DNA of 64,000 nt, taken from NCBI RefSeq assembly GCF_003298505.1, contig NZ_QNGB01000019.1:1-64000 (forward strand), written 5' to 3'. Under the pieces are notes generated by a model. It was not told the DNA's origin. It did no database searches and saw only the letters and a list, made by a program, of their open reading frames with translations. A program made the position numbers and the translations under genes. Source of the stretch: Roseovarius sp. TE539 (GTDB taxonomy: Bacteria > Pseudomonadota > Alphaproteobacteria > Rhodobacterales > Rhodobacteraceae). Shown one piece after another: positions 1-64,000 of the stretch. Every line of letters begins with the position of its first letter. Position 1 is the stretch's first letter.

Positions 1-126
1 TGACGTTTCCATCAGTAACACCTGCTCTTCCTCCGTGCCAAAGCGCACGGATGTTAACAATGCAGGTGGGTCAGTTTTAGATGATCATACCCACCCAAGT
101 GGGTCACTTTTGCATGCCGATTCACA
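1..126. mobile_element. IS21-like insertion sequence end (remnant or edge of element)
   Basis: Two direct repeats of about 22 bases, starting GTGGGTCA and followed by a T-run, lie at 66-87 and 99-120, spaced 33 bases apart. The stretch ends in ..GATTCACA at 126. Read from the other strand it begins TGTGAATCGGCATGC and continues with repeated TGACCCAC blocks. That is the multi-repeat terminal layout with TGT/ACA tips known for the IS21 (istA/istB) family. The transposase genes would lie left of the window and cannot be seen, so it is open whether this is a full element or a remnant. Confidence 0.6.
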
Positions 127-676
127 TTCGTGGTCCATTCGCCGAGGCCACGTTACTGACGCCTTCATACCGCTATTGACCTTCCTCGAGTCAGGTGGCG
201 GCGCGGCAGACGCCACGATCACAGACGGTCTTGATGTCTATGATGCTCCTGCTGTCCAAGCTTTTTGGGCGAAGGCTTTGGAGAGGCGAACAACCGACCC
301 TGACGGCGCCGTGACCGCCGCAAGTACGCTCCTTGAAGAGATCTGCAAACACATCATCGAGGACAGCGGTGCAAAGTGGGAGGCGAAATGGAATGTGCCG
401 AAACTCTATTCTGAAGCCGCAAAAGTTTTAAAACTCGCACCATCGCAGCACCAAGAAGAAGTGTTCAAAACGATTCTGGGAAACTGCCAGAGCGTCGTTC
501 AAAGTATTGGTTCTTTGCGCAACAAAGGTGGTGATGCCCATGCTGGGGGGCGCTCACGAGTTCCGTTCAAGCCGCGTCATGCCGCTTTGACGGTTAACCT
601 TGCTGGGTCCATGGCCCTGTTTCTGATTGAAACTTGGCAAGCGAGAGTTGAGGAACAACGGATCAGTGATCAATAG
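35..676 (+). CDS. Abortive infection C-terminal (Abi_C) domain protein, 5' end altered by IS21-like end
   Basis: The 213-residue frame starts with GTG at 35 but stays open to the window edge, so the true start is uncertain. Residues from about 75 to 205 fit the Abi_C domain found at the C-terminus of some phage-defence abortive infection proteins: a helical stretch with DPDGAVTAA.TLLEEICK, LAPSQHQEEVFKTILG and LRNKGGDAHAGG. The first 30 or so residues are encoded by the IS21-like end at 1-126, so the original N-terminus has probably been displaced and the gene may be inactive. GC content is lower than in the neighbouring genes, which fits acquired DNA. The defence role is inferred from the domain only. 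Confidence 0.65.
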   Translation: MPKRTDVNNAGGSVLDDHTHPSGSLLHADSHSWSIRRGHVTDAFIPLLTFLESGGGAADATITDGLDVYDAPAVQAFWAKALERRTTDPDGAVTAASTLLEEICKHIIEDSGAKWEAKWNVPKLYSEAAKVLKLAPSQHQEEVFKTILGNCQSVVQSIGSLRNKGGDAHAGGRSRVPFKPRHAALTVNLAGSMALFLIETWQARVEEQRISDQ

Positions 677-788
677 CCGTGGCAGAATTCTGAAGCAGAC
701 ATTCGCGCAGCCTCAGTAAACGGCAACTCCGTCCCGCATACCCGCCCTCGGCACAACACCGGTCCCGGCAGGCGCGGCGGAACCCGGA

Positions 789-2120
789 TCAGATATCCAG
801 CGTGTGCTCTTTTTCCCAGTTCGAGAAATGCGACACGAAGGACTCCCACTCCCGGTGCTTCATTCCGAGGTACGCTTCGGAAAACGGGCTGCCCATCATC
901 TTCTTGAGTTCCTTGTCCTTATCGTATGTCCGAAGGGCATCCAGAAGGTTGAGCGGCAGTTTCGGCGCGCCACGCACCTTGTGGCCCTCGGCATACATGT
1001 CGATGTCGTAACGCTTCCCCGGATCGGCCTTGTGGTGAATGCCGGACATGCCTGCCGCGATGATCACCGCTTGCAGGAGATAAGGGTTGGCGGCCCCGTC
1101 CGGCAAGCGCAGTTCGAAGCGCCCCGGGCCCGGCACCCGCACCATATGGGTGCGGTTGTTGCCGGTCCAGGTCACGGTGTTGGGCGCCCATGTGGCGCCG
1201 GATGCAGTGCGCGGCGCGTTGATGCGCTTGTAGCTGTTGACCGTCGGATTGGTGATCGCCGCGAGGGCCGAGGCGTGTTTCATGATCCCGCCGAGGAAAT
1301 GCGTGCCCTGTTCGCTCAGGCCCAGTTCCCCTGCCGGGCCGGTCCCCAGTTCGGTGGCAAAAACGTTTGTCCCGGCCTCGGAACCCGGTGCGTCCCAAAC
1401 CGAGATATGCGCGTGGCATCCATTGCCGGTCAGCCCCTCGATCGGCTTGGGCATGAAGGTGGCGCGCAGGCCGTGTTTCTCGGCCACCGACTTGACCATG
1501 AACTTGAAGAAGGAATGCTTGTCCGCGGTGGCGAGCGCATCGTCGAAATCCCAGTTCATCTCGAACTGGCCATTGGCGTCCTCGTGATCGGTCTGATAAG
1601 GGCCCCAGCCCATTTCGAGCATGTAGTCGCAGACCTCGCGCACCACGTCGTAGCGTCGCATCACCGCCTGCTGGTCATAGCATGGCTTCTCGGCGGTATC
1701 GAAGGGATCGCTGATCCTGTCGCCCTCCGGCGTCAGCAGAAAGAACTCCGCCTCGACCCCGGTCTTGACATGAAGGCCCGCCCGCGCCGCGGTTTCGATC
1801 AGACGCCGCAGCACGTTGCGCGGGGCCTGCTCCACCTCGGCATCCTCCATCATCAGGTTGGCGGGCACCCAGGCGACCTCGGGCTTCCAGGGAAGCTGGA
1901 TAACCGCCGCGGGATCGGGAACCGCCAACATGTCCGGATGCGCCGGGGTCATGTCCAGCCAAGTGGCGAATCCGGCAAAGCCCGCGCCTTCTTCCTGCAT
2001 GTCACCGATCGCCTGAGCCGGGACCAGTTTGGCACGCTGCGCCCCGAAAAGATCGGTGAACGAAACCATGAAATACTTCACGCCGTTTTCCGCGGCGAAG
2101 GCGGCAAGGTCTCTTGTCAT
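789..2120 (-). CDS. Type III glutamine synthetase-like ligase (GlnT / gamma-glutamylmethylamide synthetase GmaS)
   Basis: A 443-residue glutamine-synthetase-fold ligase that joins ammonia or methylamine to the gamma-carboxylate of glutamate using ATP. Visible landmarks are the metal-binding GVEAEFF (121-127) and GQFEMNW (184-190), the NGCHAHIS loop (233-240), and NRTHMVRVPG plus RFELRLPDG near the C-terminal third. The ATG at 2120 is chosen because an AGGGAAAGGG Shine-Dalgarno lies about 9 bases upstream; the ATG at 2129 sits on that site. It is the last gene of an operon with an amidotransferase, a GXGXG protein and an FMN glutamate-synthase domain. The same order occurs in methylamine (mgsABC-gmaS) and rhizobial (glxBCD-glnT) clusters, so the substrate cannot be settled here. 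Confidence 0.85.
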   Translation of the reverse strand: MTRDLAAFAAENGVKYFMVSFTDLFGAQRAKLVPAQAIGDMQEEGAGFAGFATWLDMTPAHPDMLAVPDPAAVIQLPWKPEVAWVPANLMMEDAEVEQAPRNVLRRLIETAARAGLHVKTGVEAEFFLLTPEGDRISDPFDTAEKPCYDQQAVMRRYDVVREVCDYMLEMGWGPYQTDHEDANGQFEMNWDFDDALATADKHSFFKFMVKSVAEKHGLRATFMPKPIEGLTGNGCHAHISVWDAPGSEAGTNVFATELGTGPAGELGLSEQGTHFLGGIMKHASALAAITNPTVNSYKRINAPRTASGATWAPNTVTWTGNNRTHMVRVPGPGRFELRLPDGAANPYLLQAVIIAAGMSGIHHKADPGKRYDIDMYAEGHKVRGAPKLPLNLLDALRTYDKDKELKKMMGSPFSEAYLGMKHREWESFVSHFSNWEKEHTLDI

Positions 2121-2170
2121 TTTCGTCATCCCTTTCCCTGTTGTCGGTTTTTGCGCAAGCGGCCTCTGAC

Positions 2171-3517
2171 TCAGAAGTCCTGTCCCCTCTTGCCGGGCCA
2201 CCAGTCGGTGCCGGCCAAGGGCACGCGGGCCATGGCAGCGGCCTCCATCGTCAGGGCGCACAGATCCTCCGGTTCCAGGTTGCGCACGTGGCTCTTGCCG
2301 CAGGCACGGGCCAGCGTTTGCGCCTCCAGCGTCATCACCTTGAGGTAATTGCGCAGGCGCCGCCCCGCCTCCACCGGGTCGAGGCGCGCGGCCAGATCCG
2401 GATCCTGGGTCGAGATGCCGGCCGGATCGCGGCCCTCGTGCCAGTCGTCATAGGCGCCCGCTGTGGTACCCATCCGCCGGTATTCCGCTTCCCATTTCGG
2501 GTCGTTGTCACCGATGGCCACCATGGCCGCGGTGCCGATGCTGGCCGCGTCCGCCCCGAGCGCGATCGCCTTGGCCACGTCGGCGCCGGAGCGGATACCG
2601 CCCGACACGATCAACTGCACCTCGCGGTGCAGGCCCATGTCCTGCAACGCGCGGACCGCCTCGGGAATGCAGGCAAGCGTGGGCTGGCCGACATGTTCGA
2701 TGAAAACGTCCTGGGTGGCCGCAGTGCCCCCCTGCATTCCGTCAAGGACCACGACATCCGCACCCGCCTTCACGGCGAGTGTGGTGTCGAAATAGGGCCG
2801 GGCGCCGCCGATCTTGACATAGATCGGCTTTTCCCACCCGGTGATCTCGCGCAGCTCCAGAATCTTGATCTCCAGATCATCCGGCCCGGTCCAGTCCGGG
2901 TGCCGGCAGGCGCTGCGCTGGTCGATCCCCTCGGGCAGATCACGCATCTCGGCCACCCGCGGGCTGATCTTCTGGCCCAGAAGCATCCCGCCGCCGCCGG
3001 GCTTGGCCCCCTGCCCCACGACCACTTCGATCGCATCGGCCTTGCGGAGGTCCTCGGGGTTCATCCCGTAGCGTGACGGCAGGTATTGGTAGACAAGCTT
3101 GGTAGACTGCCCGCGTTCCTCGGGTGTCATGCCGCCATCACCGGTCGTGGTGGAGGTGCCGGCGGCCGACGCCCCGCGCCCGAGAGCTTCCTTGGCCTGG
3201 GCCGAGAGCGCGCCAAAACTCATTCCGGCGATGGTGATCGGTATGTCGATCTCGATGGGTCTTTTCGCATGGCGGGTTCCCAGTATGACATTGGTGTCAC
3301 AGCGCTCCCGGTAACCCTCCAGCGGGTAGCGTGAAACGCTCGCCCCCAGAAACAGCAGATCGTCGAAATGCGGCACCCGCCGCTTGGCCCCGCCGCCGCG
3401 GATGTCGTAAATGCCCGTGGCCGCGGCGCGTCGGATCTCGGCATTGACCTCGGCGGTGAAAGTGGCCGACTGGATCGGCAAGGTACGCGGTGCGCCGGCG
3501 GGCTGGTCCTCGGCCAT
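2171..3517 (-). CDS. FMN-binding glutamate synthase-like subunit (MgsC/GlxD type)
   Basis: A 448-residue protein matching the FMN/glutamate-synthase domain of GltB without the amidotransferase and GXGXG parts, which are separate genes upstream. Typical segments are GMSFGALS (98-105), TTTGDGGM (123-130) and GQGAKPGGGG (168-177), followed by VKIGGARP and VSGGIRSGADVAKA in the barrel. In N-methylglutamate synthase this subunit does the reductive step; in GlxD the substrate is not well defined. The ATG at 3517 follows a GAGGAG ribosome site and is 10 bases after the GXGXG gene, so the two are co-translated. Several Cys are present, but I could not assign an iron-sulfur ligand set with certainty. 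Confidence 0.85.
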   Translation of the reverse strand: MAEDQPAGAPRTLPIQSATFTAEVNAEIRRAAATGIYDIRGGGAKRRVPHFDDLLFLGASVSRYPLEGYRERCDTNVILGTRHAKRPIEIDIPITIAGMSFGALSAQAKEALGRGASAAGTSTTTGDGGMTPEERGQSTKLVYQYLPSRYGMNPEDLRKADAIEVVVGQGAKPGGGGMLLGQKISPRVAEMRDLPEGIDQRSACRHPDWTGPDDLEIKILELREITGWEKPIYVKIGGARPYFDTTLAVKAGADVVVLDGMQGGTAATQDVFIEHVGQPTLACIPEAVRALQDMGLHREVQLIVSGGIRSGADVAKAIALGADAASIGTAAMVAIGDNDPKWEAEYRRMGTTAGAYDDWHEGRDPAGISTQDPDLAARLDPVEAGRRLRNYLKVMTLEAQTLARACGKSHVRNLEPEDLCALTMEAAAMARVPLAGTDWWPGKRGQDF

Positions 3518-3527
3518 GGGCCTCTCC

Positions 3528-4205
3528 TCAATAGGCGTTGTCGATATCGAAATGGTACAGCCCGCGGGCCGAGCCGTAACGTCTGAAATCCTCGGGGCGG
3601 GCATTCATGCCAGCCCGGTCCAGAAGCCCCGCCAGAAGCTCCAGGTGCTCGGGGCGCATTTCCTTCTCGACGCAATCGGCGCCAAGGCCCTTTGCCCGTC
3701 CGCGCAGGAAGAGCCGCGCCTCGTAGATCGAATCCCCGAGGGCGTCCCCGGCATCCCCGCAAATCACGAGGTTGCCTTTCTGTGCCATGAAAGCCGACAT
3801 GTGACCGACATCGCCCCCCACCACGATGTCGATCCCCTTCATCGAGATACCGCACCGCGAACTGGCGTTGCCGCGGATGACCAGCAGCCCGCCATGCCCT
3901 GTGGCCCCGGCATACTGGCTGGCGTCGCCTTCCACGATCACGGTCCCGGACATCATGTTCTCGGCCACGCCCGGTCCGGCGCTTCCGGTAATCCGGATCG
4001 TGGCGCGGCTGTTCATGCCCGCACAATAATACCCGGTGGACCCATGCACCGTGACATCGAGCGGCGCATCAAGCCCCACCGCGAGGGCGTGACTGCCGCG
4101 CGGATTGACCACTTCCCGGGATGTCTCGTTGGTATCGGGGCCCTGCCCCTGAAGGGCAGCGTTCAGATCGCGAAGGCCCATCGATTCAAGATCGAACGTC
4201 TGCAT
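3528..4205 (-). CDS. GXGXG-domain glutamate synthase-like subunit (MgsB/GlxC type)
   Basis: A 225-residue protein made largely of the right-handed beta-helix found at the C-terminus of large-subunit glutamate synthase. Repeated glycine motifs include GSTGYYCAG, GVAENMMSG, YAGATGHGG, CGISMKG and GDAGDALGDS. In three-subunit relatives it structurally links the amidotransferase to the FMN subunit. The start at 4205 lies one base after the stop of the upstream amidotransferase gene, indicating tight translational coupling. The longer upstream frame overlaps the amidotransferase and is not used. Confidence 0.85.
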   Translation of the reverse strand: MQTFDLESMGLRDLNAALQGQGPDTNETSREVVNPRGSHALAVGLDAPLDVTVHGSTGYYCAGMNSRATIRITGSAGPGVAENMMSGTVIVEGDASQYAGATGHGGLLVIRGNASSRCGISMKGIDIVVGGDVGHMSAFMAQKGNLVICGDAGDALGDSIYEARLFLRGRAKGLGADCVEKEMRPEHLELLAGLLDRAGMNARPEDFRRYGSARGLYHFDIDNAY

Positions 4206-4206
4206 T

Positions 4207-5103
4207 TCAGTGCTTCCAGAAATAGACCGTGGCGGGTTCGGGCTCCCATACGCGGGCAATGTCGATACCCGGAAGCCCCACCAACGCGCGGTATTCGCTG
4301 CCAAAGGCAACATATTGATCGGTTTCGGCCATCACGGCGGGCTTGCAGGCGATCGGGTCACGTACGACACCGAAGCCGTCACGCGTGCCGACGACAAACG
4401 TGTAAAACCCGTCAAGATCGGCCAGCCCGCTTTCCAGAGCCCGGCCCAGGCTGCTGCCCTGCTGCATCTCGCGCGTCAGGTAGGCGGCCGCGACCTCGGT
4501 GTCATTCTCGGTTTCCACAGCGACCCCTTCACGCGCCAGCTTCCGGCGCAGGGAATTGTGATTGGACAACGATCCGTTATGCACGAGGCATTGATCCGCC
4601 CCTGTCGAGAATGGATGCGCGCCCAGCGTGGTCACCGCCGATTCCGTGGCCATGCGGGAGTGCCCGATCCCGTGCGTGCCCTGTAGTCCGGGGATGTCGA
4701 ACCGTTTGGCCACATCGCCGGGCAGGCCGACCTCCTTGTATATCTCGATGGTCTCGCCGGCGCTCATGACGCGGATGTCCGGGCGCAGGTCCCGAAGGGC
4801 GGTCCGCCCCCGGTCAAGCATTTCCCGCGGCAGTCCGATCACCGCATGGCTGTCCTTGACGGTCATCGCCACATCGGCCCCGACAACACCGGATATTTCC
4901 CGGTCAAGCCCTTCGAAATCCGATGGATCGGCGGCCTGAACCGTCAGCTTTGCCTGCCCCGGCTCCCGGCCCGGGGTGTAAACGGCGAGTCCTGCGCTGT
5001 CGGGGCCACGATCCGTCATCGTGACAAGCATTTCGGTCAGCATCGCACCGAGTTCGGGGCGCAAGCCATCATCCTTGAGAAACAGGCCGACAATTCCGCA
5101 CAT
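4207..5103 (-). CDS. Class II glutamine amidotransferase subunit (MgsA/GlxB type)
   Basis: A 298-residue Ntn-type glutamine amidotransferase. Cys2 (MCGIVGLF) is the expected nucleophile after Met removal. RMATESAVT with HPFSTG, and NGSLSNHNSLRR with ENDTEVAA, match the glutaminase pocket of GltB/GlxB proteins. It would supply ammonia to the FMN subunit, or in N-methylglutamate synthases act as a scaffold. It is the first gene of the four-gene minus-strand operon ending at 789; a promoter can be seen at 5136-5164, giving a leader of about 26 bases. Confidence 0.85.
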   Translation of the reverse strand: MCGIVGLFLKDDGLRPELGAMLTEMLVTMTDRGPDSAGLAVYTPGREPGQAKLTVQAADPSDFEGLDREISGVVGADVAMTVKDSHAVIGLPREMLDRGRTALRDLRPDIRVMSAGETIEIYKEVGLPGDVAKRFDIPGLQGTHGIGHSRMATESAVTTLGAHPFSTGADQCLVHNGSLSNHNSLRRKLAREGVAVETENDTEVAAAYLTREMQQGSSLGRALESGLADLDGFYTFVVGTRDGFGVVRDPIACKPAVMAETDQYVAFGSEYRALVGLPGIDIARVWEPEPATVYFWKH

Positions 5104-5135
5104 CAGTATAGACCCCGTGAATCACGCTCCGCCGG

Positions 5136-5164
5136 AGTTTATCCGCCAACCTGATGGATTTCAA
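5136..5164 (-). promoter_or_regulatory. Sigma70-like promoter of the gmaS/mgs-type operon
   Basis: On the minus strand TTGAAA (5159-5164) and TAAACT (5136-5141) are separated by exactly 17 bases, placing a start site near 5129, about 26 bases before the amidotransferase ATG. The sequence just upstream (5160-5185) is unusually AT-rich with repeated AATT steps, as for an UP element or an activator site. Confidence 0.5.
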
Positions 5165-5209
5165 TTAAAAGAATTAAATTTTCACTAGGGGAAACCACGC
5201 CAGACGGCA

Positions 5210-5920
5210 TCACACGACCAGCATGTATCCGCGGCCGTGAACTGTCTTTATTCGCAGGCTCCCGTCGTCGTCGGAAAACAGCTTGCGGCGCAGACGGCTG
5301 ACGATCCCGTCGACCGAGCGATGATTTACCGACCAGTCGCTGCCGCGCACCGATTCGATGATCCTGTCGCGTGAAAGGACAGAGTTGCTCTGTGCAGCCA
5401 GCGCACACAGCACATCGAATTCCAGCGCCGTCAGGTTCACCGGTTGACCGGCGAGTGAAACACTGCGCGCGATTGCGCAGATCTCCAGGTCGCCCAGTTG
5501 CAGCAGATAGTGCTCGGGCAGCGGCCGCGGCGTCCTGAGCTCCGTCCGCACTGAAAGCACGCGACGCATGACCGACCTGGCCCGCGCGCACATTTCTTTC
5601 GGTCGGACAGGCTTGCTCAGGTAATCGTCGGCGCCCATTTCCAGCGCCAGGACCACATCCACCTCGTCATTGCTGTGCCCAAGGACCATGATGCCCGACG
5701 ATGTATCCTGCCGCAGTTCGCGCACGATTTCCAAGCCGTCCATGCCCCACGCCCGCGATCCGATAAAGCAGATGTCCACGCCCTTCTGCACAACCGTATC
5801 CTTGACCATATCCGCCCGCTGACAGGTCAGCGCCGAAATACCTTCGGACTTCAGGCGTTCGACAATCAGCTCCTGCGTCTCCTGATCCTCGTCCAGGACC
5901 AGCGCGGTGTTCGTTGGCAT
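5210..5920 (-). CDS. OmpR-family response regulator with degenerate receiver domain
   Basis: A 236-residue protein with an N-terminal receiver fold (about 5-120) and a C-terminal winged-helix DNA-binding domain (about 140-235; LTALEFDVLCALA, SVDGIVSRLRRKL, TVHGRGYML). The acidic pocket DED (10-12) and the Lys in LSKP are present. The strand that should carry the phospho-acceptor reads DICFIGSRAWGMDG, which puts Gly54 where Asp is expected, and the conserved Thr/Ser region reads VLGHSND. It may therefore work without phosphorylation. No partner kinase is adjacent. It lies upstream of, and in the same direction as, the gmaS/mgs-type operon, which it may regulate (inference). Confidence 0.85.
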   Translation of the reverse strand: MPTNTALVLDEDQETQELIVERLKSEGISALTCQRADMVKDTVVQKGVDICFIGSRAWGMDGLEIVRELRQDTSSGIMVLGHSNDEVDVVLALEMGADDYLSKPVRPKEMCARARSVMRRVLSVRTELRTPRPLPEHYLLQLGDLEICAIARSVSLAGQPVNLTALEFDVLCALAAQSNSVLSRDRIIESVRGSDWSVNHRSVDGIVSRLRRKLFSDDDGSLRIKTVHGRGYMLVV

Positions 5921-6310
5921 TTCAAGCCCTTTCTTGCGTCAGTGGTGGCCAATTCCCTTTACCCGCGGGGCGCCGCCGATCTGGAAACCGCCGAAAATAA
6001 CCCGATCACCGAACAATCACAAATGGTGAGTCTGCATACCCGCTTTTGCAACCTGTCATGGCAACCCATCACTCATTGATGCGTTTCGGTTTCCAGGCGA
6101 GTCCTGCCGAAGCGCCTGAACGCTTGGACATTTACCTAGAGGGAGGACAACCATGACAAGAATGCAGTCTGCTCCAAATGCACAATAACGATAACACATT
6201 TACACAAATTTAGACAATCCCGCCAAACTCCTGCCGATACCGCCAACTAGACCGATCGCCACGGGGCCAATCAGGTCTTCACATGCAACCTCAATCGCAG
6301 GAGATGGAGA
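5921..6310. other. Intergenic region between response regulator and peroxiredoxin
   Basis: This 390-base region separates divergently read genes and must hold both promoters. The only coding signal is a short ORF at 6153-6188 (listed separately). Positions 6189-6225 are AT-rich compared with the surroundings. I see no convincing hairpin with a U-tract and no clear operator palindrome. Confidence 0.4.
6153..6188 (+). CDS. Possible 11-codon leader peptide
   Basis: ATG at 6153 follows a very good ribosome site (GAGGGAGGACAACC) and opens an 11-codon frame, MTRMQSAPNAQ, ending in TAA at 6186. It stands 122 bases before the peroxiredoxin gene on the same strand. The strength of the site for so short a frame suggests a leader ORF, or a degenerated gene start. 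No run of a regulatory codon is present, so an attenuation role is not supported. Confidence 0.25.
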   Translation: MTRMQSAPNAQ

Positions 6311-7075
6311 ATGACGATACAGTTCTTTTCGCCCCGTGGTCCGGGGAACGAGATACTCAAGCTCCCCCGCGCTTATCGTCGAAGCGTCAAGTGGCTGCCG
6401 CAGATCGGCGACATCGTTCCCGACTTCACCGTCGCCACGACGCAGGGCGAACTGGGGTTCTGGGAATGGGCCTCGGGAAGCTGGGTTCATCTGTTCAGCC
6501 ATCCGGCGGCTTTCACGCCTGTCTGCACGACCGAGGTCGCATCGCTGGCTTCCTATGATGCCGCCTGGGAAGCAAACAATGTCAAGGTGCTTGGCCTGAC
6601 CGGCTCGACGGTGCCGGAACTGAAGGCCTGGCACCAGGAAATCGAGGAATTCTTCGATACCCGGGTAACGTTTCCGACCGCGCACGATCCCGGGCTGCAA
6701 TTGTCACGGCTCTTCGGGATGATGCACGAGAAAGAGTCGCAGGATTGGGCCATCCGCAAGAGCTTCGTCATAGACCCCGCGCTGCGCCTGCAGATGATCT
6801 TCGAATATCCGATCTTCGTGGGCCGCAACACCGAAGAGATCCTGCGCGTGATACAGGCGCTGCAACTGCGCGCCAAGACCGGCGCCGCCACACCTTCGGA
6901 CTGGTACAGCGGCGATGTCGCGATCATACCGGACGATGTTTCCGAAGAAGAGGTTTGGGCGCATTTCGGCACCACCTCGACGCAACTCAGGAAATACCTC
7001 CGGGTTGCTCTGCCCCGGGCTCGCGGCCAGAACCCGCTTAGTCCGGTGCGCTACGCGCTTGATGCGCCCGATTAA
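6311..7075 (+). CDS. 1-Cys peroxiredoxin (Prx6-like)
   Basis: A 254-residue thiol peroxidase of the AhpC/TSA-Prx6 group that reduces hydrogen peroxide and alkyl peroxides. The catalytic motif is PAAFTPVCTTE with Cys72 as peroxidatic residue; I see no second Cys, so it belongs to the 1-Cys type and needs an external thiol. The C-terminal extension beyond the thioredoxin fold (DVAIIPDDVSEEE onward) is typical of Prx6-like proteins. The start is preceded by GGAGATGGAGA. It is a single gene; no redox regulator is adjacent apart from the divergent response regulator, whose link is unknown. Confidence 0.85.
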   Translation: MTIQFFSPRGPGNEILKLPRAYRRSVKWLPQIGDIVPDFTVATTQGELGFWEWASGSWVHLFSHPAAFTPVCTTEVASLASYDAAWEANNVKVLGLTGSTVPELKAWHQEIEEFFDTRVTFPTAHDPGLQLSRLFGMMHEKESQDWAIRKSFVIDPALRLQMIFEYPIFVGRNTEEILRVIQALQLRAKTGAATPSDWYSGDVAIIPDDVSEEEVWAHFGTTSTQLRKYLRVALPRARGQNPLSPVRYALDAPD

Positions 7076-7704
7076 CCGCCGCCCTGCGGATAGGAAATGA
7101 CCGACAGATACCGGATCGGAAGGCTGATCAATTCCTCGGGGCCATGTGCCGCATCCGCATCAAAGAACAGGCTGTCGCCCGGGCGCAGATGGAAACTCCG
7201 GTCCCCGTGCCGGTATCCGACCTCTCCTTCGAGAATATACAGAAGCTCGATCCCCGGGTGCTGGAACGTCGGAAAAATGTCGGACGCCTCGTTGAGGGTG
7301 ATCAGATAGGGCTCCACGACCACGCCGCTGGTATTGGCCCCAAGATGCCCAAGAAGATTGTACTGATGCCCAGCCCGAGTTCCCGCGCGCTCGATCTCTA
7401 CCGCCTCGCCCGCGCGCATGTGCACTGCTTCTCGGCGCTCCTCGAATCGTCGGAAAAAGGCGGTCAGAGGCATATCCAGAGCCTCGGAAAGAGCCTGCAG
7501 CGTGGTCAGGGACGGAGATGTGACACCGTTCTCGATCTTTGACAGCATGCCCACCGACAACCCGGCCGCCGCGGCCAGATCGGCCACCGTATGCCCGCGC
7601 CGATGCCGGCAATCGCGAACCTCGCGGCCGATCGCCGTTTCCAGGTTCTTTTCCTTGCGTTCGCGTGTCCCGTGCGGGTCCTGACGCAGCGGCGGTTCCT
7701 TCAT
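7072..7704 (-). CDS. XRE-family transcriptional regulator with C-terminal cupin
   Basis: A 210-residue regulator. An N-terminal helix-turn-helix (about 25-85; TVADLAAAAGLSVGMLSKIENG) is followed by a cupin (about 125-205; HPGIELLYILEGEVGYRHGD, LRPGDSLFFDADAAHGPE). This PuuR-like architecture usually senses a small metabolite through the cupin and represses nearby catabolic genes. It is transcribed divergently from the zinc alcohol dehydrogenase at 7913, its most likely target. Its last codons overlap the end of the peroxiredoxin gene by four bases, tail to tail. Confidence 0.85.
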   Translation of the reverse strand: MKEPPLRQDPHGTRERKEKNLETAIGREVRDCRHRRGHTVADLAAAAGLSVGMLSKIENGVTSPSLTTLQALSEALDMPLTAFFRRFEERREAVHMRAGEAVEIERAGTRAGHQYNLLGHLGANTSGVVVEPYLITLNEASDIFPTFQHPGIELLYILEGEVGYRHGDRSFHLRPGDSLFFDADAAHGPEELISLPIRYLSVISYPQGGG

Positions 7705-7912
7705 TGTGCGATCCTCCTGCCGGGTGGCCCCGCAGCATAGCCACCCCCGGTCGTCCTGTCATGCCCGTTCCCGGGGCACGATCACGACGGCAAGGATTGC
7801 CACCACAAACGACATGCCGCGGCAATTTACGACGTTTGACTGTCGCATCCACGCTATTGCGCCGTCCGGCTGCAGGGTATGCAGCAGCGAAACACCATTT
7901 GCAGGCTTGTAC

Positions 7913-8965
7913 ATGAAGGCCGCCCTGATAACCGAATTCGATGGGTCCGTCGATCTGGAAGTGGTCGCGGATCCCACCTGCCCGCGCGACGGCGCCGTCA
8001 TCGCGATACGTGCCTGCGGCGTTTGCCGTTCCGATCACCACGCCTGGAAAGGGGCCGATCCCGATGTCGTGCTCCCGCACGTGATGGGCCATGAATTCGC
8101 CGGCGAAGTCCTGGAAACCGGGCCTGAATGCCACCGGTTCCGCATCGGGGACCGCGTGACCGCGCCATTCATCCTCGGATGCGGCAGTTGCCCGGATTGC
8201 CGCGGCGGTGATCCGACGATCTGCGATCACCAGCAGGTGATCGGCTTCACCGGCTGGGGTGCTTTCGCGGAACGTCTGGCGGTACAGCATGCCGATTTCA
8301 ACCTTGTCCGCCTGCCCGAAACCGTCGATTTCGTATCCGCGGCAGGCATGGGATGCCGGGTGACGACCGCGTTCCGCGCCGTGGTGGACCGGGGCACACT
8401 GGCTCCGGGCGAGTGGCTGGCCGTGCACGGCTGTGGCGGCGTGGGCCTTTCGGCGGTGATGATCGGGGCGGCGATTGGGGCACGGGTTCTTGCCGTGGAC
8501 ATCAACCCGCAGGCGCTTGCGATGGCCCGTGACCTGGGTGCGACCGAAACCATTGATGCCGCCGCGGCAGCACCGGATGTGGGCGACGCCGTGCGTGACG
8601 CCACCGATGGCGGTGCGCATGTCTCGGTTGAGGCCCTGGGCTTGACCGAAACTTTCGGAAACTCGCTGCGCGGTCTGCGCAAACTGGGCCGGCATGTCCA
8701 GATCGGAATGCCTGTGGGTGCCCACGCCACGCCGTCCCTGCCCCTGCTGGAACTGGTCTACGCCCGCCAGATCAGCCTCGTGGGGTCGCGCGGGATCGGC
8801 GCGGCGCGATTCTCGGCGCTGTTCGACATGGTTGCGGCCGGACGGCTGGATCCCGGCGCCCTGGTGACCGCGCGTATCCCGCTCAGCGGCGCGGGTGAGG
8901 CCCTGCGCGCGATGGACGAATTCCGTGGCCATGGCGTCACCGTGATCGACAGGATGGACGCATGA
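7913..8965 (+). CDS. Zinc-dependent alcohol dehydrogenase (MDR family)
   Basis: A 350-residue NAD(P)-dependent medium-chain dehydrogenase. Catalytic zinc ligands are in CGVCRSDHH (Cys38, His43) and GHE (His60, Glu61); structural zinc Cys are at 90, 93, 96 and 104; the nucleotide-binding HGCGGVGLSAV starts a Rossmann fold near residue 172. The oxidised alcohol or polyol cannot be read from sequence. The longer upstream frame from 7706 lacks family similarity, so the ATG at 7913 is used; its ribosome site (GCAGG) is weak. The divergent XRE-cupin regulator at 7072-7704 probably controls it. Confidence 0.85.
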   Translation: MKAALITEFDGSVDLEVVADPTCPRDGAVIAIRACGVCRSDHHAWKGADPDVVLPHVMGHEFAGEVLETGPECHRFRIGDRVTAPFILGCGSCPDCRGGDPTICDHQQVIGFTGWGAFAERLAVQHADFNLVRLPETVDFVSAAGMGCRVTTAFRAVVDRGTLAPGEWLAVHGCGGVGLSAVMIGAAIGARVLAVDINPQALAMARDLGATETIDAAAAAPDVGDAVRDATDGGAHVSVEALGLTETFGNSLRGLRKLGRHVQIGMPVGAHATPSLPLLELVYARQISLVGSRGIGAARFSALFDMVAAGRLDPGALVTARIPLSGAGEALRAMDEFRGHGVTVIDRMDA

Positions 8966-9088
8966 TATTGCCGCGTTTTTACCGGATTTAGACCAGACGC
9001 ACGCCCGTTTCCACTGCAACACTGCCGGGATAACTCAAGCGCCGGTCAGGCGCGGCCTGACCCGCTTCGATAACAAAGGAGCAGTCCA

Positions 9089-9241
9089 ATGGCATCCGCC
9101 GCCACCAGTCAAGACCACACGGAGCCCGCCAAGCCCGAAAGGCCCGCCCCCGCCCCCACGCCGGGGACGACACCCGCCACACCCGCGCCGGCTGCGCGGA
9201 CGATCTCGAGGCAGGTGTTCAACGACTTCGCGTCGATCTGA
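9089..9241 (+). CDS. Small Pro/Ala-rich hypothetical protein (50 aa)
   Basis: A 50-residue ORF with an excellent AAGGAG ribosome site 8 bases before ATG. The first two thirds are low complexity, rich in Pro, Ala and Thr (PERPAPAPTPGTTPATPAPA); the end, ARTISRQVFNDFASI, looks like an amphipathic helix. There is no signal peptide or membrane segment. I do not recognise a family. The ribosome site and the change from low complexity to a helical tail argue for real translation. Confidence 0.5.
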   Translation: MASAATSQDHTEPAKPERPAPAPTPGTTPATPAPAARTISRQVFNDFASI

Positions 9242-9350
9242 GCCTCGGGCGGCAGCGCCCCGCGCGGCCAAGCACACGATGATCAGGCAGGCCAAAAGCC
9301 AGTGACGGCAAAGCGCCTCGACCTTTCCGGCTCGACAGGAACCGGACCGG

Positions 9351-9380
9351 AAAGAAAAGGACCGCCCCGCCGGGACGGCC
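9351..9380 (-). terminator. Intrinsic terminator after ndk
   Basis: On the minus strand, 26 bases after the ndk stop, a GC-rich stem (9359-9380; nine pairs with one bulged T and a GGC loop) is followed by TTTTCTTT (9351-9358). Confidence 0.7.
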
Positions 9381-9405
9381 CATGCGCGGTGCCATCGGCG
9401 ACGGA

Positions 9406-9828
9406 TCAGCCGACCAGTTCGAGCCCCGAGAAGAAGTAGGCGATCTCGGCGGCAGCGGTTTCAGGCGCATCGGACCCGTGAACCGAGTTCTCGCCCACCG
9501 ATTCCGCGAATTCGGCCCGGATCGTGCCCGGCGCGGCATCAGCCGGGTTGGTGGCGCCCATCACTTCGCGGTTCTTGGCGATGGCGCTCTCGCCCTCGAG
9601 AACCTGCACGACAACCGGCGCCGAGGCCATGAATTCGCACAGTTCGCCGTAGAAGGGGCGTTCCTTGTGAACCGCGTAGAAGACACCGGCCTGCGCCGGG
9701 GTCAGCTGGATACGCTTCTGCGCGATGATGCGCAGGCCGGCCTCCTCGAACTTGGCGTTGATCTTGCCGGTCAGGTTGCGGTTGGTGGCATCGGGTTTGA
9801 TGATGCTCAGGGTGCGCTCAATCGCCAT
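9406..9828 (-). CDS. ndk: Nucleoside diphosphate kinase
   Basis: A 140-residue enzyme, the usual length, transferring the gamma-phosphate between NTPs and NDPs. The catalytic motif SVHGSDAPE carries the phospho-histidine at His117; the N-terminus [13 protein letters not shown] and the [13 protein letters not shown] segment are typical. It is transcribed alone on the minus strand, divergent from the ABC-F gene, and ends in an intrinsic terminator at 9351-9380. Confidence 0.97.
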
Positions 9829-10001
9829 TATCAGCCTCTTTTCCGTTCGGGTTCCGCGGGCCGGCCCCCTGCCCGCCCTCCTTGGATCGCGGCTCCGATA
9901 GCATGGGGCGAACGGGTTGAAAAGCCGCATCTTGACACCGCCGGCGCCCCCGGCCCCTTGCCCGATTGACAGCCCCGGCCACCTGCGCCACACCCGCGCC
10001 C

Positions 10002-11855
10002 ATGCTACGCATCGAAGACATCTCCTACTCGGTCGCCGGCCGGCCGCTTCTCGAACACGGTTCGGCCACCATACCGGATGGTCACAAGGTGGGAATCGTC
10101 GGGCGCAACGGGACCGGCAAGACGACGCTCTTCCGCCTGATCCGTGGCGAACTGGCGCTCGAGTCGGGCCGGATCATCCTGCCGCCACGGGCTCGGATCG
10201 GCGGCGTCGCGCAGGAGGTGCCCGGCAACGAGGTGTCGTTGATCGACACTGTGCTGGCGGCCGACACCGAGCGGGCGGCGCTTCTGGACGAGGCCGAAAC
10301 CGCCACGGAAGGCACCCGCATCGCCGAGGTGCAGACCAGGCTGGCGGATATAGACGCGTGGGGCGCGCCGGCCCGTGCCGCGTCCATCCTCAAGGGGCTG
10401 GGCTTTACCGACGCCGAGCAGGCGCAGCCATGCTCGGCCTTCTCGGGCGGCTGGCGGATGCGGGTGGCGCTTGCGGCGGTGCTCTTTGCACAGCCGGATC
10501 TGCTGTTGCTGGACGAGCCCACCAACTACCTCGATCTGGAGGGCGCGCTGTGGCTGGAAAGCTATCTTGCCCGCTACCCCCACACGGTGCTGATCATCAG
10601 CCATGACCGCGGGCTCCTGAACCGCGCCGTTGGCCATATACTGCATCTGGAGGACCGCAAGCTGTCGCTTTACAACGGCCCCTACGACACGTTCGCCACA
10701 ACCCGGGCGGCCCGGGTGGCCGCCGCCGAATCCGAGGCCAAGAAACAGGAGGCGCGCCGCGCGCATCTGCAATCCTACGTCGACAGGTTCCGCTACAAGG
10801 CCGACAAGGCCCGTCAGGCGCAGGCCCGGATCAAGGCCCTGGCGCGCATGCAGCCGATCACCCGCCCGCAGGAGGCCGCATTGCGTGCCTTTTCGTTTCC
10901 GGAACCAGAGGAACTTTCGCCGCCCATCGTCCGGTTGGAAAACACGGCGGTGGGGTATGATGGCAAGGCCGTGCTGTCCCGTCTGGATCTGCGTATCGAC
11001 CAGGATGACCGGATCGCGCTTCTGGGGCGCAATGGTGAAGGCAAATCGACCCTGTCCAAGCTGCTGTCCGGCCGGCTGGACCCGATGGACGGGCGCATTC
11101 ACGCCGCCTCCAAGCTGCGCGTGGGCTATTTCGCGCAACACCAGGTCGAGGAGTTGCGGCCCGCCGAGACGCCCATCGACCATATCCGCCGCCTGCGCCC
11201 GGGTGAGGCGCCGGCGAAACTGCGTGCGCGGCTTGGCGGGTTCGGCATCGGGGCGGAACAGGCGGATACGACCGTCGGGCGCCTTTCGGGCGGTCAGAAG
11301 GCCAGGCTCAGCCTGATGATCGCGACGATCGACGCGCCGCACATGCTGATCCTCGACGAACCGACCAACCACCTCGACATCGAGAGCCGCGAGGCGCTGG
11401 TCGAGGCGCTGACCGCCTATACTGGTGCGGTGATCCTCGTCAGCCACGACATGCACCTTCTCAGCCTGGTGGCCGATCGGCTCTGGCTGGTCAAGGACGG
11501 CCGGGTTGCGCCTTATGACGGCGATCTGGAAAGCTATCGCGCGTTGCTGTTGAGCGCCGACAAGCCCGCCGCCCCGTCGAAATCGCGCAAACCCGCCAAG
11601 CCGGCGCGCCCCGCGCGCGACGCGCTGCAGGCCCTGCGCCAGGACGTGCGCAAATGCGAGCAACGGGTCGAAAAACTGAACGAGATGCGCGACCGGCTGG
11701 CGACCAAGCTCGGTGATCCCGCCCTTTACGATCCCGACCGCGCCGACGAGGCCCAGGTCTGGCAACGCAAATATGCCGAGGTGATGGAGGGGCTCGAACG
11801 CGCCGAGGCCCTGTGGATGAAGGCACTCGAGAAACTCGAAAACGCTGAAGGCTGA
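10002..11855 (+). CDS. ABC-F family ATP-binding protein (Uup/YheS-like)
   Basis: A 617-residue soluble protein with two ABC ATPase domains and no membrane segments. Walker A motifs are GRNGTGKTT and GRNGEGKST; signatures are FSGGWRMR and LSGGQKAR; both Walker B regions read [11 protein letters not shown] / [11 protein letters not shown]. The linker between the domains is rich in Lys/Arg, and the C-terminus (after about residue 525) has a charged coiled coil as in Uup. Family members act on ribosomes or DNA rather than in transport. ATG at 10002 ([11 protein letters not shown]) is the natural start; the extra 12 codons upstream look non-coding. Confidence 0.9.
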
Positions 11856-12153
11856 GGGCTGCCCGCCTTGGGCCGGCGCTACAGCGCGTCGGCCGCGTGG
11901 ATGCTTTCCCGCGGGGCCATGGCCCGCGCGGAGCCGTCATGAGAAAATCAAACGGTGCACCCAAGCCGGAACCCACAACACCGCGGCCTCGGCAAAACGG
12001 GCGGCATGGGATCGTGCCGTATCCCGATCCGGCCGGCGTTCCGGCTCAAGGGTATGGAATTCGCCGAGTCCCGGCATGCCGCACCTTCTGCGGCGCTTGC
12101 ACATCACCCGGTCGCGTCCTAGGCATGCCTTCAGCATACACGAGAAACCCGCC

Positions 12154-12780
12154 ATGGACCCCGCCTTTCTGATCACCGCCTTCGTCACGCTTTTCGTGAT
12201 CATCGATCCGATCGGCATGACACCGCTTTTCGTGGCGCTGACTCAGGGCATGACAGCGCACCGCCGCCGCGCCATCGCATTCAGGGCCTGCATCACGTCG
12301 GTCCTGATCCTGACGCTCTTTGCCGCCTTCGGCGAGGCGGTGCTGGGCTTCGTCGGCATCTCCATGCCCGCCTTCCGCATCGCCGGGGGCATTCTTCTGT
12401 TTCTCACCGCGCTCGACATGCTCTTCGAGCGCCGCACCAAGCGCCGCCAGACCCGCGTGGAGGAAGAGGAGGAGGACGACAGCGACGATCCCTCGATCTT
12501 TCCGCTGGCCATCCCGCTCATTGCCGGTCCGGGCTCGATCGCCTCGGTGATACTGCTCACCGGGCAGCAGCCGGGCCTTGCGGGGCTGGCCTGGGTGGTG
12601 GGCGTCATGGTGGTGGTGATCGCGCTGGTGCTGATCCTTTTCCTCGCCGCCGGGCTTCTGGAACGCGCTCTGGGGCGGACCGGCATCATCGTGGTCACGC
12701 GGCTTCTGGGAATGCTGCTGGCGGCGCTGGCGGTGCAGTTCGTGCTTGACGGGCTGCGCGGCTTCGGGATCGCGGCCTGA
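12154..12780 (+). CDS. MarC family integral membrane protein
   Basis: A 208-residue protein with about six hydrophobic segments, starting with AFLITAFVTLFVIIDPIGMTPLFVALT, the characteristic MarC/UPF0056 N-terminus. An acidic stretch EEEEEDDSDD near residues 107-118 sits in the central cytoplasmic or periplasmic loop. NCBI-type annotations often call these NAAT transporters or multiple-antibiotic-resistance proteins, but no function is well proven. ATG at 12154 is chosen because it begins the hydrophobic segment; the upstream frame is not protein-like. The 298 bases before it hold nothing I recognise. Confidence 0.9.
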   Translation: MDPAFLITAFVTLFVIIDPIGMTPLFVALTQGMTAHRRRAIAFRACITSVLILTLFAAFGEAVLGFVGISMPAFRIAGGILLFLTALDMLFERRTKRRQTRVEEEEEDDSDDPSIFPLAIPLIAGPGSIASVILLTGQQPGLAGLAWVVGVMVVVIALVLILFLAAGLLERALGRTGIIVVTRLLGMLLAALAVQFVLDGLRGFGIAA

Positions 12781-12856
12781 GCTTTCGGACAGCGGCCTTT
12801 CACTGCGCAGCCAACACGCCTATATCCCTTTTCATGGCCCCTGGGAAATACCGCAA

Positions 12857-13438
12857 ATGACCGATTTCGATACCGCACACCTTGTCTACCTTGTCATGCT
12901 CGGCTGCGCGGTGGTGTTCTGGTTCATGGCCTCCAATCGTGAAAGCATGGGCCGTGTCGCACAGCAAGCCGTTGTCTGGGGGCTGATATTTCTCGGGGTC
13001 ATCGCCGCAGTCGGCCTGTGGGACGATATCCGGCAGACGGTGCGCCCCGGTCAGGCCGTTTTCTCGGATGGCAATCGTATCGAGCTGCCGCGCGCACCGG
13101 ACGGTCACTACTACCTTACCGCTCAGGTGAACGGGACACCGGTGGACTTCGTCATCGACACCGGCGCCACGCAGATCGTTCTGACGCAAGACGATGCCCG
13201 GGCCGCGGGCATCGACCCGGACAGGCTGGCTTTCGTCGGCCGCGCCTATACCGCCAACGGGGAGGTGCGCACCGCCCCCGTGCGCCTCGAGAGTATCACG
13301 ATCGGCCCGATCCGCGACACCGGCGTGCGCGCAGTGGTCAACGAGGGCGAGCTCGAGCAATCGCTTCTGGGCATGACCTACCTGCAACGCTTTTCAAGCG
13401 TCGAAATCGCCAATGGACAACTGGTGCTCACGCGGTGA
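12857..13438 (+). CDS. Membrane-anchored retropepsin-like aspartic protease (TIGR02281 type)
   Basis: A 193-residue protein with two N-terminal membrane segments (about 8-25 and 38-54), then a single retropepsin-like domain. The active-site motif is VIDTGATQIVL with Asp101-Thr-Gly; the C-terminal LGMTYLQRFSSVEIANGQLVL matches clan AA proteases of about 120 residues, which act as dimers. The substrate is not known for this family. The start at 12857 immediately precedes the first membrane segment; the longer frame from 12746 would overlap the marC gene. Confidence 0.85.
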   Translation: MTDFDTAHLVYLVMLGCAVVFWFMASNRESMGRVAQQAVVWGLIFLGVIAAVGLWDDIRQTVRPGQAVFSDGNRIELPRAPDGHYYLTAQVNGTPVDFVIDTGATQIVLTQDDARAAGIDPDRLAFVGRAYTANGEVRTAPVRLESITIGPIRDTGVRAVVNEGELEQSLLGMTYLQRFSSVEIANGQLVLTR

Positions 13439-13781
13439 TGCGTTTCGGGATTGGTTCGAGACATATCCGGCAGCCTTGAATCCGATCCGGCGCGCGGCGG
13501 AATCACACAGATCACAGATTTCGGCAATGGTGTTGAATACCAACGTGAGAGAGCGTGCGCCGATCCGTCCGAGGTGTTGAACCCGGGGCAGATTTCCTTC
13601 TTCCATCCGATATATCTGGCCGGTGCCGGGTTCTGGCCGGGAGATTCCCGGTGTGGCCGCTTTCACATTCTTATTTCTGAATACCTTTGACTCAAATCAA
13701 TGTGGATCCTCCCCGAGGCGCATAGCGTGATGCATAAGCTGACTTCTGGAATCACATTTCACTCTTCAAAGGAGACCCAAG
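13439..13781. other. Intergenic region before the DsrE-like gene
   Basis: A 343-base region. Frames on both strands (13451-13690 plus; 13394-13666 minus) are open but show no family features, no good ribosome sites and mixed codon use. The right part carries the FNR-type box at 13687-13700 and the ribosome site of the next gene. Confidence 0.4.
13687..13700 (+). promoter_or_regulatory. FNR/FnrL-type operator
   Basis: TTGACTCAAATCAA is a complete match to the TTGAY-N4-ATCAA consensus of the oxygen-sensing FNR/Anr/FnrL regulators. Its centre lies 88 bases before the DsrE-like ATG. A CATAGC/-10-like hexamer about 28 bases downstream would allow class II activation with a start site near 13735. 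Confidence 0.65.
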
Positions 13782-14219
13782 ATGCGAAAGACCTTCACCG
13801 CCGCGATGATCGCGCTCGCCGCGATGGCGCAGACCCCCGCCACCGCCCAGGAAGCGCCCGATCTCGTTACCATTCTGACCAGCGAAGACCCGCAAACACA
13901 GTTGATGAGCATGGTCCTCACGATGCAGTCTCTCAAGCAGGGTTCGACCACTTACACGCTGCTCTGCGGACCCGGCGGGGATCTGGCGCTTCGCGATGCG
14001 CCCGCCGCCGCCACCGGCCCGCAGAAGCCCAAGGGCATGAGTCCGCAGGGCCTGATGAAGATGATCATGGATCAGGGCGGCACCGTGGAGGTCTGCGCGA
14101 TCTATCTTCCCAACAAGGGTGTCGGAATGGATGCGCTGCTCGACGGGGTGGGCTCGGCCAAGCCGCCGGCGATGGCGGCCCGGCTTCTGGCGGACGACAC
14201 GCGCATCATGTCCTTCTGA
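13782..14219 (+). CDS. Exported DsrE-like protein
   Basis: A 145-residue protein with a Sec signal peptide (about 1-22, ending ATAQ). The mature part resembles the DsrE/DsrF/TusD fold used in sulfur relay: LLCGPGGDLAL, then SPQGLMKMIMDQGGTVEVCAIYLPNKG with a Cys (105) where DsrE proteins keep their conserved Cys, and an end in LLADDTRIMSF. A second Cys (62) could pair with it in the periplasm. Export and the two Cys suggest a periplasmic thiol or persulfide role, which is inference. AAGGAG lies 8 bases before ATG. An FNR-type box upstream points to low-oxygen induction. Confidence 0.7.
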   Translation: MRKTFTAAMIALAAMAQTPATAQEAPDLVTILTSEDPQTQLMSMVLTMQSLKQGSTTYTLLCGPGGDLALRDAPAAATGPQKPKGMSPQGLMKMIMDQGGTVEVCAIYLPNKGVGMDALLDGVGSAKPPAMAARLLADDTRIMSF

Positions 14220-14433
14220 ACAGCGACCGGCAGGTGGCTTCGCCACGCGCGGGGCCCGCCTGTCCGTACACGCCGAACCGCCGCGGTGTTTCGCGAGGGC
14301 AGCCCGACACTTGATGGCGCCCCATTGGTGCGGCGGGTCAACGCACCCGCCCGCCTGTGACGCACACCCGGGATCATGTTCCAAGGGCGCTTGCCCCGTG
14401 GCACCGGCAGGGTATTGCCTGCAGGCGTCTTTT

Positions 14434-14892
14434 TCAGCTTTCGGCTTTTTTCTCCCATTTTCCCGATGCCTCGGACCAATACTGCGCCGCGCATCCGGCC
14501 CGGGTCAGCGCCTTCCACTGACTCCGCGCGGCCTGCACGGCCGTCTGGTCATTGCCGTCAAACAGAACGCATGCCCGATCAAGCGCCATCACCTCCTCGG
14601 GCGCCATGACGGCGCCATCCACGGTCATCAGACAGTTCGCTCCGTTGGGCATTTCCACTGCGGTGGTCAGCAGCACCGGCTGATCCGCCTCGTGCTGACG
14701 CCCGGCAAGACCATGCGGAAGAAATGTATCCTCCGCACCTTGCCACAGCTTCGCGTCAAGCCATTCCATCCTGTCCGGATCCGTCCCGCGAACGGCCACG
14801 CGCCATCCCGCCTGAAGAGCCTTTTCCAGCAACAGCGGCAGCGTCTCTTCCAGCGGTCGCCTGGTCAGGTGATAGAAATAGGCCGCGCCCAT
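14434..14892 (-). CDS. holC: DNA polymerase III subunit chi
   Basis: A 152-residue protein of the HolC family, which links the clamp loader to single-strand binding protein in replication. The N-terminus MGAAYFYHLTRRPLEETLPLLLEKALQAG, WLDAKLWQ and FLPHGLAG are diagnostic for the alphaproteobacterial form. It follows pepA by four bases on the minus strand, the usual pepA-holC order. A C-terminal Lys/Glu-rich tail ends the protein. Confidence 0.9.
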   Translation of the reverse strand: MGAAYFYHLTRRPLEETLPLLLEKALQAGWRVAVRGTDPDRMEWLDAKLWQGAEDTFLPHGLAGRQHEADQPVLLTTAVEMPNGANCLMTVDGAVMAPEEVMALDRACVLFDGNDQTAVQAARSQWKALTRAGCAAQYWSEASGKWEKKAES

Positions 14893-14896
14893 GGAC

Positions 14897-16369
14897 TCAA
14901 GACGTCTCGAACTGCTCGCTCACCAGACGGTTGAGCGCCATAACGCCCCAGCCGGTGGCCCCCTTGGGAGCATGGGCCGTGTCCGATTTCACGCTCGCCA
15001 CGCCAGCGATGTCGAGATGAATCCAGGGCATGTCCCGCTTGACGAACCGCGCCAGGAATTGCGCCGCCGTGATCGAGCCGGCAGGCCGCCCGCCGACATT
15101 CTTCATATCCGCGATACGGCTCTTGAGCATCTCGTCATAAGCCTCCCCGAGGGGCATCCTCCAGGCGCCTTCACCTTCCGCTTCGGCCGCCTTCAGGAAA
15201 GTGCCGCAGAACTTGTCATCGTTGGAGAAAACACCGGCTTTCTCGTGGCCGAGGCCGATTATGATCGCGCCGGTCAGCGTTGCCAAGTCGACCAACGCGG
15301 CCGGCTTGCAGACCTCCTGAGCGTACCACATCACGTCGGCCAGGACCAGCCGCCCCTCCGCGTCGGTGTTGATGACCTCAACCGTCTCACCTTTCATCGA
15401 GGTGATCACGTCCCCGGGACGCGTGGCGCGCTCCGAGGGCATGTTCTCGACCAGACCGACAAGCCCCACGACATTGGCAGCCGCCTTGCGCCGGGCCAAC
15501 GCGTGCATCACGCCCGTGACGACACCCGCCCCGCCCATGTCCATGGTCATGTCCTCCATGCCGGCAGCCGGTTTCAGGCTGATTCCGCCGGTATCGAAGA
15601 CGACACCCTTGCCGACCAATGCCAGCGGCGCGGCGTCCTTCGTGCCCCCACGCCAATGCATCACAGCGACCTTCGAGGGGCTTTCGCTGCCATGCCCGAC
15701 CGCCAGCAGCGCGCCCATGCCAAGTTCGCGCAGGCGCGCCTCTTCCAGGATTTCCACCTCCACGCCCAGATCGCGCAGGCCCTCGATCCGTGTGGCGAAC
15801 TCGGTGGTGGTCAGGTGGTTGGCGGGTTCATTGACCAGATCACGGGTCAGGAAAACACCTTCGGCCACCGCCGCGGCGGGACCATAGGCGGCCTCCGCGG
15901 CATCGCTGTCGGCCACCATCATCCGGACCTCGCCAGCATCCTTGTCCCCGGCCGTCTTGCGCGCCGTGAAATCGTAGGCCCGCAAAGACAGGCCAAGGGC
16001 CAGCTCCTCGGGCCGGCGCACCTGCCCGGCCAGGACCAGAAAGCTCTTGTGATCCTTGAGCTTTCCCAGGGCCGAGCCCGCCTTGCGCAGAAGGTCCGGC
16101 TTTGCGGTGCGTGGCAGGCAGACAATGTCAAGGGCTTCCGCGGCCATGCCGGTGGGCCACGAAAGGCTGATCACGTCGCCGGGTTTGGCATCCTCCATGA
16201 CGCCGGCTTCTATCATCCGCTTGAGAGCCCCCTTCGTGAGACGATTGGCCCGCCGTGCCCCGGCATCCATGCGGCCATCGGGCGTGACAACGACAGCCAC
16301 GCGTCCCTTGGCCGTTGCGATCTCCTCAAGGTCGGTGTCGTGGAATGTGACGGGGACGGGTTTGCTCAT
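14897..16369 (-). CDS. pepA: Leucyl aminopeptidase (M17)
   Basis: A 490-residue cytosolic zinc/manganese aminopeptidase that removes N-terminal residues from peptides. The family signature NTDAEGRLVLAD, GKGVVFDTGG and the GGAGVVTGVMHALA region supply the two-metal site. It is co-transcribed with holC and divergent from lptF, an arrangement conserved in many proteobacteria; the 164 bases between pepA and lptF must hold both promoters. Confidence 0.95.
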   Translation of the reverse strand: MSKPVPVTFHDTDLEEIATAKGRVAVVVTPDGRMDAGARRANRLTKGALKRMIEAGVMEDAKPGDVISLSWPTGMAAEALDIVCLPRTAKPDLLRKAGSALGKLKDHKSFLVLAGQVRRPEELALGLSLRAYDFTARKTAGDKDAGEVRMMVADSDAAEAAYGPAAAVAEGVFLTRDLVNEPANHLTTTEFATRIEGLRDLGVEVEILEEARLRELGMGALLAVGHGSESPSKVAVMHWRGGTKDAAPLALVGKGVVFDTGGISLKPAAGMEDMTMDMGGAGVVTGVMHALARRKAAANVVGLVGLVENMPSERATRPGDVITSMKGETVEVINTDAEGRLVLADVMWYAQEVCKPAALVDLATLTGAIIIGLGHEKAGVFSNDDKFCGTFLKAAEAEGEGAWRMPLGEAYDEMLKSRIADMKNVGGRPAGSITAAQFLARFVKRDMPWIHLDIAGVASVKSDTAHAPKGATGWGVMALNRLVSEQFETS

Positions 16370-16533
16370 GGGATCGCTCCTGTTGTTCGCCTTTGGTAGA
16401 GGGCGTTGCCCCTTGGTCCGGCCGGACCGTGCCCGAAGTCCTAGCGCGGTGCCGCCGAGTTGACCAGATAGCAGTTTTCCCGGCGGCGCAATTGGGATAC
16501 CCTCATCAAAAAGACGGGTACGGGGGATATTGA

Positions 16534-17679
16534 TTGAGCAGATTCGACAGATACATGCTGTCGCAATTCATGATCCTGTTCGGCTTCTTCGCGCTGATCC
16601 TCGTGGCGATATTCTGGATCAACAAGGCGGTGCGGATGTTCGATCACCTGATCAGCGACGGACAGTCGGCGTGGGTCTTTCTGGAATTCACCGCGCTGAC
16701 CCTGCCGGCGGTGATCGCGGTGGTGCTTCCCATCGCGGCCTTCGCGGCAGCCGTCTATGTCACCAACCGCCTGAGCACCGAGAACGAACTGACCGTCATG
16801 CAGGCCACCGGCTATTCGCATTGGCGGATGGCCCGGCCGGCGGCGATCTTCGGCCTGATCGTTGCGCTGATGATGTCGATCCTCACGCATGTCCTGGTTC
16901 CGGCGAGTGCCGAAAAGCTGCGCCTGCGCGAGGCCGAGGTTGCCCGCAATCTGACCGCCAAACTGCTCACCGTGGGGGAGTTCCTGCACCCGGCATCCGG
17001 CGTGACCTTCTATATCCGCAGCGTGACGCCCGAGGGCGAGCTGCAGAATGTGTTCCTGTCGGACCGCCGCGACCCGGAAAACCCGATTGTCTACACCTCG
17101 CCCCGTGCCTATCTGGTGCCCCAGGACGGGGGGACCAAACTGGTCATGGTCTCGGGGTTGGCGCAGTATCTGCGCGGCGACGGCGACCGGCTGTTCACCA
17201 CTCATTACGATGACTTCTCCTATGACATCAGCAGCCTGATACCCGAAGGTGTGGCCAATCTGGACAAGGTGGAATTCGTTCCCACCGCCACGCTGCTCGC
17301 TGCCCCGGAGGCGGTGGCCGAACGCACCGGGGCCACACTCGGGCAGGTGGTTTTCGAAACCCACAGCCGAATCTCGGAAGCGGTCATCTGCGTGGCGGCC
17401 GCGCTGATCGGTTTCGCCGCGCTCCTCCTCGGCACGTTCAGCCGTTTCGGGGTGTGGTGGCAAATCGTTACCGCCTTCCTGCTGCTGGTGGCGATCAAGC
17501 TGGGCGAAGGGATGGTATCGGGGCCGGTGCTGGCCAATCCCGCCCTATGGCCGCTGATGTACCTTCCCGGGTTGGTCGGGCTGGCGACAGTGGCGGTACT
17601 GCTTTTCTTTGGATCGCGCGCGCTGGCACTCCGCCGGATTCTCGTTCTGGGCCGGTCTGCCCGGGGAGATCCGGCATGA
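16534..17679 (+). CDS. lptF: LPS export ABC transporter permease LptF
   Basis: A 381-residue YjgP/YjgQ-family permease that, with LptG and the LptB ATPase, extracts lipopolysaccharide from the inner membrane. Membrane segments lie at about 10-35, 50-75 and 95-115, a large periplasmic beta-jellyroll follows, and three more segments end the protein. The start is read as TTG at 16534 after GGGGGA, since FDRYMLSQFMILF needs it for a full first segment. Its stop overlaps the lptG start (ATGA). Confidence 0.93.
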   Translation: MSRFDRYMLSQFMILFGFFALILVAIFWINKAVRMFDHLISDGQSAWVFLEFTALTLPAVIAVVLPIAAFAAAVYVTNRLSTENELTVMQATGYSHWRMARPAAIFGLIVALMMSILTHVLVPASAEKLRLREAEVARNLTAKLLTVGEFLHPASGVTFYIRSVTPEGELQNVFLSDRRDPENPIVYTSPRAYLVPQDGGTKLVMVSGLAQYLRGDGDRLFTTHYDDFSYDISSLIPEGVANLDKVEFVPTATLLAAPEAVAERTGATLGQVVFETHSRISEAVICVAAALIGFAALLLGTFSRFGVWWQIVTAFLLLVAIKLGEGMVSGPVLANPALWPLMYLPGLVGLATVAVLLFFGSRALALRRILVLGRSARGDPA

Positions 17680-18767
17680 TTCTGGATTTCTACCTTGCTC
17701 GCAAGTTCCTGTGGACCTTTCTCGGCATGTTCTTCGTGTTCATGGTGTTGCTGGGGCTGATCGACCTGGTGGACGAATTGCAGGATTTCCCGGACCTGCC
17801 ATTCGCCGAGGTTGTCCGGATCGTGCTGCTGAACATGCCGCAGGAAAACTACGAGTTCCTGCCACTGGTCCTGATCCTGTCGTCAGTGGCACTTTTCATG
17901 CGGCTGGCACGCAGTTCGGAACTGGTGGTTGTCAGGTCGGCCGGGCGCTCGGCGCTGCGCGGATTGCTGGCGCCGTTGACAGTTGCGCTGCTGATCGGGA
18001 TGATCTCGGTCACGATGCTCAACCCGATCGTCGCCGGCACCGCCAAGCTTGCCAAGGACGTCGAGAACAGCCATGCCGAGGGTGGCACAAGTATTCTCGC
18101 GCTTTCTTCCGAAGGCCTGTGGCTTCGTCAGGGCGGCCCAACCGGGCAGACAGTCATTCATTCCGAACGCGCCAGCTCGGATCTCGATGTGCTTTTCGAC
18201 ACCACCTTCATCTCCTTTTCGCCCGACGGCGAGCCGCTGCGCCGCATCACCGCGCGGCGTGCCACGCTGGGCGAGGGCGAATGGCACGTCACGGATGCAA
18301 AGATCTGGGATCTGACCCCGGGGCGCAACGCCGAAGCCGCCGCACGCCGGCTGGAAACCCTCAGCGTCCCCTCCGAACTGACCCGCGACAGCATTGTCGA
18401 CAGTTTCGGCAAGCCCGAATACATCCTGATCTGGGATCTGCCCGAATTCATCTCGCAACTGGAAGGCGCGGGCTTTTCGGCCCGGCGCTACGCCGTGTGG
18501 TTCCAGATGGAGTTGGCCCGCCCGATCTATCTCATGGCACTCGTTGTGATGACCGCGGCTTTCACCATGCGCCATGCCCGTCTTTCGAATGCGGGCGTTT
18601 CGGTCCTGTCGGCGGTGTTGCTTGGCTTCGGACTGCATTACATCCGGAACTTCGCACAGGTGCTGGGCGAGAACGGGCAAATACCGGTGATGCTGGCCGC
18701 ATGGGCCCCACCGGTGGCGGGGCTGCTCATGGCGACCGGAATCTTCCTGCACATGGAGGACGGATGA
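17676..18767 (+). CDS. lptG: LPS export ABC transporter permease LptG
   Basis: A 363-residue second permease of the Lpt transporter. The N-terminus ILDFYLARKFLWTFLGMFFVFMVLLGLIDLVDE is typical, with the coupling-helix region VRSAGRSALRG near residue 88 and three C-terminal membrane segments. It overlaps lptF and lptD by four bases on each side, so the three are translationally coupled. Confidence 0.93.
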   Translation: MILDFYLARKFLWTFLGMFFVFMVLLGLIDLVDELQDFPDLPFAEVVRIVLLNMPQENYEFLPLVLILSSVALFMRLARSSELVVVRSAGRSALRGLLAPLTVALLIGMISVTMLNPIVAGTAKLAKDVENSHAEGGTSILALSSEGLWLRQGGPTGQTVIHSERASSDLDVLFDTTFISFSPDGEPLRRITARRATLGEGEWHVTDAKIWDLTPGRNAEAAARRLETLSVPSELTRDSIVDSFGKPEYILIWDLPEFISQLEGAGFSARRYAVWFQMELARPIYLMALVVMTAAFTMRHARLSNAGVSVLSAVLLGFGLHYIRNFAQVLGENGQIPVMLAAWAPPVAGLLMATGIFLHMEDG

Positions 18768-21034
18768 CGGCGTCACGCCCATATCGCCCACGCCTCCGAA
18801 GCGTCGCGATACCCTGTCGCAGGGAAGGATCCGGACGGGACGTCCTGTTGATCGCGATCCTCATGGTTGCGTTTGCGCTGCTCCTTGCGTTCGCTCCAGC
18901 CCGTCCGGCCACCGCACAGGCACAGGGGGCGGCGGCTGCACAACCGGCCATGCTGGTGGCGGACGACGTGCGCCTGAGCGGTGAAAACCGCCTCGAGGCG
19001 CATGGCAACGTCGAGGCCTATTTCCAGGGTCAGCGCCTCCGTGCAACCTCGATCACCTATGATCGCGCCACTGATCGGCTGGAAATCACCGGTCCCATCA
19101 CCCTGACGGATGGCGGCTACACCACCGTCCTCGCCGATAGCGCCAGCCTCGATCGCGACATGCAGAACGGCCTTCTGCGCGGCGCCCGGATGGTCATGGA
19201 CGAGCGCCTTCAGGTGGCCGGCGCCCAACTGAACCGCGAGGACGGGCGCCTTTCGCAGCTCTACAACGCCACTGTCACCTCCTGCCGGGTCTGCGAACAT
19301 GGCCGCCCCCCGTTGTGGCAGATCCGGGCCAAGCGCGTTGTCCACGACAACCAGGCGCGGCAGCTTTACCTGCACAATGCGCAGTTCCGGATTCTGGACG
19401 TGCCGGTTTTCTACCTGCCGCGCCTGCGCCTGCCGGATCCCACGGTTGAGCGCGCGAGTGGCTTCCTTGTGCCTGTGATCCGCACCTCGAGCCTGCTCGG
19501 TACGGGTGTGAAGGTGCCCTATTTCCTTCGTCTGGGCGACCATGCCGACATCACCCTCACCCCGTATGTATCGGAAAAGACCCGGACACTGGAATTCCGG
19601 TATCGGCAGGCATTCAGCAATGGCGATCTGCGCCTCAACGGAGCGATCTCGGATGACGATCTTACCAATCGCGACACCCGCGGCTACCTTTTCGGAGAAG
19701 GCAGGTTCGACATCGGCAACGACTTCAAGCTCAACTTCGATGTCGAGCTTACCAGCGACGACGCCTACCTGGTCGATTACGGGTACTCCGGCAAGGATCG
19801 TCTTGAAAGCCAGATCGAACTGGAGCGCACCGACCGCAACACGTGGTTGCGCGGCGCAGTGACCGGGTTTCACAGCATCCGCGATGGCGAACAGAATTCG
19901 ACCCTGCCCACCATAGTGGGCGACATCGCCTACGAACGGCGCATCTTCCCCGAGCGGACCGGCGGCGAAGTGCGCCTTACCGCCGAGGCCCACAGTCATT
20001 TCCGATCTTCCGATCTTGCCGTGGATGGTCCCGATTTCGATACCTTTGCAGACGGACGGGACGTGACCAGACTGACCACAGCCGCCGACTGGCGTCGAAG
20101 CTGGACCCTTGCCGGTGGGCTGCGCGGCACGGTGATGACCGGTCTTGCCATTGATCACTTCGAGATCCGGCAGGCCGGTGTGACGAGTGCCGGCTCGGCG
20201 ACAGAATTGACACCTTCGACGGCGGTGCAGCTGCGCTGGCCGCTGATAAGGACGGGCACCGGGGGCGTCACCCATGTCGTCGAACCCGTGGCCCAACTGG
20301 CCTGGGTCGGCGGGTCGGATCCTTTCGTGCCCAACGACGAAAGCACCCGCAACGAATTCGACGAGGGCAACCTTTTCTCTTTGTCACGGTTCACCGAAAC
20401 GGACCGGCGCGAACGCGGCGCCAGTGCAGCCTATGGTGTCACCTGGACACGGACCGATCCGCAAGGTTGGCACGGCAACCTGACCCTGGGCCAGGTGGTG
20501 CGCGAGGAACGGCAGACAGAGCCGGGTGGCGGCTTCAGCTTCACCCAGACATCGGGGTTGCGCGGTGACTACTCCGATCTGCTTGTTTCCGGGCAGGTGC
20601 ACATGCCGTCCGGGTTCAGCTTGTTCGCACGCGGAATATTCGACCCGGAACTTGATACCGAGAAGGCCGAGGCGCGGGCATTCTGGTACACCGACAAGAC
20701 GCAGTTCGGCGCATCCTACATTTGGCTCGGGGACGATCCGGCGGAAAACCGCAACGGTACGCTGTCGGAATGGGCCTTCAATGGCAGCTACCGCTTTACC
20801 CGCCACTGGACTGGCAGTGCTCAATGGCGTTATGACGTCGCCAACGACGAAAGCGTCACCGCCGGCGCCGGCGTGACCTACACCAACGAATGCGTGGAGG
20901 TATCGTTGTCGGCGCTGCGCCGCTTCACGTCGTCAACCGTGCTTGAACCTTCGACGGATATCAGCTTGACCGTCGGACTGCGCGGCTTCAGCACGCGAAC
21001 CCAGGACAAGAGCTATGTCCGCACATGCAAGTAA
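18764..21034 (+). CDS. lptD: LPS assembly outer membrane protein LptD
   Basis: A 756-residue outer membrane protein that inserts LPS into the outer leaflet together with LptE. A signal-type hydrophobic segment (about 26-46) is followed by an OstA/LptA-like domain (DDVRLSGENRLEAHGNVE...) and a large beta-barrel. Cys occur as TSCRVCEHG early and as TNECVE and RTCK at the end, the arrangement that allows disulfides between the periplasmic domain and the barrel. The ATG at 18764 overlaps the lptG stop. Confidence 0.93.
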   Translation: MTASRPYRPRLRSVAIPCRREGSGRDVLLIAILMVAFALLLAFAPARPATAQAQGAAAAQPAMLVADDVRLSGENRLEAHGNVEAYFQGQRLRATSITYDRATDRLEITGPITLTDGGYTTVLADSASLDRDMQNGLLRGARMVMDERLQVAGAQLNREDGRLSQLYNATVTSCRVCEHGRPPLWQIRAKRVVHDNQARQLYLHNAQFRILDVPVFYLPRLRLPDPTVERASGFLVPVIRTSSLLGTGVKVPYFLRLGDHADITLTPYVSEKTRTLEFRYRQAFSNGDLRLNGAISDDDLTNRDTRGYLFGEGRFDIGNDFKLNFDVELTSDDAYLVDYGYSGKDRLESQIELERTDRNTWLRGAVTGFHSIRDGEQNSTLPTIVGDIAYERRIFPERTGGEVRLTAEAHSHFRSSDLAVDGPDFDTFADGRDVTRLTTAADWRRSWTLAGGLRGTVMTGLAIDHFEIRQAGVTSAGSATELTPSTAVQLRWPLIRTGTGGVTHVVEPVAQLAWVGGSDPFVPNDESTRNEFDEGNLFSLSRFTETDRRERGASAAYGVTWTRTDPQGWHGNLTLGQVVREERQTEPGGGFSFTQTSGLRGDYSDLLVSGQVHMPSGFSLFARGIFDPELDTEKAEARAFWYTDKTQFGASYIWLGDDPAENRNGTLSEWAFNGSYRFTRHWTGSAQWRYDVANDESVTAGAGVTYTNECVEVSLSALRRFTSSTVLEPSTDISLTVGLRGFSTRTQDKSYVRTCK

Positions 21035-21050
21035 CAGGCAAACAGGCATC

Positions 21051-22301
21051 ATGATACGACCCTCCCGCACCGCCGCGACGGCCCTCCTGGCCGGCATCGC
21101 GTTTCTGTTCGCCGCGGCCCTCGGCCTTGCCGCCCCGCGCGCCACGGCACAGAATCTCTTCGAGCCGGTGATCACCGTAGATGGGAACGCCATCACGCGC
21201 TACGAACTGGACCAGCGTGCCAAGCTGCTCAGCCTGCTGCGCGCGCCGGCCAATCCCGAACGTCTGGCCCGCGAACAGCTGATCGAGGAGCGGCTCAAGA
21301 TGAACGCCGCCCGCAGTGCCGGCGTGACCATCGACGACGCCACCATTCGCGAGGGCATGGAAAACTTTGCCAGTCAGGGCGATGTCACCGCGGATCAACT
21401 GATCGAGCAGCTCGACGCCGCCGGCGTGTCCGAGCAATCGTTCCGCGATTTCGTTCGTGCCGGGATCACATGGCGCGAAATGGTGCGCGCCCGCTTTTCC
21501 TCCCGCGTTTCGGTCAGCGAGGAGGATCTGGACCGCGCGCAATCAGCTGTCAGCGGGCGTGCGGGTGTGCGCGTTCTTCTGTCCGAAATCATCATTCCCA
21601 TGCAGGAAGGTCAGGAGAACCGGATTCAGGCCCTTGCCCAGACCCTCTCCGAAATCACCTCGCCCAAGGCGTTCTCGGCCAATGCGAGGCAATATTCGGC
21701 CTCTCCCTCACGCGACGATGGCGGGCAGCTTGACTGGCTGTCGCTCAACAAGCTGCCGCAACAGCTCCGGCCGGTGGTCCTGGGCCTGGCCCCAGGTGAA
21801 GTGACAGACCCGATTCCGATTCAGGGCGCCCTGGCGCTTTTCCAGATGCGCGCCATCGAAGAGGTCGATGCGCCCAGCCCTGACTACGCGGCAATCGAAT
21901 ATGCCATCTATCACCTTGACGGCGGACGCAGCCCCGAATCCCTTGAACGCGCGGCCGAGATCGAGGCCAATACCGATACCTGCGATGATCTTTACGGCGT
22001 CGTCGGGAACACCTCGCCGGAGGTATTGCAACGCACGAGCAAGGCCCCATCCGAGATTCCGCGGGACGTGGCGCTGGAGCTGGCGCGTCTTGATCCCGGC
22101 GAAATATCGACAAACCTGACAGGTGGCGATGGCCGGACACTCATGGTGCTGATGCTGTGCGGACGCACCGAGGAAATCCAGGAAGATCCCGATGGCGCCG
22201 CCGAGGATCTCGCGCGACGGATCGGCAACCAGAGGCTCGAGGCATTTGCCCAAAGCTGGCTCGAGCAGCTGCGCGCAGAGGCGCGGATCATCGAGAAATG
22301 A
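21051..22301 (+). CDS. surA: Periplasmic chaperone / peptidyl-prolyl isomerase SurA
   Basis: A protein of about 416 residues with signal peptide (AALGLAAPRATAQ), an N-terminal SurA chaperone domain (ITRYELDQRAKLL to ARFSSRVSVSEEDL) and one parvulin-like domain (VLLSEIIIPM... ARQYSASPSRDDGGQLDWL). It escorts outer membrane proteins, including its operon partner LptD. An alternative ATG at 21015 overlaps the end of lptD and has AGGA upstream; it would add 12 residues before the signal peptide. The stop overlaps pdxA (ATGA). Confidence 0.88.
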   Translation: MIRPSRTAATALLAGIAFLFAAALGLAAPRATAQNLFEPVITVDGNAITRYELDQRAKLLSLLRAPANPERLAREQLIEERLKMNAARSAGVTIDDATIREGMENFASQGDVTADQLIEQLDAAGVSEQSFRDFVRAGITWREMVRARFSSRVSVSEEDLDRAQSAVSGRAGVRVLLSEIIIPMQEGQENRIQALAQTLSEITSPKAFSANARQYSASPSRDDGGQLDWLSLNKLPQQLRPVVLGLAPGEVTDPIPIQGALALFQMRAIEEVDAPSPDYAAIEYAIYHLDGGRSPESLERAAEIEANTDTCDDLYGVVGNTSPEVLQRTSKAPSEIPRDVALELARLDPGEISTNLTGGDGRTLMVLMLCGRTEEIQEDPDGAAEDLARRIGNQRLEAFAQSWLEQLRAEARIIEK

Positions 22302-23275
22302 CCACTCCTCTGGCGCTGACCTGCGGCGAACCGGCCGGGATCGGCCCTGAAATCGCCGTCGCGGCGTGGCGCGAACTCGGTGCCGGATTGCCGTTCTTCT
22401 GGATCGGTGACCCGGCCCACCTGCCCGGAACCTGCCCGGTCGTCGAGATTGCGCAGCCCAGTGACACCCGGGCGGCCTGCGCCCGCGGCCTGCCTGTCCT
22501 GCGCCACGATTTTCCCGGTCCGCGATTGCCGGGCCGCCCTGATCCGGCGCAGGCGCAGGGTATCATCGACGTCATCGCGCGCGGTGCCGATCTGGTATCC
22601 TCGGGCGCGGCGGCCGCGCTCTGCACTGCCCCGATCAACAAACAGGCACTCGCCGAAGGCGCGGGGTTCTCCCATCCCGGCCATACCGAGTATCTTGCCG
22701 CGCTCGCGGGGACGAAAAAAGTGGTGATGATGCTGGCCTGCGAGGCGCTGCGCGTCGTACCGGCCACGATCCACATCCCGCTTTCCGAGGTGCCGGCGCG
22801 GCTCAACGGCGAGGATCTGGAGGAAACGATCCGTATCACCCATGCGGGGCTCATCCGCGATTTCGGTATAGCCGGGCCGCGTATTGCGGTGGCCGGGCTC
22901 AACCCACATGCCGGAGAGGGCGGGCGCATGGGCCGCGAGGAGATCGAGATTATCACCCCGACGCTGGACCGCCTGCGCGCCGAAGGCATGGACATCGCCG
23001 GCCCCCTGCCCGCCGACACGATGTTCCATGACGCCGCGCGCACGCGCTATGACGCGGCGGTGGCGATGTATCACGATCAGGCGCTCATTCCCGTCAAGAC
23101 GCTGGATTTCGATCACGGCGTGAACGTCACGCTGGGCCTGCCTTTTATCCGTACGTCGCCCGATCATGGCACCGCGCTCGACATTGCCGGGCACGGCACG
23201 GCCAACCCCGCCTCGTTGATCGCGGCGCTGCGCATGGGCGCCCGCATGGCCGCTGCCCGCGCCGCGACCCGATGA
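22298..23275 (+). CDS. pdxA: 4-hydroxythreonine-4-phosphate dehydrogenase
   Basis: A 325-residue NAD-dependent enzyme of vitamin B6 (pyridoxal 5'-phosphate) synthesis. Metal ligands are in HPGHTEYLA and [11 protein letters not shown], and [13 protein letters not shown] is the usual N-terminus. It sits between surA and rsmA with four-base overlaps on both sides, the widespread surA-pdxA-rsmA order. Confidence 0.95.
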
Positions 23276-24111
23276 AAACGCTTGATACCCTGCCACCGCT
23301 TTCGCGGGTGATCGCCGATCACGACCTCGACGCGCGCCGGTCACTTGGGCAGAATTTCCTGCTGGATCTCAACCTAACCGGCAAGATCGCCCGTCAGGCG
23401 GGCGATCTGACCGGCGCGGACATCCTGGAGATCGGCCCCGGCCCCGGCGGCCTGACGCGAGGGCTTCTGGCCGAGGGCGCGCGCCGCGTTCTGGCTGTGG
23501 AAAAGGACCGCCGCTGCCTGCCCGCGCTGAAGCAAATCGCCGACGCCTGCCCCGGACGGCTGGAGGTGATCGAGGCCGACGCGCTGCAACTCGATCCGCT
23601 GGCCCATCTCACGCCGCCGGTGAAGGTGGTGGCGAACCTGCCCTACAATGTCGGAACCGAACTTCTGGTGCGCTGGCTCACCCCGCGGGACTGGCCCCCG
23701 TTCTGGCAGAGCCTCACGCTGATGTTCCAGCGCGAGGTCGCCGAGAGGATCGTGGCAACGCCGGGCTCGAAGGCCTATGGACGGCTGTCGTTGCTGGCGC
23801 AATGGCGGTCCGTGCCCCGGATCGTCCTGAACCTGCCGCCGGGGGCCTTTTCTCCGCCCCCAAAGGTGTCCAGCGCCGTGGTGCACCTGCAAGCCCTTCC
23901 CGCGCCGCGCTTCCCTGCCGATCACAAGGTTCTGGAACGGGTGGTCGCGATGGCCTTCAACCAGCGCAGAAAGATGCTGCGCGCCGCGCTCAAGGGCCTT
24001 TGCCCCGATATCGGGGACCGCCTTCGCGCGGCCGGCATCGACCCCACTCAGCGGGCCGAGACAGTAACCCTCGAACAGTTCTGCGCCCTGGCCCGGAACG
24101 TCCCCGGGTAA
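23272..24111 (+). CDS. rsmA: 16S rRNA dimethyladenosine transferase RsmA (KsgA)
   Basis: A 279-residue SAM-dependent methyltransferase that dimethylates two adjacent adenines at the 3' end of 16S r[12 protein letters not shown] (24-32), the SAM motif LEIGPGPG (52-59) and the catalytic NLPYNVG are all present. It is the last gene of the lpt-surA-pdxA operon; the next genes run in the opposite direction. Confidence 0.96.
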
Positions 24112-24182
24112 ACATGTTGCGCCAGATCGGAGTGACCCGACCGTGGTGTCAGCAACGGGCACGCGCCCACCCGGGCGGCCCG

Positions 24183-25313
24183 TCAGATCACCGGCAACTC
24201 GGGCCCGGCCAGAGGGCTCAACGCCTCAGCCGCCCCCGCGCGGATCACCACCACTTCCTCGTGGACCATGATCCGTCCCGGCCCGGTCACCACGCCCGGC
24301 TCCAGCGTGATCACCATACCCGGGTGCAGCTCCGTCCGGTCCCGTGCCGTCAGCGACAGCCCCTCGGTGAGCTGCATGCCCAGCCCGTGACCCAGCCGTC
24401 CCTCGTCCTGCGCGGTTCCCGTGACCGCCGCCATCGCGCGCCATACATCGCTGGCCAGAGCCCCCGGCCGGGCGGTGTCCAGCCCGGCCCGCACCGCCTC
24501 GATCAACCGGCGATGTGCATCGCGCTGCGGCCGAAGGCCGTACCCGATCGCGACGTTTCTGTCGAAATCACAGAAATACCCGGCCTTGACCGCGCCTGTA
24601 TCCAGCATCAGGACATCGCCCTCGGCAAGCGGCGCTTCAGTTGCAGGCGAAATCACGTCCCCGTATCCATCCGGCCCGGCCCCGCCGGCTATATAAGGCA
24701 CGCAATCGGCGCCTTCCTCCAACAGCAAACGCTGGAAATCCCGGAAAACCCGCGCCAGCGGCACACCGGGCGCCACGATCTCGTCCAGCCGCCCGAAGGC
24801 CCGCCCCGCCACGGCACAGCTTTGCCGGATACGGGTGATCTCGGCCTCCGACTTCACTGATCGTAACGCTGCGACGATCCCAGCATCGCCACGCCATTCC
24901 AGCCCGCTATCGCGCCGCACCCGGTCGAAATCGTCAAGCGGCATGCGCAACATGCTTTCCGGACCCGAGGGCACACCGACAGGCCCGCCAATCTCGCGCA
25001 GAGCCTCCGCAAGCAGGCTGATCCCGTCATCATCGGGCCGTGGCGCAGGCCAGGTCCGGATGTCGCGCACCCATGTCCGCTGCATCAGCGCCGCGCCGAT
25101 CTCGGGGATCACCGCCACCGGATCGCCATGTGCGGCAAGGACAAGGAACCAGGGCCGGCTCGGGCTTTCCCAGAAACGGGTTAGAAAACCGCTGAAGTAG
25201 CGGAAATCCGCCTCGGCCGTCAGCAGCAGGGCGCCAAGGCCAGCCGCGCCCATCCGCGCCTGCGCGGCGGCAACACGCGCGCGGTACTCTTCCTCGGCAA
25301 ATCCCTCGCTCAC
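24183..25313 (-). CDS. M24 family metallopeptidase (Xaa-Pro-type)
   Basis: A 376-residue protein with a creatinase-like N-terminal domain (about 1-140) and a pita-bread catalytic domain. The five metal ligands can be placed: Asp in MLDTGAVKAGYFCDFDRN (two), His in GHGLGMQ, Glu in LEPGV and Glu in VHEEVV. Such proteins include Xaa-Pro dipeptidases and hydrolases of small amides such as ectoine hydrolase, so the substrate is open. Its start overlaps the stop of the PLP lyase upstream by four bases, indicating a two-gene operon. Confidence 0.85.
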   Translation of the reverse strand: MSEGFAEEEYRARVAAAQARMGAAGLGALLLTAEADFRYFSGFLTRFWESPSRPWFLVLAAHGDPVAVIPEIGAALMQRTWVRDIRTWPAPRPDDDGISLLAEALREIGGPVGVPSGPESMLRMPLDDFDRVRRDSGLEWRGDAGIVAALRSVKSEAEITRIRQSCAVAGRAFGRLDEIVAPGVPLARVFRDFQRLLLEEGADCVPYIAGGAGPDGYGDVISPATEAPLAEGDVLMLDTGAVKAGYFCDFDRNVAIGYGLRPQRDAHRRLIEAVRAGLDTARPGALASDVWRAMAAVTGTAQDEGRLGHGLGMQLTEGLSLTARDRTELHPGMVITLEPGVVTGPGRIMVHEEVVVIRAGAAEALSPLAGPELPVI

Positions 25314-26350
25314 ATTTCCGCCTCTTCACTCAGGATCACCAAAACGCGGTCTTCGCGGCCGGGCTGCGGTGTCATCGCGCGCAGCGCCGCCAGCCCCGCG
25401 GCACCGGATTCTGTCGTGGCCAGCCCCCGGGCCTCCAATTGCGGCAGCACCGCGGCGGCCTGTGCGTCACTGACGGTCACGAAGGCATCGGCATCCCGCG
25501 CCAGCCCCTTGAGAGCGATCAGCGAAGGCGCCTTGCAATCCAGCCGCCCCATGCTGGACACCGGTCCGGCCGCCGTTACCGGCCGGCCGGCCGCGATCGA
25601 ATCCCTCAGCGCCGGTGCCGCTTCCGGTTCGACCACCACGATGCGCGGGCCGTCCCCCCAGGCCTGCCGGAACCATGCGGCGCAGGCCCCGGCAAGACCG
25701 CCGACACCGGCCTGAAGCATCACGAGGTCAGGCGCGTCCGGCATGGCCCCGGTGATCTCGGCCGCCATCGCCAGATATCCCTCCATCAGACGATGCGGCA
25801 GGTCGAAATAGCCCGGCCAGGAACTATCCGAAAGCAGCGTCCAGCCATTGTCACGCGCCGCTCGGGACGCCGCGTTCATGCTGGCCTCGTATTCCTGCCC
25901 TGCGCGGATCACCTCGGCCCCCTTGCCGCGCAGCCGGGCGGCGAAGCTCTCGGGCACGGTCCCGGCCAGATATATCACGGCGCGGGCCCCGAATATCCGC
26001 GCGCCGGCGGCAACGGAGAGGCCATGATTGCCCGCACTGGCGGTCACGTAAACCCGCCCCGACAACGCGCCTGACAGGTCCGTGGAACCGGTTGCCGCGG
26101 CCTCGTGGGCAATCACATAGGCCGCACCGAGCGCCTTGAAACTGCCCAGGCCCATGCGCTGACGTTCGTCCTTGACCATCACCCGCGCACCGAAACCGCT
26201 GCATGGGACCAACGGCGTCGGCGCGGCCGTGGGGCATCGGCTCAACAAGAACTCCGGCCGCGACGCGTCGACACTCGGCCACGGCGCATCCGACAGCACT
26301 TCGTCCGGCAGGCCGCGCCCCCGCCATGGATTCAGGGGAATGTCCATCAC
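25310..26350 (-). CDS. Fold-type II PLP-dependent lyase (diaminopropionate ammonia-lyase / threonine dehydratase-like)
   Basis: A 346-residue enzyme. The PLP lysine lies in GLGSFKALGAAY (Lys72), the phosphate-binding loop is SAGNHG, and GVGGLAG follows as the second glycine-rich loop. The N-terminus (NPWRGRGLPDEVL, PTPLVPC) is closest to diaminopropionate ammonia-lyases, although the loop has SAGNHG rather than the TDGNHG I know from those. A 2,3-diamino or beta-hydroxy amino acid is a reasonable substrate guess. It is coupled to an M24 hydrolase, which may make its substrate from a peptide or amide. Confidence 0.75.
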   Translation of the reverse strand: MMDIPLNPWRGRGLPDEVLSDAPWPSVDASRPEFLLSRCPTAAPTPLVPCSGFGARVMVKDERQRMGLGSFKALGAAYVIAHEAAATGSTDLSGALSGRVYVTASAGNHGLSVAAGARIFGARAVIYLAGTVPESFAARLRGKGAEVIRAGQEYEASMNAASRAARDNGWTLLSDSSWPGYFDLPHRLMEGYLAMAAEITGAMPDAPDLVMLQAGVGGLAGACAAWFRQAWGDGPRIVVVEPEAAPALRDSIAAGRPVTAAGPVSSMGRLDCKAPSLIALKGLARDADAFVTVSDAQAAAVLPQLEARGLATTESGAAGLAALRAMTPQPGREDRVLVILSEEAEM

Positions 26351-26839
26351 CTCTCCTCTTGTCAGGCTGGGCGCAAGTCAAGACCGGCGCCCGGCTGCGG
26401 TCAAGCCGGAACAGTGACTCAGGGTATTCCGCGGCCGATCAGGCGGCCGCGTCACGCCACACGCGCTTCCTTTCGGATGCACCTGAAAACCCTCCAACGA
26501 CGGACATAGCCGAAAAACGCACGATGACGGGGCCGATCCTGCCCGGAAAAAGCCATTGTCGCGCTCACCGCAGGATCCAGATTCGCCACAATCGGGTCCG
26601 ATATTGAAGATGCATCCCGTCCTCTCGTGATCGGTAAACCCATGTTTCACGTTGTTCCGCCTCCGGATTTGCCGCGGCACACGCGCCTATTCGAACTGAT
26701 CCGCCAGGAAAACCTCGCGCACCTTGTGGCGAGCAGACTGCACGCGCGACCGGTCGGGACACCGGATGAAAGTCACCGCATCATCCGACGTGCGACGCGA
26801 TCCCTGCAAGCCCTGCACCCGACAAGCGTATGACACCCG
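26351..26839. other. 489-base region without a convincing gene
   Basis: The region separates two minus-strand units. A 63-codon plus-strand frame (ATG 26642, stop 26833) has a helical-looking sequence (HTRLFELIRQENLAHLVASRL) but lacks a ribosome site and has mixed third-position GC, so I do not call it. GCGGCCGATCAGGCGGCCGC at about 26433 is a near-palindrome without a U-tract. Confidence 0.35.
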
Positions 26840-27853
26840 TCAGCTGAACATCGCATCCAGGTCGGTGGTGCCGTTCTTGTTGAGGTCATCCTTGTGGGCG
26901 TCGATGAAGGCATCGGCCCGGGCGCGTCCGGCCTCCTTCAGCCGCCCGAGGACATGAGGCGTCGGCATCAGCTTGGTGGCTACGGACAGTTCCCGCATCA
27001 AAACGTCATCGGCGATCATGTGCACCAGGACCCGTTTCATGCGGCCTTCAGGCAACTGCCCTTCGCAAAGAAGGCGTTGCACGAAGGCGATTGCGCGCAG
27101 CTCGCGAAGAAGCGAGGAATTGAAACTTATCTCGTTGATACGGTTCTGGATCTCCTGCGGGCTGCGCGGCACCTCGGTACGTTCGAGGGGGTTGATGTTG
27201 ACCACCACGATATCGGCGGGCAAGTCATGGCTGAACAACGGGAAAAGCGCCGGGTTGCCGGTGTAGCCGCCATCCCAGTAATGCGCGCCGTCGATCTCCA
27301 CAGCCTGAAAAAGCGTTGGCAGGCAGGCCGAGGCCAAAAGGCTCCGGGTGCTGATCTCGTGGCCCGTGAAGACGCGGATCTTGCCGGTGTGAACATTGGT
27401 TGCACCGACGAACAAGCGTGGCCCCGCGGTGGCGCAGACCGTATCGTAATCGAATTCATCGGCAATGCCGGTCAGCGGGTTGCGATAAAACGGACCGTAC
27501 GCATAAGGCGACACCATGCGCGAGACGGCATCCGCCATGTTGTAATGCAGGGAATGTTCCAGGGCCGAGGAAATCGCGCCGGGCATCAGCGGCCCTGCCA
27601 TCCAGGCCGGCATGCGCATGTCCCCCACGGCACCCAGCCGTCCCCATAACCAATCGAGGTTTTCGCGCGCCCCATCGCGCCCCCCCTTGAGCCAGCCGGA
27701 TTTGAACGCCGCACCGTTGAGCGCCCCTGCCGAAGTGCCCGAGATCCCGGCAACCTCAATGTCCGGCTCGTCCAGCAAACGATCGAGCACCCCCCAGGTG
27801 AAGGCCCCGTGCGCGCCGCCGCCCTGAAGGGCCAGATTGATGCGGATCGTCAT
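26840..27853 (-). CDS. Patatin-like phospholipase
   Basis: A 337-residue serine hydrolase. The oxyanion loop GGGAHGAF (11-18), the nucleophile in GTSAG (Ser41) and the catalytic Asp in YWDGGYTGN are all present. It lies downstream of 3-hydroxybutyrate dehydrogenase, and the pair is common in alphaproteobacteria that store polyhydroxybutyrate. A role in hydrolysing PHB oligomers or granule lipids is plausible but unproven. Confidence 0.9.
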   Translation of the reverse strand: MTIRINLALQGGGAHGAFTWGVLDRLLDEPDIEVAGISGTSAGALNGAAFKSGWLKGGRDGARENLDWLWGRLGAVGDMRMPAWMAGPLMPGAISSALEHSLHYNMADAVSRMVSPYAYGPFYRNPLTGIADEFDYDTVCATAGPRLFVGATNVHTGKIRVFTGHEISTRSLLASACLPTLFQAVEIDGAHYWDGGYTGNPALFPLFSHDLPADIVVVNINPLERTEVPRSPQEIQNRINEISFNSSLLRELRAIAFVQRLLCEGQLPEGRMKRVLVHMIADDVLMRELSVATKLMPTPHVLGRLKEAGRARADAFIDAHKDDLNKNGTTDLDAMFS

Positions 27854-27934
27854 TTTCGTTCATCTCCCCGGCTCCGCGCATGAAGCCGGTCCGAGGCTTT
27901 GCCCACGCCGAACGTCATCGCGAAGCGCCAAGAC

Positions 27935-28708
27935 CTAGAGAGCGGTCCATCCGCCATCGACACTGATCGTCGTGCCGGTGATCTGCGCCGCCGCGTCAGA
28001 GCACAGGAAGACGGTCGTGCCGCCAAGTTGCTCGACCGTCGCGAACTCCTTGGAGGGTTGCCGCTTGAGCATCACGTCCCGGATCACGTCTTCGCGGGAC
28101 ATGTCGTATTCCTTCATCGTGTCCGGAATCTGCGCCTCGACCAGAGGTGTCAGCACGTAGCCCGGACAGATCGCATTGGCAGTGATCGGCTCCTCGGCGG
28201 TTTCCAGCGCCGTGGTCTTGGTGAATCCAACGATACCGTGCTTGGCCGCGACATAGGCGGATTTGAAAGGCGAGGCCGTCAGGCCGTGCGCGCTGGCGAT
28301 ATTGACGACCCGGCCCCAGCCGCGTTCGCGCATCACCGGCAACGCCGCGGCAGTGGTGTGGAACGCGGAGCTGAGATTGATCGCAATGATCGCATCCCAT
28401 TTTTCGGTCGGAAATTCGGATATCGGCGCGACGTGTTGAATACCGGCATTGTTCACGAGGATATCGCACCCGCCCGCCGTGTCGATCAAAGCCCGGCAGT
28501 CCTCCGCTCTGGACATGTCGGCCCTGATGTAGCGGGCCTCGACGCCGTGTTCGCGGCCGATTTCCGCGGCAAGCGCATGATCCTCTTTCGAATCGGTGAA
28601 GGAGTTGAGGACGACATTCGCACCGGCCCGGGCCAGTTCGCGCGCCACCCCGAGCCCGATGCCCGAGTTCGATCCGGTAATGATCGCGGTCTTGCCTGAA
28701 ACACTCAT
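27935..28708 (-). CDS. bdhA: 3-hydroxybutyrate dehydrogenase
   Basis: A 257-residue short-chain dehydrogenase oxidising (R)-3-hydroxybutyrate to acetoacetate with NAD, in ketone-body and PHB breakdown. The NAD loop is TGSNSGIG (11-18), the catalytic triad Ser139, Tyr152 and Lys156. NNAGIQHVAPI, FPTEKWDAIIAINLSSAFH and the C-terminal VDGGWTAL are characteristic of BdhA. It is first in a two-gene unit with the patatin gene. A small RNA or attenuated leader ends 79 bases before its start. Confidence 0.93.
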   Translation of the reverse strand: MSVSGKTAIITGSNSGIGLGVARELARAGANVVLNSFTDSKEDHALAAEIGREHGVEARYIRADMSRAEDCRALIDTAGGCDILVNNAGIQHVAPISEFPTEKWDAIIAINLSSAFHTTAAALPVMRERGWGRVVNIASAHGLTASPFKSAYVAAKHGIVGFTKTTALETAEEPITANAICPGYVLTPLVEAQIPDTMKEYDMSREDVIRDVMLKRQPSKEFATVEQLGGTTVFLCSDAAAQITGTTISVDGGWTAL

Positions 28709-28786
28709 GTCACCATCCCCTTATTTCGCGGTTGCAGCATATATGCGGCACATGCGAATGCAACGGGCGCCGGGGCGGGGGTGGAC

Positions 28787-28816
28787 AAAAAAAGACGCCG
28801 GTACAAGACCGGCGTC
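28787..28816 (-). terminator. Intrinsic terminator
   Basis: On the minus strand GACGCCGGT-CTTGT-ACCGGCGTC (28794-28816) forms a perfect 9-bp stem with a 5-base loop, followed by seven T (28787-28793). It points left and has no annotated minus-strand gene upstream of it, which is why a small RNA is proposed. Confidence 0.85.
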
Positions 28817-28863
28817 CAGTTATTGAGGCAGGTTTCATACAGGCAAGAAACCTATCGAGCAGT
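28787..28863 (-). ncRNA. Candidate small RNA (about 77 nt) or attenuated leader upstream of bdhA
   Basis: On the minus strand a sigma70-like promoter (28870-28898) predicts a start near 28863. The transcript would hold a hairpin with a perfect 7-bp stem (28830-28836 with 28847-28853; loop UUGCCUGUAU), a short single-stranded C/U-rich stretch, and a perfect 9-bp terminator hairpin with seven U (28787-28816). No ORF with a ribosome site lies within it. It points toward bdhA and ends 79 bases before that gene, so it could be a free sRNA or a conditional terminator. Hfq is encoded in the same window, but no target is evident. Confidence 0.6.
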
Positions 28864-28869
28864 GACTTC

Positions 28870-28898
28870 TTTATAAGCAATCCGGCGCCGTCATCCAA
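28870..28898 (-). promoter_or_regulatory. Sigma70-like promoter of the candidate small RNA
   Basis: On the minus strand TTGGAT (28893-28898) and TATAAA (28870-28875) are separated by exactly 17 bases. The distance to the terminator gives a transcript of about 77 nt. Confidence 0.55.
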
Positions 28899-28977
28899 GC
28901 TAAAAGTTTGAAAAGCCATGAATCCGTCTCTACGCTCCGGGTCAATGAAACAAGGGATGCCGGGGATTGTTGCGCGA

Positions 28978-30807
28978 ATGACACCAGTTTTTTTCCACGG
29001 AACCATCCGCGCCATGGCCTTTTTTGTATCGGTTTTGTGGGCTCAGACGGCACTGGCGAACCCCGAGCATGGCATAGCTATGTACGGGGATCCGGCCCTC
29101 CCACCGGATTTTGTGTCTCTGCCCTATGCCAACCCGCAGGCGCCGAAGGGCGGCAAGGTGGTGACCGGCAATGTCGGCGGTTTTGATTCGCTCAACCCGT
29201 TCATCCTCAAGGGCAGCCCGCCCTGGCAACTGCGATTTCTCGCATACGAGTCGCTTCTTGGGCGTTCCTGGGACGAGCCGTTCTCCCTTTACGGGCTTCT
29301 GGCCGAATCGGTAGAGACTCCGCCGGGGCGCGAATGGGTGGAATTCACCCTGCGTCCCGAGGCCCGATTCTCCGATGGCAGCCCGGTCACCGTGGAGGAT
29401 GTGATATGGTCCTACCGCACCGTCGGCACCAGGGGCCATCCGCGATACCGAAGCCTCTGGGACAAGATCGAGGTGATAGAACCCACCGGCCCGCGGAGCC
29501 TGCGCATCACGTTCAACGAAAAGGACAGGGAACTGGCCCTGCTGGCCGGGATGCGCCCGATCCTCAAGAAAGCGCAGTGGGAAGACCGCGATTTCGCCGA
29601 GGGGCGCCTCGCGGATATTCCGATTGGAACGGCGCCCTATGTCGTGGACAGCTACGAGGTGGACCGGAACGTGGTCCTGACCCGTAATCCGGACTACTGG
29701 GGCAAGGAACTTCCCCTGCGCCGCGGCACCAACAATTTCGACGAGATCCGCATCGAGTTCTACGGCGACAACGCAGTGATGAAAGAGGCGTTCAAGGCCG
29801 GCGCGATCAGTTACATGCGTGAATTCAACGCCGAGAAATGGGAGCGCGACTACGATTTCCCGGCAATCCGCCGCGGCGAGATCGTCAAATCCGAGATCCC
29901 GCACAGCAAACCGTCCGGGATAACGGGGTTCGTCATGAACACCCGCCGCCCGCCGCTGGATGACTGGCGGGTACGCGATGCACTGATCCATGCCTTCAAT
30001 TTCGAATACATCAACGACACCCTGACCGGCGGGCGGCAGCCGCGCATCACGTCGTACTTCTCGAATTCCGAACTGGGTATGCGCCCCGGACCGGCCACCG
30101 GCCGGGTGCGCGACCTCCTGATGCCCTACAAGGACGAGCTGCTGCCCGGCGCACTCGAGGGGTACACGCTTCCCGAAAGCGACGGCACCAAGCGAAACCG
30201 GGGCAACCTCCGCAAGGCCCTGCGGCTTCTGGAAAGGGCCGGCTGGGCGGTGCGCGATGGCAAGCTGCGCGACGCCGAGGGCACGGCGCTGGAACTGACC
30301 GTGCTCTTGCGCCAGGATGCCCTGATCCAGCAGGCCAGCGCGATGATGGACATATATGCACGGGCGCTGGAAAGGCTGGGCATCACCCTCGACATCCAGA
30401 GCATCGACAAGGCCCAGTACAACGAGCGCGAGCGCCAGTATGATTTCGATCTCACCTTCATGCGCCGGTCTCTGTCGCTGAGCCCCGGCAACGAGCAATA
30501 TTACTACTGGGGATCTTCCGGGGTGGACACGCCCGGCAGCCGCAACCTCATGGGAATGGACTCGGCCGCGGCCGAAGCGATGATCGAGGAAATGCTCACC
30601 GCGCGCACCCGCGAGAACTTCGTGATGGCGACCCGCGCGCTTGACAGGGTGCTGACCACCGGCCGCTACGTGATACCCGTTCATCAGTACGCCGTGGGGC
30701 GCATCGCCCATCAGGCGGCGTTGCAATATCCCAAGGACAATCTGCCCATCTACGGCGACGGTATTGGATTTTTGCCCGAAGTGTGGTGGTATGAGCCGCA
30801 GGACTGA
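28978..30807 (+). CDS. Family 5 extracellular solute-binding protein (oligopeptide/YejA-like)
   Basis: A periplasmic binding protein of about 609 residues for peptides or related solutes in ABC uptake. A signal peptide (about 1-27, ending QTALA-NPEHG) precedes the SBP_bac_5 fold (PYANPQAPKGGKVVTGNVGGFDSLNP... LRPEARFSDGSPVTVEDVIWSY). YGDPALPPDF and the overall length fit YejA-type proteins. The ATG at 28978 gives a normal signal peptide; starts at 28918 or 28945 are possible and only lengthen it. No permease or ATPase genes are adjacent, so it must work with a transporter encoded elsewhere. Confidence 0.88.
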   Translation: MTPVFFHGTIRAMAFFVSVLWAQTALANPEHGIAMYGDPALPPDFVSLPYANPQAPKGGKVVTGNVGGFDSLNPFILKGSPPWQLRFLAYESLLGRSWDEPFSLYGLLAESVETPPGREWVEFTLRPEARFSDGSPVTVEDVIWSYRTVGTRGHPRYRSLWDKIEVIEPTGPRSLRITFNEKDRELALLAGMRPILKKAQWEDRDFAEGRLADIPIGTAPYVVDSYEVDRNVVLTRNPDYWGKELPLRRGTNNFDEIRIEFYGDNAVMKEAFKAGAISYMREFNAEKWERDYDFPAIRRGEIVKSEIPHSKPSGITGFVMNTRRPPLDDWRVRDALIHAFNFEYINDTLTGGRQPRITSYFSNSELGMRPGPATGRVRDLLMPYKDELLPGALEGYTLPESDGTKRNRGNLRKALRLLERAGWAVRDGKLRDAEGTALELTVLLRQDALIQQASAMMDIYARALERLGITLDIQSIDKAQYNERERQYDFDLTFMRRSLSLSPGNEQYYYWGSSGVDTPGSRNLMGMDSAAAEAMIEEMLTARTRENFVMATRALDRVLTTGRYVIPVHQYAVGRIAHQAALQYPKDNLPIYGDGIGFLPEVWWYEPQD

Positions 30808-30849
30808 GCGGTCTCACCAACAAAGAAACGAGCAGACAAGGCAGAAACA

Positions 30850-30963
30850 ATGAAAACGCTGATCGCAGTGATGCTTCTGGGCATTCTGGGTGGCTGTGCA
30901 ACGGTCGATGGTATCGGGCGCGATATTTCGGGGGCGGCGCGCGGCGTCCAGACCTGGTTCTGA
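30850..30963 (+). CDS. Entericidin-like small lipoprotein (37 aa)
   Basis: A 37-residue ORF starting 42 bases after the solute-binding protein. The signal sequence ends in a lipobox LGGC with Cys16 as lipidation site, and the mature part is only 22 residues (CATVDGIGRDISGAARGVQTWF). Length and the CATV.GIGRDIS.A pattern match the entericidin EcnA/EcnB family of envelope lipoproteins, whose role in stress or lysis is uncertain. It is too short for most gene callers. Probably co-transcribed with the upstream gene. Confidence 0.8.
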   Translation: MKTLIAVMLLGILGGCATVDGIGRDISGAARGVQTWF

Positions 30964-30970
30964 ACACGTG

Positions 30971-31594
30971 TCAGTCGAGTGACGTGACCCACAGGATCGT
31001 GGCGTCCTCCTCGCTGAGTGAAATCACGTTGTGGCCCATCGTGGCATCGTAATACGCGCTGTCCCCGCGCCGCATCTCGACCGGTTCGTAGAATTCTGTG
31101 TAAAGCCGGATCACCCCGGTCAGGACATAGAGGAACTCCTCTCCGTCGTGGCGCACCCAGCCATCGAATTCCTCGAAGTGCCGGGCACGGACCCGTGCAC
31201 TGTAGGGCAGCATGCGTTTCTTGGTCAGGCTTTCGGCCAGAAGACGGTGCTCGTAGGTCGCGGTGGCGTGATGCGCGCCCTCGCCGGCGCGGGTCATCGC
31301 CATGCGACCGTTGATCTGGTCGCGCTGCGGCGGGGTGAAAAGCTGCGGCACGGATATCTTCAGCCCTTCGGCGAGCTTCCTGAGCGCCTCGTAGGTCGGT
31401 GACATCTGGCCGTTCTCGATTTTCGACAGGGTCGAGCGCGCCAGCCCCGCCTGTTGCGCAGCCTGTTCAAGGGTCCAGCCATGCGCCTTTCGCAAGCCGC
31501 GCACCCGCGTACCGAGATCCAGCGGCTCCCCGGTTTCTTCGTGGCCATTGTCGCGCGATATGCGGATCAGATGTCGGGGATCGCTCTGGTTCAT
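30971..31594 (-). CDS. XRE-family transcriptional regulator with cupin domain
   Basis: A 207-residue regulator with a helix-turn-helix at about 27-82 (LGTRVRGLRKAHGWTLEQAAQQAGLARSTLSKIENG) and a C-terminal cupin (about 125-205; HDGEEFLYVLTGVIRLYTEFYEPVEMRRGDSAYYDA). It is divergent from the AMP-forming ligase at 31661 with only 66 bases between the starts, so it likely regulates that operon. It is a different subgroup from the regulator at 7072. The ATG at 31594 follows ACGGGGTC. Confidence 0.88.
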   Translation of the reverse strand: MNQSDPRHLIRISRDNGHEETGEPLDLGTRVRGLRKAHGWTLEQAAQQAGLARSTLSKIENGQMSPTYEALRKLAEGLKISVPQLFTPPQRDQINGRMAMTRAGEGAHHATATYEHRLLAESLTKKRMLPYSARVRARHFEEFDGWVRHDGEEFLYVLTGVIRLYTEFYEPVEMRRGDSAYYDATMGHNVISLSEEDATILWVTSLD

Positions 31595-31660
31595 GACCCC
31601 GTCTATAAGCGCGCCGGCGGACCCTTGCAACTGACCCGGGCGGCGCCTAAGCCTTCGATC

Positions 31661-33190
31661 ATGCTATCGGTCCACGATCACGGGGCGCCACCGCCCTGCC
31701 CGGCGCCATTCAACCTGGCTGCGTATGTCCTCGCCCGTGCCGCGGAGCAGCCGGACAAGGTCGCACTTTCGATACTGGGGTTTTCGGGGGCCGCACGCTG
31801 GCGCTACGGGCAACTGGAAAGCGCCGTGCGGGGGACCGGCACCGGGCTGCTGCGCGCCGGGCTCGTTCCCGGTGATCATGTGCTCATGCGGCTGGGCAAT
31901 GATGTGGAATTCCCCATTGCCTATCTCGGCGCCATCGCCGCGGGGCTGGTGCCGGTACCAAGTTCCGCACAACTCACCGCGCCGGAGGTGCGTGTGCTCA
32001 TCGACGCTGTAAACCCGGCCGCGATCCTGCATGGTCCCGGCATTGTCTGCCCGCAGGATACCGGCACAAGGCTGATCGGGACCGAGACACTTCTGACAAT
32101 GCGAGACATGCCGCCGGTGAACTGGGACATGGGCGATCCCGACCGCCCGGCCTATATCGTCTTCACCTCCGGCACGGCGGGGCGGCCGCGCCCTGTCGTC
32201 CATGCCCATCGCGCCATATGGGCGCGCAGGATGATGCGCGACGGCTGGCACGCGATCGGGCCGGGGGACCGTATATTGCACGCGGGCGCGTTCAACTGGA
32301 CCTACACAATGGGCACCGGCCTCATGGACCCCTGGACCTGGGGGGCGACGGCCCTGATCCCGGCGCCGGGGATCACGCCGGAGCAGCTTCCGCTGCTCCT
32401 GGCGCGCCACGACGCGACGATCTTCGCGGCCGCGCCGGGGATCTACCGCAAGATGCTCAGGACCGGCACCCCGTTGCGGCTGCCAAAGCTTCGGCACGGG
32501 CTTTCGGCCGGTGAAAAGCTGGCCGACGGGATCCGCGACGATTGGGAGGCCGCCACAGGCACGCGGATCCACGAGGCTTACGGCATGACCGAATGCTCGA
32601 CCTTCATCTCCGCCAGTCCCGGCCATCCGGCCGCATCCGGAACCCTTGGCCGCCCGCAGAAAGGGCGCCGTGTGGCCATCCTCGGCTCCGGCGGGCCGGT
32701 TGCCCGCGGCACGCAGGGCATGATCGCCGTCCATCGCGGCGATCCGGGCCTCATGCTGGGCTACCTCGGAGAGCCCGAAGCCACCGCTACCCGCTTCAGC
32801 GGTGACTGGTTTGTGACCGGCGATCATGGCACCATGGACGACGATGGTGCGATCACCTATCTCGGACGTGAGGACGACATGATGAATGCCGGCGGCTACA
32901 GGGTTTCACCACTGGAGGTGGAGGCGGCACTTGCGCGAATGCCCGCCATCAACGAAATCGCGGTCACCGACGTCGAGGTGCGGCCCGATGCAAGGGTGAT
33001 CATGGCCTTCTACACAGCCCCCGAACCAGTGCCGCCCGAAACGCTGGATGTTCACGCAGCCACCTGCCTTGCACGCTACAAGCGGCCGCGGGGATACGTT
33101 CACCTTGGTGCCCTGCCCACAGGCGCCAACGGAAAAATAAAGCGCCGCGCATTGCGGACGATCTACAAGGACCTCCATGATCAAGCTTGA
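31661..33190 (+). CDS. AMP-dependent acyl-CoA synthetase/ligase
   Basis: A 509-residue ANL-superfamily enzyme that activates a carboxylic acid via an acyl-adenylate. The motifs YIVFTSGTAGRPRP, EAYGMTE, WFVTGDHG, GREDDMMNAGGYRVSP and the final catalytic Lys region GANGKIKRRAL are in the correct order. The P-loop has Arg where Lys is usual (GRPRP instead of G.PKG). It resembles short or medium-chain or benzoate-type ligases; the substrate is not readable. It overlaps the DsbA-like gene by 14 bases and is divergent from an XRE-cupin regulator. Confidence 0.88.
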   Translation: MLSVHDHGAPPPCPAPFNLAAYVLARAAEQPDKVALSILGFSGAARWRYGQLESAVRGTGTGLLRAGLVPGDHVLMRLGNDVEFPIAYLGAIAAGLVPVPSSAQLTAPEVRVLIDAVNPAAILHGPGIVCPQDTGTRLIGTETLLTMRDMPPVNWDMGDPDRPAYIVFTSGTAGRPRPVVHAHRAIWARRMMRDGWHAIGPGDRILHAGAFNWTYTMGTGLMDPWTWGATALIPAPGITPEQLPLLLARHDATIFAAAPGIYRKMLRTGTPLRLPKLRHGLSAGEKLADGIRDDWEAATGTRIHEAYGMTECSTFISASPGHPAASGTLGRPQKGRRVAILGSGGPVARGTQGMIAVHRGDPGLMLGYLGEPEATATRFSGDWFVTGDHGTMDDDGAITYLGREDDMMNAGGYRVSPLEVEAALARMPAINEIAVTDVEVRPDARVIMAFYTAPEPVPPETLDVHAATCLARYKRPRGYVHLGALPTGANGKIKRRALRTIYKDLHDQA

Positions 33191-33815
33191 CATCATATCC
33201 GATCCGATCTGCCCTTGGTGCTACATTGGCAAGACACTCCTCGATCAGGCCCTGACCGAGCGCCAGGGCCATCCGTTCACGATCGAATGGCATCCCTTCC
33301 AGCTCAACCCGGAGATGCCGCGCGAAGGGATGGACCGCCGCGCCTATCTGGAAGGCAAGTTCGGCGGGCGCGAGGCCGCGGCGCAGGCCTACGCGCCGGT
33401 CCTGGAACGGGCCGAGGCGGCCGGCCTCGATATTGATTTCGCCGCCATAAAGCGCACACCGAATACGCTCGACGCGCACCGCCTCATACACTGGGCCGGT
33501 ATCGAGGACTTGCAGACCCCGATGGCGATGGCACTTTTCCGCGCCTATTTCGACGACGGCCGGGATATCGGGGATCACGAGGTCCTGGCCGATGTTGCCG
33601 ACAGCCTGTCACTGGACGGCGCGATGATCCGCCGGCTGTTGGAAAGCGACAGCGATACCGACGACATTCGCGCGCGGGACACCCAGTTTCGCGAAATGGG
33701 GATCACCGGCGTTCCCACCTTCATCGTCGGCGGAAAGCACGCCGTGCCCGGATGCCAGCCCGCCGATCTGTGGATGCGGGTGATCGACGAACTGGCCCCC
33801 GGCGGGACCGGCTGA
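33177..33815 (+). CDS. DsbA-family oxidoreductase (FrnE / 2-hydroxychromene-2-carboxylate isomerase-like)
   Basis: A 212-residue thioredoxin-fold protein without a signal peptide, so cytoplasmic. The redox motif is CPWC (Cys12-Cys15), a helical insertion follows, and the cis-Pro loop is GITGVPTF. FrnE-type proteins are thiol oxidoreductases or isomerases of small molecules. It starts 14 bases inside the acyl-CoA ligase gene and ends 3 bases before the ion channel gene, so the three are co-transcribed. Confidence 0.9.
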   Translation: MIKLDIISDPICPWCYIGKTLLDQALTERQGHPFTIEWHPFQLNPEMPREGMDRRAYLEGKFGGREAAAQAYAPVLERAEAAGLDIDFAAIKRTPNTLDAHRLIHWAGIEDLQTPMAMALFRAYFDDGRDIGDHEVLADVADSLSLDGAMIRRLLESDSDTDDIRARDTQFREMGITGVPTFIVGGKHAVPGCQPADLWMRVIDELAPGGTG

Positions 33816-33818
33816 CCG

Positions 33819-34184
33819 ATGCGCGGTGCCAAGGCCCTTTCGCTGATTGCCATGCTGGCCGCGATCGTCCTGGGCGGAACCGTTTTCTTCAGGCTCGTGG
33901 AAGGCTGGAGCTGGCTGGACAGTTATTTCTTCACCGTCGTGACGCTCTCGACCGTCGGGTATGGCAGCCTCGTTCCCGCCACGGCAGCGGGCAAGATCGG
34001 CACGACCCTGTTCATCTTTCTGGGTCTCGGCGTCTTCGTGGCGGCCGTGCAACAGTTCGGCTCCTACGCGGTCAAGAAACGTGAAGAGCATACCGAGTGG
34101 CTGATCGGGCGGCTGGGCCATCATCCGGGCAACCCGGAAGAGGACCCCGAAGCCGCCAACAACCCGGATCGCCCGCCGGAATAG
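33819..34184 (+). CDS. Two-helix potassium channel family protein
   Basis: A 121-residue membrane protein with an outer helix (about 6-25), a pore loop holding the K+ selectivity filter TLSTVGYGS (TVGYG at 45-49) and an inner helix (about 60-82). The C-terminal 35 residues are charged and Pro/Glu-rich; there is no RCK domain. KcsA-like pores of this size assemble as tetramers. It is coupled to the ligase and DsbA-like genes for no clear reason. Confidence 0.88.
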   Translation: MRGAKALSLIAMLAAIVLGGTVFFRLVEGWSWLDSYFFTVVTLSTVGYGSLVPATAAGKIGTTLFIFLGLGVFVAAVQQFGSYAVKKREEHTEWLIGRLGHHPGNPEEDPEAANNPDRPPE

Positions 34185-34300
34185 GCAATCGCGCCCGGAC
34201 CTGACCCGAAACCGCCTTGTGCGGGATCCGTATCCTGCCTGTGGTGCGACGGCCAGCGGCCATGCTGGCGCTGGCCACACCAACATGTTAACGGCCATGA

Positions 34301-35527
34301 ATGAGCACAACCAGCACCCCCAAGGCCCGGGCGCCCGTTGGCAAGGTCGAATTCGTCGCGCTCATGGCGATGCTCGTGGCCATCGTTGCATTCTCCATCG
34401 ACGCGATGCTGCCGGCCCTGCCCCGCATCGGCGCCGAGCTGACGCCGGGGGCTCTGAACCGGGCACAGCTTGTGGTGACGTCTTTCGTCCTCGGGCTTGG
34501 CGCGGGGACTTTCGTTACCGGCCCCCTCTCGGACAGCTACGGACGCAAGCCGGTGATCCTTGTCGGCGCGGCCGTCTACATGTTCGGCGCAGCCCTTGCC
34601 TGGGTCGCTCCGGCGCTGGAGTGGCTGATCGCGGCGCGTATCATTCAGGGCCTCGGGGCGGCCGCGGCGCGTATTGTCGCAATCGCCATCATCCGCGATC
34701 TTTTCTCGGGCCGCGAAATGGCGCGGCTGATGAGCTTCGTGATGATGGTTTTCGCGCTTGTGCCGGCCGTCGGGCCCTTGCTGGGCAGCCTCATCATCGC
34801 GATCTCGGACTGGCGGGGCATATTCGTCTCCTTCGTGCTCTTTGCGGCGGTCAGCAGCCTGTGGCTGTCGATCCGCCTGGACGAGCCCCTGTCGCGCTCG
34901 GCCCGCCGCCCGTTTCGCGCAGCGTCCCTGGGCAGGGCACTCCGCGAGGTGCTATCGCATCCCGGGGTTCGCATTTCCATCGCGGTGCAACTGCTGTGTT
35001 TCACCACGCTGTTCGCATCAATCAGTTCGATCCAGCAAATCATCGGGGAAACCTTCGGCCGTGGTGACGAATTCCCCTATTGGTTCTTCATGATCGCGGT
35101 GGTCGCCGGCGCCGGCAGCTTCATCAATGCCAGTCTCGTGATGCGATTGGGCATGCGCCGAATGGTCAGCATCGCCCTCGGGGCACAGATCGTGTTAAGC
35201 GCCGCGACGCTTCTGCTCATGCAGTCGGGGCTGGCCGGCGGGGCGCAATTCGCGCTTTACATGGCTTGGCAGACCACGATCTTTCTTCAGGCCGCCCTCA
35301 CTCTCGGCAACCTGACCTCGCTCGCGATGGAGCCGCTCGGCCATATCGCCGGCATGGCGGCAAGCGTCATCAACGCACTGGCAACCGTCGGATCGGTCAT
35401 TCTGGCAGTGCCTATCGGACTTGCCTTTGATGGCACGCCACAGCCGTTGCTCGCCGGTGTGCTGGTCTGCGTACTGCTTGGGCGGTTGCTCTTGCGGCAG
35501 CTTGAAAAACCCGCGGATGAAGGGTAA
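34301..35527 (+). CDS. Bcr/CflA family multidrug efflux MFS transporter
   Basis: A 408-residue protein with 12 predicted membrane segments. FSIDAMLPALPRIGAEL in the first helix and GPLSDSYGRKPVILVGAAVY (the MFS loop between helices 2 and 3) are typical of Bcr/CflA exporters, which expel drugs or metabolites by proton exchange. The ribosome site before the ATG at 34301 is weak. It is a single gene; no regulator is adjacent. Confidence 0.88.
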   Translation: MSTTSTPKARAPVGKVEFVALMAMLVAIVAFSIDAMLPALPRIGAELTPGALNRAQLVVTSFVLGLGAGTFVTGPLSDSYGRKPVILVGAAVYMFGAALAWVAPALEWLIAARIIQGLGAAAARIVAIAIIRDLFSGREMARLMSFVMMVFALVPAVGPLLGSLIIAISDWRGIFVSFVLFAAVSSLWLSIRLDEPLSRSARRPFRAASLGRALREVLSHPGVRISIAVQLLCFTTLFASISSIQQIIGETFGRGDEFPYWFFMIAVVAGAGSFINASLVMRLGMRRMVSIALGAQIVLSAATLLLMQSGLAGGAQFALYMAWQTTIFLQAALTLGNLTSLAMEPLGHIAGMAASVINALATVGSVILAVPIGLAFDGTPQPLLAGVLVCVLLGRLLLRQLEKPADEG

Positions 35528-35686
35528 CGCCAACCGAGTTTTTTATGTATACTGTCGCATACCGTCTTTCCAGACGCGTTGCGATAAGCTATGACGCGCC
35601 CAGACCGACCCATGCCGTTGACGCCGTCAGCCCCATTCCGGAAACAGGCGCAGCGAAGTTCATAATCTGATCAAGAGGGATCACCG

Positions 35687-37891
<2,205 letters not shown>

Positions 37892-38115
37892 GCGGGCCGG
37901 CGCAGGCCGGGGACGGGTCCCGCCCTGAAAGGACGCCCCCTGAGCCCCGGCGCGGGATCAGGGGTGAATTACGCCGCGCCATCACCAGCCCCCGGACCGG
38001 CGCAGGCACGGCCAATGCAAACGGCAGGAACAGTCCACTCCCTGCCCCCGGCCCTTCCGGCACCACCGCATCGCTGCTATAGCCGGTTCAGACCCACCCC
38101 AACCGGAGCGCATCC

Positions 38116-39345
38116 ATGTCCAAGATCAAGGTAGACAATCCCGTCGTCGAAATGGACGGAGATGAAATGACCCGGATCATCTGGGATTTCATCAAGCAGA
38201 AGCTCATCCTGCCCTACCTCGATATCGACCTGCTCTATTACGATCTCGGCATCGAGGAACGTGACCGCACCGAAGACCAGATCACTATCGACGCCGCCGA
38301 AAAGACCAAGGAAATCGGCGTCGCCGTCAAATGTGCCACGATCACCCCTGACGAGGCACGGGTCGAGGAGTTCGGCCTCAGGAAAATGTGGCGCAGTCCC
38401 AACGGAACGATCCGCAACATCCTTGGCGGCGTGGTGTTCCGCGCCCCCATCATCTGCCGCAACGTGCCCCGTCTCGTGCCCGGCTGGACCAGGCCGATCG
38501 TGATCGGCCGGCACGCCTTTGGCGATCAGTACCGCGCCACCGACATCAAGTTTCCCGGCCCCGGCAAGCTGAGCCTGAAATTCGAGGGCGCGGACGGCGA
38601 GGTGATCGAGCGCGAGGTTTATGATGCCCCTGCATCGGGCGTCTACATGGGCATGTACAATCTTGACGACTCGATCCGCGATTTTGCCCGCGCGTCTATG
38701 AACTACGCCCTCGGGATGGGCTGGCCGCTTTACCTTTCGACCAAGAACACCATTCTCAAGCAATATGACGGGCAGTTCATGCTTCTGTTCCAGGAGGTGT
38801 TCGAGGAAGAGTTCAAGGACCGGTTCGAGAAGGCCGGCATCGAGTATCAGCACCGCCTTATCGACGACATGGTCGCCTGTGCGATGAAATGGAACGGCGG
38901 CTTCGTCTGGGCCTGCAAGAACTACGATGGCGACGTGCAGTCGGACACCGTCGCACAGGGTTTCGGCTCACTTGGGCTGATGACCTCGCAACTTCTCACC
39001 CCGGACGGCAGGATCATGGAGGCCGAGGCGGCGCACGGCACCGTCACACGCCACTACCGCCAGCACCAGCGCGGCGAGCAGACCTCGACCAACTCCATCG
39101 CCTCGATCTACGCCTGGACCGGAGGGCTCAGGCATCGCGCCAAGCTTGACGGAAATGAGGAACTGGCCCATTTCGCCGATACGCTCGACAAGGTCGTCGT
39201 TGATACAGTGGAAGCGGGATACATGACGAAGGATCTGGCCCTGCTTGTCGGGCCGGACCAGGGTTGGCTCACCACGATGGGCTTTCTCGAAAAGGTTGAC
39301 GAAAACCTAGACAGGGCGCTGGCCGGCTCGCAAGTGGGGGCTTGA
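38116..39345 (+). CDS. icd: NADP-dependent isocitrate dehydrogenase, homodimeric (eukaryote-like) type
   Basis: A 409-residue dimeric [13 protein letters not shown], the substrate-binding RSPNGTIRN (93-101, Ser94), [18 protein letters not shown] and [12 protein letters not shown] are hallmarks of the group shared with eukaryotic NADP enzymes. It runs the same reaction as the preceding gene but is a different protein family subtype. GGAG stands 10 bases before ATG, and a possible -10 element (GCTATAG, about 38076) suggests its own promoter. The 224-base gap before it holds GC-rich inverted blocks but no U-tract. Confidence 0.95.
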
Positions 39346-39399
39346 CGCCCCGATTGCCGGGATCAACTGGTATTGGGCGATATTTCCGGAGGCACCGCA

Positions 39400-39735
39400 A
39401 TGGGCAAGGCTTATCTGTTCCTGCTGATCGCTGTCCTGTTCGAGGGGCTGGGCTCTGTGTCCCTTCAGGCCAGTCAGCAATTCACACGCTTCTGGCCCTC
39501 GGCCGGCGTGGTCTTCGGTTTCGGCATGGCATTCTACCTGTTCACGATCGTCCTGAGATACATGCCCCTGGGCGTCACCTACGCGATATGGTCGGGCCTT
39601 GGCATTTGTCTGACGGCCCTGCTGGGATGGCTGTTCTTCAAGCAGAACGTGGATTTTCCGGCGATCATCGGGATGGCCATGATCATCGCCGGAATCATCG
39701 TGATCAACGTGTTCTCCAGCACCGCAACCCACTGA
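39400..39735 (+). CDS. Small multidrug resistance (SMR) family transporter
   Basis: A 111-residue protein with four membrane helices. The essential membrane glutamate is Glu15 in VLFEGLGS, and GVTYAIWSGLGICLTALLGWLFF is the SMR signature. It may export quaternary cations or guanidinium; the substrate is not decidable. A GGAGG site 8 bases before the ATG at 39400 fixes the start over the earlier one at 39373. Confidence 0.9.
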   Translation: MGKAYLFLLIAVLFEGLGSVSLQASQQFTRFWPSAGVVFGFGMAFYLFTIVLRYMPLGVTYAIWSGLGICLTALLGWLFFKQNVDFPAIIGMAMIIAGIIVINVFSSTATH

Positions 39736-39854
39736 GCCCGCCTGCCGCGGCCGGACATGCCGTCATAGGCTGGACGCCCGTCAAGACAATCACGGACCGC
39801 CGAATGTCCGGGCAGGTCTGCAATCGCGGGTAATCCCGCACCTCGGGACCGCCC

Positions 39855-40727
39855 TCAGCCCAGGGCGCGCAGGCGTTTGATCAGGCTGGACGTGTCCCAG
39901 CGATTGCCGCCCAGCTTCTGCACATCCTTGTAGAACTGGTCCACAAGCGCGGTGACCGGCAGGCTGGCGCCGTTCTCGTTGGCGGTGCGCAGGCAGATAT
40001 CAAGATCCTTTCGCATCCAGTCGACCGCGAAACCGTGATCGAAATGATCGTCCAGCATCGTCTCGTACCGGTTTGACATCTGCCAACTTCCGGCCGCGCC
40101 CTGGCTTATCACCTCGACCACCGCGCGCCCGTCGAGGCCGGCCTTCTCGGCGAAATGCAGTGCCTCGGACAGGCCCTGCACCAGCCCGGCAATGGCGATC
40201 TGGTTGCACATCTTGGTCATCTGTCCCGCGCCGGGACCGCCGATACGCCGGCACATCTTGGAATAGATCTGCATGATCGGCTCTGCAGCGGCATAGGCAT
40301 CGGGTTCGCCGCCGCACATGATCGACAGTTGCGCGTTCTCCGCACCCGCCTGTCCACCGGAAATCGGCGCGTCGACATAGCCCAGCCCGGCGGCGCCGGC
40401 TTCGGCGTGAAGCTCGGCGGTGACAGCCGCCGAAACCGTGGTGTGATCGACGAATACCGCGCCGTCCGCCATCCCGGCAAACGCCCCGGTGTCGCCTGTG
40501 CAGACTCCGCGCAGATCGTCATCATTGCCGACACAGGCCATCACGAACTCCGCGCCCCGCGCGGCCTCACGCGGGGTTGCGGCCATGGTTCCACCGTGCT
40601 CGGCCACCCACTTCTCCGCCTTTGTCCCGGTGCGGTTGTACACGCGGACCTCGTGACCGGCCTGTTGCAGATGACCGGCCATCGGATACCCCATGACTCC
40701 CAGTCCGAGAAATGCCAGTTTCGTCAT
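39855..40727 (-). CDS. Beta-hydroxyacid dehydrogenase (3-hydroxyisobutyrate dehydrogenase family)
   Basis: A 290-residue NAD(P)-dependent oxidoreductase. The nucleotide fold is FLGLGVMGYPMAGHL (5-19), substrate-binding DAPISGGQAGAENAQL follows, and the catalytic Lys sits in GPGAGQMTKMCNQ. Relatives act on 3-hydroxyisobutyrate, tartronate semialdehyde or glyoxylate and succinic semialdehyde. It is a single gene, start fixed by AAGGGGG before the ATG at 40727, divergent from the penicillin acylase-like gene with 88 bases between. Confidence 0.9.
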   Translation of the reverse strand: MTKLAFLGLGVMGYPMAGHLQQAGHEVRVYNRTGTKAEKWVAEHGGTMAATPREAARGAEFVMACVGNDDDLRGVCTGDTGAFAGMADGAVFVDHTTVSAAVTAELHAEAGAAGLGYVDAPISGGQAGAENAQLSIMCGGEPDAYAAAEPIMQIYSKMCRRIGGPGAGQMTKMCNQIAIAGLVQGLSEALHFAEKAGLDGRAVVEVISQGAAGSWQMSNRYETMLDDHFDHGFAVDWMRKDLDICLRTANENGASLPVTALVDQFYKDVQKLGGNRWDTSSLIKRLRALG

Positions 40728-40815
40728 CGTTGACCCCCTTGCCATTGTGTTGTCCCGGATTTCTGACTATCCCGGCCGGGGATGCAAGCACAAACGGGGC
40801 GTGGCACGGGCAGGT

Positions 40816-43302
40816 ATGACAGGGCTGTTCAAATGGTTGCTGCGACTGGCCGTCGCGATGGTCATCCTTTGCATGGTGGCAGGCATCGCCGTCTACGTCC
40901 TGCTGTCGCGGTCTCTGCCCGATTACGACAAGACGATGCAGGTCTCGGGGCTGGACGCGCCAGTCGAGATCGTGCGCGACAACGCCAATGTGCCGCATGT
41001 CTTCGGCGAATCCGACGCCGCGGTGTTCTTCGGACTGGGCTATGCCCACGCTCAGGATCGGCTGTGGCAGATGACGATGCTCCGGCGGACCGCGCAAGGG
41101 CGCCTGTCAGAAGTGTTCGGCGCCCGCACTGTCGAGATTGACAAGCTTATGCGCCGGTTCGACATCTACGGCGCGGCGCGGGATTCGGTGGCGGCGCAGG
41201 ACGCCCCCACGACAACAGCCTTGCAAGCCTACGCGAAGGGGGTGAACGCGCGTATCGCGGAGATCAACGCGCAGTCGCTCGGTCGCGGGGCGCCCGAAAT
41301 GTTCATGTTCGATGCGCCGTTCTCGCCGTGGCAACCGGCGGATTCAATCGCCATCGTCAAGGTCATGGCGGTGCAACTTTCACAACATCTTTCCAAGGAG
41401 GTGCTGCGCGCCCGCGTGTCGCTGGCGCTGGATGATCCCGCCCGCCTGAAGGATATCCTGCCCGACGCGCCCGGCAGCGGCATCGCCGCACTTCCTGATT
41501 TCGCCGAACTTCTGCCCGACGGGGCGGAGCTGCCGCGCCACGCCGCAGCCGGCGACACCGCCGGGGACGGGGCGCGCGATCCGCTTTCGCCTTTCCTGCC
41601 GCCGCCACTGGCCGGTGCCTCCAACGCCTTCGCCGCGGCGCCCGAACGGTCGGCTTCGGGGGGGACGCTTCTGGCCAACGATCCCCACCTGAATTTCGCC
41701 GCACCGGGCGTGTGGTACCTGGCACGGCTGGAGCTTGACACGGGCGGAGTGATCGGCGGCACCATCCCCGGCATTCCCGCGGTGCTGACCGGTCGCGGGT
41801 CCAGACTGGGCTGGGGGCTGACCTCGGCCTACATGGACGATCAGGATTTGCATATCGAACAGATCAATCCCGACAATCCGACCGAATACCGCACGCCCGA
41901 CGGCTTCCGCCACTTCCGGACGCGGCGCTCGATCATCCGCATCAAGGATGCGGACCCGATCACGCTCACGCTGCGATGGACCGAAAACGGGCCGGTCCTG
42001 CCCGGTTCGCATCAGGATGTCGGGTCGGTAACGCCCAAGGGTCATGTCACCAGTCTGTCCTGGACAGCGCTGGACCGTGCCGACACCACGATGAGCGCGG
42101 GCATGGCCCTGATGCGGGCCGACACGGTGCCCGAAGCCATCGCGGCCACCGAAAACTACGTTGCCCCGGCCCAGAATCTGATGCTGGTCGATGACGATAT
42201 AATCGCCATGAAGACCATCGGCGCCATGCCACGGCGCGATGCGGGCCATGAAAGCAGGGGCCGGATGCCCAGTCGTGGCTGGATTCCCGAAAACCGGTGG
42301 CAGGGGCGTTACAGCGCCTCGGCCAACCCCGAATTCGTCGCGCCCCGGGGCGGCATCCTCGGCAACACGAACAACAAGGTGGTCGACCGGCCCTTCCCGC
42401 TCCATGTCAGCCACGACTGGGGCGACACGCAACGCATAAACCGCTGGCGCAAACTGATGCAGGACCGCGAGGTTCACACCCGCGACAGCTTCATCGAGGC
42501 GCAACTCGACACGGTCAGTTTCACCGCGCGCTCGATCCTGCCCCTGATCGGTGCGGACCTCTGGTTCACCGGCGATGCCGCGCCCGAGGGGACGGCCGAA
42601 CGCCAGCGCCAGCGCGCCCTTGATCTGTTGGCCGACTGGAACGGAGAGATGAACGAACACCTCCCCGAGCCCATGATCTACGCCGCATGGCTCAGGGCCT
42701 TGCAGACGCGGCTTGCCAAGGATGAACTGGGACCGCTGGCGGCGGAATTCACCCATCCCGATCCGGTCTTCATCGAACGGGTCTACCGCGACGTGGATGG
42801 CGCGGGCGCCTGGTGCGACGTTCGACAATCCGCACCGGTGGAAACCTGTACTGAAATCGCCCGGCTGGCCCTGGACGACGCCCTGGTCTGGATCGGTGAA
42901 ACCTACGGTACCGCGCTGGAAAGCCTGCGATGGGGTGATGCGCATCAGGCCACGCATGATCACCAGGTTCTGGGTGACGTGCCCCTGCTGCGCTATTTCG
43001 TCAACATCCGGCAATCCACCTCGGGAGGCGACAACACCCTCATGCGCGGACGGACACGGGGCACGGGGCCGCACCCGTTCCGCAACGTGCACGGGGCCGG
43101 GTATCGCGGAGTTTACGATTTTGCCGATCCCGACAGTTCCGTGTTCATCATATCGACGGGCCAATCCGGTCATTTCCTGTCGCGCCATTACGATGATCTG
43201 GCCCAACTCTGGCGGCGCGGCGAATATATTCCGATGTCGCTCGATCCCGAGCTCGCGCGCGCCGCCGCTGTCGGGGTCACGACACTCACACCGGCGCGAT
43301 AG
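40816..43302 (+). CDS. Penicillin acylase family protein (Ntn hydrolase)
   Basis: An 828-residue precursor with an N-terminal membrane anchor or signal segment (about 5-30). It is laid out as penicillin G acylases: alpha chain (IVRDNANVPHVFGESDAAVFFGLGYAHAQDRLWQM), a spacer, then the beta chain beginning at the nucleophile in GASNAF (Ser269), which is released by self-cleavage. In marine bacteria these enzymes often cleave acyl-homoserine lactones, but other N-acyl amides are possible. ATG at 40816 is used; the frame upstream overlaps the divergent gene. The ribosome site is weak. Confidence 0.9.
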   Translation: MTGLFKWLLRLAVAMVILCMVAGIAVYVLLSRSLPDYDKTMQVSGLDAPVEIVRDNANVPHVFGESDAAVFFGLGYAHAQDRLWQMTMLRRTAQGRLSEVFGARTVEIDKLMRRFDIYGAARDSVAAQDAPTTTALQAYAKGVNARIAEINAQSLGRGAPEMFMFDAPFSPWQPADSIAIVKVMAVQLSQHLSKEVLRARVSLALDDPARLKDILPDAPGSGIAALPDFAELLPDGAELPRHAAAGDTAGDGARDPLSPFLPPPLAGASNAFAAAPERSASGGTLLANDPHLNFAAPGVWYLARLELDTGGVIGGTIPGIPAVLTGRGSRLGWGLTSAYMDDQDLHIEQINPDNPTEYRTPDGFRHFRTRRSIIRIKDADPITLTLRWTENGPVLPGSHQDVGSVTPKGHVTSLSWTALDRADTTMSAGMALMRADTVPEAIAATENYVAPAQNLMLVDDDIIAMKTIGAMPRRDAGHESRGRMPSRGWIPENRWQGRYSASANPEFVAPRGGILGNTNNKVVDRPFPLHVSHDWGDTQRINRWRKLMQDREVHTRDSFIEAQLDTVSFTARSILPLIGADLWFTGDAAPEGTAERQRQRALDLLADWNGEMNEHLPEPMIYAAWLRALQTRLAKDELGPLAAEFTHPDPVFIERVYRDVDGAGAWCDVRQSAPVETCTEIARLALDDALVWIGETYGTALESLRWGDAHQATHDHQVLGDVPLLRYFVNIRQSTSGGDNTLMRGRTRGTGPHPFRNVHGAGYRGVYDFADPDSSVFIISTGQSGHFLSRHYDDLAQLWRRGEYIPMSLDPELARAAAVGVTTLTPAR

Positions 43303-43370
43303 CTTCACCCGGCCGGCGTTCCCGGCGCTTTGCGCCTGTCGCCGACCCGGCCGCGGATATGGCCGGCATC

Positions 43371-44645
43371 CTACAACTCGCGGAAGCGGGCGGCCTGTTT
43401 TTCGGTCCAGCGCACCGTCATCTCGAAGCCGGCCTCGCCCTGCGCCTCGTCCTCCACGACACCCTGCTCATGAAGCCATGCACGGCGGCGGCCCTCCGAA
43501 AACGGGAGCAGCAACGTTTCGCACCGCCGCTCCCCTTCAAGCGCCCGCGCCATGGCCTCCAGCAAGGGCGTCATCCCTTCCCCGTCAAGCGCCGAAACGG
43601 GATATACCCGGTCTTCCCGCGCGGCGCGCGTCCGCAAGGCACTGGCCTCCGGACCGGGTAGATTGTCCATCTTGTTCCATACTTCAAGAATGGGCGTTTC
43701 GCCCTTCACGCCAAGATTCTCCAGGATCGCCACGACATCGCGTGCCTGTGCCTCGGTTTCGGGATGCGAGATGTCGCGCACATGCACGATCAGATCCGCC
43801 GCCAGGACCTCTTCCAGCGTGGCGCGAAAGGCCGCCACCAGTTCGGTCGGCAGGTCAGAGATGAAGCCCACCGTATCGCTGAGGATGACATCCAGACCGT
43901 TGGCCAGCCGGACCGCCCGCATGGTCGGGTCGAGAGTGGCGAACAGCATGTCCCTGACCATCACTTCCGCTCCGGTCAGGCGGTTGAAAAGCGTCGATTT
44001 TCCGGCGTTTGTATAGCCTACCATGGCAACGATCGGATAGGGAACCTTGGCGCGGGACGCGCGATGCAGTTCGCGCGTCTTGACCACCTTGTCCAACTGT
44101 TTGCGCAGTCGTACCAGTTGCGCGTCGATGGCACGCCGGTCGGCCTCTATCTGCGTTTCGCCGGGGCCACCCACGAATCCGAGCCCGCCGCGCTGCCGTT
44201 CGAGATGGGTCCAGGCCCGCACCAGGCGGGTGCGCTGATAGGACAGCGCCGCCATCTCGACCTGAAGCACACCCTCGCGGGTCGCGGCCCGGTCGCTGAA
44301 AATTTCCAGAATCAGGCCGGTGCGGTCCAGCAGCTTGATTCCCCATTCGCGCTCCAGGTTGCGCTGCTGAACAGGGCTGACCGGCCCGTCCACCAGCACA
44401 AGGTCGATTCCGTCCTCCCTGAACCGCTCTCCCAACTCGGCGATCCGGCCCTTGCCGAACAGGGTGCCGGGATGGGGTCGCGGCAGGCGCACCGCCTCGG
44501 CTCCCTGCACGGATATGCCGGGCAGCGCCCGTGCCAGCGATACAGCTTCCTCAAGGGCGCGGTCAGGGTCCCGCGAAGTTTCGGCGGAAGGGATGTCCGG
44601 ATGCAGAACCCAGGCACGGGTCACTGCGGTGTCTTCATCCGTCAA
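43371..44645 (-). CDS. hflX: GTPase HflX
   Basis: A 424-residue ribosome-associated GTPase with an N-terminal HflX domain, a coiled coil, and a G domain: G1 [10 protein letters not shown]3 DTVGF, G4 [26 protein letters not shown] is the HflX signature before the G domain. It splits stalled 70S ribosomes. The start is read as TTG at 44645, overlapping the hfq stop; the frame has no ATG near the start of the domain. hfq-hflX is the usual order. Confidence 0.93.
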
Positions 44646-44881
44646 GAGGCGTCGTCACCATCATACAGGTTGAGAGGCTGCGACGGCATGATCGTCGATA
44701 CGGCATGCTTGTAAACAAGCTGGGATTGTCCATCGCGGCGCAGGAGGATGCAGAAATTGTCGAACCAGGTGATCACGCCCTGAAGTTTCACGCCATTGAT
44801 CAGGAAAACCGTGACCGGCGTTTTCGTCTTGCGCACCTGGTTGAGAAAAGCGTCCTGCAGGTTCTGTCGGTCGGATGCCAT
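44642..44881 (-). CDS. hfq: RNA chaperone Hfq
   Basis: A 79-residue Sm-like protein forming hexamers that pair small RNAs with mRNAs. [29 protein letters not shown] is Sm1 and [10 protein letters not shown] is Sm2. The C-terminus is short, as usual in alphaproteobacteria. The start at 44881 is chosen over 44944, because the extra 21 codons are Arg/Lys-rich and not conserved in the family. Confidence 0.97.
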
Positions 44882-45020
44882 GTTTCCACGTCGCCTTTTT
44901 ATTGTGTTCTTTTCGGGCCGCACAGCGCGCGCGTAGCGCGTCAATTTGATTATGTAGTGACAAGGTCAGGGTTTCCACCCCAAATTTCAACCCTTTGGAC
45001 GGGCGGCAGGCGCGATCATG

Positions 45021-46541
45021 TCAATCTCGCCACAGCCCGGGATTGAAAAGCGCGATGATCGCCAGGGTCTCGAGACGGCCAAGCATCATCGCCACGCAAT
45101 AGACCAGCTTCGCCGCCGCGCCCATTTCCACCAGCGCGATCGGCGCATCCCCGGCGCTGGCCGTGAGCGGCCCGGTCGTCGACAGGGCGGAAATCGAGAG
45201 AATGATGGATTCCTCGAAACTCATCCCCAGCAGCGCCAGCACGACGGTGATGACCGCCAGCGACAGCGCGAAGAGCATGAAGAAGATCCACGCCACGAAA
45301 GCCCCCTGCCGCCGTATGCGCCGGCTGCGCGCGCCGGCCCGCCCCACCGAGGAGGGATGGACCAACCGCTCCATCTCGCGCTGACCGTTGAGATAAAGCG
45401 CATAGACACGAAGAAGCTTCACCCCACCGGCGGTTGTGGCAACGCCGCCCCCCACAAGCGACAGCCCCAGAAGGATCAGCCCCGGCGTTCCCAGCCCGGA
45501 CCAGTCTCGCGCCGCGTCCCAGTGGGCACTCTCGAACCCGGTGGTCGAGAGGAACGACAGGACGTTGAACAGGCCCCCCCACAACGCGTGAAGCGCTTTC
45601 GCGCCCTCTTCGCCATCGGCCAGTTCCAGGGCCCCGAACCAATGGCGCGCGAAGATCAGCAACGGCACCCCGATCACCAGAAGCATGCCCAGACGGAACT
45701 CGGGATCGTTGTGCAGGCCCGGGCGCGCGGTCGTGATCGTGTCGGAGGAAAATGTCAGCCGCGACAATGCAAAGAGAAGAAACAGGAAGATCACGACCTC
45801 TCCGGAGAAACCCGAAGTCGCGTTTTCAACCCCGCCAACAGGCGAGATTCCGCTTGTCGCGAGCGTGGACATCGCGTGGACTGCCGCGACCAGCGGCCGG
45901 TCCCCGCCCACCACCAGCATGAGCCACAAGGCCAGCGTCAGCCCGAAATAGATCGGCGCCAGGGTCCGGGTGATCTGCACCAGCCGCTTGGCGGAATTGG
46001 CGCGCTCGAAGCGGTCGAGACGCGTGTCGCCTTGCCCCGGATCGGCGGTCGAGGTGACCTCGAACCCGCCCAGGTTCAGCGGCGCGAGCACCGAGGACGC
46101 GGCGACCCAGATCAGCAGCCCGCCGAGCCAGCCGACCATGCCGCGCCACAGGTGGAGGCTGTCCACCAGCCGCCCGGGCTTTTCGAACAGCGTCGCGCCG
46201 GTGGTTGTGATCGCCGACACCATCTCGAAATAGGCGTTGAGAAAACTGGTGGTTCCAAGCCCCTCGTAAAAGGGCACCGCCAGGAAGATCGGCAACGCGG
46301 AATACGCCAGCGCCAGGGAAAGAAGATTGGACAGGTCACTCGTATCGCGGACCGGCCGGTTGCTCATGGCCAACGCGATCAGCGCGACAAGCGACAACCC
46401 CAGAAGACCGGAATACGCGAAGCTGCGCGCGACGGTATGATCCTCCTGCACCAGCGCGAGAATGGCCGGCACGAACATCGACAGGGCTGCCAGCGCGGAC
46501 AGGACCAGTACAAGCGGGAAACGCAGGACACCGGCGGCCAT
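45021..46541 (-). CDS. trkH: TrkH-family potassium uptake protein
   Basis: A 506-residue membrane subunit of a low-affinity K+ uptake system, with four pore repeats whose loops read ITTTGATLFE, LATSGISPVG, LSTTGFESAH and LSTTGPLTAS (selectivity Gly in each). It works with the NAD-gated TrkA encoded just upstream, four bases away. Its position between trkA and hfq agrees with many Rhodobacteraceae. Confidence 0.92.
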   Translation of the reverse strand: MAAGVLRFPLVLVLSALAALSMFVPAILALVQEDHTVARSFAYSGLLGLSLVALIALAMSNRPVRDTSDLSNLLSLALAYSALPIFLAVPFYEGLGTTSFLNAYFEMVSAITTTGATLFEKPGRLVDSLHLWRGMVGWLGGLLIWVAASSVLAPLNLGGFEVTSTADPGQGDTRLDRFERANSAKRLVQITRTLAPIYFGLTLALWLMLVVGGDRPLVAAVHAMSTLATSGISPVGGVENATSGFSGEVVIFLFLLFALSRLTFSSDTITTARPGLHNDPEFRLGMLLVIGVPLLIFARHWFGALELADGEEGAKALHALWGGLFNVLSFLSTTGFESAHWDAARDWSGLGTPGLILLGLSLVGGGVATTAGGVKLLRVYALYLNGQREMERLVHPSSVGRAGARSRRIRRQGAFVAWIFFMLFALSLAVITVVLALLGMSFEESIILSISALSTTGPLTASAGDAPIALVEMGAAAKLVYCVAMMLGRLETLAIIALFNPGLWRD

Positions 46542-46545
46542 CGGA

Positions 46546-47922
46546 TCAGAAGAAATCGATCGAGACCTGCAGCAGGCGCTCGACGCGGCCCACCTCGGAG
46601 GCCATGGCGAAGATGACCACCACATCGCCCTCCTCGATACGCAGGCCACCTGTGGGTTTACGGATTTCCCCGCCCTTCAGGACGGCCCCGACAAGCACGC
46701 CTTCGGGAAAGTCTATGTCACGGATGGCGCGCCCGGCGATCGAGGAGGTGGACATCACCTGCGCCTCGATCACCTCGGCCTCGGCATCCCCGATCGAATA
46801 GACGCCGCGCACCCGTCCGTGGCGGATATGGCGCAGGATCGAACTGACGGTCGTGGCGCGCGGGTTGATATAGGCGTCGATGCCCATCGGCTCCAGCAGC
46901 GGCACCAGGGTCGGATCGTTGACCAGCGATATCGCCATCGAGCATCCTTCGGATTTCGCCCGCACCGCCGCCAGCAGGTTGGTCTTGTCATCATCGGTCA
47001 CTGCCAGCACCGCGTCGGCCCGCTCTATGCCCGCCTCGCGCAACAGGGTGCTGTCAAGCGCGTCGCCGTTCAGGACGATTGTCCTCTCCAGCGCATCGGC
47101 GGCCCGTTCGGCCACCGCCCTGTTGCGCTCGATCACCTTGGTGCGCAAACGCCGCCCCTTCTCTTCCAGGCGCCGCGCCACCGCGAGGCCCACATTGCCG
47201 CCTCCCAGGATCACGATACGCTCCTGCGGGCGCGCGCTCTTGCCGAACACTTCGAGGGTGCGCGGAATATCCTCGTTCGGGGCAAAGACATAACATTCAT
47301 CCCCCACGAAAAGCTGATCGCCCGATTCCGGCGCGAACAGCCGCCCGTCACGGCGCACCCCCAGGACCACCACCCGCAATGTCGAGAAAAGGTCACTGAG
47401 CTGTCGCAACGGGGTGTTGACCACCGGGCAGTCCTCGTCGAGGCGCAGGCCCATGAGTTGCGCCTGCCCGCCGAAGAACTTCTCGGTATCGAAGGCGGCG
47501 GGTGCCGCAAGGCGCTGGATCGCCGCCTCGGCAACCTCGCGCTCGGGGCTTATCACCACGTCGATCGGCATGTGATCGCGCCTGTAGAGATCGGAATAGA
47601 TGGCGTCGAGGTAGGATTGGCTGCGCAGCCGGGCGATCTTGCGCCGGATCGCGAAAACCGAATGCGCCACCTGGCAGGTCACCATGTTGACCTCGTCGGA
47701 GTGGGTGGCGGCGATGATCATGTCGGCATCCCGCGCGCCCGCCCGGTCCAGGACATCCGGATAACTGGCGAACCCCGCCAACCCCTGCACATCGAGGGTT
47801 TCGGCGGCACGCCGCACCAGATCGGCATTGTTGTCCACCACCGTGACGTCGTTCTTTTCGCCCGACAGATGACGGGCGATCTGCCAGCCGACCTGACCCG
47901 CCCCGCAGATGATGACCTTCAT
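46546..47922 (-). CDS. trkA: Trk system potassium transporter TrkA
   Basis: A 458-residue peripheral subunit with two tandem RCK_N/RCK_C units. Both NAD-binding loops can be seen (IICGAGQVGWQIAR and ILGGGNVGLAVARRLE). It gates TrkH according to NAD(H) or ATP. It lies between ntrX and trkH on the minus strand, as in the widespread ntrYX-trkA-hfq arrangement. Confidence 0.94.
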   Translation of the reverse strand: MKVIICGAGQVGWQIARHLSGEKNDVTVVDNNADLVRRAAETLDVQGLAGFASYPDVLDRAGARDADMIIAATHSDEVNMVTCQVAHSVFAIRRKIARLRSQSYLDAIYSDLYRRDHMPIDVVISPEREVAEAAIQRLAAPAAFDTEKFFGGQAQLMGLRLDEDCPVVNTPLRQLSDLFSTLRVVVLGVRRDGRLFAPESGDQLFVGDECYVFAPNEDIPRTLEVFGKSARPQERIVILGGGNVGLAVARRLEEKGRRLRTKVIERNRAVAERAADALERTIVLNGDALDSTLLREAGIERADAVLAVTDDDKTNLLAAVRAKSEGCSMAISLVNDPTLVPLLEPMGIDAYINPRATTVSSILRHIRHGRVRGVYSIGDAEAEVIEAQVMSTSSIAGRAIRDIDFPEGVLVGAVLKGGEIRKPTGGLRIEEGDVVVIFAMASEVGRVERLLQVSIDFF

Positions 47923-48004
47923 GGCCTCTTCGCCTCCGGCCCGTTCCGGTCTATCTCAATGGCAGAGGGGTGTGGACGGGTCAATTCAAATATCGGACCC
48001 GGGC

Positions 48005-49387
48005 TCAGGCGCCACGCGCGCCGGTTACCACCCCAAGCGACTTCAGCTTGCGGTGCAGCGCGCTGCGCTCCATTCCCACGAATTCCGCGGTGCGGCTGAT
48101 ATTGCCGCCAAAACGGTTGATCTGGGTCATCAGATACTCGCGCTCGAAGGCTTCCCGTGCCTCGCGCAGTGGCAACGTCGCCAGCGCCCCGGACAGCACC
48201 ACACGGCCCTCGTCCGGCTCCGCCTCGGGTTCGCCCGGCAACTCCCGTGCGTCGATCTCCCCGCTTCCCTCGCCGAGGATCAGCACCCGTTCTATCATGT
48301 TGCGCAACTGACGCACGTTGCCCGGCCAGCGCATTGTCTGCAGGAGGGCATTCGCCTCGTTGCTCAGGGGGCGCGGCGGCAAGCCCTGCGTCTTGTTCAG
48401 CATCTCGATGAAATAGGCCGCCAGAAGCGGGATGTCCTCGCGCCGCTCCTCCAGTGACGGCACCATGATCGGCACCACGTTGAGCCGGTGATAGAGTTCG
48501 CGGCGAAACCGGTCCGCGGCGATTTCGGCCTCCAGATCCCTGTTGGTGGACGAGATCACCCGCAAATCCACCTCGACCTTTTCACTGCCGCCGACCCGCA
48601 TGAATGTCTGGTCCACCAGGACCCTCAGGATCTTGGATTGCGTGCCCGGCGGCATGTCCGCCACCTCGTCGAAATAGACCACGCCGCCATTGGCTTCTTC
48701 CAGAAGCCCGGGTTCGACACCGCGTTCCTCGCTCTCGCGGCCGAACAGGACCTCCTCCATGCGATCCGGCTCGATCGAGGCGCAGCCGACGGTCACGAAG
48801 GGCGCTTCCGCCCGTTGCGAATTGGCGTGGATGTAACGCGCGGCAAGCTCCTTGCCCGATCCGGCAGGCCCCGAAAGCATCACCCGCCCATTGGAGCGCG
48901 TGACCTTCTCCAGCTGCCCCACCAGGGCCCGGAAGGCCGAGCTTTCACCGAGCATTTCCGCGGGGCCCGTCTCGCGCCGCTTGAGCGCCTGGTTCTCCCG
49001 CCTCAGCCGCGAGGTCTCCATGCTGCGGCGGATCACCACCAGAAGCTGGTCGATGTTGAACGGCTTCTCGATGAAGTCATAGGCGCCTTGCTTGATCGCA
49101 GCGACGGCGATCTCGATGTTGCCATGTCCCGAAATGATCACCACCGGCACATCCGGATAGTCGCGCTTGACGATCTTGAGAATGTCGATGCCGTCCATCT
49201 GGCTGTCCTTGAGCCAGATATCGAGGATCAGCAGGGCCGGCGGCTGATCCGCGATGGCGCTCATGCATTCCTCGGACGTGCCGGCCAGCCGGGTGGCAAA
49301 CCCTTCGTCGCGCAGGATGTCCGCAATCAGTTCGCGAATATCACGCTCGTCGTCCACGATCAGGATATCGCCCGGATTCTGGTTCAT
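48005..49387 (-). CDS. ntrX: Nitrogen regulation response regulator NtrX
   Basis: A 460-residue regulator: receiver (about 8-125, phospho-acceptor Asp56), AAA+ domain with Walker A GPAGSGKE (173-180) and Walker B VVYFDEVADM, and a Fis-type helix-turn-helix at the C-terminus (NISRTAEFVGMERSALHRKL). The GAFTGA loop for sigma54 contact is missing; FGRESEERGVEPGLL stands in its place. It overlaps ntrY by four bases and controls nitrogen and redox-related genes in alphaproteobacteria. Confidence 0.93.
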   Translation of the reverse strand: MNQNPGDILIVDDERDIRELIADILRDEGFATRLAGTSEECMSAIADQPPALLILDIWLKDSQMDGIDILKIVKRDYPDVPVVIISGHGNIEIAVAAIKQGAYDFIEKPFNIDQLLVVIRRSMETSRLRRENQALKRRETGPAEMLGESSAFRALVGQLEKVTRSNGRVMLSGPAGSGKELAARYIHANSQRAEAPFVTVGCASIEPDRMEEVLFGRESEERGVEPGLLEEANGGVVYFDEVADMPPGTQSKILRVLVDQTFMRVGGSEKVEVDLRVISSTNRDLEAEIAADRFRRELYHRLNVVPIMVPSLEERREDIPLLAAYFIEMLNKTQGLPPRPLSNEANALLQTMRWPGNVRQLRNMIERVLILGEGSGEIDARELPGEPEAEPDEGRVVLSGALATLPLREAREAFEREYLMTQINRFGGNISRTAEFVGMERSALHRKLKSLGVVTGARGA

Positions 49388-51660
49388 ACTGCCTCCTTGT
49401 CCTCGTCCTCTCGGTCGGCCGCGGGTTCACGAAGGTGCAGCCGCACGACCGCCATCGCGCCCCGATGGGCCCCTTCCGCGAAGGGCGGCGCGTCCTCCAG
49501 CACCAGCGTGCCGCCATGTTCCTCGATGATCTTGCGCACGATCGGCAGGCCCAGCCCGGTGCCGCTGGCGCGGGTGGTCACATAGGGTTCGAACAGGCGG
49601 GCACGATCCTCCGGCAGGCCAATGCCATTATCGGCGATGCGCAGTTCCGCCTGCCCGTTCACGACAGCGCAGGAAATCCGGATCTCGGGCTGGAATCCCT
49701 CGGGCGACTTACCTTTTTCCTTAATTGTCTCAATTGCCTCTCCGGCATTCTTGATCAAGTTGGTGAGGGCCTGACTGATCATCGTGGCATCCACATCGGC
49801 CCATAACGGGGCGGTGCAGAAATCGGTCACGAAGCGAACCTCGGGCTGGCCCGATTCCTGCAGCGTGGCCGCCTCGCGCAGAAGTCGCGTCAGGCTTTCA
49901 GGCGCCTTTTCGGGTTCCGGCATGCGCGCAAACTTCGAGAATTCGTCCACGATCCGGCGCAGGTCATTGGTCTGCCGCACGATCACGTCGGTCAGATCGG
50001 CCAGATCGGCGGCGTCCGCCTCGTCCAGCTTGCGCGAGAACTTGCGCCGCGTGCGTTCCGCCGAAAGCTGGATCGGCGTCAGCGGATTCTTGATCTCGTG
50101 CGCGATCCGCCGCGCCACATCCCCCCATGCGGCCAGGCGTTGCGCACTGACCAGTTCGGTCACGTCGTCGAAGGCCACCACGTAGCCCTCGCGCCGGCCA
50201 TCATCTCCGCGCCGCGTGGACATCCGCACCAGAAGATGCTCCAAGCGCCCGGCCCGCGTCACCTTCACCTCCTCCTGGAGAAACCCGGTGCCGCCGGACC
50301 GCAACCGATTGAACAAAGGACCGAATTCCGGAACTGCCACCGACAGTTCCAGCGATTGCTGCTGCTCCTCCTCCTCCCAGGCCAGAAGCCGCTCGGCGGC
50401 CCTGTTCACGAACGCCACACGGCCGCGCGCATCCAGTCCGACAACCCCGGAGGACACCGAGCCGAGAACCGAATCGAACAATCGACGGCGGCGCTCGATC
50501 TGTTCGGTATTGGCCAGCAGCGTGGCGCGCTGCGCCTTGAGCTGCCGGGTCATCTGGTTGAAATAGCTGCCCAGCATGGCGATCTCGTCTTCGCCCTGGT
50601 CCTCGCGCACCTGCACGTCCAGATCTCCCGATCCCACGCGCTGCGCCGCACTGGTCAGGCGCCCCACCGGACGCGAGAGACGTTCGGCAAACCACAGGCC
50701 CAGCCATATCGCTGCAAGGATGAGGATCACCGCGAAGCCGAGGTAAAGAAGCCCGAACTCGAACAGCACCCGGCCCCGGTCGCTTTCGCGCTGCTGGTAG
50801 AAGCGCGCCGTCTCCTGGGTTTCGTCCAGCAGGTTCAGGATGGCGCCATCGACGTTGCGGCTGACATAGAGAAGCCGGTCGGGGAACGCCTCCAGCGGCA
50901 TCAGGGCGCGGAATTCGTTGTTGTCCCAGTCTTCGATCACCACAACGCCGTCCTCGATGGCGCGTTCGATCTGTGCGTCGCTCGGCGCCTCGTAGTCGAA
51001 GAGGTACGAACGTTCGCCGCGGGCACGGATCTCGCCGGTGCCGTCGATCACGAACGCCTCGCGCAGGCCACGCTGTATCTCGCGCTGTCCTTCCGACAAC
51101 ACCCGGCGGATGTCGCCATCGTCGATGAACACCGCGGCGCGCTTGGTGGCGTTGATGACCGAGGCCACGACCCGCGCGTCGGTGATCAGATCGCGGCGGT
51201 GTTCTTCCTCATAAGCCTTGGCGGCGGCCACGGAGTTGCTGACGACGCGCCCCACCCGGTCCGAGAACCACGCCTCGAGCCCCATGTTCACCGACAATGT
51301 GGCAAAAACCGCCACCGTCACCGTGGGCGCCAGCGCCATCACGGTGAAGACCCCGGTCAGCCGCAGATGCAGCCGCGATCCTGCCGAGCGTTTGCGCCGC
51401 GCCGCGATCATCTGGGCCACGCGCTGCAGCACCAGTGCCGCGATCACGATGACATAGACAAGGTCCGCCAGCAGCACCATGCGCAGGCCCTGCGACGCGC
51501 TGCCCTGGTCGAGCGGCCCCATGGCCAGGAATGTCAGAAGCGCCAGGACCGGGCCCAGAATCACCAGCCCCAAGGTCACCACGGTCTGGACGCGGCGCCG
51601 TTTGCGCAGCCGCAACAACCTTTCCCATGACAATCTGCGTGTTCCGGTTGCCACCGGCAT
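49384..51660 (-). CDS. ntrY: Nitrogen regulation sensor histidine kinase NtrY
   Basis: A 758-residue membrane sensor with several N-terminal membrane segments, a periplasmic/CACHE-like region, a HAMP domain (AERLSRPVGRLTSAAQRVGSGDLDVQV), PAS, and the kinase core with His521 in [13 protein letters not shown]. The ATPase domain has the N box NLIKNAGEAIE and G boxes. The ATG at 51660 has a strong AAGGAG site; a longer frame starts at 51738. Confidence 0.93.
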   Translation of the reverse strand: MPVATGTRRLSWERLLRLRKRRRVQTVVTLGLVILGPVLALLTFLAMGPLDQGSASQGLRMVLLADLVYVIVIAALVLQRVAQMIAARRKRSAGSRLHLRLTGVFTVMALAPTVTVAVFATLSVNMGLEAWFSDRVGRVVSNSVAAAKAYEEEHRRDLITDARVVASVINATKRAAVFIDDGDIRRVLSEGQREIQRGLREAFVIDGTGEIRARGERSYLFDYEAPSDAQIERAIEDGVVVIEDWDNNEFRALMPLEAFPDRLLYVSRNVDGAILNLLDETQETARFYQQRESDRGRVLFEFGLLYLGFAVILILAAIWLGLWFAERLSRPVGRLTSAAQRVGSGDLDVQVREDQGEDEIAMLGSYFNQMTRQLKAQRATLLANTEQIERRRRLFDSVLGSVSSGVVGLDARGRVAFVNRAAERLLAWEEEEQQQSLELSVAVPEFGPLFNRLRSGGTGFLQEEVKVTRAGRLEHLLVRMSTRRGDDGRREGYVVAFDDVTELVSAQRLAAWGDVARRIAHEIKNPLTPIQLSAERTRRKFSRKLDEADAADLADLTDVIVRQTNDLRRIVDEFSKFARMPEPEKAPESLTRLLREAATLQESGQPEVRFVTDFCTAPLWADVDATMISQALTNLIKNAGEAIETIKEKGKSPEGFQPEIRISCAVVNGQAELRIADNGIGLPEDRARLFEPYVTTRASGTGLGLPIVRKIIEEHGGTLVLEDAPPFAEGAHRGAMAVVRLHLREPAADREDEDKEAV

Positions 51661-51753
51661 CCCCCGCTCCTTTGTGGCGCCGCTCAAACGCACCGCAAGA
51701 TACAGTGGACCGCGGCGCGACTGCACCCTTTCGGCCACAGGTCTGTTGCCGGT

Positions 51754-53121
51754 TTACATCAACTTCCGCCGCCGTGTCACGCGAATATCAAGATCGCGGA
51801 TCTTCTTGCGCAGGGTATTGCGATTGATTCCCAGGAGGTCGGCACACTTGGCCTGATTGCCTCCTGTCGCATCGAGCGCAATCTCGATCAGCGGCAGTTC
51901 CATTTCGCGCAGGATGCGCCCGTAAAGCCCCGGCGGCGGCAGCATGTCGCCATGCAGATCGAAGTAGCGCTGCAGGTGGCGCGCAACCGAGTCGGCCAGC
52001 CGCTCGCCCTCGGCCTGTCCCAGCACCGGCGCCACCTCGGGCTGGTTGCCAAGCGCCGCTTCGACCTCGCTTCGGGTGATCTCGTCGCCGCGCGCTGTCA
52101 GGCCCAGCCGGCGCACGGTATTTTCCAGCTGACGCACATTGCCCGGCCAGCTATAGGCGCGCATCAGTTCCAGCGCCTCGTCAGTGACCTGCCGCGGCCC
52201 GCCGCCGTCACGCTCGGCACGGGCGAGGAAATGAGAGGCCAGAAGGCCGATGTCATCCACCCGCTCGCGCAGCGGTGGCACCTCGATCGTGGCGCCGCCC
52301 AGCCGGTAATACAGATCGTCGCGCAACCCCGCCTCGCGCGGCGCCGTGGCAAGCCGCCCCTGCCCGGTGGCCATGAACCGCGGGACGTGATCACCCGGCG
52401 CATCCATCATCCGGACCACGCGGCCCTGCGCGTCGCTGTCCAGATCCGCAACTTCATCCAGGACGATGGTGCCGCCGCGTGCCCGCGCCATTACCCGCGC
52501 CGGTCCTTCAAGATCGGCCAGATCAGCCGGGGTGACAGTTATGAAGGGCAGAGTGCGCCGGTCCGAGAAATCATGGATCGCCCGCGCGATCAGCGATTTT
52601 CCGGTGCCGGATTCGCCGGTGACCAGAACCGGCATGTCGGTGTTCATCAGCCGCGCCACCACCCGGTAAAGCCCCTGCATCGCCGGAGTCTGCCCCACCA
52701 GCGGCAGGTCGTCGGGACGGTCCGCCTCGTCGGGTCCCGGGCTTTTGCGGACCGAACGACGGCTTTCAAGGGCCCGCGCGGTGCGCTTCATCAGATCCGG
52801 CAGGTCGAAGGGCTTGGGCAGGTAATCGAACGCCTCGGCCTCGGCGGCCTGTATGGCCGTCATGATGGTGTTCTGCGCGGAAATCACGATCACCGGCATG
52901 CCGGGGCGATCCGCACCGATGCGGGGCAGCATTTCCAGCCCGTTGCCATCCGGCATCACCACGTCCGAAATGACGACATCGCCACGCCCCTCCCCGATCC
53001 AGCGCATCAGCGTGGTCAGCGACGAGGTGGCATGTACCCGGCAACCCGCCCGCGTCAACGCCTGCGTCAGAACCGTGCGGATCGTGCGGTCGTCATCGGC
53101 GACCAGAACCGTGCCATCCAT
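51754..53121 (-). CDS. ntrC: Nitrogen regulation response regulator NtrC
   Basis: A 455-residue activator: receiver (Asp53 phospho-site), AAA+ domain with Walker A GESGTGKS (169-176), and a Fis-like DNA-binding end ([23 protein letters not shown]). The region between Walker A and Walker B (about 200-216) is shortened and lacks GAFTGA. This is known for Rhodobacter NtrC, which activates the sigma70 holoenzyme. The start overlaps the ntrB stop (TGATG). Confidence 0.93.
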
Positions 53122-54209
53122 CAGTCTTGCTCCTCTTGATTGTCGGATGCCCGTGACAGCGATATGCGGAACACGGTGCGGCCCGGGACCGAACTGACGG
53201 AAATCCATCCGCCGATCTCGGAAATGATCTTGGCCGCCAGCGCCAGGCCCAGGCCCGTACCGTTCTCGCGTCCTGAAACGAAGGGCTCGAAAATGTTACC
53301 GGCGATTTCGGCCGGCAGTCCGGGCCCGTCGTCGATCACCTCGATCTGAAGTGGCAGCGCGCGGCCGGTGCCGTCATCGCGGCGCACCCTCAGCGACTGC
53401 TCGTAGTAGCTGCGCAGACGGATTGTGCCACCCGTGTCACCTGCGGCCTCGGCGGCATTCTTCAACAGGTTCAGGATCACCTGCAGCAGCTGGTCGGGAT
53501 CACCCCATGCCAGCGGCAGCGAGGGATCGTAATCCTCCATCACGGTCATGTCCGCGGCGAAGCCAACCACGGCCGAACGGCGCGCCCGGTCCAGAACGTC
53601 ATGGATGTTGACCGCCTGCATCTCCGGGGCGTTGATATTGCCGAACTGCTCAACCCGCTCCAGCAGGGCCACGATGCGCCGCCCTTCGCTGACGATGAGG
53701 TCGGTCAGTTCCAGGTCATCCGCACCGAGGTTCATCGACAGAAGCTGCGCCGCGCCGGTGATCCCGGCCAGAGGGTTCTTGATCTCGTGGGCCAGCATCT
53801 CGGCCATGCCGATGGCGGATTTGGCCGCGGACCGGACAGAATGGCTCTGGGAAACGCGGCCGGCCAGTTCACGCGGCGAGATCAGCAGGATCATCTGCCC
53901 GTCACCGCCCGACACCGGCGCGATCTGAAGGTTGCACTGCATCGGCGCCCGTTCGCCGGTGCCCACGTCCACGTCGTTGACGAACAGCGGAGCCTTGTTG
54001 CGACGGGCCCTATCAAGAGCGCCCTCCATCGGCGCATCGACCATCACCTGATCCCACACCGGCAGACCGATCACGGCCCGCGCCGAGGCGTTGAGGAACC
54101 CTTCGGCGGCCGGGTTCAGCCCTGCGATGCGATCACGCGCGTCCAGAAGCAGCGCCGGAACCGGCAACGATGTCCAGATCGCCTCGTCCGAAGTCAAAGC
54201 CACGTTCAT
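53121..54209 (-). CDS. ntrB: Nitrogen regulation sensor histidine kinase NtrB
   Basis: A 362-residue soluble kinase/phosphatase with an N-terminal PAS domain ([28 protein letters not shown]), the phospho-His141 in [13 protein letters not shown], and an ATPase domain ([27 protein letters not shown]). It transfers phosphate to NtrC under PII control. The ATG at 54209 overlaps the dusB stop by ATGA; eight further codons upstream are less likely. Confidence 0.93.
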
Positions 54210-55201
54210 GCCGCGGCGCTCCGGCCTTCGCAAAGCGCATCGGGAAGCGCCCGCAGTACCCGTTCCGGACAGGTCTCGGTCAGGACCACGCGGCGAAGCG
54301 CCGCCGACGTGCCAGCCTCATCCATGTACCAGCCCAGATGCTTGCGCGCCACGCGCCCGCCCAGATCCGCGCCGTAGAAGGTCAGCATCGCCTCGTAATG
54401 CGCCGCCACCATCGCAGCGAAGGCGCCGCCGCGGGGGATCTCGGGGGCCGGAGCGCCAAACAGCTCGTGGGCGATACGCGCCGGCATCCACGGACGGCCC
54501 TGCGCGCCCCGCCCAACCATCACGCCGTCGGCGCCCGAACGGGCCATCGCCTGACGTGCCGTAGCGGAATCGATGATGTCGCCATTGGCCACGACCGGCA
54601 CCGAAACCGCCTCGCGCACCGCGCGGATCGCGGCCCAGTCGGCAGATCCCTTGTAGAACTGGCAGCGGGTGCGACCGTGGACGGTGATCATCGCCACGCC
54701 CGCATCTTCCGCCCGGCGCGCGATCGCGGGGGCGTTGAGCATCCCGTCATCCCAGCCCAGCCGCATCTTCAGCGTCACCGGAAGGTCCACCGCGCCAACA
54801 ACCGCCCCGATCAGGCGCAGGGCGCGGTCCGGATCGCGCATCAATGCCGCCCCGGCGGCGCCGACGCCGCTGCCGCTTGTGACCTTCTTGGCCGGACAGC
54901 CCATGTTGATGTCGATGATCCGCGCGCCCTGCCCGGCCACGCGGCGGGCCGCCTCTGCCATCCAGTGCGGCTCGCGCCCGGCAAGCTGCACCGCGGTGGC
55001 CTGCGCACCGGCCCCCAGTTCGGCGCGCTCGCGCACACCCGGCTTTGCCTGCACCATTTCCTGACTGGCCACCATCTCGCTGACCACCAGACCGGCGCCG
55101 AACTGCAGCACCAGATCGCGGAACGGGCGGTCGGTGATTCCCGCAAGCGGCGCCAGGAGCACCGGCGGCGCGATGCGGCGGTCTGAAAGCATGAGGGACA
55201 T
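54206..55201 (-). CDS. dusB: tRNA dihydrouridine synthase DusB (NifR3)
   Basis: A 331-residue FMN enzyme reducing specific uridines in tRNA. LAPLAGITDRPFR, the catalytic Cys in DINMGCPAKKV, TLKMRLGWDD and VHGRTRCQFYKGSADW are diagnostic. It is the first gene of the dusB-ntrB-ntrC-ntrY-ntrX unit. The 156-base region to ispDF is divergent and rather AT-rich, so it probably holds both promoters. Confidence 0.95.
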   Translation of the reverse strand: MSLMLSDRRIAPPVLLAPLAGITDRPFRDLVLQFGAGLVVSEMVASQEMVQAKPGVRERAELGAGAQATAVQLAGREPHWMAEAARRVAGQGARIIDINMGCPAKKVTSGSGVGAAGAALMRDPDRALRLIGAVVGAVDLPVTLKMRLGWDDGMLNAPAIARRAEDAGVAMITVHGRTRCQFYKGSADWAAIRAVREAVSVPVVANGDIIDSATARQAMARSGADGVMVGRGAQGRPWMPARIAHELFGAPAPEIPRGGAFAAMVAAHYEAMLTFYGADLGGRVARKHLGWYMDEAGTSAALRRVVLTETCPERVLRALPDALCEGRSAAA

Positions 55202-55357
55202 GTGATTAATCCTTGTGCGTTGTCGTGCTTGTATCGCGCACCCCGGAAAGACTCAATGTTCACACCGGATGAACAGCGCCACCAGCCATAATATGATTAA
55301 GAATTGTGCAATCTTGCCGCCATTGCACTCATCCCGGAGCCGGCGTAATCAGGGTCC

Positions 55358-56494
55358 ATGACAGACGCAGCGATCATTGTCGCCGCAGGCCGCGGGACCC
55401 GCGCCGGCGGCGCCCGGCCAAAGCAATGGCAGCCCGTGGCCGGCCAACGCATGACCGACCGCACCGTCGCCGCCTTCACGGCGCTGGAGCATATCGCCCG
55501 CGTCGTGCTGGTCCTGCACCCGGAAGATATGGAACTTTACACCGGGTCCGGCCGCGTAACCACCGTTGCCGGTGGTGCGACAAGGGCGCAATCGGTGCGC
55601 AACGGGCTTGAGGCGCTTGCCGATTCGGATGTTGACAGGGTGCTGATCCACGACGTGGCGCGCGCCTGCGTGACACCCGCCATGATAACCGGCATTCTTG
55701 GCGCAACCGTGCGGCGCGGCGCCCGAGCAGCGGCGCCGGCCCTGCCCGTCACCGATGCGCTCTGGCAGGGTGAGGATGGCCGCGTGACAGGCACGCGGGA
55801 TCGGACCGGGCTGTACCGCGCGCAAACGCCTCAGGTCTTCGACTTCGCGGCGATCCTCGCCGCTCACCGCGCCCATGACGGGCAAGCCGCCGATGACGTC
55901 GCCGTGGCCCGCGCTGCCGGCCTGCAGGTGGAGATCCTGCCGGGCGATGAGAACAACCTTAAGATCACCACGGCGGCGGATTTCGCCCGAGCCGAGAAAA
56001 TCATCCGGGGACGCATGGATATACGCACGGGCACAGGGTTCGATGTTCACCGCTTCGGGCCGGGCGACCGGATCACGCTCTGCGGGGTCGACATCCCCCA
56101 TGACCGCGCCCTGCAGGGCCATTCGGATGCCGATGTGGGCATGCACGCGCTCAGCGATGCGATTTACGGCGCGCTCGGCATGGGCGATATCGGCCACCAT
56201 TTCCCGCCGTCGGATCCTCAATGGAAGGGCGCCGCCAGCGACGTTTTCCTGAGCCATGCCGCCGGGCTGGTACAGAACGCCGGCTTTGTGATCGCCAACA
56301 TGGATGTCACGCTTATCTGTGAACGGCCCAGGGTCGGGCCCCATGCGGGGGAGATGCGCGCCGCACTGGCGCGGATCGCCGGGGTCGACGCGGGGCGTGT
56401 CTCGGTCAAGGCCACCACCACCGAAGGGCTGGGTTTTGCCGGCCGCGCCGAAGGCATCGCGGCACAGGCCGTGGTGACACTGGTGACATCATGA
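55358..56494 (+). CDS. ispDF: Bifunctional MEP pathway enzyme IspDF
   Basis: A 378-residue fusion for isoprenoid precursor synthesis. IspD (2-C-methyl-D-erythritol 4-phosphate cytidylyltransferase) covers about 1-215, with [19 protein letters not shown]; IspF (2-C-methyl-D-erythritol 2,4-cyclodiphosphate synthase) begins near residue 220, with the zinc motif GFDVHRF and [11 protein letters not shown]. Fused forms are common in alphaproteobacteria. It overlaps pgpA (ATGA). Confidence 0.96.
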
Positions 56495-56988
56495 ACCTGA
56501 CCCGACTCATCACCACCTTCTGCGGCGTCGGCCTTCTGCGTCCCGCACCGGGGACATGGGGCGCGTTGGCGGCGCTTCCCGTGGCCTGGGCCCTGCATGT
56601 CCTCGGCGGATTCCCCCTGATGGTCGCGGCAACCGCGCTGGTGGCGGTGCTCGGCACATGGGCCACCGAACAGGAAATCGCCAAACGCGACGACAAGGAT
56701 CCCCCCGAGATCGTCATCGACGAAGTGCTGGGCCAGTGGATCGCGCTGTCGCCGGTCTCGGCCGGAGCATGGTTTGCTGGTGCCAATGTCCTGGCGCTCT
56801 GGCCGGGTTGGATCGCGGCCTTTGTCCTGTTCCGGCTCTTCGACATTCTCAAGCCCGGGCCGGTGGGACGTGCCGACCGGATGGGCGGCGTCCGCGGGGT
56901 GATGCTGGACGATGTGATCGCCGGTATCTTCGCCGCGCTTGGGGTGGCGGCGCTTGCCGCGTTGTCGCACGGGGTGATGGGCCGATGA
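56491..56988 (+). CDS. pgpA: Phosphatidylglycerophosphatase A
   Basis: A 165-residue membrane phosphatase that makes phosphatidylglycerol from its phosphate. The conserved DEVLGQW and [17 protein letters not shown] are present with about three membrane segments. It lies between ispDF and cinA with four-base overlaps on both sides. Confidence 0.93.
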
Positions 56989-57461
56989 CCGTGGCGGAGA
57001 TCCTCGATCTTGCCCGCGGCCGCGGCGTTATGATCGCCACCGCCGAAAGCTGCACAGGCGGCATGGTGGCGGCCGCCCTGACCGACGTGGCCGGATCCTC
57101 GGCGGTGGTCGAGCGCGGCTTCGTGACCTATTCCAACCGCGCCAAGACCGAGATGCTGGGCGTATCGCCCGACACTCTGGCCGCGCAGGGCGCCGTCTCC
57201 GAGGCGGTCGCGCGGGAGATGGCCGCGGGTGCGCTGGAGCATTCGGAAGCGCAGCTCGCGGTGTCGATCACCGGGGTCGCCGGCCCCGGCGGATCCGCGA
57301 ACAAGCCCGAGGGCCGGGTCTGTTTCGGGCTGGCCATGACCGGCAAGGCCACGACGGCCTCGACCGAGGAATTCGGCGCCCTTGGCCGCGACAGGGTCCG
57401 CGCGCTTTCGCGCGATCACGCGCTGGCCCTTCTGGCGGACGCGCTTTCGCAGAGCGGTTGA
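56985..57461 (+). CDS. CinA-family nicotinamide-nucleotide amidohydrolase (PncC)
   Basis: A 158-residue protein containing only the CinA C-terminal domain. [13 protein letters not shown] (18-30) holds the catalytic Ser, and [19 protein letters not shown] and VCFGLA follow. It deamidates NMN in pyridine nucleotide salvage. The start at 56985 overlaps pgpA; the long upstream frame from 56556 lies in the wrong frame of pgpA. Confidence 0.92.
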
Positions 57462-57588
57462 GCGGCCCGCCGAGGCACGGCATCCTCGACCCTGCGAACC
57501 CGTCTTGCCAGAAATGAGGCCTTATGGCATTTAAACTCGAACAGGTTGTGCGCCCGTGTGCGGGAAAGCAACGTCTCGGAGGGCGCGA

Positions 57589-58293
57589 GTGACGCAGTTC
57601 TTGGACACGAGCGTCTATGACTGGGCCGGTTATGCCGGTGTTGCCATCTACCTTGGGGCGTATATCGCTCTGCAGCTCGGCCTCATACGCGGCACCGGCT
57701 ACCGTTATGCGACGCTCAACATGGTCGCGGCGATTTTCTTTCTGATCAGCCTGTATGCGGAATTCAACCTGGCCTCCGCGATCGTTCAGTCCTGTTGGGT
57801 GGTGATCAGCATCGTGGGGATCACGCGTGTCTTCCTGATCAATCATCGGCTGCGGTTCACCGACGAAGAGGCACGGCTTGTCAGGCGGGGTCTGCAGGAC
57901 ATGCCGAAACCGATGTCGCGCCGGTTTCTCAACGCTGGCGTATGGCGCGAGGTGCAGCCCGGGTTTGAGTTGACCAATGAGGGCGAACCGGTCTCGCAGC
58001 TGCACTTTCTTAGTGAGGGCAAGGCGGGCGTCTATTTCAACGACAGCATCGTCGCCGAGATCCGCGAGGGGTTCATCGGCGAGATGAACGTGATGGAAAG
58101 CGGCCCCGCATCCGCCACCGTACGGATCGAGACGCCGTCGCGCGTCTTTTCCGTGTCCGGCGACAACCTGCGCCGCATGAGCCGCTCCGACGCGGAATTC
58201 CGCGCCTTCCTCGATCAGCACCTTAATGCCGCGGTCAAGAGCAAACTGATCGAGGCGAATACCAAGATGACCCAGCCGCAAGCGGGCGAATGA
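57589..58293 (+). CDS. Membrane protein with cyclic nucleotide-binding-like domain
   Basis: A 234-residue protein with three N-terminal membrane segments (about 14-33, 41-60, 64-85; a CBU_0592/Popeye-like layout) and a C-terminal double-stranded beta-helix (about 105-215). The phosphate-binding cassette reads IGEMNVMESGPASATV; the usual Arg of the P-R-x-A-T-V motif is Ala, so cAMP binding is doubtful. The start is GTG at 57589 after GGAGGG. The stop overlaps the next small ORF. Confidence 0.75.
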   Translation: MTQFLDTSVYDWAGYAGVAIYLGAYIALQLGLIRGTGYRYATLNMVAAIFFLISLYAEFNLASAIVQSCWVVISIVGITRVFLINHRLRFTDEEARLVRRGLQDMPKPMSRRFLNAGVWREVQPGFELTNEGEPVSQLHFLSEGKAGVYFNDSIVAEIREGFIGEMNVMESGPASATVRIETPSRVFSVSGDNLRRMSRSDAEFRAFLDQHLNAAVKSKLIEANTKMTQPQAGE

Positions 58294-58601
58294 CGATCGG
58301 ACAGCGCAGTTCGGACCCCGTCCATGCCGCGCTTGCCGGCATTGTCCCGGCCGGGCTGACCGGGGCGGTCGGCATCGGGTTCGGACGCGGCGGCCTGGCC
58401 ATCAGTCCGGTAAGAGGGCTGCGCATCCCGCGCTCCGGCGCACCCGTGGGCGAGGTCGCAAACCATGCCGGCCCGCCGCCCGGCGCTGACGTGATTGCGG
58501 TAACCGAAGCGGTGGTGTACGGCGCCAGCACGGCATGCATGCGCGACAACATGGACAGGATCCGGAACGCGCCGCTTACCTGCACCGAATCGTCGCCGTG
58601 A
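58290..58601 (+). CDS. Doubtful small hypothetical ORF (103 aa)
   Basis: The ATG at 58290 overlaps the stop of the preceding gene (ATGA) and the frame has high third-position GC. It is Gly/Ala/Pro-rich (GFGRGGLAISP, HAGPPPGADVIAVTEAVVYGAS) and matches no family I know. The opposite strand (58235-58585) is open in a frame sharing its third positions, so codon statistics cannot choose between strands. Coupling favours the plus strand. Confidence 0.35.
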   Translation: MTIGQRSSDPVHAALAGIVPAGLTGAVGIGFGRGGLAISPVRGLRIPRSGAPVGEVANHAGPPPGADVIAVTEAVVYGASTACMRDNMDRIRNAPLTCTESSP

Positions 58602-58650
58602 CAACGGCCGAACGATTCGACCGGACCAACACGCCTCTGGGAGACCAGAC

Positions 58651-59031
58651 ATGACAGTCACCACCCTCCTGATCCTTCTCTTGCTCTTCCAGATAAAGCA
58701 CATGCTTGCGGATTTCGTCTGGCAGAGCGGATGGATGGTGCAAAACAAGGGCACCTACGGGCATCCGGGCGGGATCGCCCATGCCGGGCTGCACGGACTG
58801 CTGACGTTTCCGGTACTGATCTGGACGCCGATGATCGCTGCCGTGGCACTCGGTATCGCGGTGGTCGAATCGATCCTGCATTATCACATCGACTGGACCA
58901 AGGACCGGCTGCTGAGACAATCGGGCTGGACCCCTCAGGACAAGGGCTTCTGGACGCTGACGGGGCTCGATCAGTTCGCGCATCAGCTCACTTATGTGGC
59001 AATCCTCTGGGTGGCGCTGGCCCTGTTGTGA
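58651..59031 (+). CDS. DUF3307 family membrane protein
   Basis: A 126-residue protein with three or four membrane segments. LFQIKHMLADFVWQ at the start, HAGLHGLLTFP, HYHIDWTKDRLLR and DQFAHQLTY at the end are the DUF3307 landmarks, with several conserved His. Function unknown. GGGAG stands 8 bases before ATG. It is a single gene between the cyclic-nucleotide-like protein and the type I secretion genes. Confidence 0.85.
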   Translation: MTVTTLLILLLLFQIKHMLADFVWQSGWMVQNKGTYGHPGGIAHAGLHGLLTFPVLIWTPMIAAVALGIAVVESILHYHIDWTKDRLLRQSGWTPQDKGFWTLTGLDQFAHQLTYVAILWVALALL

Positions 59032-59136
59032 CAATCTCGCCCCGAACGCCCCACCTTTTCAGAGCAAGATTATGTTTTGGTTGACTTTTGATTCGGGCCG
59101 CCGCAGCGTCAACATGGTTGCCTTGGGGATGATTTT

Positions 59137-60561
59137 ATGACTTCGAACGGATTGGGTCGCCAGCTTTGGTCGGCGACACGGGTTTTCAATTTCGCCTTCG
59201 CCTCCGCCTTGGCGCTGTGTCTCGGGCCGGCCGGTCCGGTCGCCGCGGAAAACCTGCGCGACGCGGTTCGCGCCGCGGTCACGACCAACCCGACCGGACG
59301 CGCCGCGAACGCCGATGTGAAGGCATCCGCGCTCGAGCTGCTGCAGCTGCGCCGGGACTATCAGCCAAGGCTGCTTCTGCATGGCGAGGTCGGCGTCGAA
59401 AGGTACGACGACCCGGACCGCCTCGGACCGGCCGACAACCGCGATACCAAGGTAAACCGCGAAATCGGCCTTACCGCGGAACTCACGTTGTTCGACGGGT
59501 ACCGCCGCGCCAATCGTGTCTACCGCAATGCGGCACGGCTGGACGGGGCGATTTTCGGCCTGCTCGACGCGTCCGAAACGATGGCGCTCAATGCCGTCGA
59601 AGCCTACATCGATGTTGTCCGGCATGGCCGCCTTCTGGGCGTCGCCAGCCGCAACATAGCCCGTCACCGGGAAATCGCCCGCCAGGTCAATGATCTGGTC
59701 GATGGCGGCAAACTGCCGGTCAGTGCCCGGTTCGAGGTGCAGGAACGGCTTCTTGCGGCACGTTTGGGGCGACTTGACGTGGAACGCGCGATGGCGGACT
59801 CGCATGCCAGGTACCGCGCCGTGATCGGCCGCGATCCCGGTCGCGGAATGCATGTGCCCGCAGTCAGGAGCCTGCCCATGACCAAGCGCGAAATGGTCGT
59901 TCGCAGCCTGCGAAACAGTTTCCGGTTGAAGGAATCCGGCCAGAAGATCGCCCAGACCCGGTTTCAGAGCGGGATCACCACCGCCGACGAAAAGCCGCAG
60001 ATCAAGCTTCAGGCCGGGGTGCGCGCGGGCCGCGACGTGACCGGCACATCGGGATCGGAATCGGATGCCTTCGTGGGCGTGCGCCTGGACTGGGAACTCT
60101 ATGCAGGCGGGCGTGACGCGCGCCGCCGCGCCCTGCAGCAGCGCACGTTGGAGGCCGAGGCCGAGCGCCAGAAAATAGTGCGCGAGGTCCGCGAGATGGC
60201 CGAACGCACCTGGAACGCCTACAACACCAATATCGAAAGGACAGTGCTTCTGGATCGGCGCGTTTCGGCGGCGCGCAAGACATCCGACCAGTACCAGGAC
60301 CAGTTCCGCGCCGGCACCCGCAGCCTGCTTGACGTTCTGGATGCGGAACGGACCTTCTTCAATGTCCGTTTCGAGGACGTCAGCGCCGAGGCAAGCCTCG
60401 CCTTCAGCCAGTACCGGATGCTGGCCGCACAGAGCCGCCTTGCCGCAAAATTCGAAATCGAGCCGGCCGACGTCCCGCTCGAGCCCGATTTCACCGCCCG
60501 TGCACAACAGGCGCAACGCCCGGCGGCAATCTTCAAGACAGAGATCAGGAAGCTTGAATGA
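59137..60561 (+). CDS. TolC-family outer membrane channel of a type I secretion system
   Basis: A 474-residue protein with signal peptide (about 1-36, ending GPVAAE) and two OEP helical-barrel repeats (e.g. ALELLQLRRDYQPRLLLHGEVGVERYDD; LTLFDGYRRANRV; AGTRSLLDVLDAERTFFNVR). It would form the outer membrane exit for the ABC transporter and adaptor encoded next. It overlaps the transporter gene by four bases. Confidence 0.9.
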   Translation: MTSNGLGRQLWSATRVFNFAFASALALCLGPAGPVAAENLRDAVRAAVTTNPTGRAANADVKASALELLQLRRDYQPRLLLHGEVGVERYDDPDRLGPADNRDTKVNREIGLTAELTLFDGYRRANRVYRNAARLDGAIFGLLDASETMALNAVEAYIDVVRHGRLLGVASRNIARHREIARQVNDLVDGGKLPVSARFEVQERLLAARLGRLDVERAMADSHARYRAVIGRDPGRGMHVPAVRSLPMTKREMVVRSLRNSFRLKESGQKIAQTRFQSGITTADEKPQIKLQAGVRAGRDVTGTSGSESDAFVGVRLDWELYAGGRDARRRALQQRTLEAEAERQKIVREVREMAERTWNAYNTNIERTVLLDRRVSAARKTSDQYQDQFRAGTRSLLDVLDAERTFFNVRFEDVSAEASLAFSQYRMLAAQSRLAAKFEIEPADVPLEPDFTARAQQAQRPAAIFKTEIRKLE

Positions 60562-62756
60562 CACCCCCGGCCCGGTCGGTCCCCGTGAAGGCGTCCGAGC
60601 AGGACGCCGGGGAAGGCTGCGCCGATCCTGACCGCGAAACCGCACCGGGACTCGAAACCGCTGGATGGCTTGCCCGCCATCACGGACGTCCCTGGAGCGA
60701 CGAGGCCGTGCGTGCCCGCCTGCCGGCGGAATTCGACGGGCGCGACCCCGAGACACTGGCGCGGGCCCTCGCCACGGTGGGGCTGAAATCCCGCCTCGTG
60801 CTGCGCAGGCTTCGCCAGATAGATCCGGCGGTCCTGCCTTGCGTGCTGTTCCGGCGTGACGGCGGCACGCTCATCCTCGTGGGCTTCTCGCCCGATCGGC
60901 GCAACGCACGAGTCCTTGACCCCGCAAGCGACGCCCCCGAACGCGAGGTCCCCCTGCGCAAGCTTGCACGCCGCGTCCGCCGCGAGGTCATGCTTGCCTC
61001 GGTGCGTGACGACCTCGTGGACCGGCGGCTCGAAGCCTCGGCGCAGGATCGGCCGCGGCACTGGTTCTGGGGGCCGATGCGTGACAATCGCGCCGGCTGG
61101 ATTCAGGTCATTGTCGCCGCGCTTCTTATCAACATGCTGGGCCTCGCGTTGCCGATCTTCGTGATGAATGTCTATGACAAGGTGATCCCCAACCTCGCCT
61201 ATGTCACCCTTTGGACACTGGCCCTCGGGGTGGCGCTGGCCATCGGGCTGGATCTCGCGCTGCGCAGCCTCAGGACCGGGGTGCTGGAGACCGTGGGGCG
61301 GCGGCTGGATACCGGCATAGCCGCCACTCTCTTTTCCCACGCGCTCAGCCTCCGGGTGGCCGACCGGCCCGGCGGTGCGGCGGGGCTGGCCAGCCATATC
61401 CGCGATTTCGAGGCGGTGCGCGAATTCTTCGGCTCCGCCAGCTTCGTGTCGCTGATTGACCTTCTGTTCATCGGCCTCTTCATCTTCGTGCTGTGGATGA
61501 TCGTGGGGCCATTGGCGATTGTGCCTCTGGTGGCGGTGCCGATCGTTCTGGTCCTTGCCGTCGTTGCACAGCTGCCCATGGGCCGCGCCGCGGGCGCCGC
61601 ACAGGCGCTGGCCGGGCGCCGGCAATCGGTGCTGGTGGAATCTCTGATGGGCCTCGAGACCATCAAGACACTCAACGCAGAACCTGTGATGCAGCGCGAA
61701 TGGGACCGCGCCAGCGCCGCAACGGCCCGGATCAGCGGGCGCAGCCGCTTTTGGTCCAGCTTCGCCGCCTCCGGCACCCAGATGATCCAGCAAGGGGTGA
61801 GCGTGGCAATCATCGTCTGGGGCGTTTACCTGGTGGCCGAGGGCCGGATCACCATCGGCGCGCTCATCGCCGCCAATATCCTCGCCGGGCGTGCGCTTGC
61901 GCCTCTGGGAACCATAGCCCAGACGATATTCCGCGCCCATTATGCTCTTCGTGCCATGAGCGCGCTGTCGCAATTCATGAAGGTCGCGCCCGAACGCGGC
62001 CCCGCCGTCCACAGCAGTGCCCGCGTGACCCGTGGCGCCGCCACGCTCTCGGAGGTCACATACCGCTACCCCGGCGCCGGTACGGATGCGTTGCAATCGG
62101 TCACGCTGGAGATCGCGCCGGGGGACTGCATCGCCTTGCTGGGCCGCGTCGGATCGGGCAAGAGCACGCTGGGCAAGCTGCTCTGCGGGCTGCTGTCTCC
62201 CGACAGCGGCACGCTTCTGATCGACGGGCGCGGGGCCGCGCAGTACGATCCCGCCGAGCTGCGCGCCGGCGTGGGCTACATGCCGCAGGAGCCCGAGTTG
62301 TTTACCGGAACCCTGCGCGAGAACCTCGTGATCGGCCGACCACACGCCACCGAGTCCGAGATCGAAGAGGCCCTGCACCTCGCCGCGATGGACCGTTTCG
62401 TCAGGGATGACCCCGAGGGGCCGGACCGCTTCATCGGCGAAAAGGGGGCGCAGCTTTCCGGCGGGCAGCGCCAGGGGCTTGCGCTGGCACGGCTGCTGCT
62501 GCGGCGGCCCAAACTCCTGTTTCTCGACGAGCCCACAAACGCCATGGACCGCGACATGGAGGCCGAGGTGGTGGCACGGCTGCGCGAGCTGAACGCGGCG
62601 GGCACAGGGCTGGTTCTGTGCACCCACCGCCCGGCGCTGGCCGATCTGGCAAGCCGCTGGCTGGTGATGGATCGCGGCCGCAAACTTCTGGACGGGCCGC
62701 GTGACAGGGTGACCGCGGACCTCAGGCAGGCCGCTGCCCGTCGCGCGGCGGAGTGA
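60558..62756 (+). CDS. Type I secretion ABC transporter (permease/ATPase) with C39-like domain
   Basis: A 732-residue transporter: N-terminal C39-like domain (about 30-160), six-helix membrane domain (about 180-460) and ATPase (Walker A GRVGSGKST, signature LSGGQRQGLA, Walker B LLFLDEPTNAMD). The N-terminal domain begins GLETAGWLARHHG, without the catalytic Cys of true C39 peptidases, so it should bind rather than cut the substrate, as in HlyB, LapB and LssB. Exports large RTX-type adhesins or enzymes; no substrate gene is in the window. Confidence 0.9.
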   Translation: MTPPARSVPVKASEQDAGEGCADPDRETAPGLETAGWLARHHGRPWSDEAVRARLPAEFDGRDPETLARALATVGLKSRLVLRRLRQIDPAVLPCVLFRRDGGTLILVGFSPDRRNARVLDPASDAPEREVPLRKLARRVRREVMLASVRDDLVDRRLEASAQDRPRHWFWGPMRDNRAGWIQVIVAALLINMLGLALPIFVMNVYDKVIPNLAYVTLWTLALGVALAIGLDLALRSLRTGVLETVGRRLDTGIAATLFSHALSLRVADRPGGAAGLASHIRDFEAVREFFGSASFVSLIDLLFIGLFIFVLWMIVGPLAIVPLVAVPIVLVLAVVAQLPMGRAAGAAQALAGRRQSVLVESLMGLETIKTLNAEPVMQREWDRASAATARISGRSRFWSSFAASGTQMIQQGVSVAIIVWGVYLVAEGRITIGALIAANILAGRALAPLGTIAQTIFRAHYALRAMSALSQFMKVAPERGPAVHSSARVTRGAATLSEVTYRYPGAGTDALQSVTLEIAPGDCIALLGRVGSGKSTLGKLLCGLLSPDSGTLLIDGRGAAQYDPAELRAGVGYMPQEPELFTGTLRENLVIGRPHATESEIEEALHLAAMDRFVRDDPEGPDRFIGEKGAQLSGGQRQGLALARLLLRRPKLLFLDEPTNAMDRDMEAEVVARLRELNAAGTGLVLCTHRPALADLASRWLVMDRGRKLLDGPRDRVTADLRQAAARRAAE

Positions 62757-62760
62757 CCCG

Positions 62761-64000
62761 ATGTTCGGCCCCCGGACAGAAGAGGATTTCGTGAACGACG
62801 CCACCGCCGGGCGCCCGCGCGGCCGCGGACGGGGGCCGTGGCTTATGCTCGTGATGATCACCGGTGGCATAGCCGCCTTCCTTGCCTGGGCGGCTCTCTA
62901 CGAGATCGAGGAGGTCACACGCGGCACCGGGCGCGTGGTGCCCACCCGCCAGCTTCAGGTTGTCCAGAGCCTCGAAGGCGGGATCGTGTCCCGGATCAAT
63001 ATCCGCGAGGGCGATCCGGTGCAGGAAGGGGACGTCCTGATGCGCATCGACGACACCTCCGCCGGGGCCGAACGCGGCGAGCTGCGCGAACGCGAGGCGG
63101 CGCTTCTGGCCGAGGCCGCGCGCACCGGCGCCGAGGCGAAGGGCGCCGAAACCCTGACCTTCCCCGAGGGCCTGGCCGAACGCGCCCCCGGCGCCGTGGC
63201 CGCCGAACGGGAGGTGTTCCTGTCGCGCCGCGCGCAGCTGGAAAGCGAACTTTCGGTGCTGCGCGACAAGCTCGCGCAGCGCCGCTCGGACCTGCGTGAA
63301 TTGCAGGCTGGCATCGTCAAGCTGGAAACGCAGATCGCCCCCCTGGCCGAGGAAATCGACCTGACCGGCGATCTCGTGGACAGTGGCGCGGTGCCCCGGA
63401 TCGAGCTTCTGCGCCTGCAGAGCCGCATGGCCGAACTGAAGGGCGACCTCGAGGTGTCCCGCGCCCGCCTGCCCCGCATCCGCGCCGCGATCCGCGAGGC
63501 CGAAAGCCAGATCCGCTCGGCGCGCACCGGCTACGTGCTGACGGCGCGCGAACGGCTTGCCAGGATCAATGGCGACCTCGCGGTGCTGCGCGAAGCCCTG
63601 CGCGCCGCCACCGAAAAGGTCTCGCGCACCAGTCTGCGCGCCCCGGTCAACGGCACCGTCAACACCGTCCATGTCACCACCATCGGCGCGGTCGTGCAGC
63701 CCGGCGCGCCCCTGATCGAGATCGTCCCGCGCGATGACCGCCTGCTGATCGAGGCCCGAATCCGCCCGCGGGACGTGGCCTTCATCCGCCCCGGGGATTC
63801 CGCGTCGGTCAAGATCACCGCCTATGATTACCTGGTCTATGGCGCGCTTGACGGCATCGTGCAGCGCATCGGCGCCGACACGGTCGAGGACAGCGAGGGA
63901 ACCGAGTTCTTTCGCGTCATGGTCCGCACCCAGCGAAGCGCACTCGAGGCGGATGATGGCGCCACCCTGCCGATCAGCCCCGGCATGGTGGCGCAGGTCG
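62761..64000 (+). CDS. HlyD-family type I secretion periplasmic adaptor (partial at right edge)
   Basis: The ORF starts at ATG 62761, four bases after the transporter stop, and is still open at the window end (413 codons seen of an expected 430-470). One membrane segment (about 29-46) precedes a biotinyl-lipoyl-like half motif (VVQSLEGGIVSRINIREGD), long coiled coils (about 100-265) and the second half (LRAPVNGTVNTVHVTTIGAVVQPG). It bridges the inner membrane transporter to the TolC-like channel. Confidence 0.92.
   Translation, partial: MFGPRTEEDFVNDATAGRPRGRGRGPWLMLVMITGGIAAFLAWAALYEIEEVTRGTGRVVPTRQLQVVQSLEGGIVSRINIREGDPVQEGDVLMRIDDTSAGAERGELREREAALLAEAARTGAEAKGAETLTFPEGLAERAPGAVAAEREVFLSRRAQLESELSVLRDKLAQRRSDLRELQAGIVKLETQIAPLAEEIDLTGDLVDSGAVPRIELLRLQSRMAELKGDLEVSRARLPRIRAAIREAESQIRSARTGYVLTARERLARINGDLAVLREALRAATEKVSRTSLRAPVNGTVNTVHVTTIGAVVQPGAPLIEIVPRDDRLLIEARIRPRDVAFIRPGDSASVKITAYDYLVYGALDGIVQRIGADTVEDSEGTEFFRVMVRTQRSALEADDGATLPISPGMVAQV

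Follow-up and report, generated by a model that had tools for sequence, protein, structure and literature searches.

A conserved small RNA gene upstream of bdhA in Roseovarius sp. TE539, a probable StsR ortholog with predicted complementarity to the dcw leader

Overall, we believe that the minus strand of the 64,000-nt stretch of Roseovarius sp. TE539 DNA analysed here (the window) carries, at 28787..28865, a small RNA gene that is very probably an ortholog of StsR, with a stress promoter of its own and a role in trans on the 5' leader of the division and cell-wall (dcw) operon. This identity rests on the match in target, promoter type and size, and not on alignment. The initial annotation had proposed an unannotated trans-acting sRNA at this site, a proposal now supported by a gene conserved throughout the family Rhodobacteraceae and by a conserved partner in the dcw/mraZ leader; that conservation marks the predicted RNA as the product of a genuine gene and not of chance.

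The architecture originally described for the locus is present in every detail. Exactly 17 bases separate TTGGAT (28898-28893) from TATAAA (28875-28870) on the minus strand, the stem AGGTTTC/GAAACCT encloses the loop TTGCCTGTAT, and the perfect 9-bp terminator stem GACGCCGGT/ACCGGCGTC is followed by seven T that end at 28787, with the bdhA ATG (28708) 79 bases beyond. The predicted transcript is about 77-79 nt, its start being approximate, and the covariance model of the RNA scores 107.1 bits at 28788-28865. Within it lie a 40-nt core, ACTGCTCGATAGGTTTCTTGCCTGTATGAAACCTGCCTCA (28824..28863), stem 1 with its 10-nt loop (28829..28854; arms 28854-28847 and 28836-28829, from the fold and alignments), and the intrinsic terminator hairpin with its T7 run (28787..28817). 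The fold of the 80-nt RNA has z = -4.05, with none of 200 shuffles equally stable, and of the six terminator-like sites in 27000-31000, where shuffles average 3.7 sites, its terminator is the one with the most pairs. No Rfam family reaches its gathering threshold anywhere in the whole 64,000-nt window.

Conservation extends across the family. In a DNA search covering 60 genomes, the sRNA was present in 35 of 36 from the same genus; in G017 it is divided between two contigs, and the sole same-genus genome without it, G033, is 72% complete. Four Paracoccus replicons carrying the sRNA came from a distant blastn search of PLSDB. The covariance-model check across Rhodobacteraceae that had been suggested for this locus matched 290 of 295 family genomes (289 of 294 genera). 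One of these matches, in G225 (23.6 bits), is confined to the terminator plus a few letters at the 5' end and lacks the core, and its removal leaves the RNA conserved in 289 of 295 genomes. When the model search was repeated on the 34 cases with a weak match or none, 28 matched, G225 included, and no sRNA appeared in the five unmatched family genomes, whose assemblies are 73 to 92% complete and comprise 70 to 520 contigs. In a class sample, 46 of 289 genomes were matched; only four, all from the same family, exceeded 100 bits, and the 42 from other families reached at most 33.8 bits. For 12 of the outside-family loci, the ten alignments listed owe their agreement chiefly to the terminator, and none of the 26 loci L067-L092 contains the 13-mer GGTTTCTTGCCTG. 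On these grounds we reject homologs outside the family. A second weak model match in the window's own genome (G000 C23:165085-165165, 23.5 bits) is probably terminator similarity only.

Every column of the core is invariant in 21 sequences, 19 from the same genus and two from Paracoccus, and core variants are rare and found in distant genera. Both stems had been put forward for tracing in relatives, with a divided outcome. The terminator shows compensatory change, with five of ten pairs altered on both sides in the 21-sequence alignment and nine of ten compensated among 61 loci aligned by fitting to the covariance model, whereas stem 1, paired in 99.1% of cells at those loci, is near-invariant and therefore supplies no covariation evidence. 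The 61-locus sample is non-random, being composed of the best and worst model scorers, and includes a Paracoccus record that possibly repeats a genus.

The same loci bear on whether the RNA belongs to its neighbour. The initial annotation had alternatively suggested a conditional terminator controlling bdhA and hence PHB metabolism, which would make the element an attenuator within the bdhA 5' leader. The 3-hydroxybutyrate dehydrogenase gene bdhA (27935..28708, minus strand; TIGR01963, 371.7 bits, cut-off 307.05), which lies outside the sRNA unit, does share the strand of the sRNA, and in 42 of 61 loci its start falls 110-465 nt past the GGTTTC arm. In those 42 the gene for a divergent ABC transporter substrate-binding protein lies on the other side (28918..30807, plus strand, start codon uncertain; family models place it near nickel/peptide binding proteins, with every score below the respective cut-off). 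A further 15 loci have the divergent gene only, four have neither and none has bdhA alone, so that the transporter gene, present in 57 of 61, is the more constant neighbour. A position directly upstream of the regulated gene, as an attenuator calls for, thus holds in 42 loci only, and the sRNA is kept without an adjoining bdhA in the other 19, as seen in a view of some 1.5 kb on each side, less at contig ends (921 bases downstream in L117); bdhA may sit farther out where it was unseen. It is also the core that is invariant, while the terminator drifts freely. We therefore reject the attenuator on synteny and regard it as very improbable. Neither neighbouring mRNA stands up as a target of a trans-acting RNA: predicted pairing with the bdhA start (-30.1 kcal/mol) is ordinary, being equalled by 24% of 300 random window stretches, and pairing with the transporter mRNA is poor (-17.4 kcal/mol). 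The proposed control of PHB metabolism accordingly gives way to a conserved partner elsewhere in the genome, the dcw/mraZ leader. Between the sRNA end and bdhA, at 28733-28770 of the window, there is also a TGCA-rich stretch, ttgcagcatatatgcggcacatgcgaatgcaa, partly common to relatives, which we take to be possibly a PhaR-type operator of bdhA.

The sRNA and the dcw leader share a conserved predicted complementarity. A second match of 19-20 nt recurs in the same-genus search results, and its position, compared in five genomes (G004, G007, G016, G027 and G033), is immediately 5' of mraZ. Upstream of mraZ in the window's own genome, CAGGTTTCATGCAGGCA can pair with TGCCTGTATGAAACCTG of the sRNA over 17 bases with one G-U; the complementary segment (28826..28845, minus strand) lies within the core. 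A fuzzy version of the leader site, with up to four errors tolerated, occurs within 900 bases upstream of mraZ in 48 of 56 family genomes (43 of 51 with the window's genus counted once), against 1/56 downstream, 2/56 antisense and 55/1120 mononucleotide shuffles, a background of 4.9% at that setting. The 56 retain one unfair miss, G076, whose leader is cut by the contig start; other loci cut on the leader side shift by about 100 bases. Among 30 genomes searched from other families, 27 had mraZ and one of these had the fuzzy site; their best duplex energies have a median of -22.3 (one control leader reaching -31.2), compared with -31.5 for 28 genomes of the family, among which 25 carry the site. 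Across the 56 family genomes, the duplex energy is better than that of the downstream control in 53 and better than the best of ten shuffled sRNA segments in 51. The complement of GCCTGTA is found in 40 of 50 leaders, where 1.1 would be expected, and the net cofold energy of the sRNA with its own leader is -20.2 kcal/mol. Relative to the Pfam match that served as anchor, the site mostly lies 420-560 bases upstream, a position inside the leader from which, according to PMC5089854, UpsM arises in R. sphaeroides.

Individual genomes add detail to this picture. The sRNA of G161 reads TAGGA where the consensus is TATGA, and the opposing leader reads TCCTA instead of TCATA, one clear compensatory change between the two partners; the variant sRNAs of G118 and G088 have no compensating leader change. 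G118, G088, G298 and G092 form no strong predicted duplex (-19.1 to -22.7 kcal/mol). The fuzzy site is present but no sRNA was found in G033, G092, G192, G225 and G295, genomes 71-90% complete in which a missing contig is a possible cause; G206 and G214 yielded neither the sRNA nor mraZ. A second candidate contact, leader CGAGCAG with CUGCUCG at the 5' end of the sRNA, occurs in 29 of 50 leaders (2.7 expected), and we discount it since it falls mostly within a longer conserved block. A block like GATCCGGCGCGCGGGCGAGCAGACATCCCCCC (L181 1330-1370, the dcw leader of the window's own genome) recurs in many leaders and bears CGAGCAG.

Taken alone, the promoter is no better than chance: it fails the sigma-70 scan, with TTGGAT matching TTGACA at three of six positions. 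We accept it as real because of the comparison with relatives, in which TAT of the -10/-12 element (TATAAA, 28870..28875, minus strand) is found in 54 of 60 loci, and 49 of 60 have TTG of the -35 element (TTGGAT, 28893..28898) together with TAT at a separation of 14-21 bases, against 3.1% of shuffles (L114, with an altered 5' end, was excluded from this count). In R. sphaeroides, PMC10673084 describes RpoHI and RpoHII as recognising TTG at -35 and TAT at -12, and their binding as lost on mutation of TTG and TAT in the rsp_0557 promoter; the TTG/TAT arrangement of the sRNA promoter fits this motif. Just 5' of the -35 element lies TCAAACTTTTAGC (28899..28911, minus strand; columns -47 to -40 conserved at 63-88%), common across the family and different in Paracoccus, which may be a regulator site or an UP-like element.

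A general pathway can be proposed from these elements. A free-standing StsR ortholog would have a dedicated promoter of the RpoHI/RpoHII type, be expressed during stress and stationary phase, and act in trans. Its loop and 3' stem arm (GCCUGUAUGAAACCUG) would open and pair with the leader site CAGGTTTCATRCAGGC, which lies ahead of mraZ within the long dcw 5' leader, in the region that gives UpsM. The duplex would alter the leader fold and so enable cleavage by RNase E, and this cleavage would lower dcw expression and growth. The gene, its conservation, the terminator covariation, the TTG/TAT promoter and the conserved leader complementarity come from the sequences studied here; the sigma factors, Hfq, RNase E and the effect on division are taken from R. 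sphaeroides papers, and we infer by analogy that the copy in Roseovarius sp. TE539 acts in the same way. Parts of the core outside the main dcw pairing, ACUGCUCGAU above all and the 5' ten bases among them, are just as invariant as the pairing segment, which may point to further targets or a protein partner. How far this extends is an evenly balanced question for us: the sRNA and the dcw leader may form a near-immutable circuit throughout the family, one able to co-vary, with additional conserved targets or an undescribed protein partner implied.

An unannotated stretch of DNA gains a likely function. The kind of stress RNA is already known from StsR. Its family-wide conservation together with a dcw site is unstated in the parts of the literature searched, PMC8307010 and PMC11354728 included, though the main StsR paper may state it. 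These results indicate that a stress RNA characterised in a single species belongs to the core genes of the whole family and that its target in the division operon is conserved along with it, and growth arrest by an sRNA becomes testable in many other family members. The covariance model and the target site can also be used for annotation, where no Rfam family reaches threshold here.

Among known RNAs, the MmgR/alpha-r8 family (RF00519) resembles the present one in being short, alphaproteobacterial and built of one weak hairpin plus a terminator, and a distant member of that group (MmgR/suhB/SisA-D) controlling PHB granules might have been suspected, RF00519 being the best sub-threshold Rfam match (18.7 bits, E 0.1). 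The gathering score of RF00519 is 41, however, and RF02356 gives an identical 18.7 bits. PMC12559287 states a single-stranded 10-mer, UUUCCUCCCU, as a trait of the family, and this defining sequence is missing from our sRNA; we reject membership on both counts and consider it extremely unlikely.

Intergenic 134 of Paracoccus denitrificans is another comparable RNA. As described in PMC5107571, it is 84 nt long, confirmed by RT-PCR with 5830-17250 normalised reads, and conserved among many Rhodobacteraceae, a putative R. sphaeroides sRNA sharing its context, with matches also listed outside the family in rhizobia, Streptomyces and Chloroflexus; from its numbering it apparently lies on chromosome 2. 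It resembles the present sRNA in size, in family conservation and in that apparent location, since a contig scan of 57 loci, all from Paracoccus other than P. denitrificans, puts our sRNA on chromosome 2 in P. kondratievae. It differs in its listed matches beyond the family, of which our sRNA has none in the sampled alphaproteobacteria. The two may be the same RNA.

The closest likeness is to StsR, formerly RSs0827, of Rhodobacter sphaeroides. According to PMC8307010, StsR is a 72-nt, RpoHI/RpoHII-dependent and Hfq-bound RNA that binds both UpsM and the 5' UTR of dcw and promotes the cleavage of UpsM by RNase E. Our sRNA belongs to another organism, and the likeness is one of target, promoter type and size. 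The core's letters are absent from the literature texts searched, and the neighbourhood implied by the name RSs0827 found no confirmation: RSP_0829 of R. sphaeroides is lctB, and in the 8 kb around the P. kondratievae sRNA no lactate dehydrogenase was recognised by eye among ORFs of at least 170 aa. These points leave some room for a different trans-acting family sRNA that has the dcw target in common with StsR. We consider that improbable, as it requires two unrelated family-wide sRNAs of similar size, promoter type and target. The abstract of the main StsR paper (NAR 2021) reportedly agrees with the features listed above. Loss of StsR reportedly alters how cells enter stationary phase. The sRNA of Roseovarius sp. 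TE539, for which StsR orthology remains by far the preferred reading, is of the same size class (about 77 nt here, and 75-79 nt in 31 loci when measured from immediately 5' of the core through the last T of the run) and likewise ends in an intrinsic terminator, has a TTG/TAT promoter that by its letters is of the RpoHI/RpoHII type, and is predicted by complementarity to pair with the same UpsM/dcw leader.
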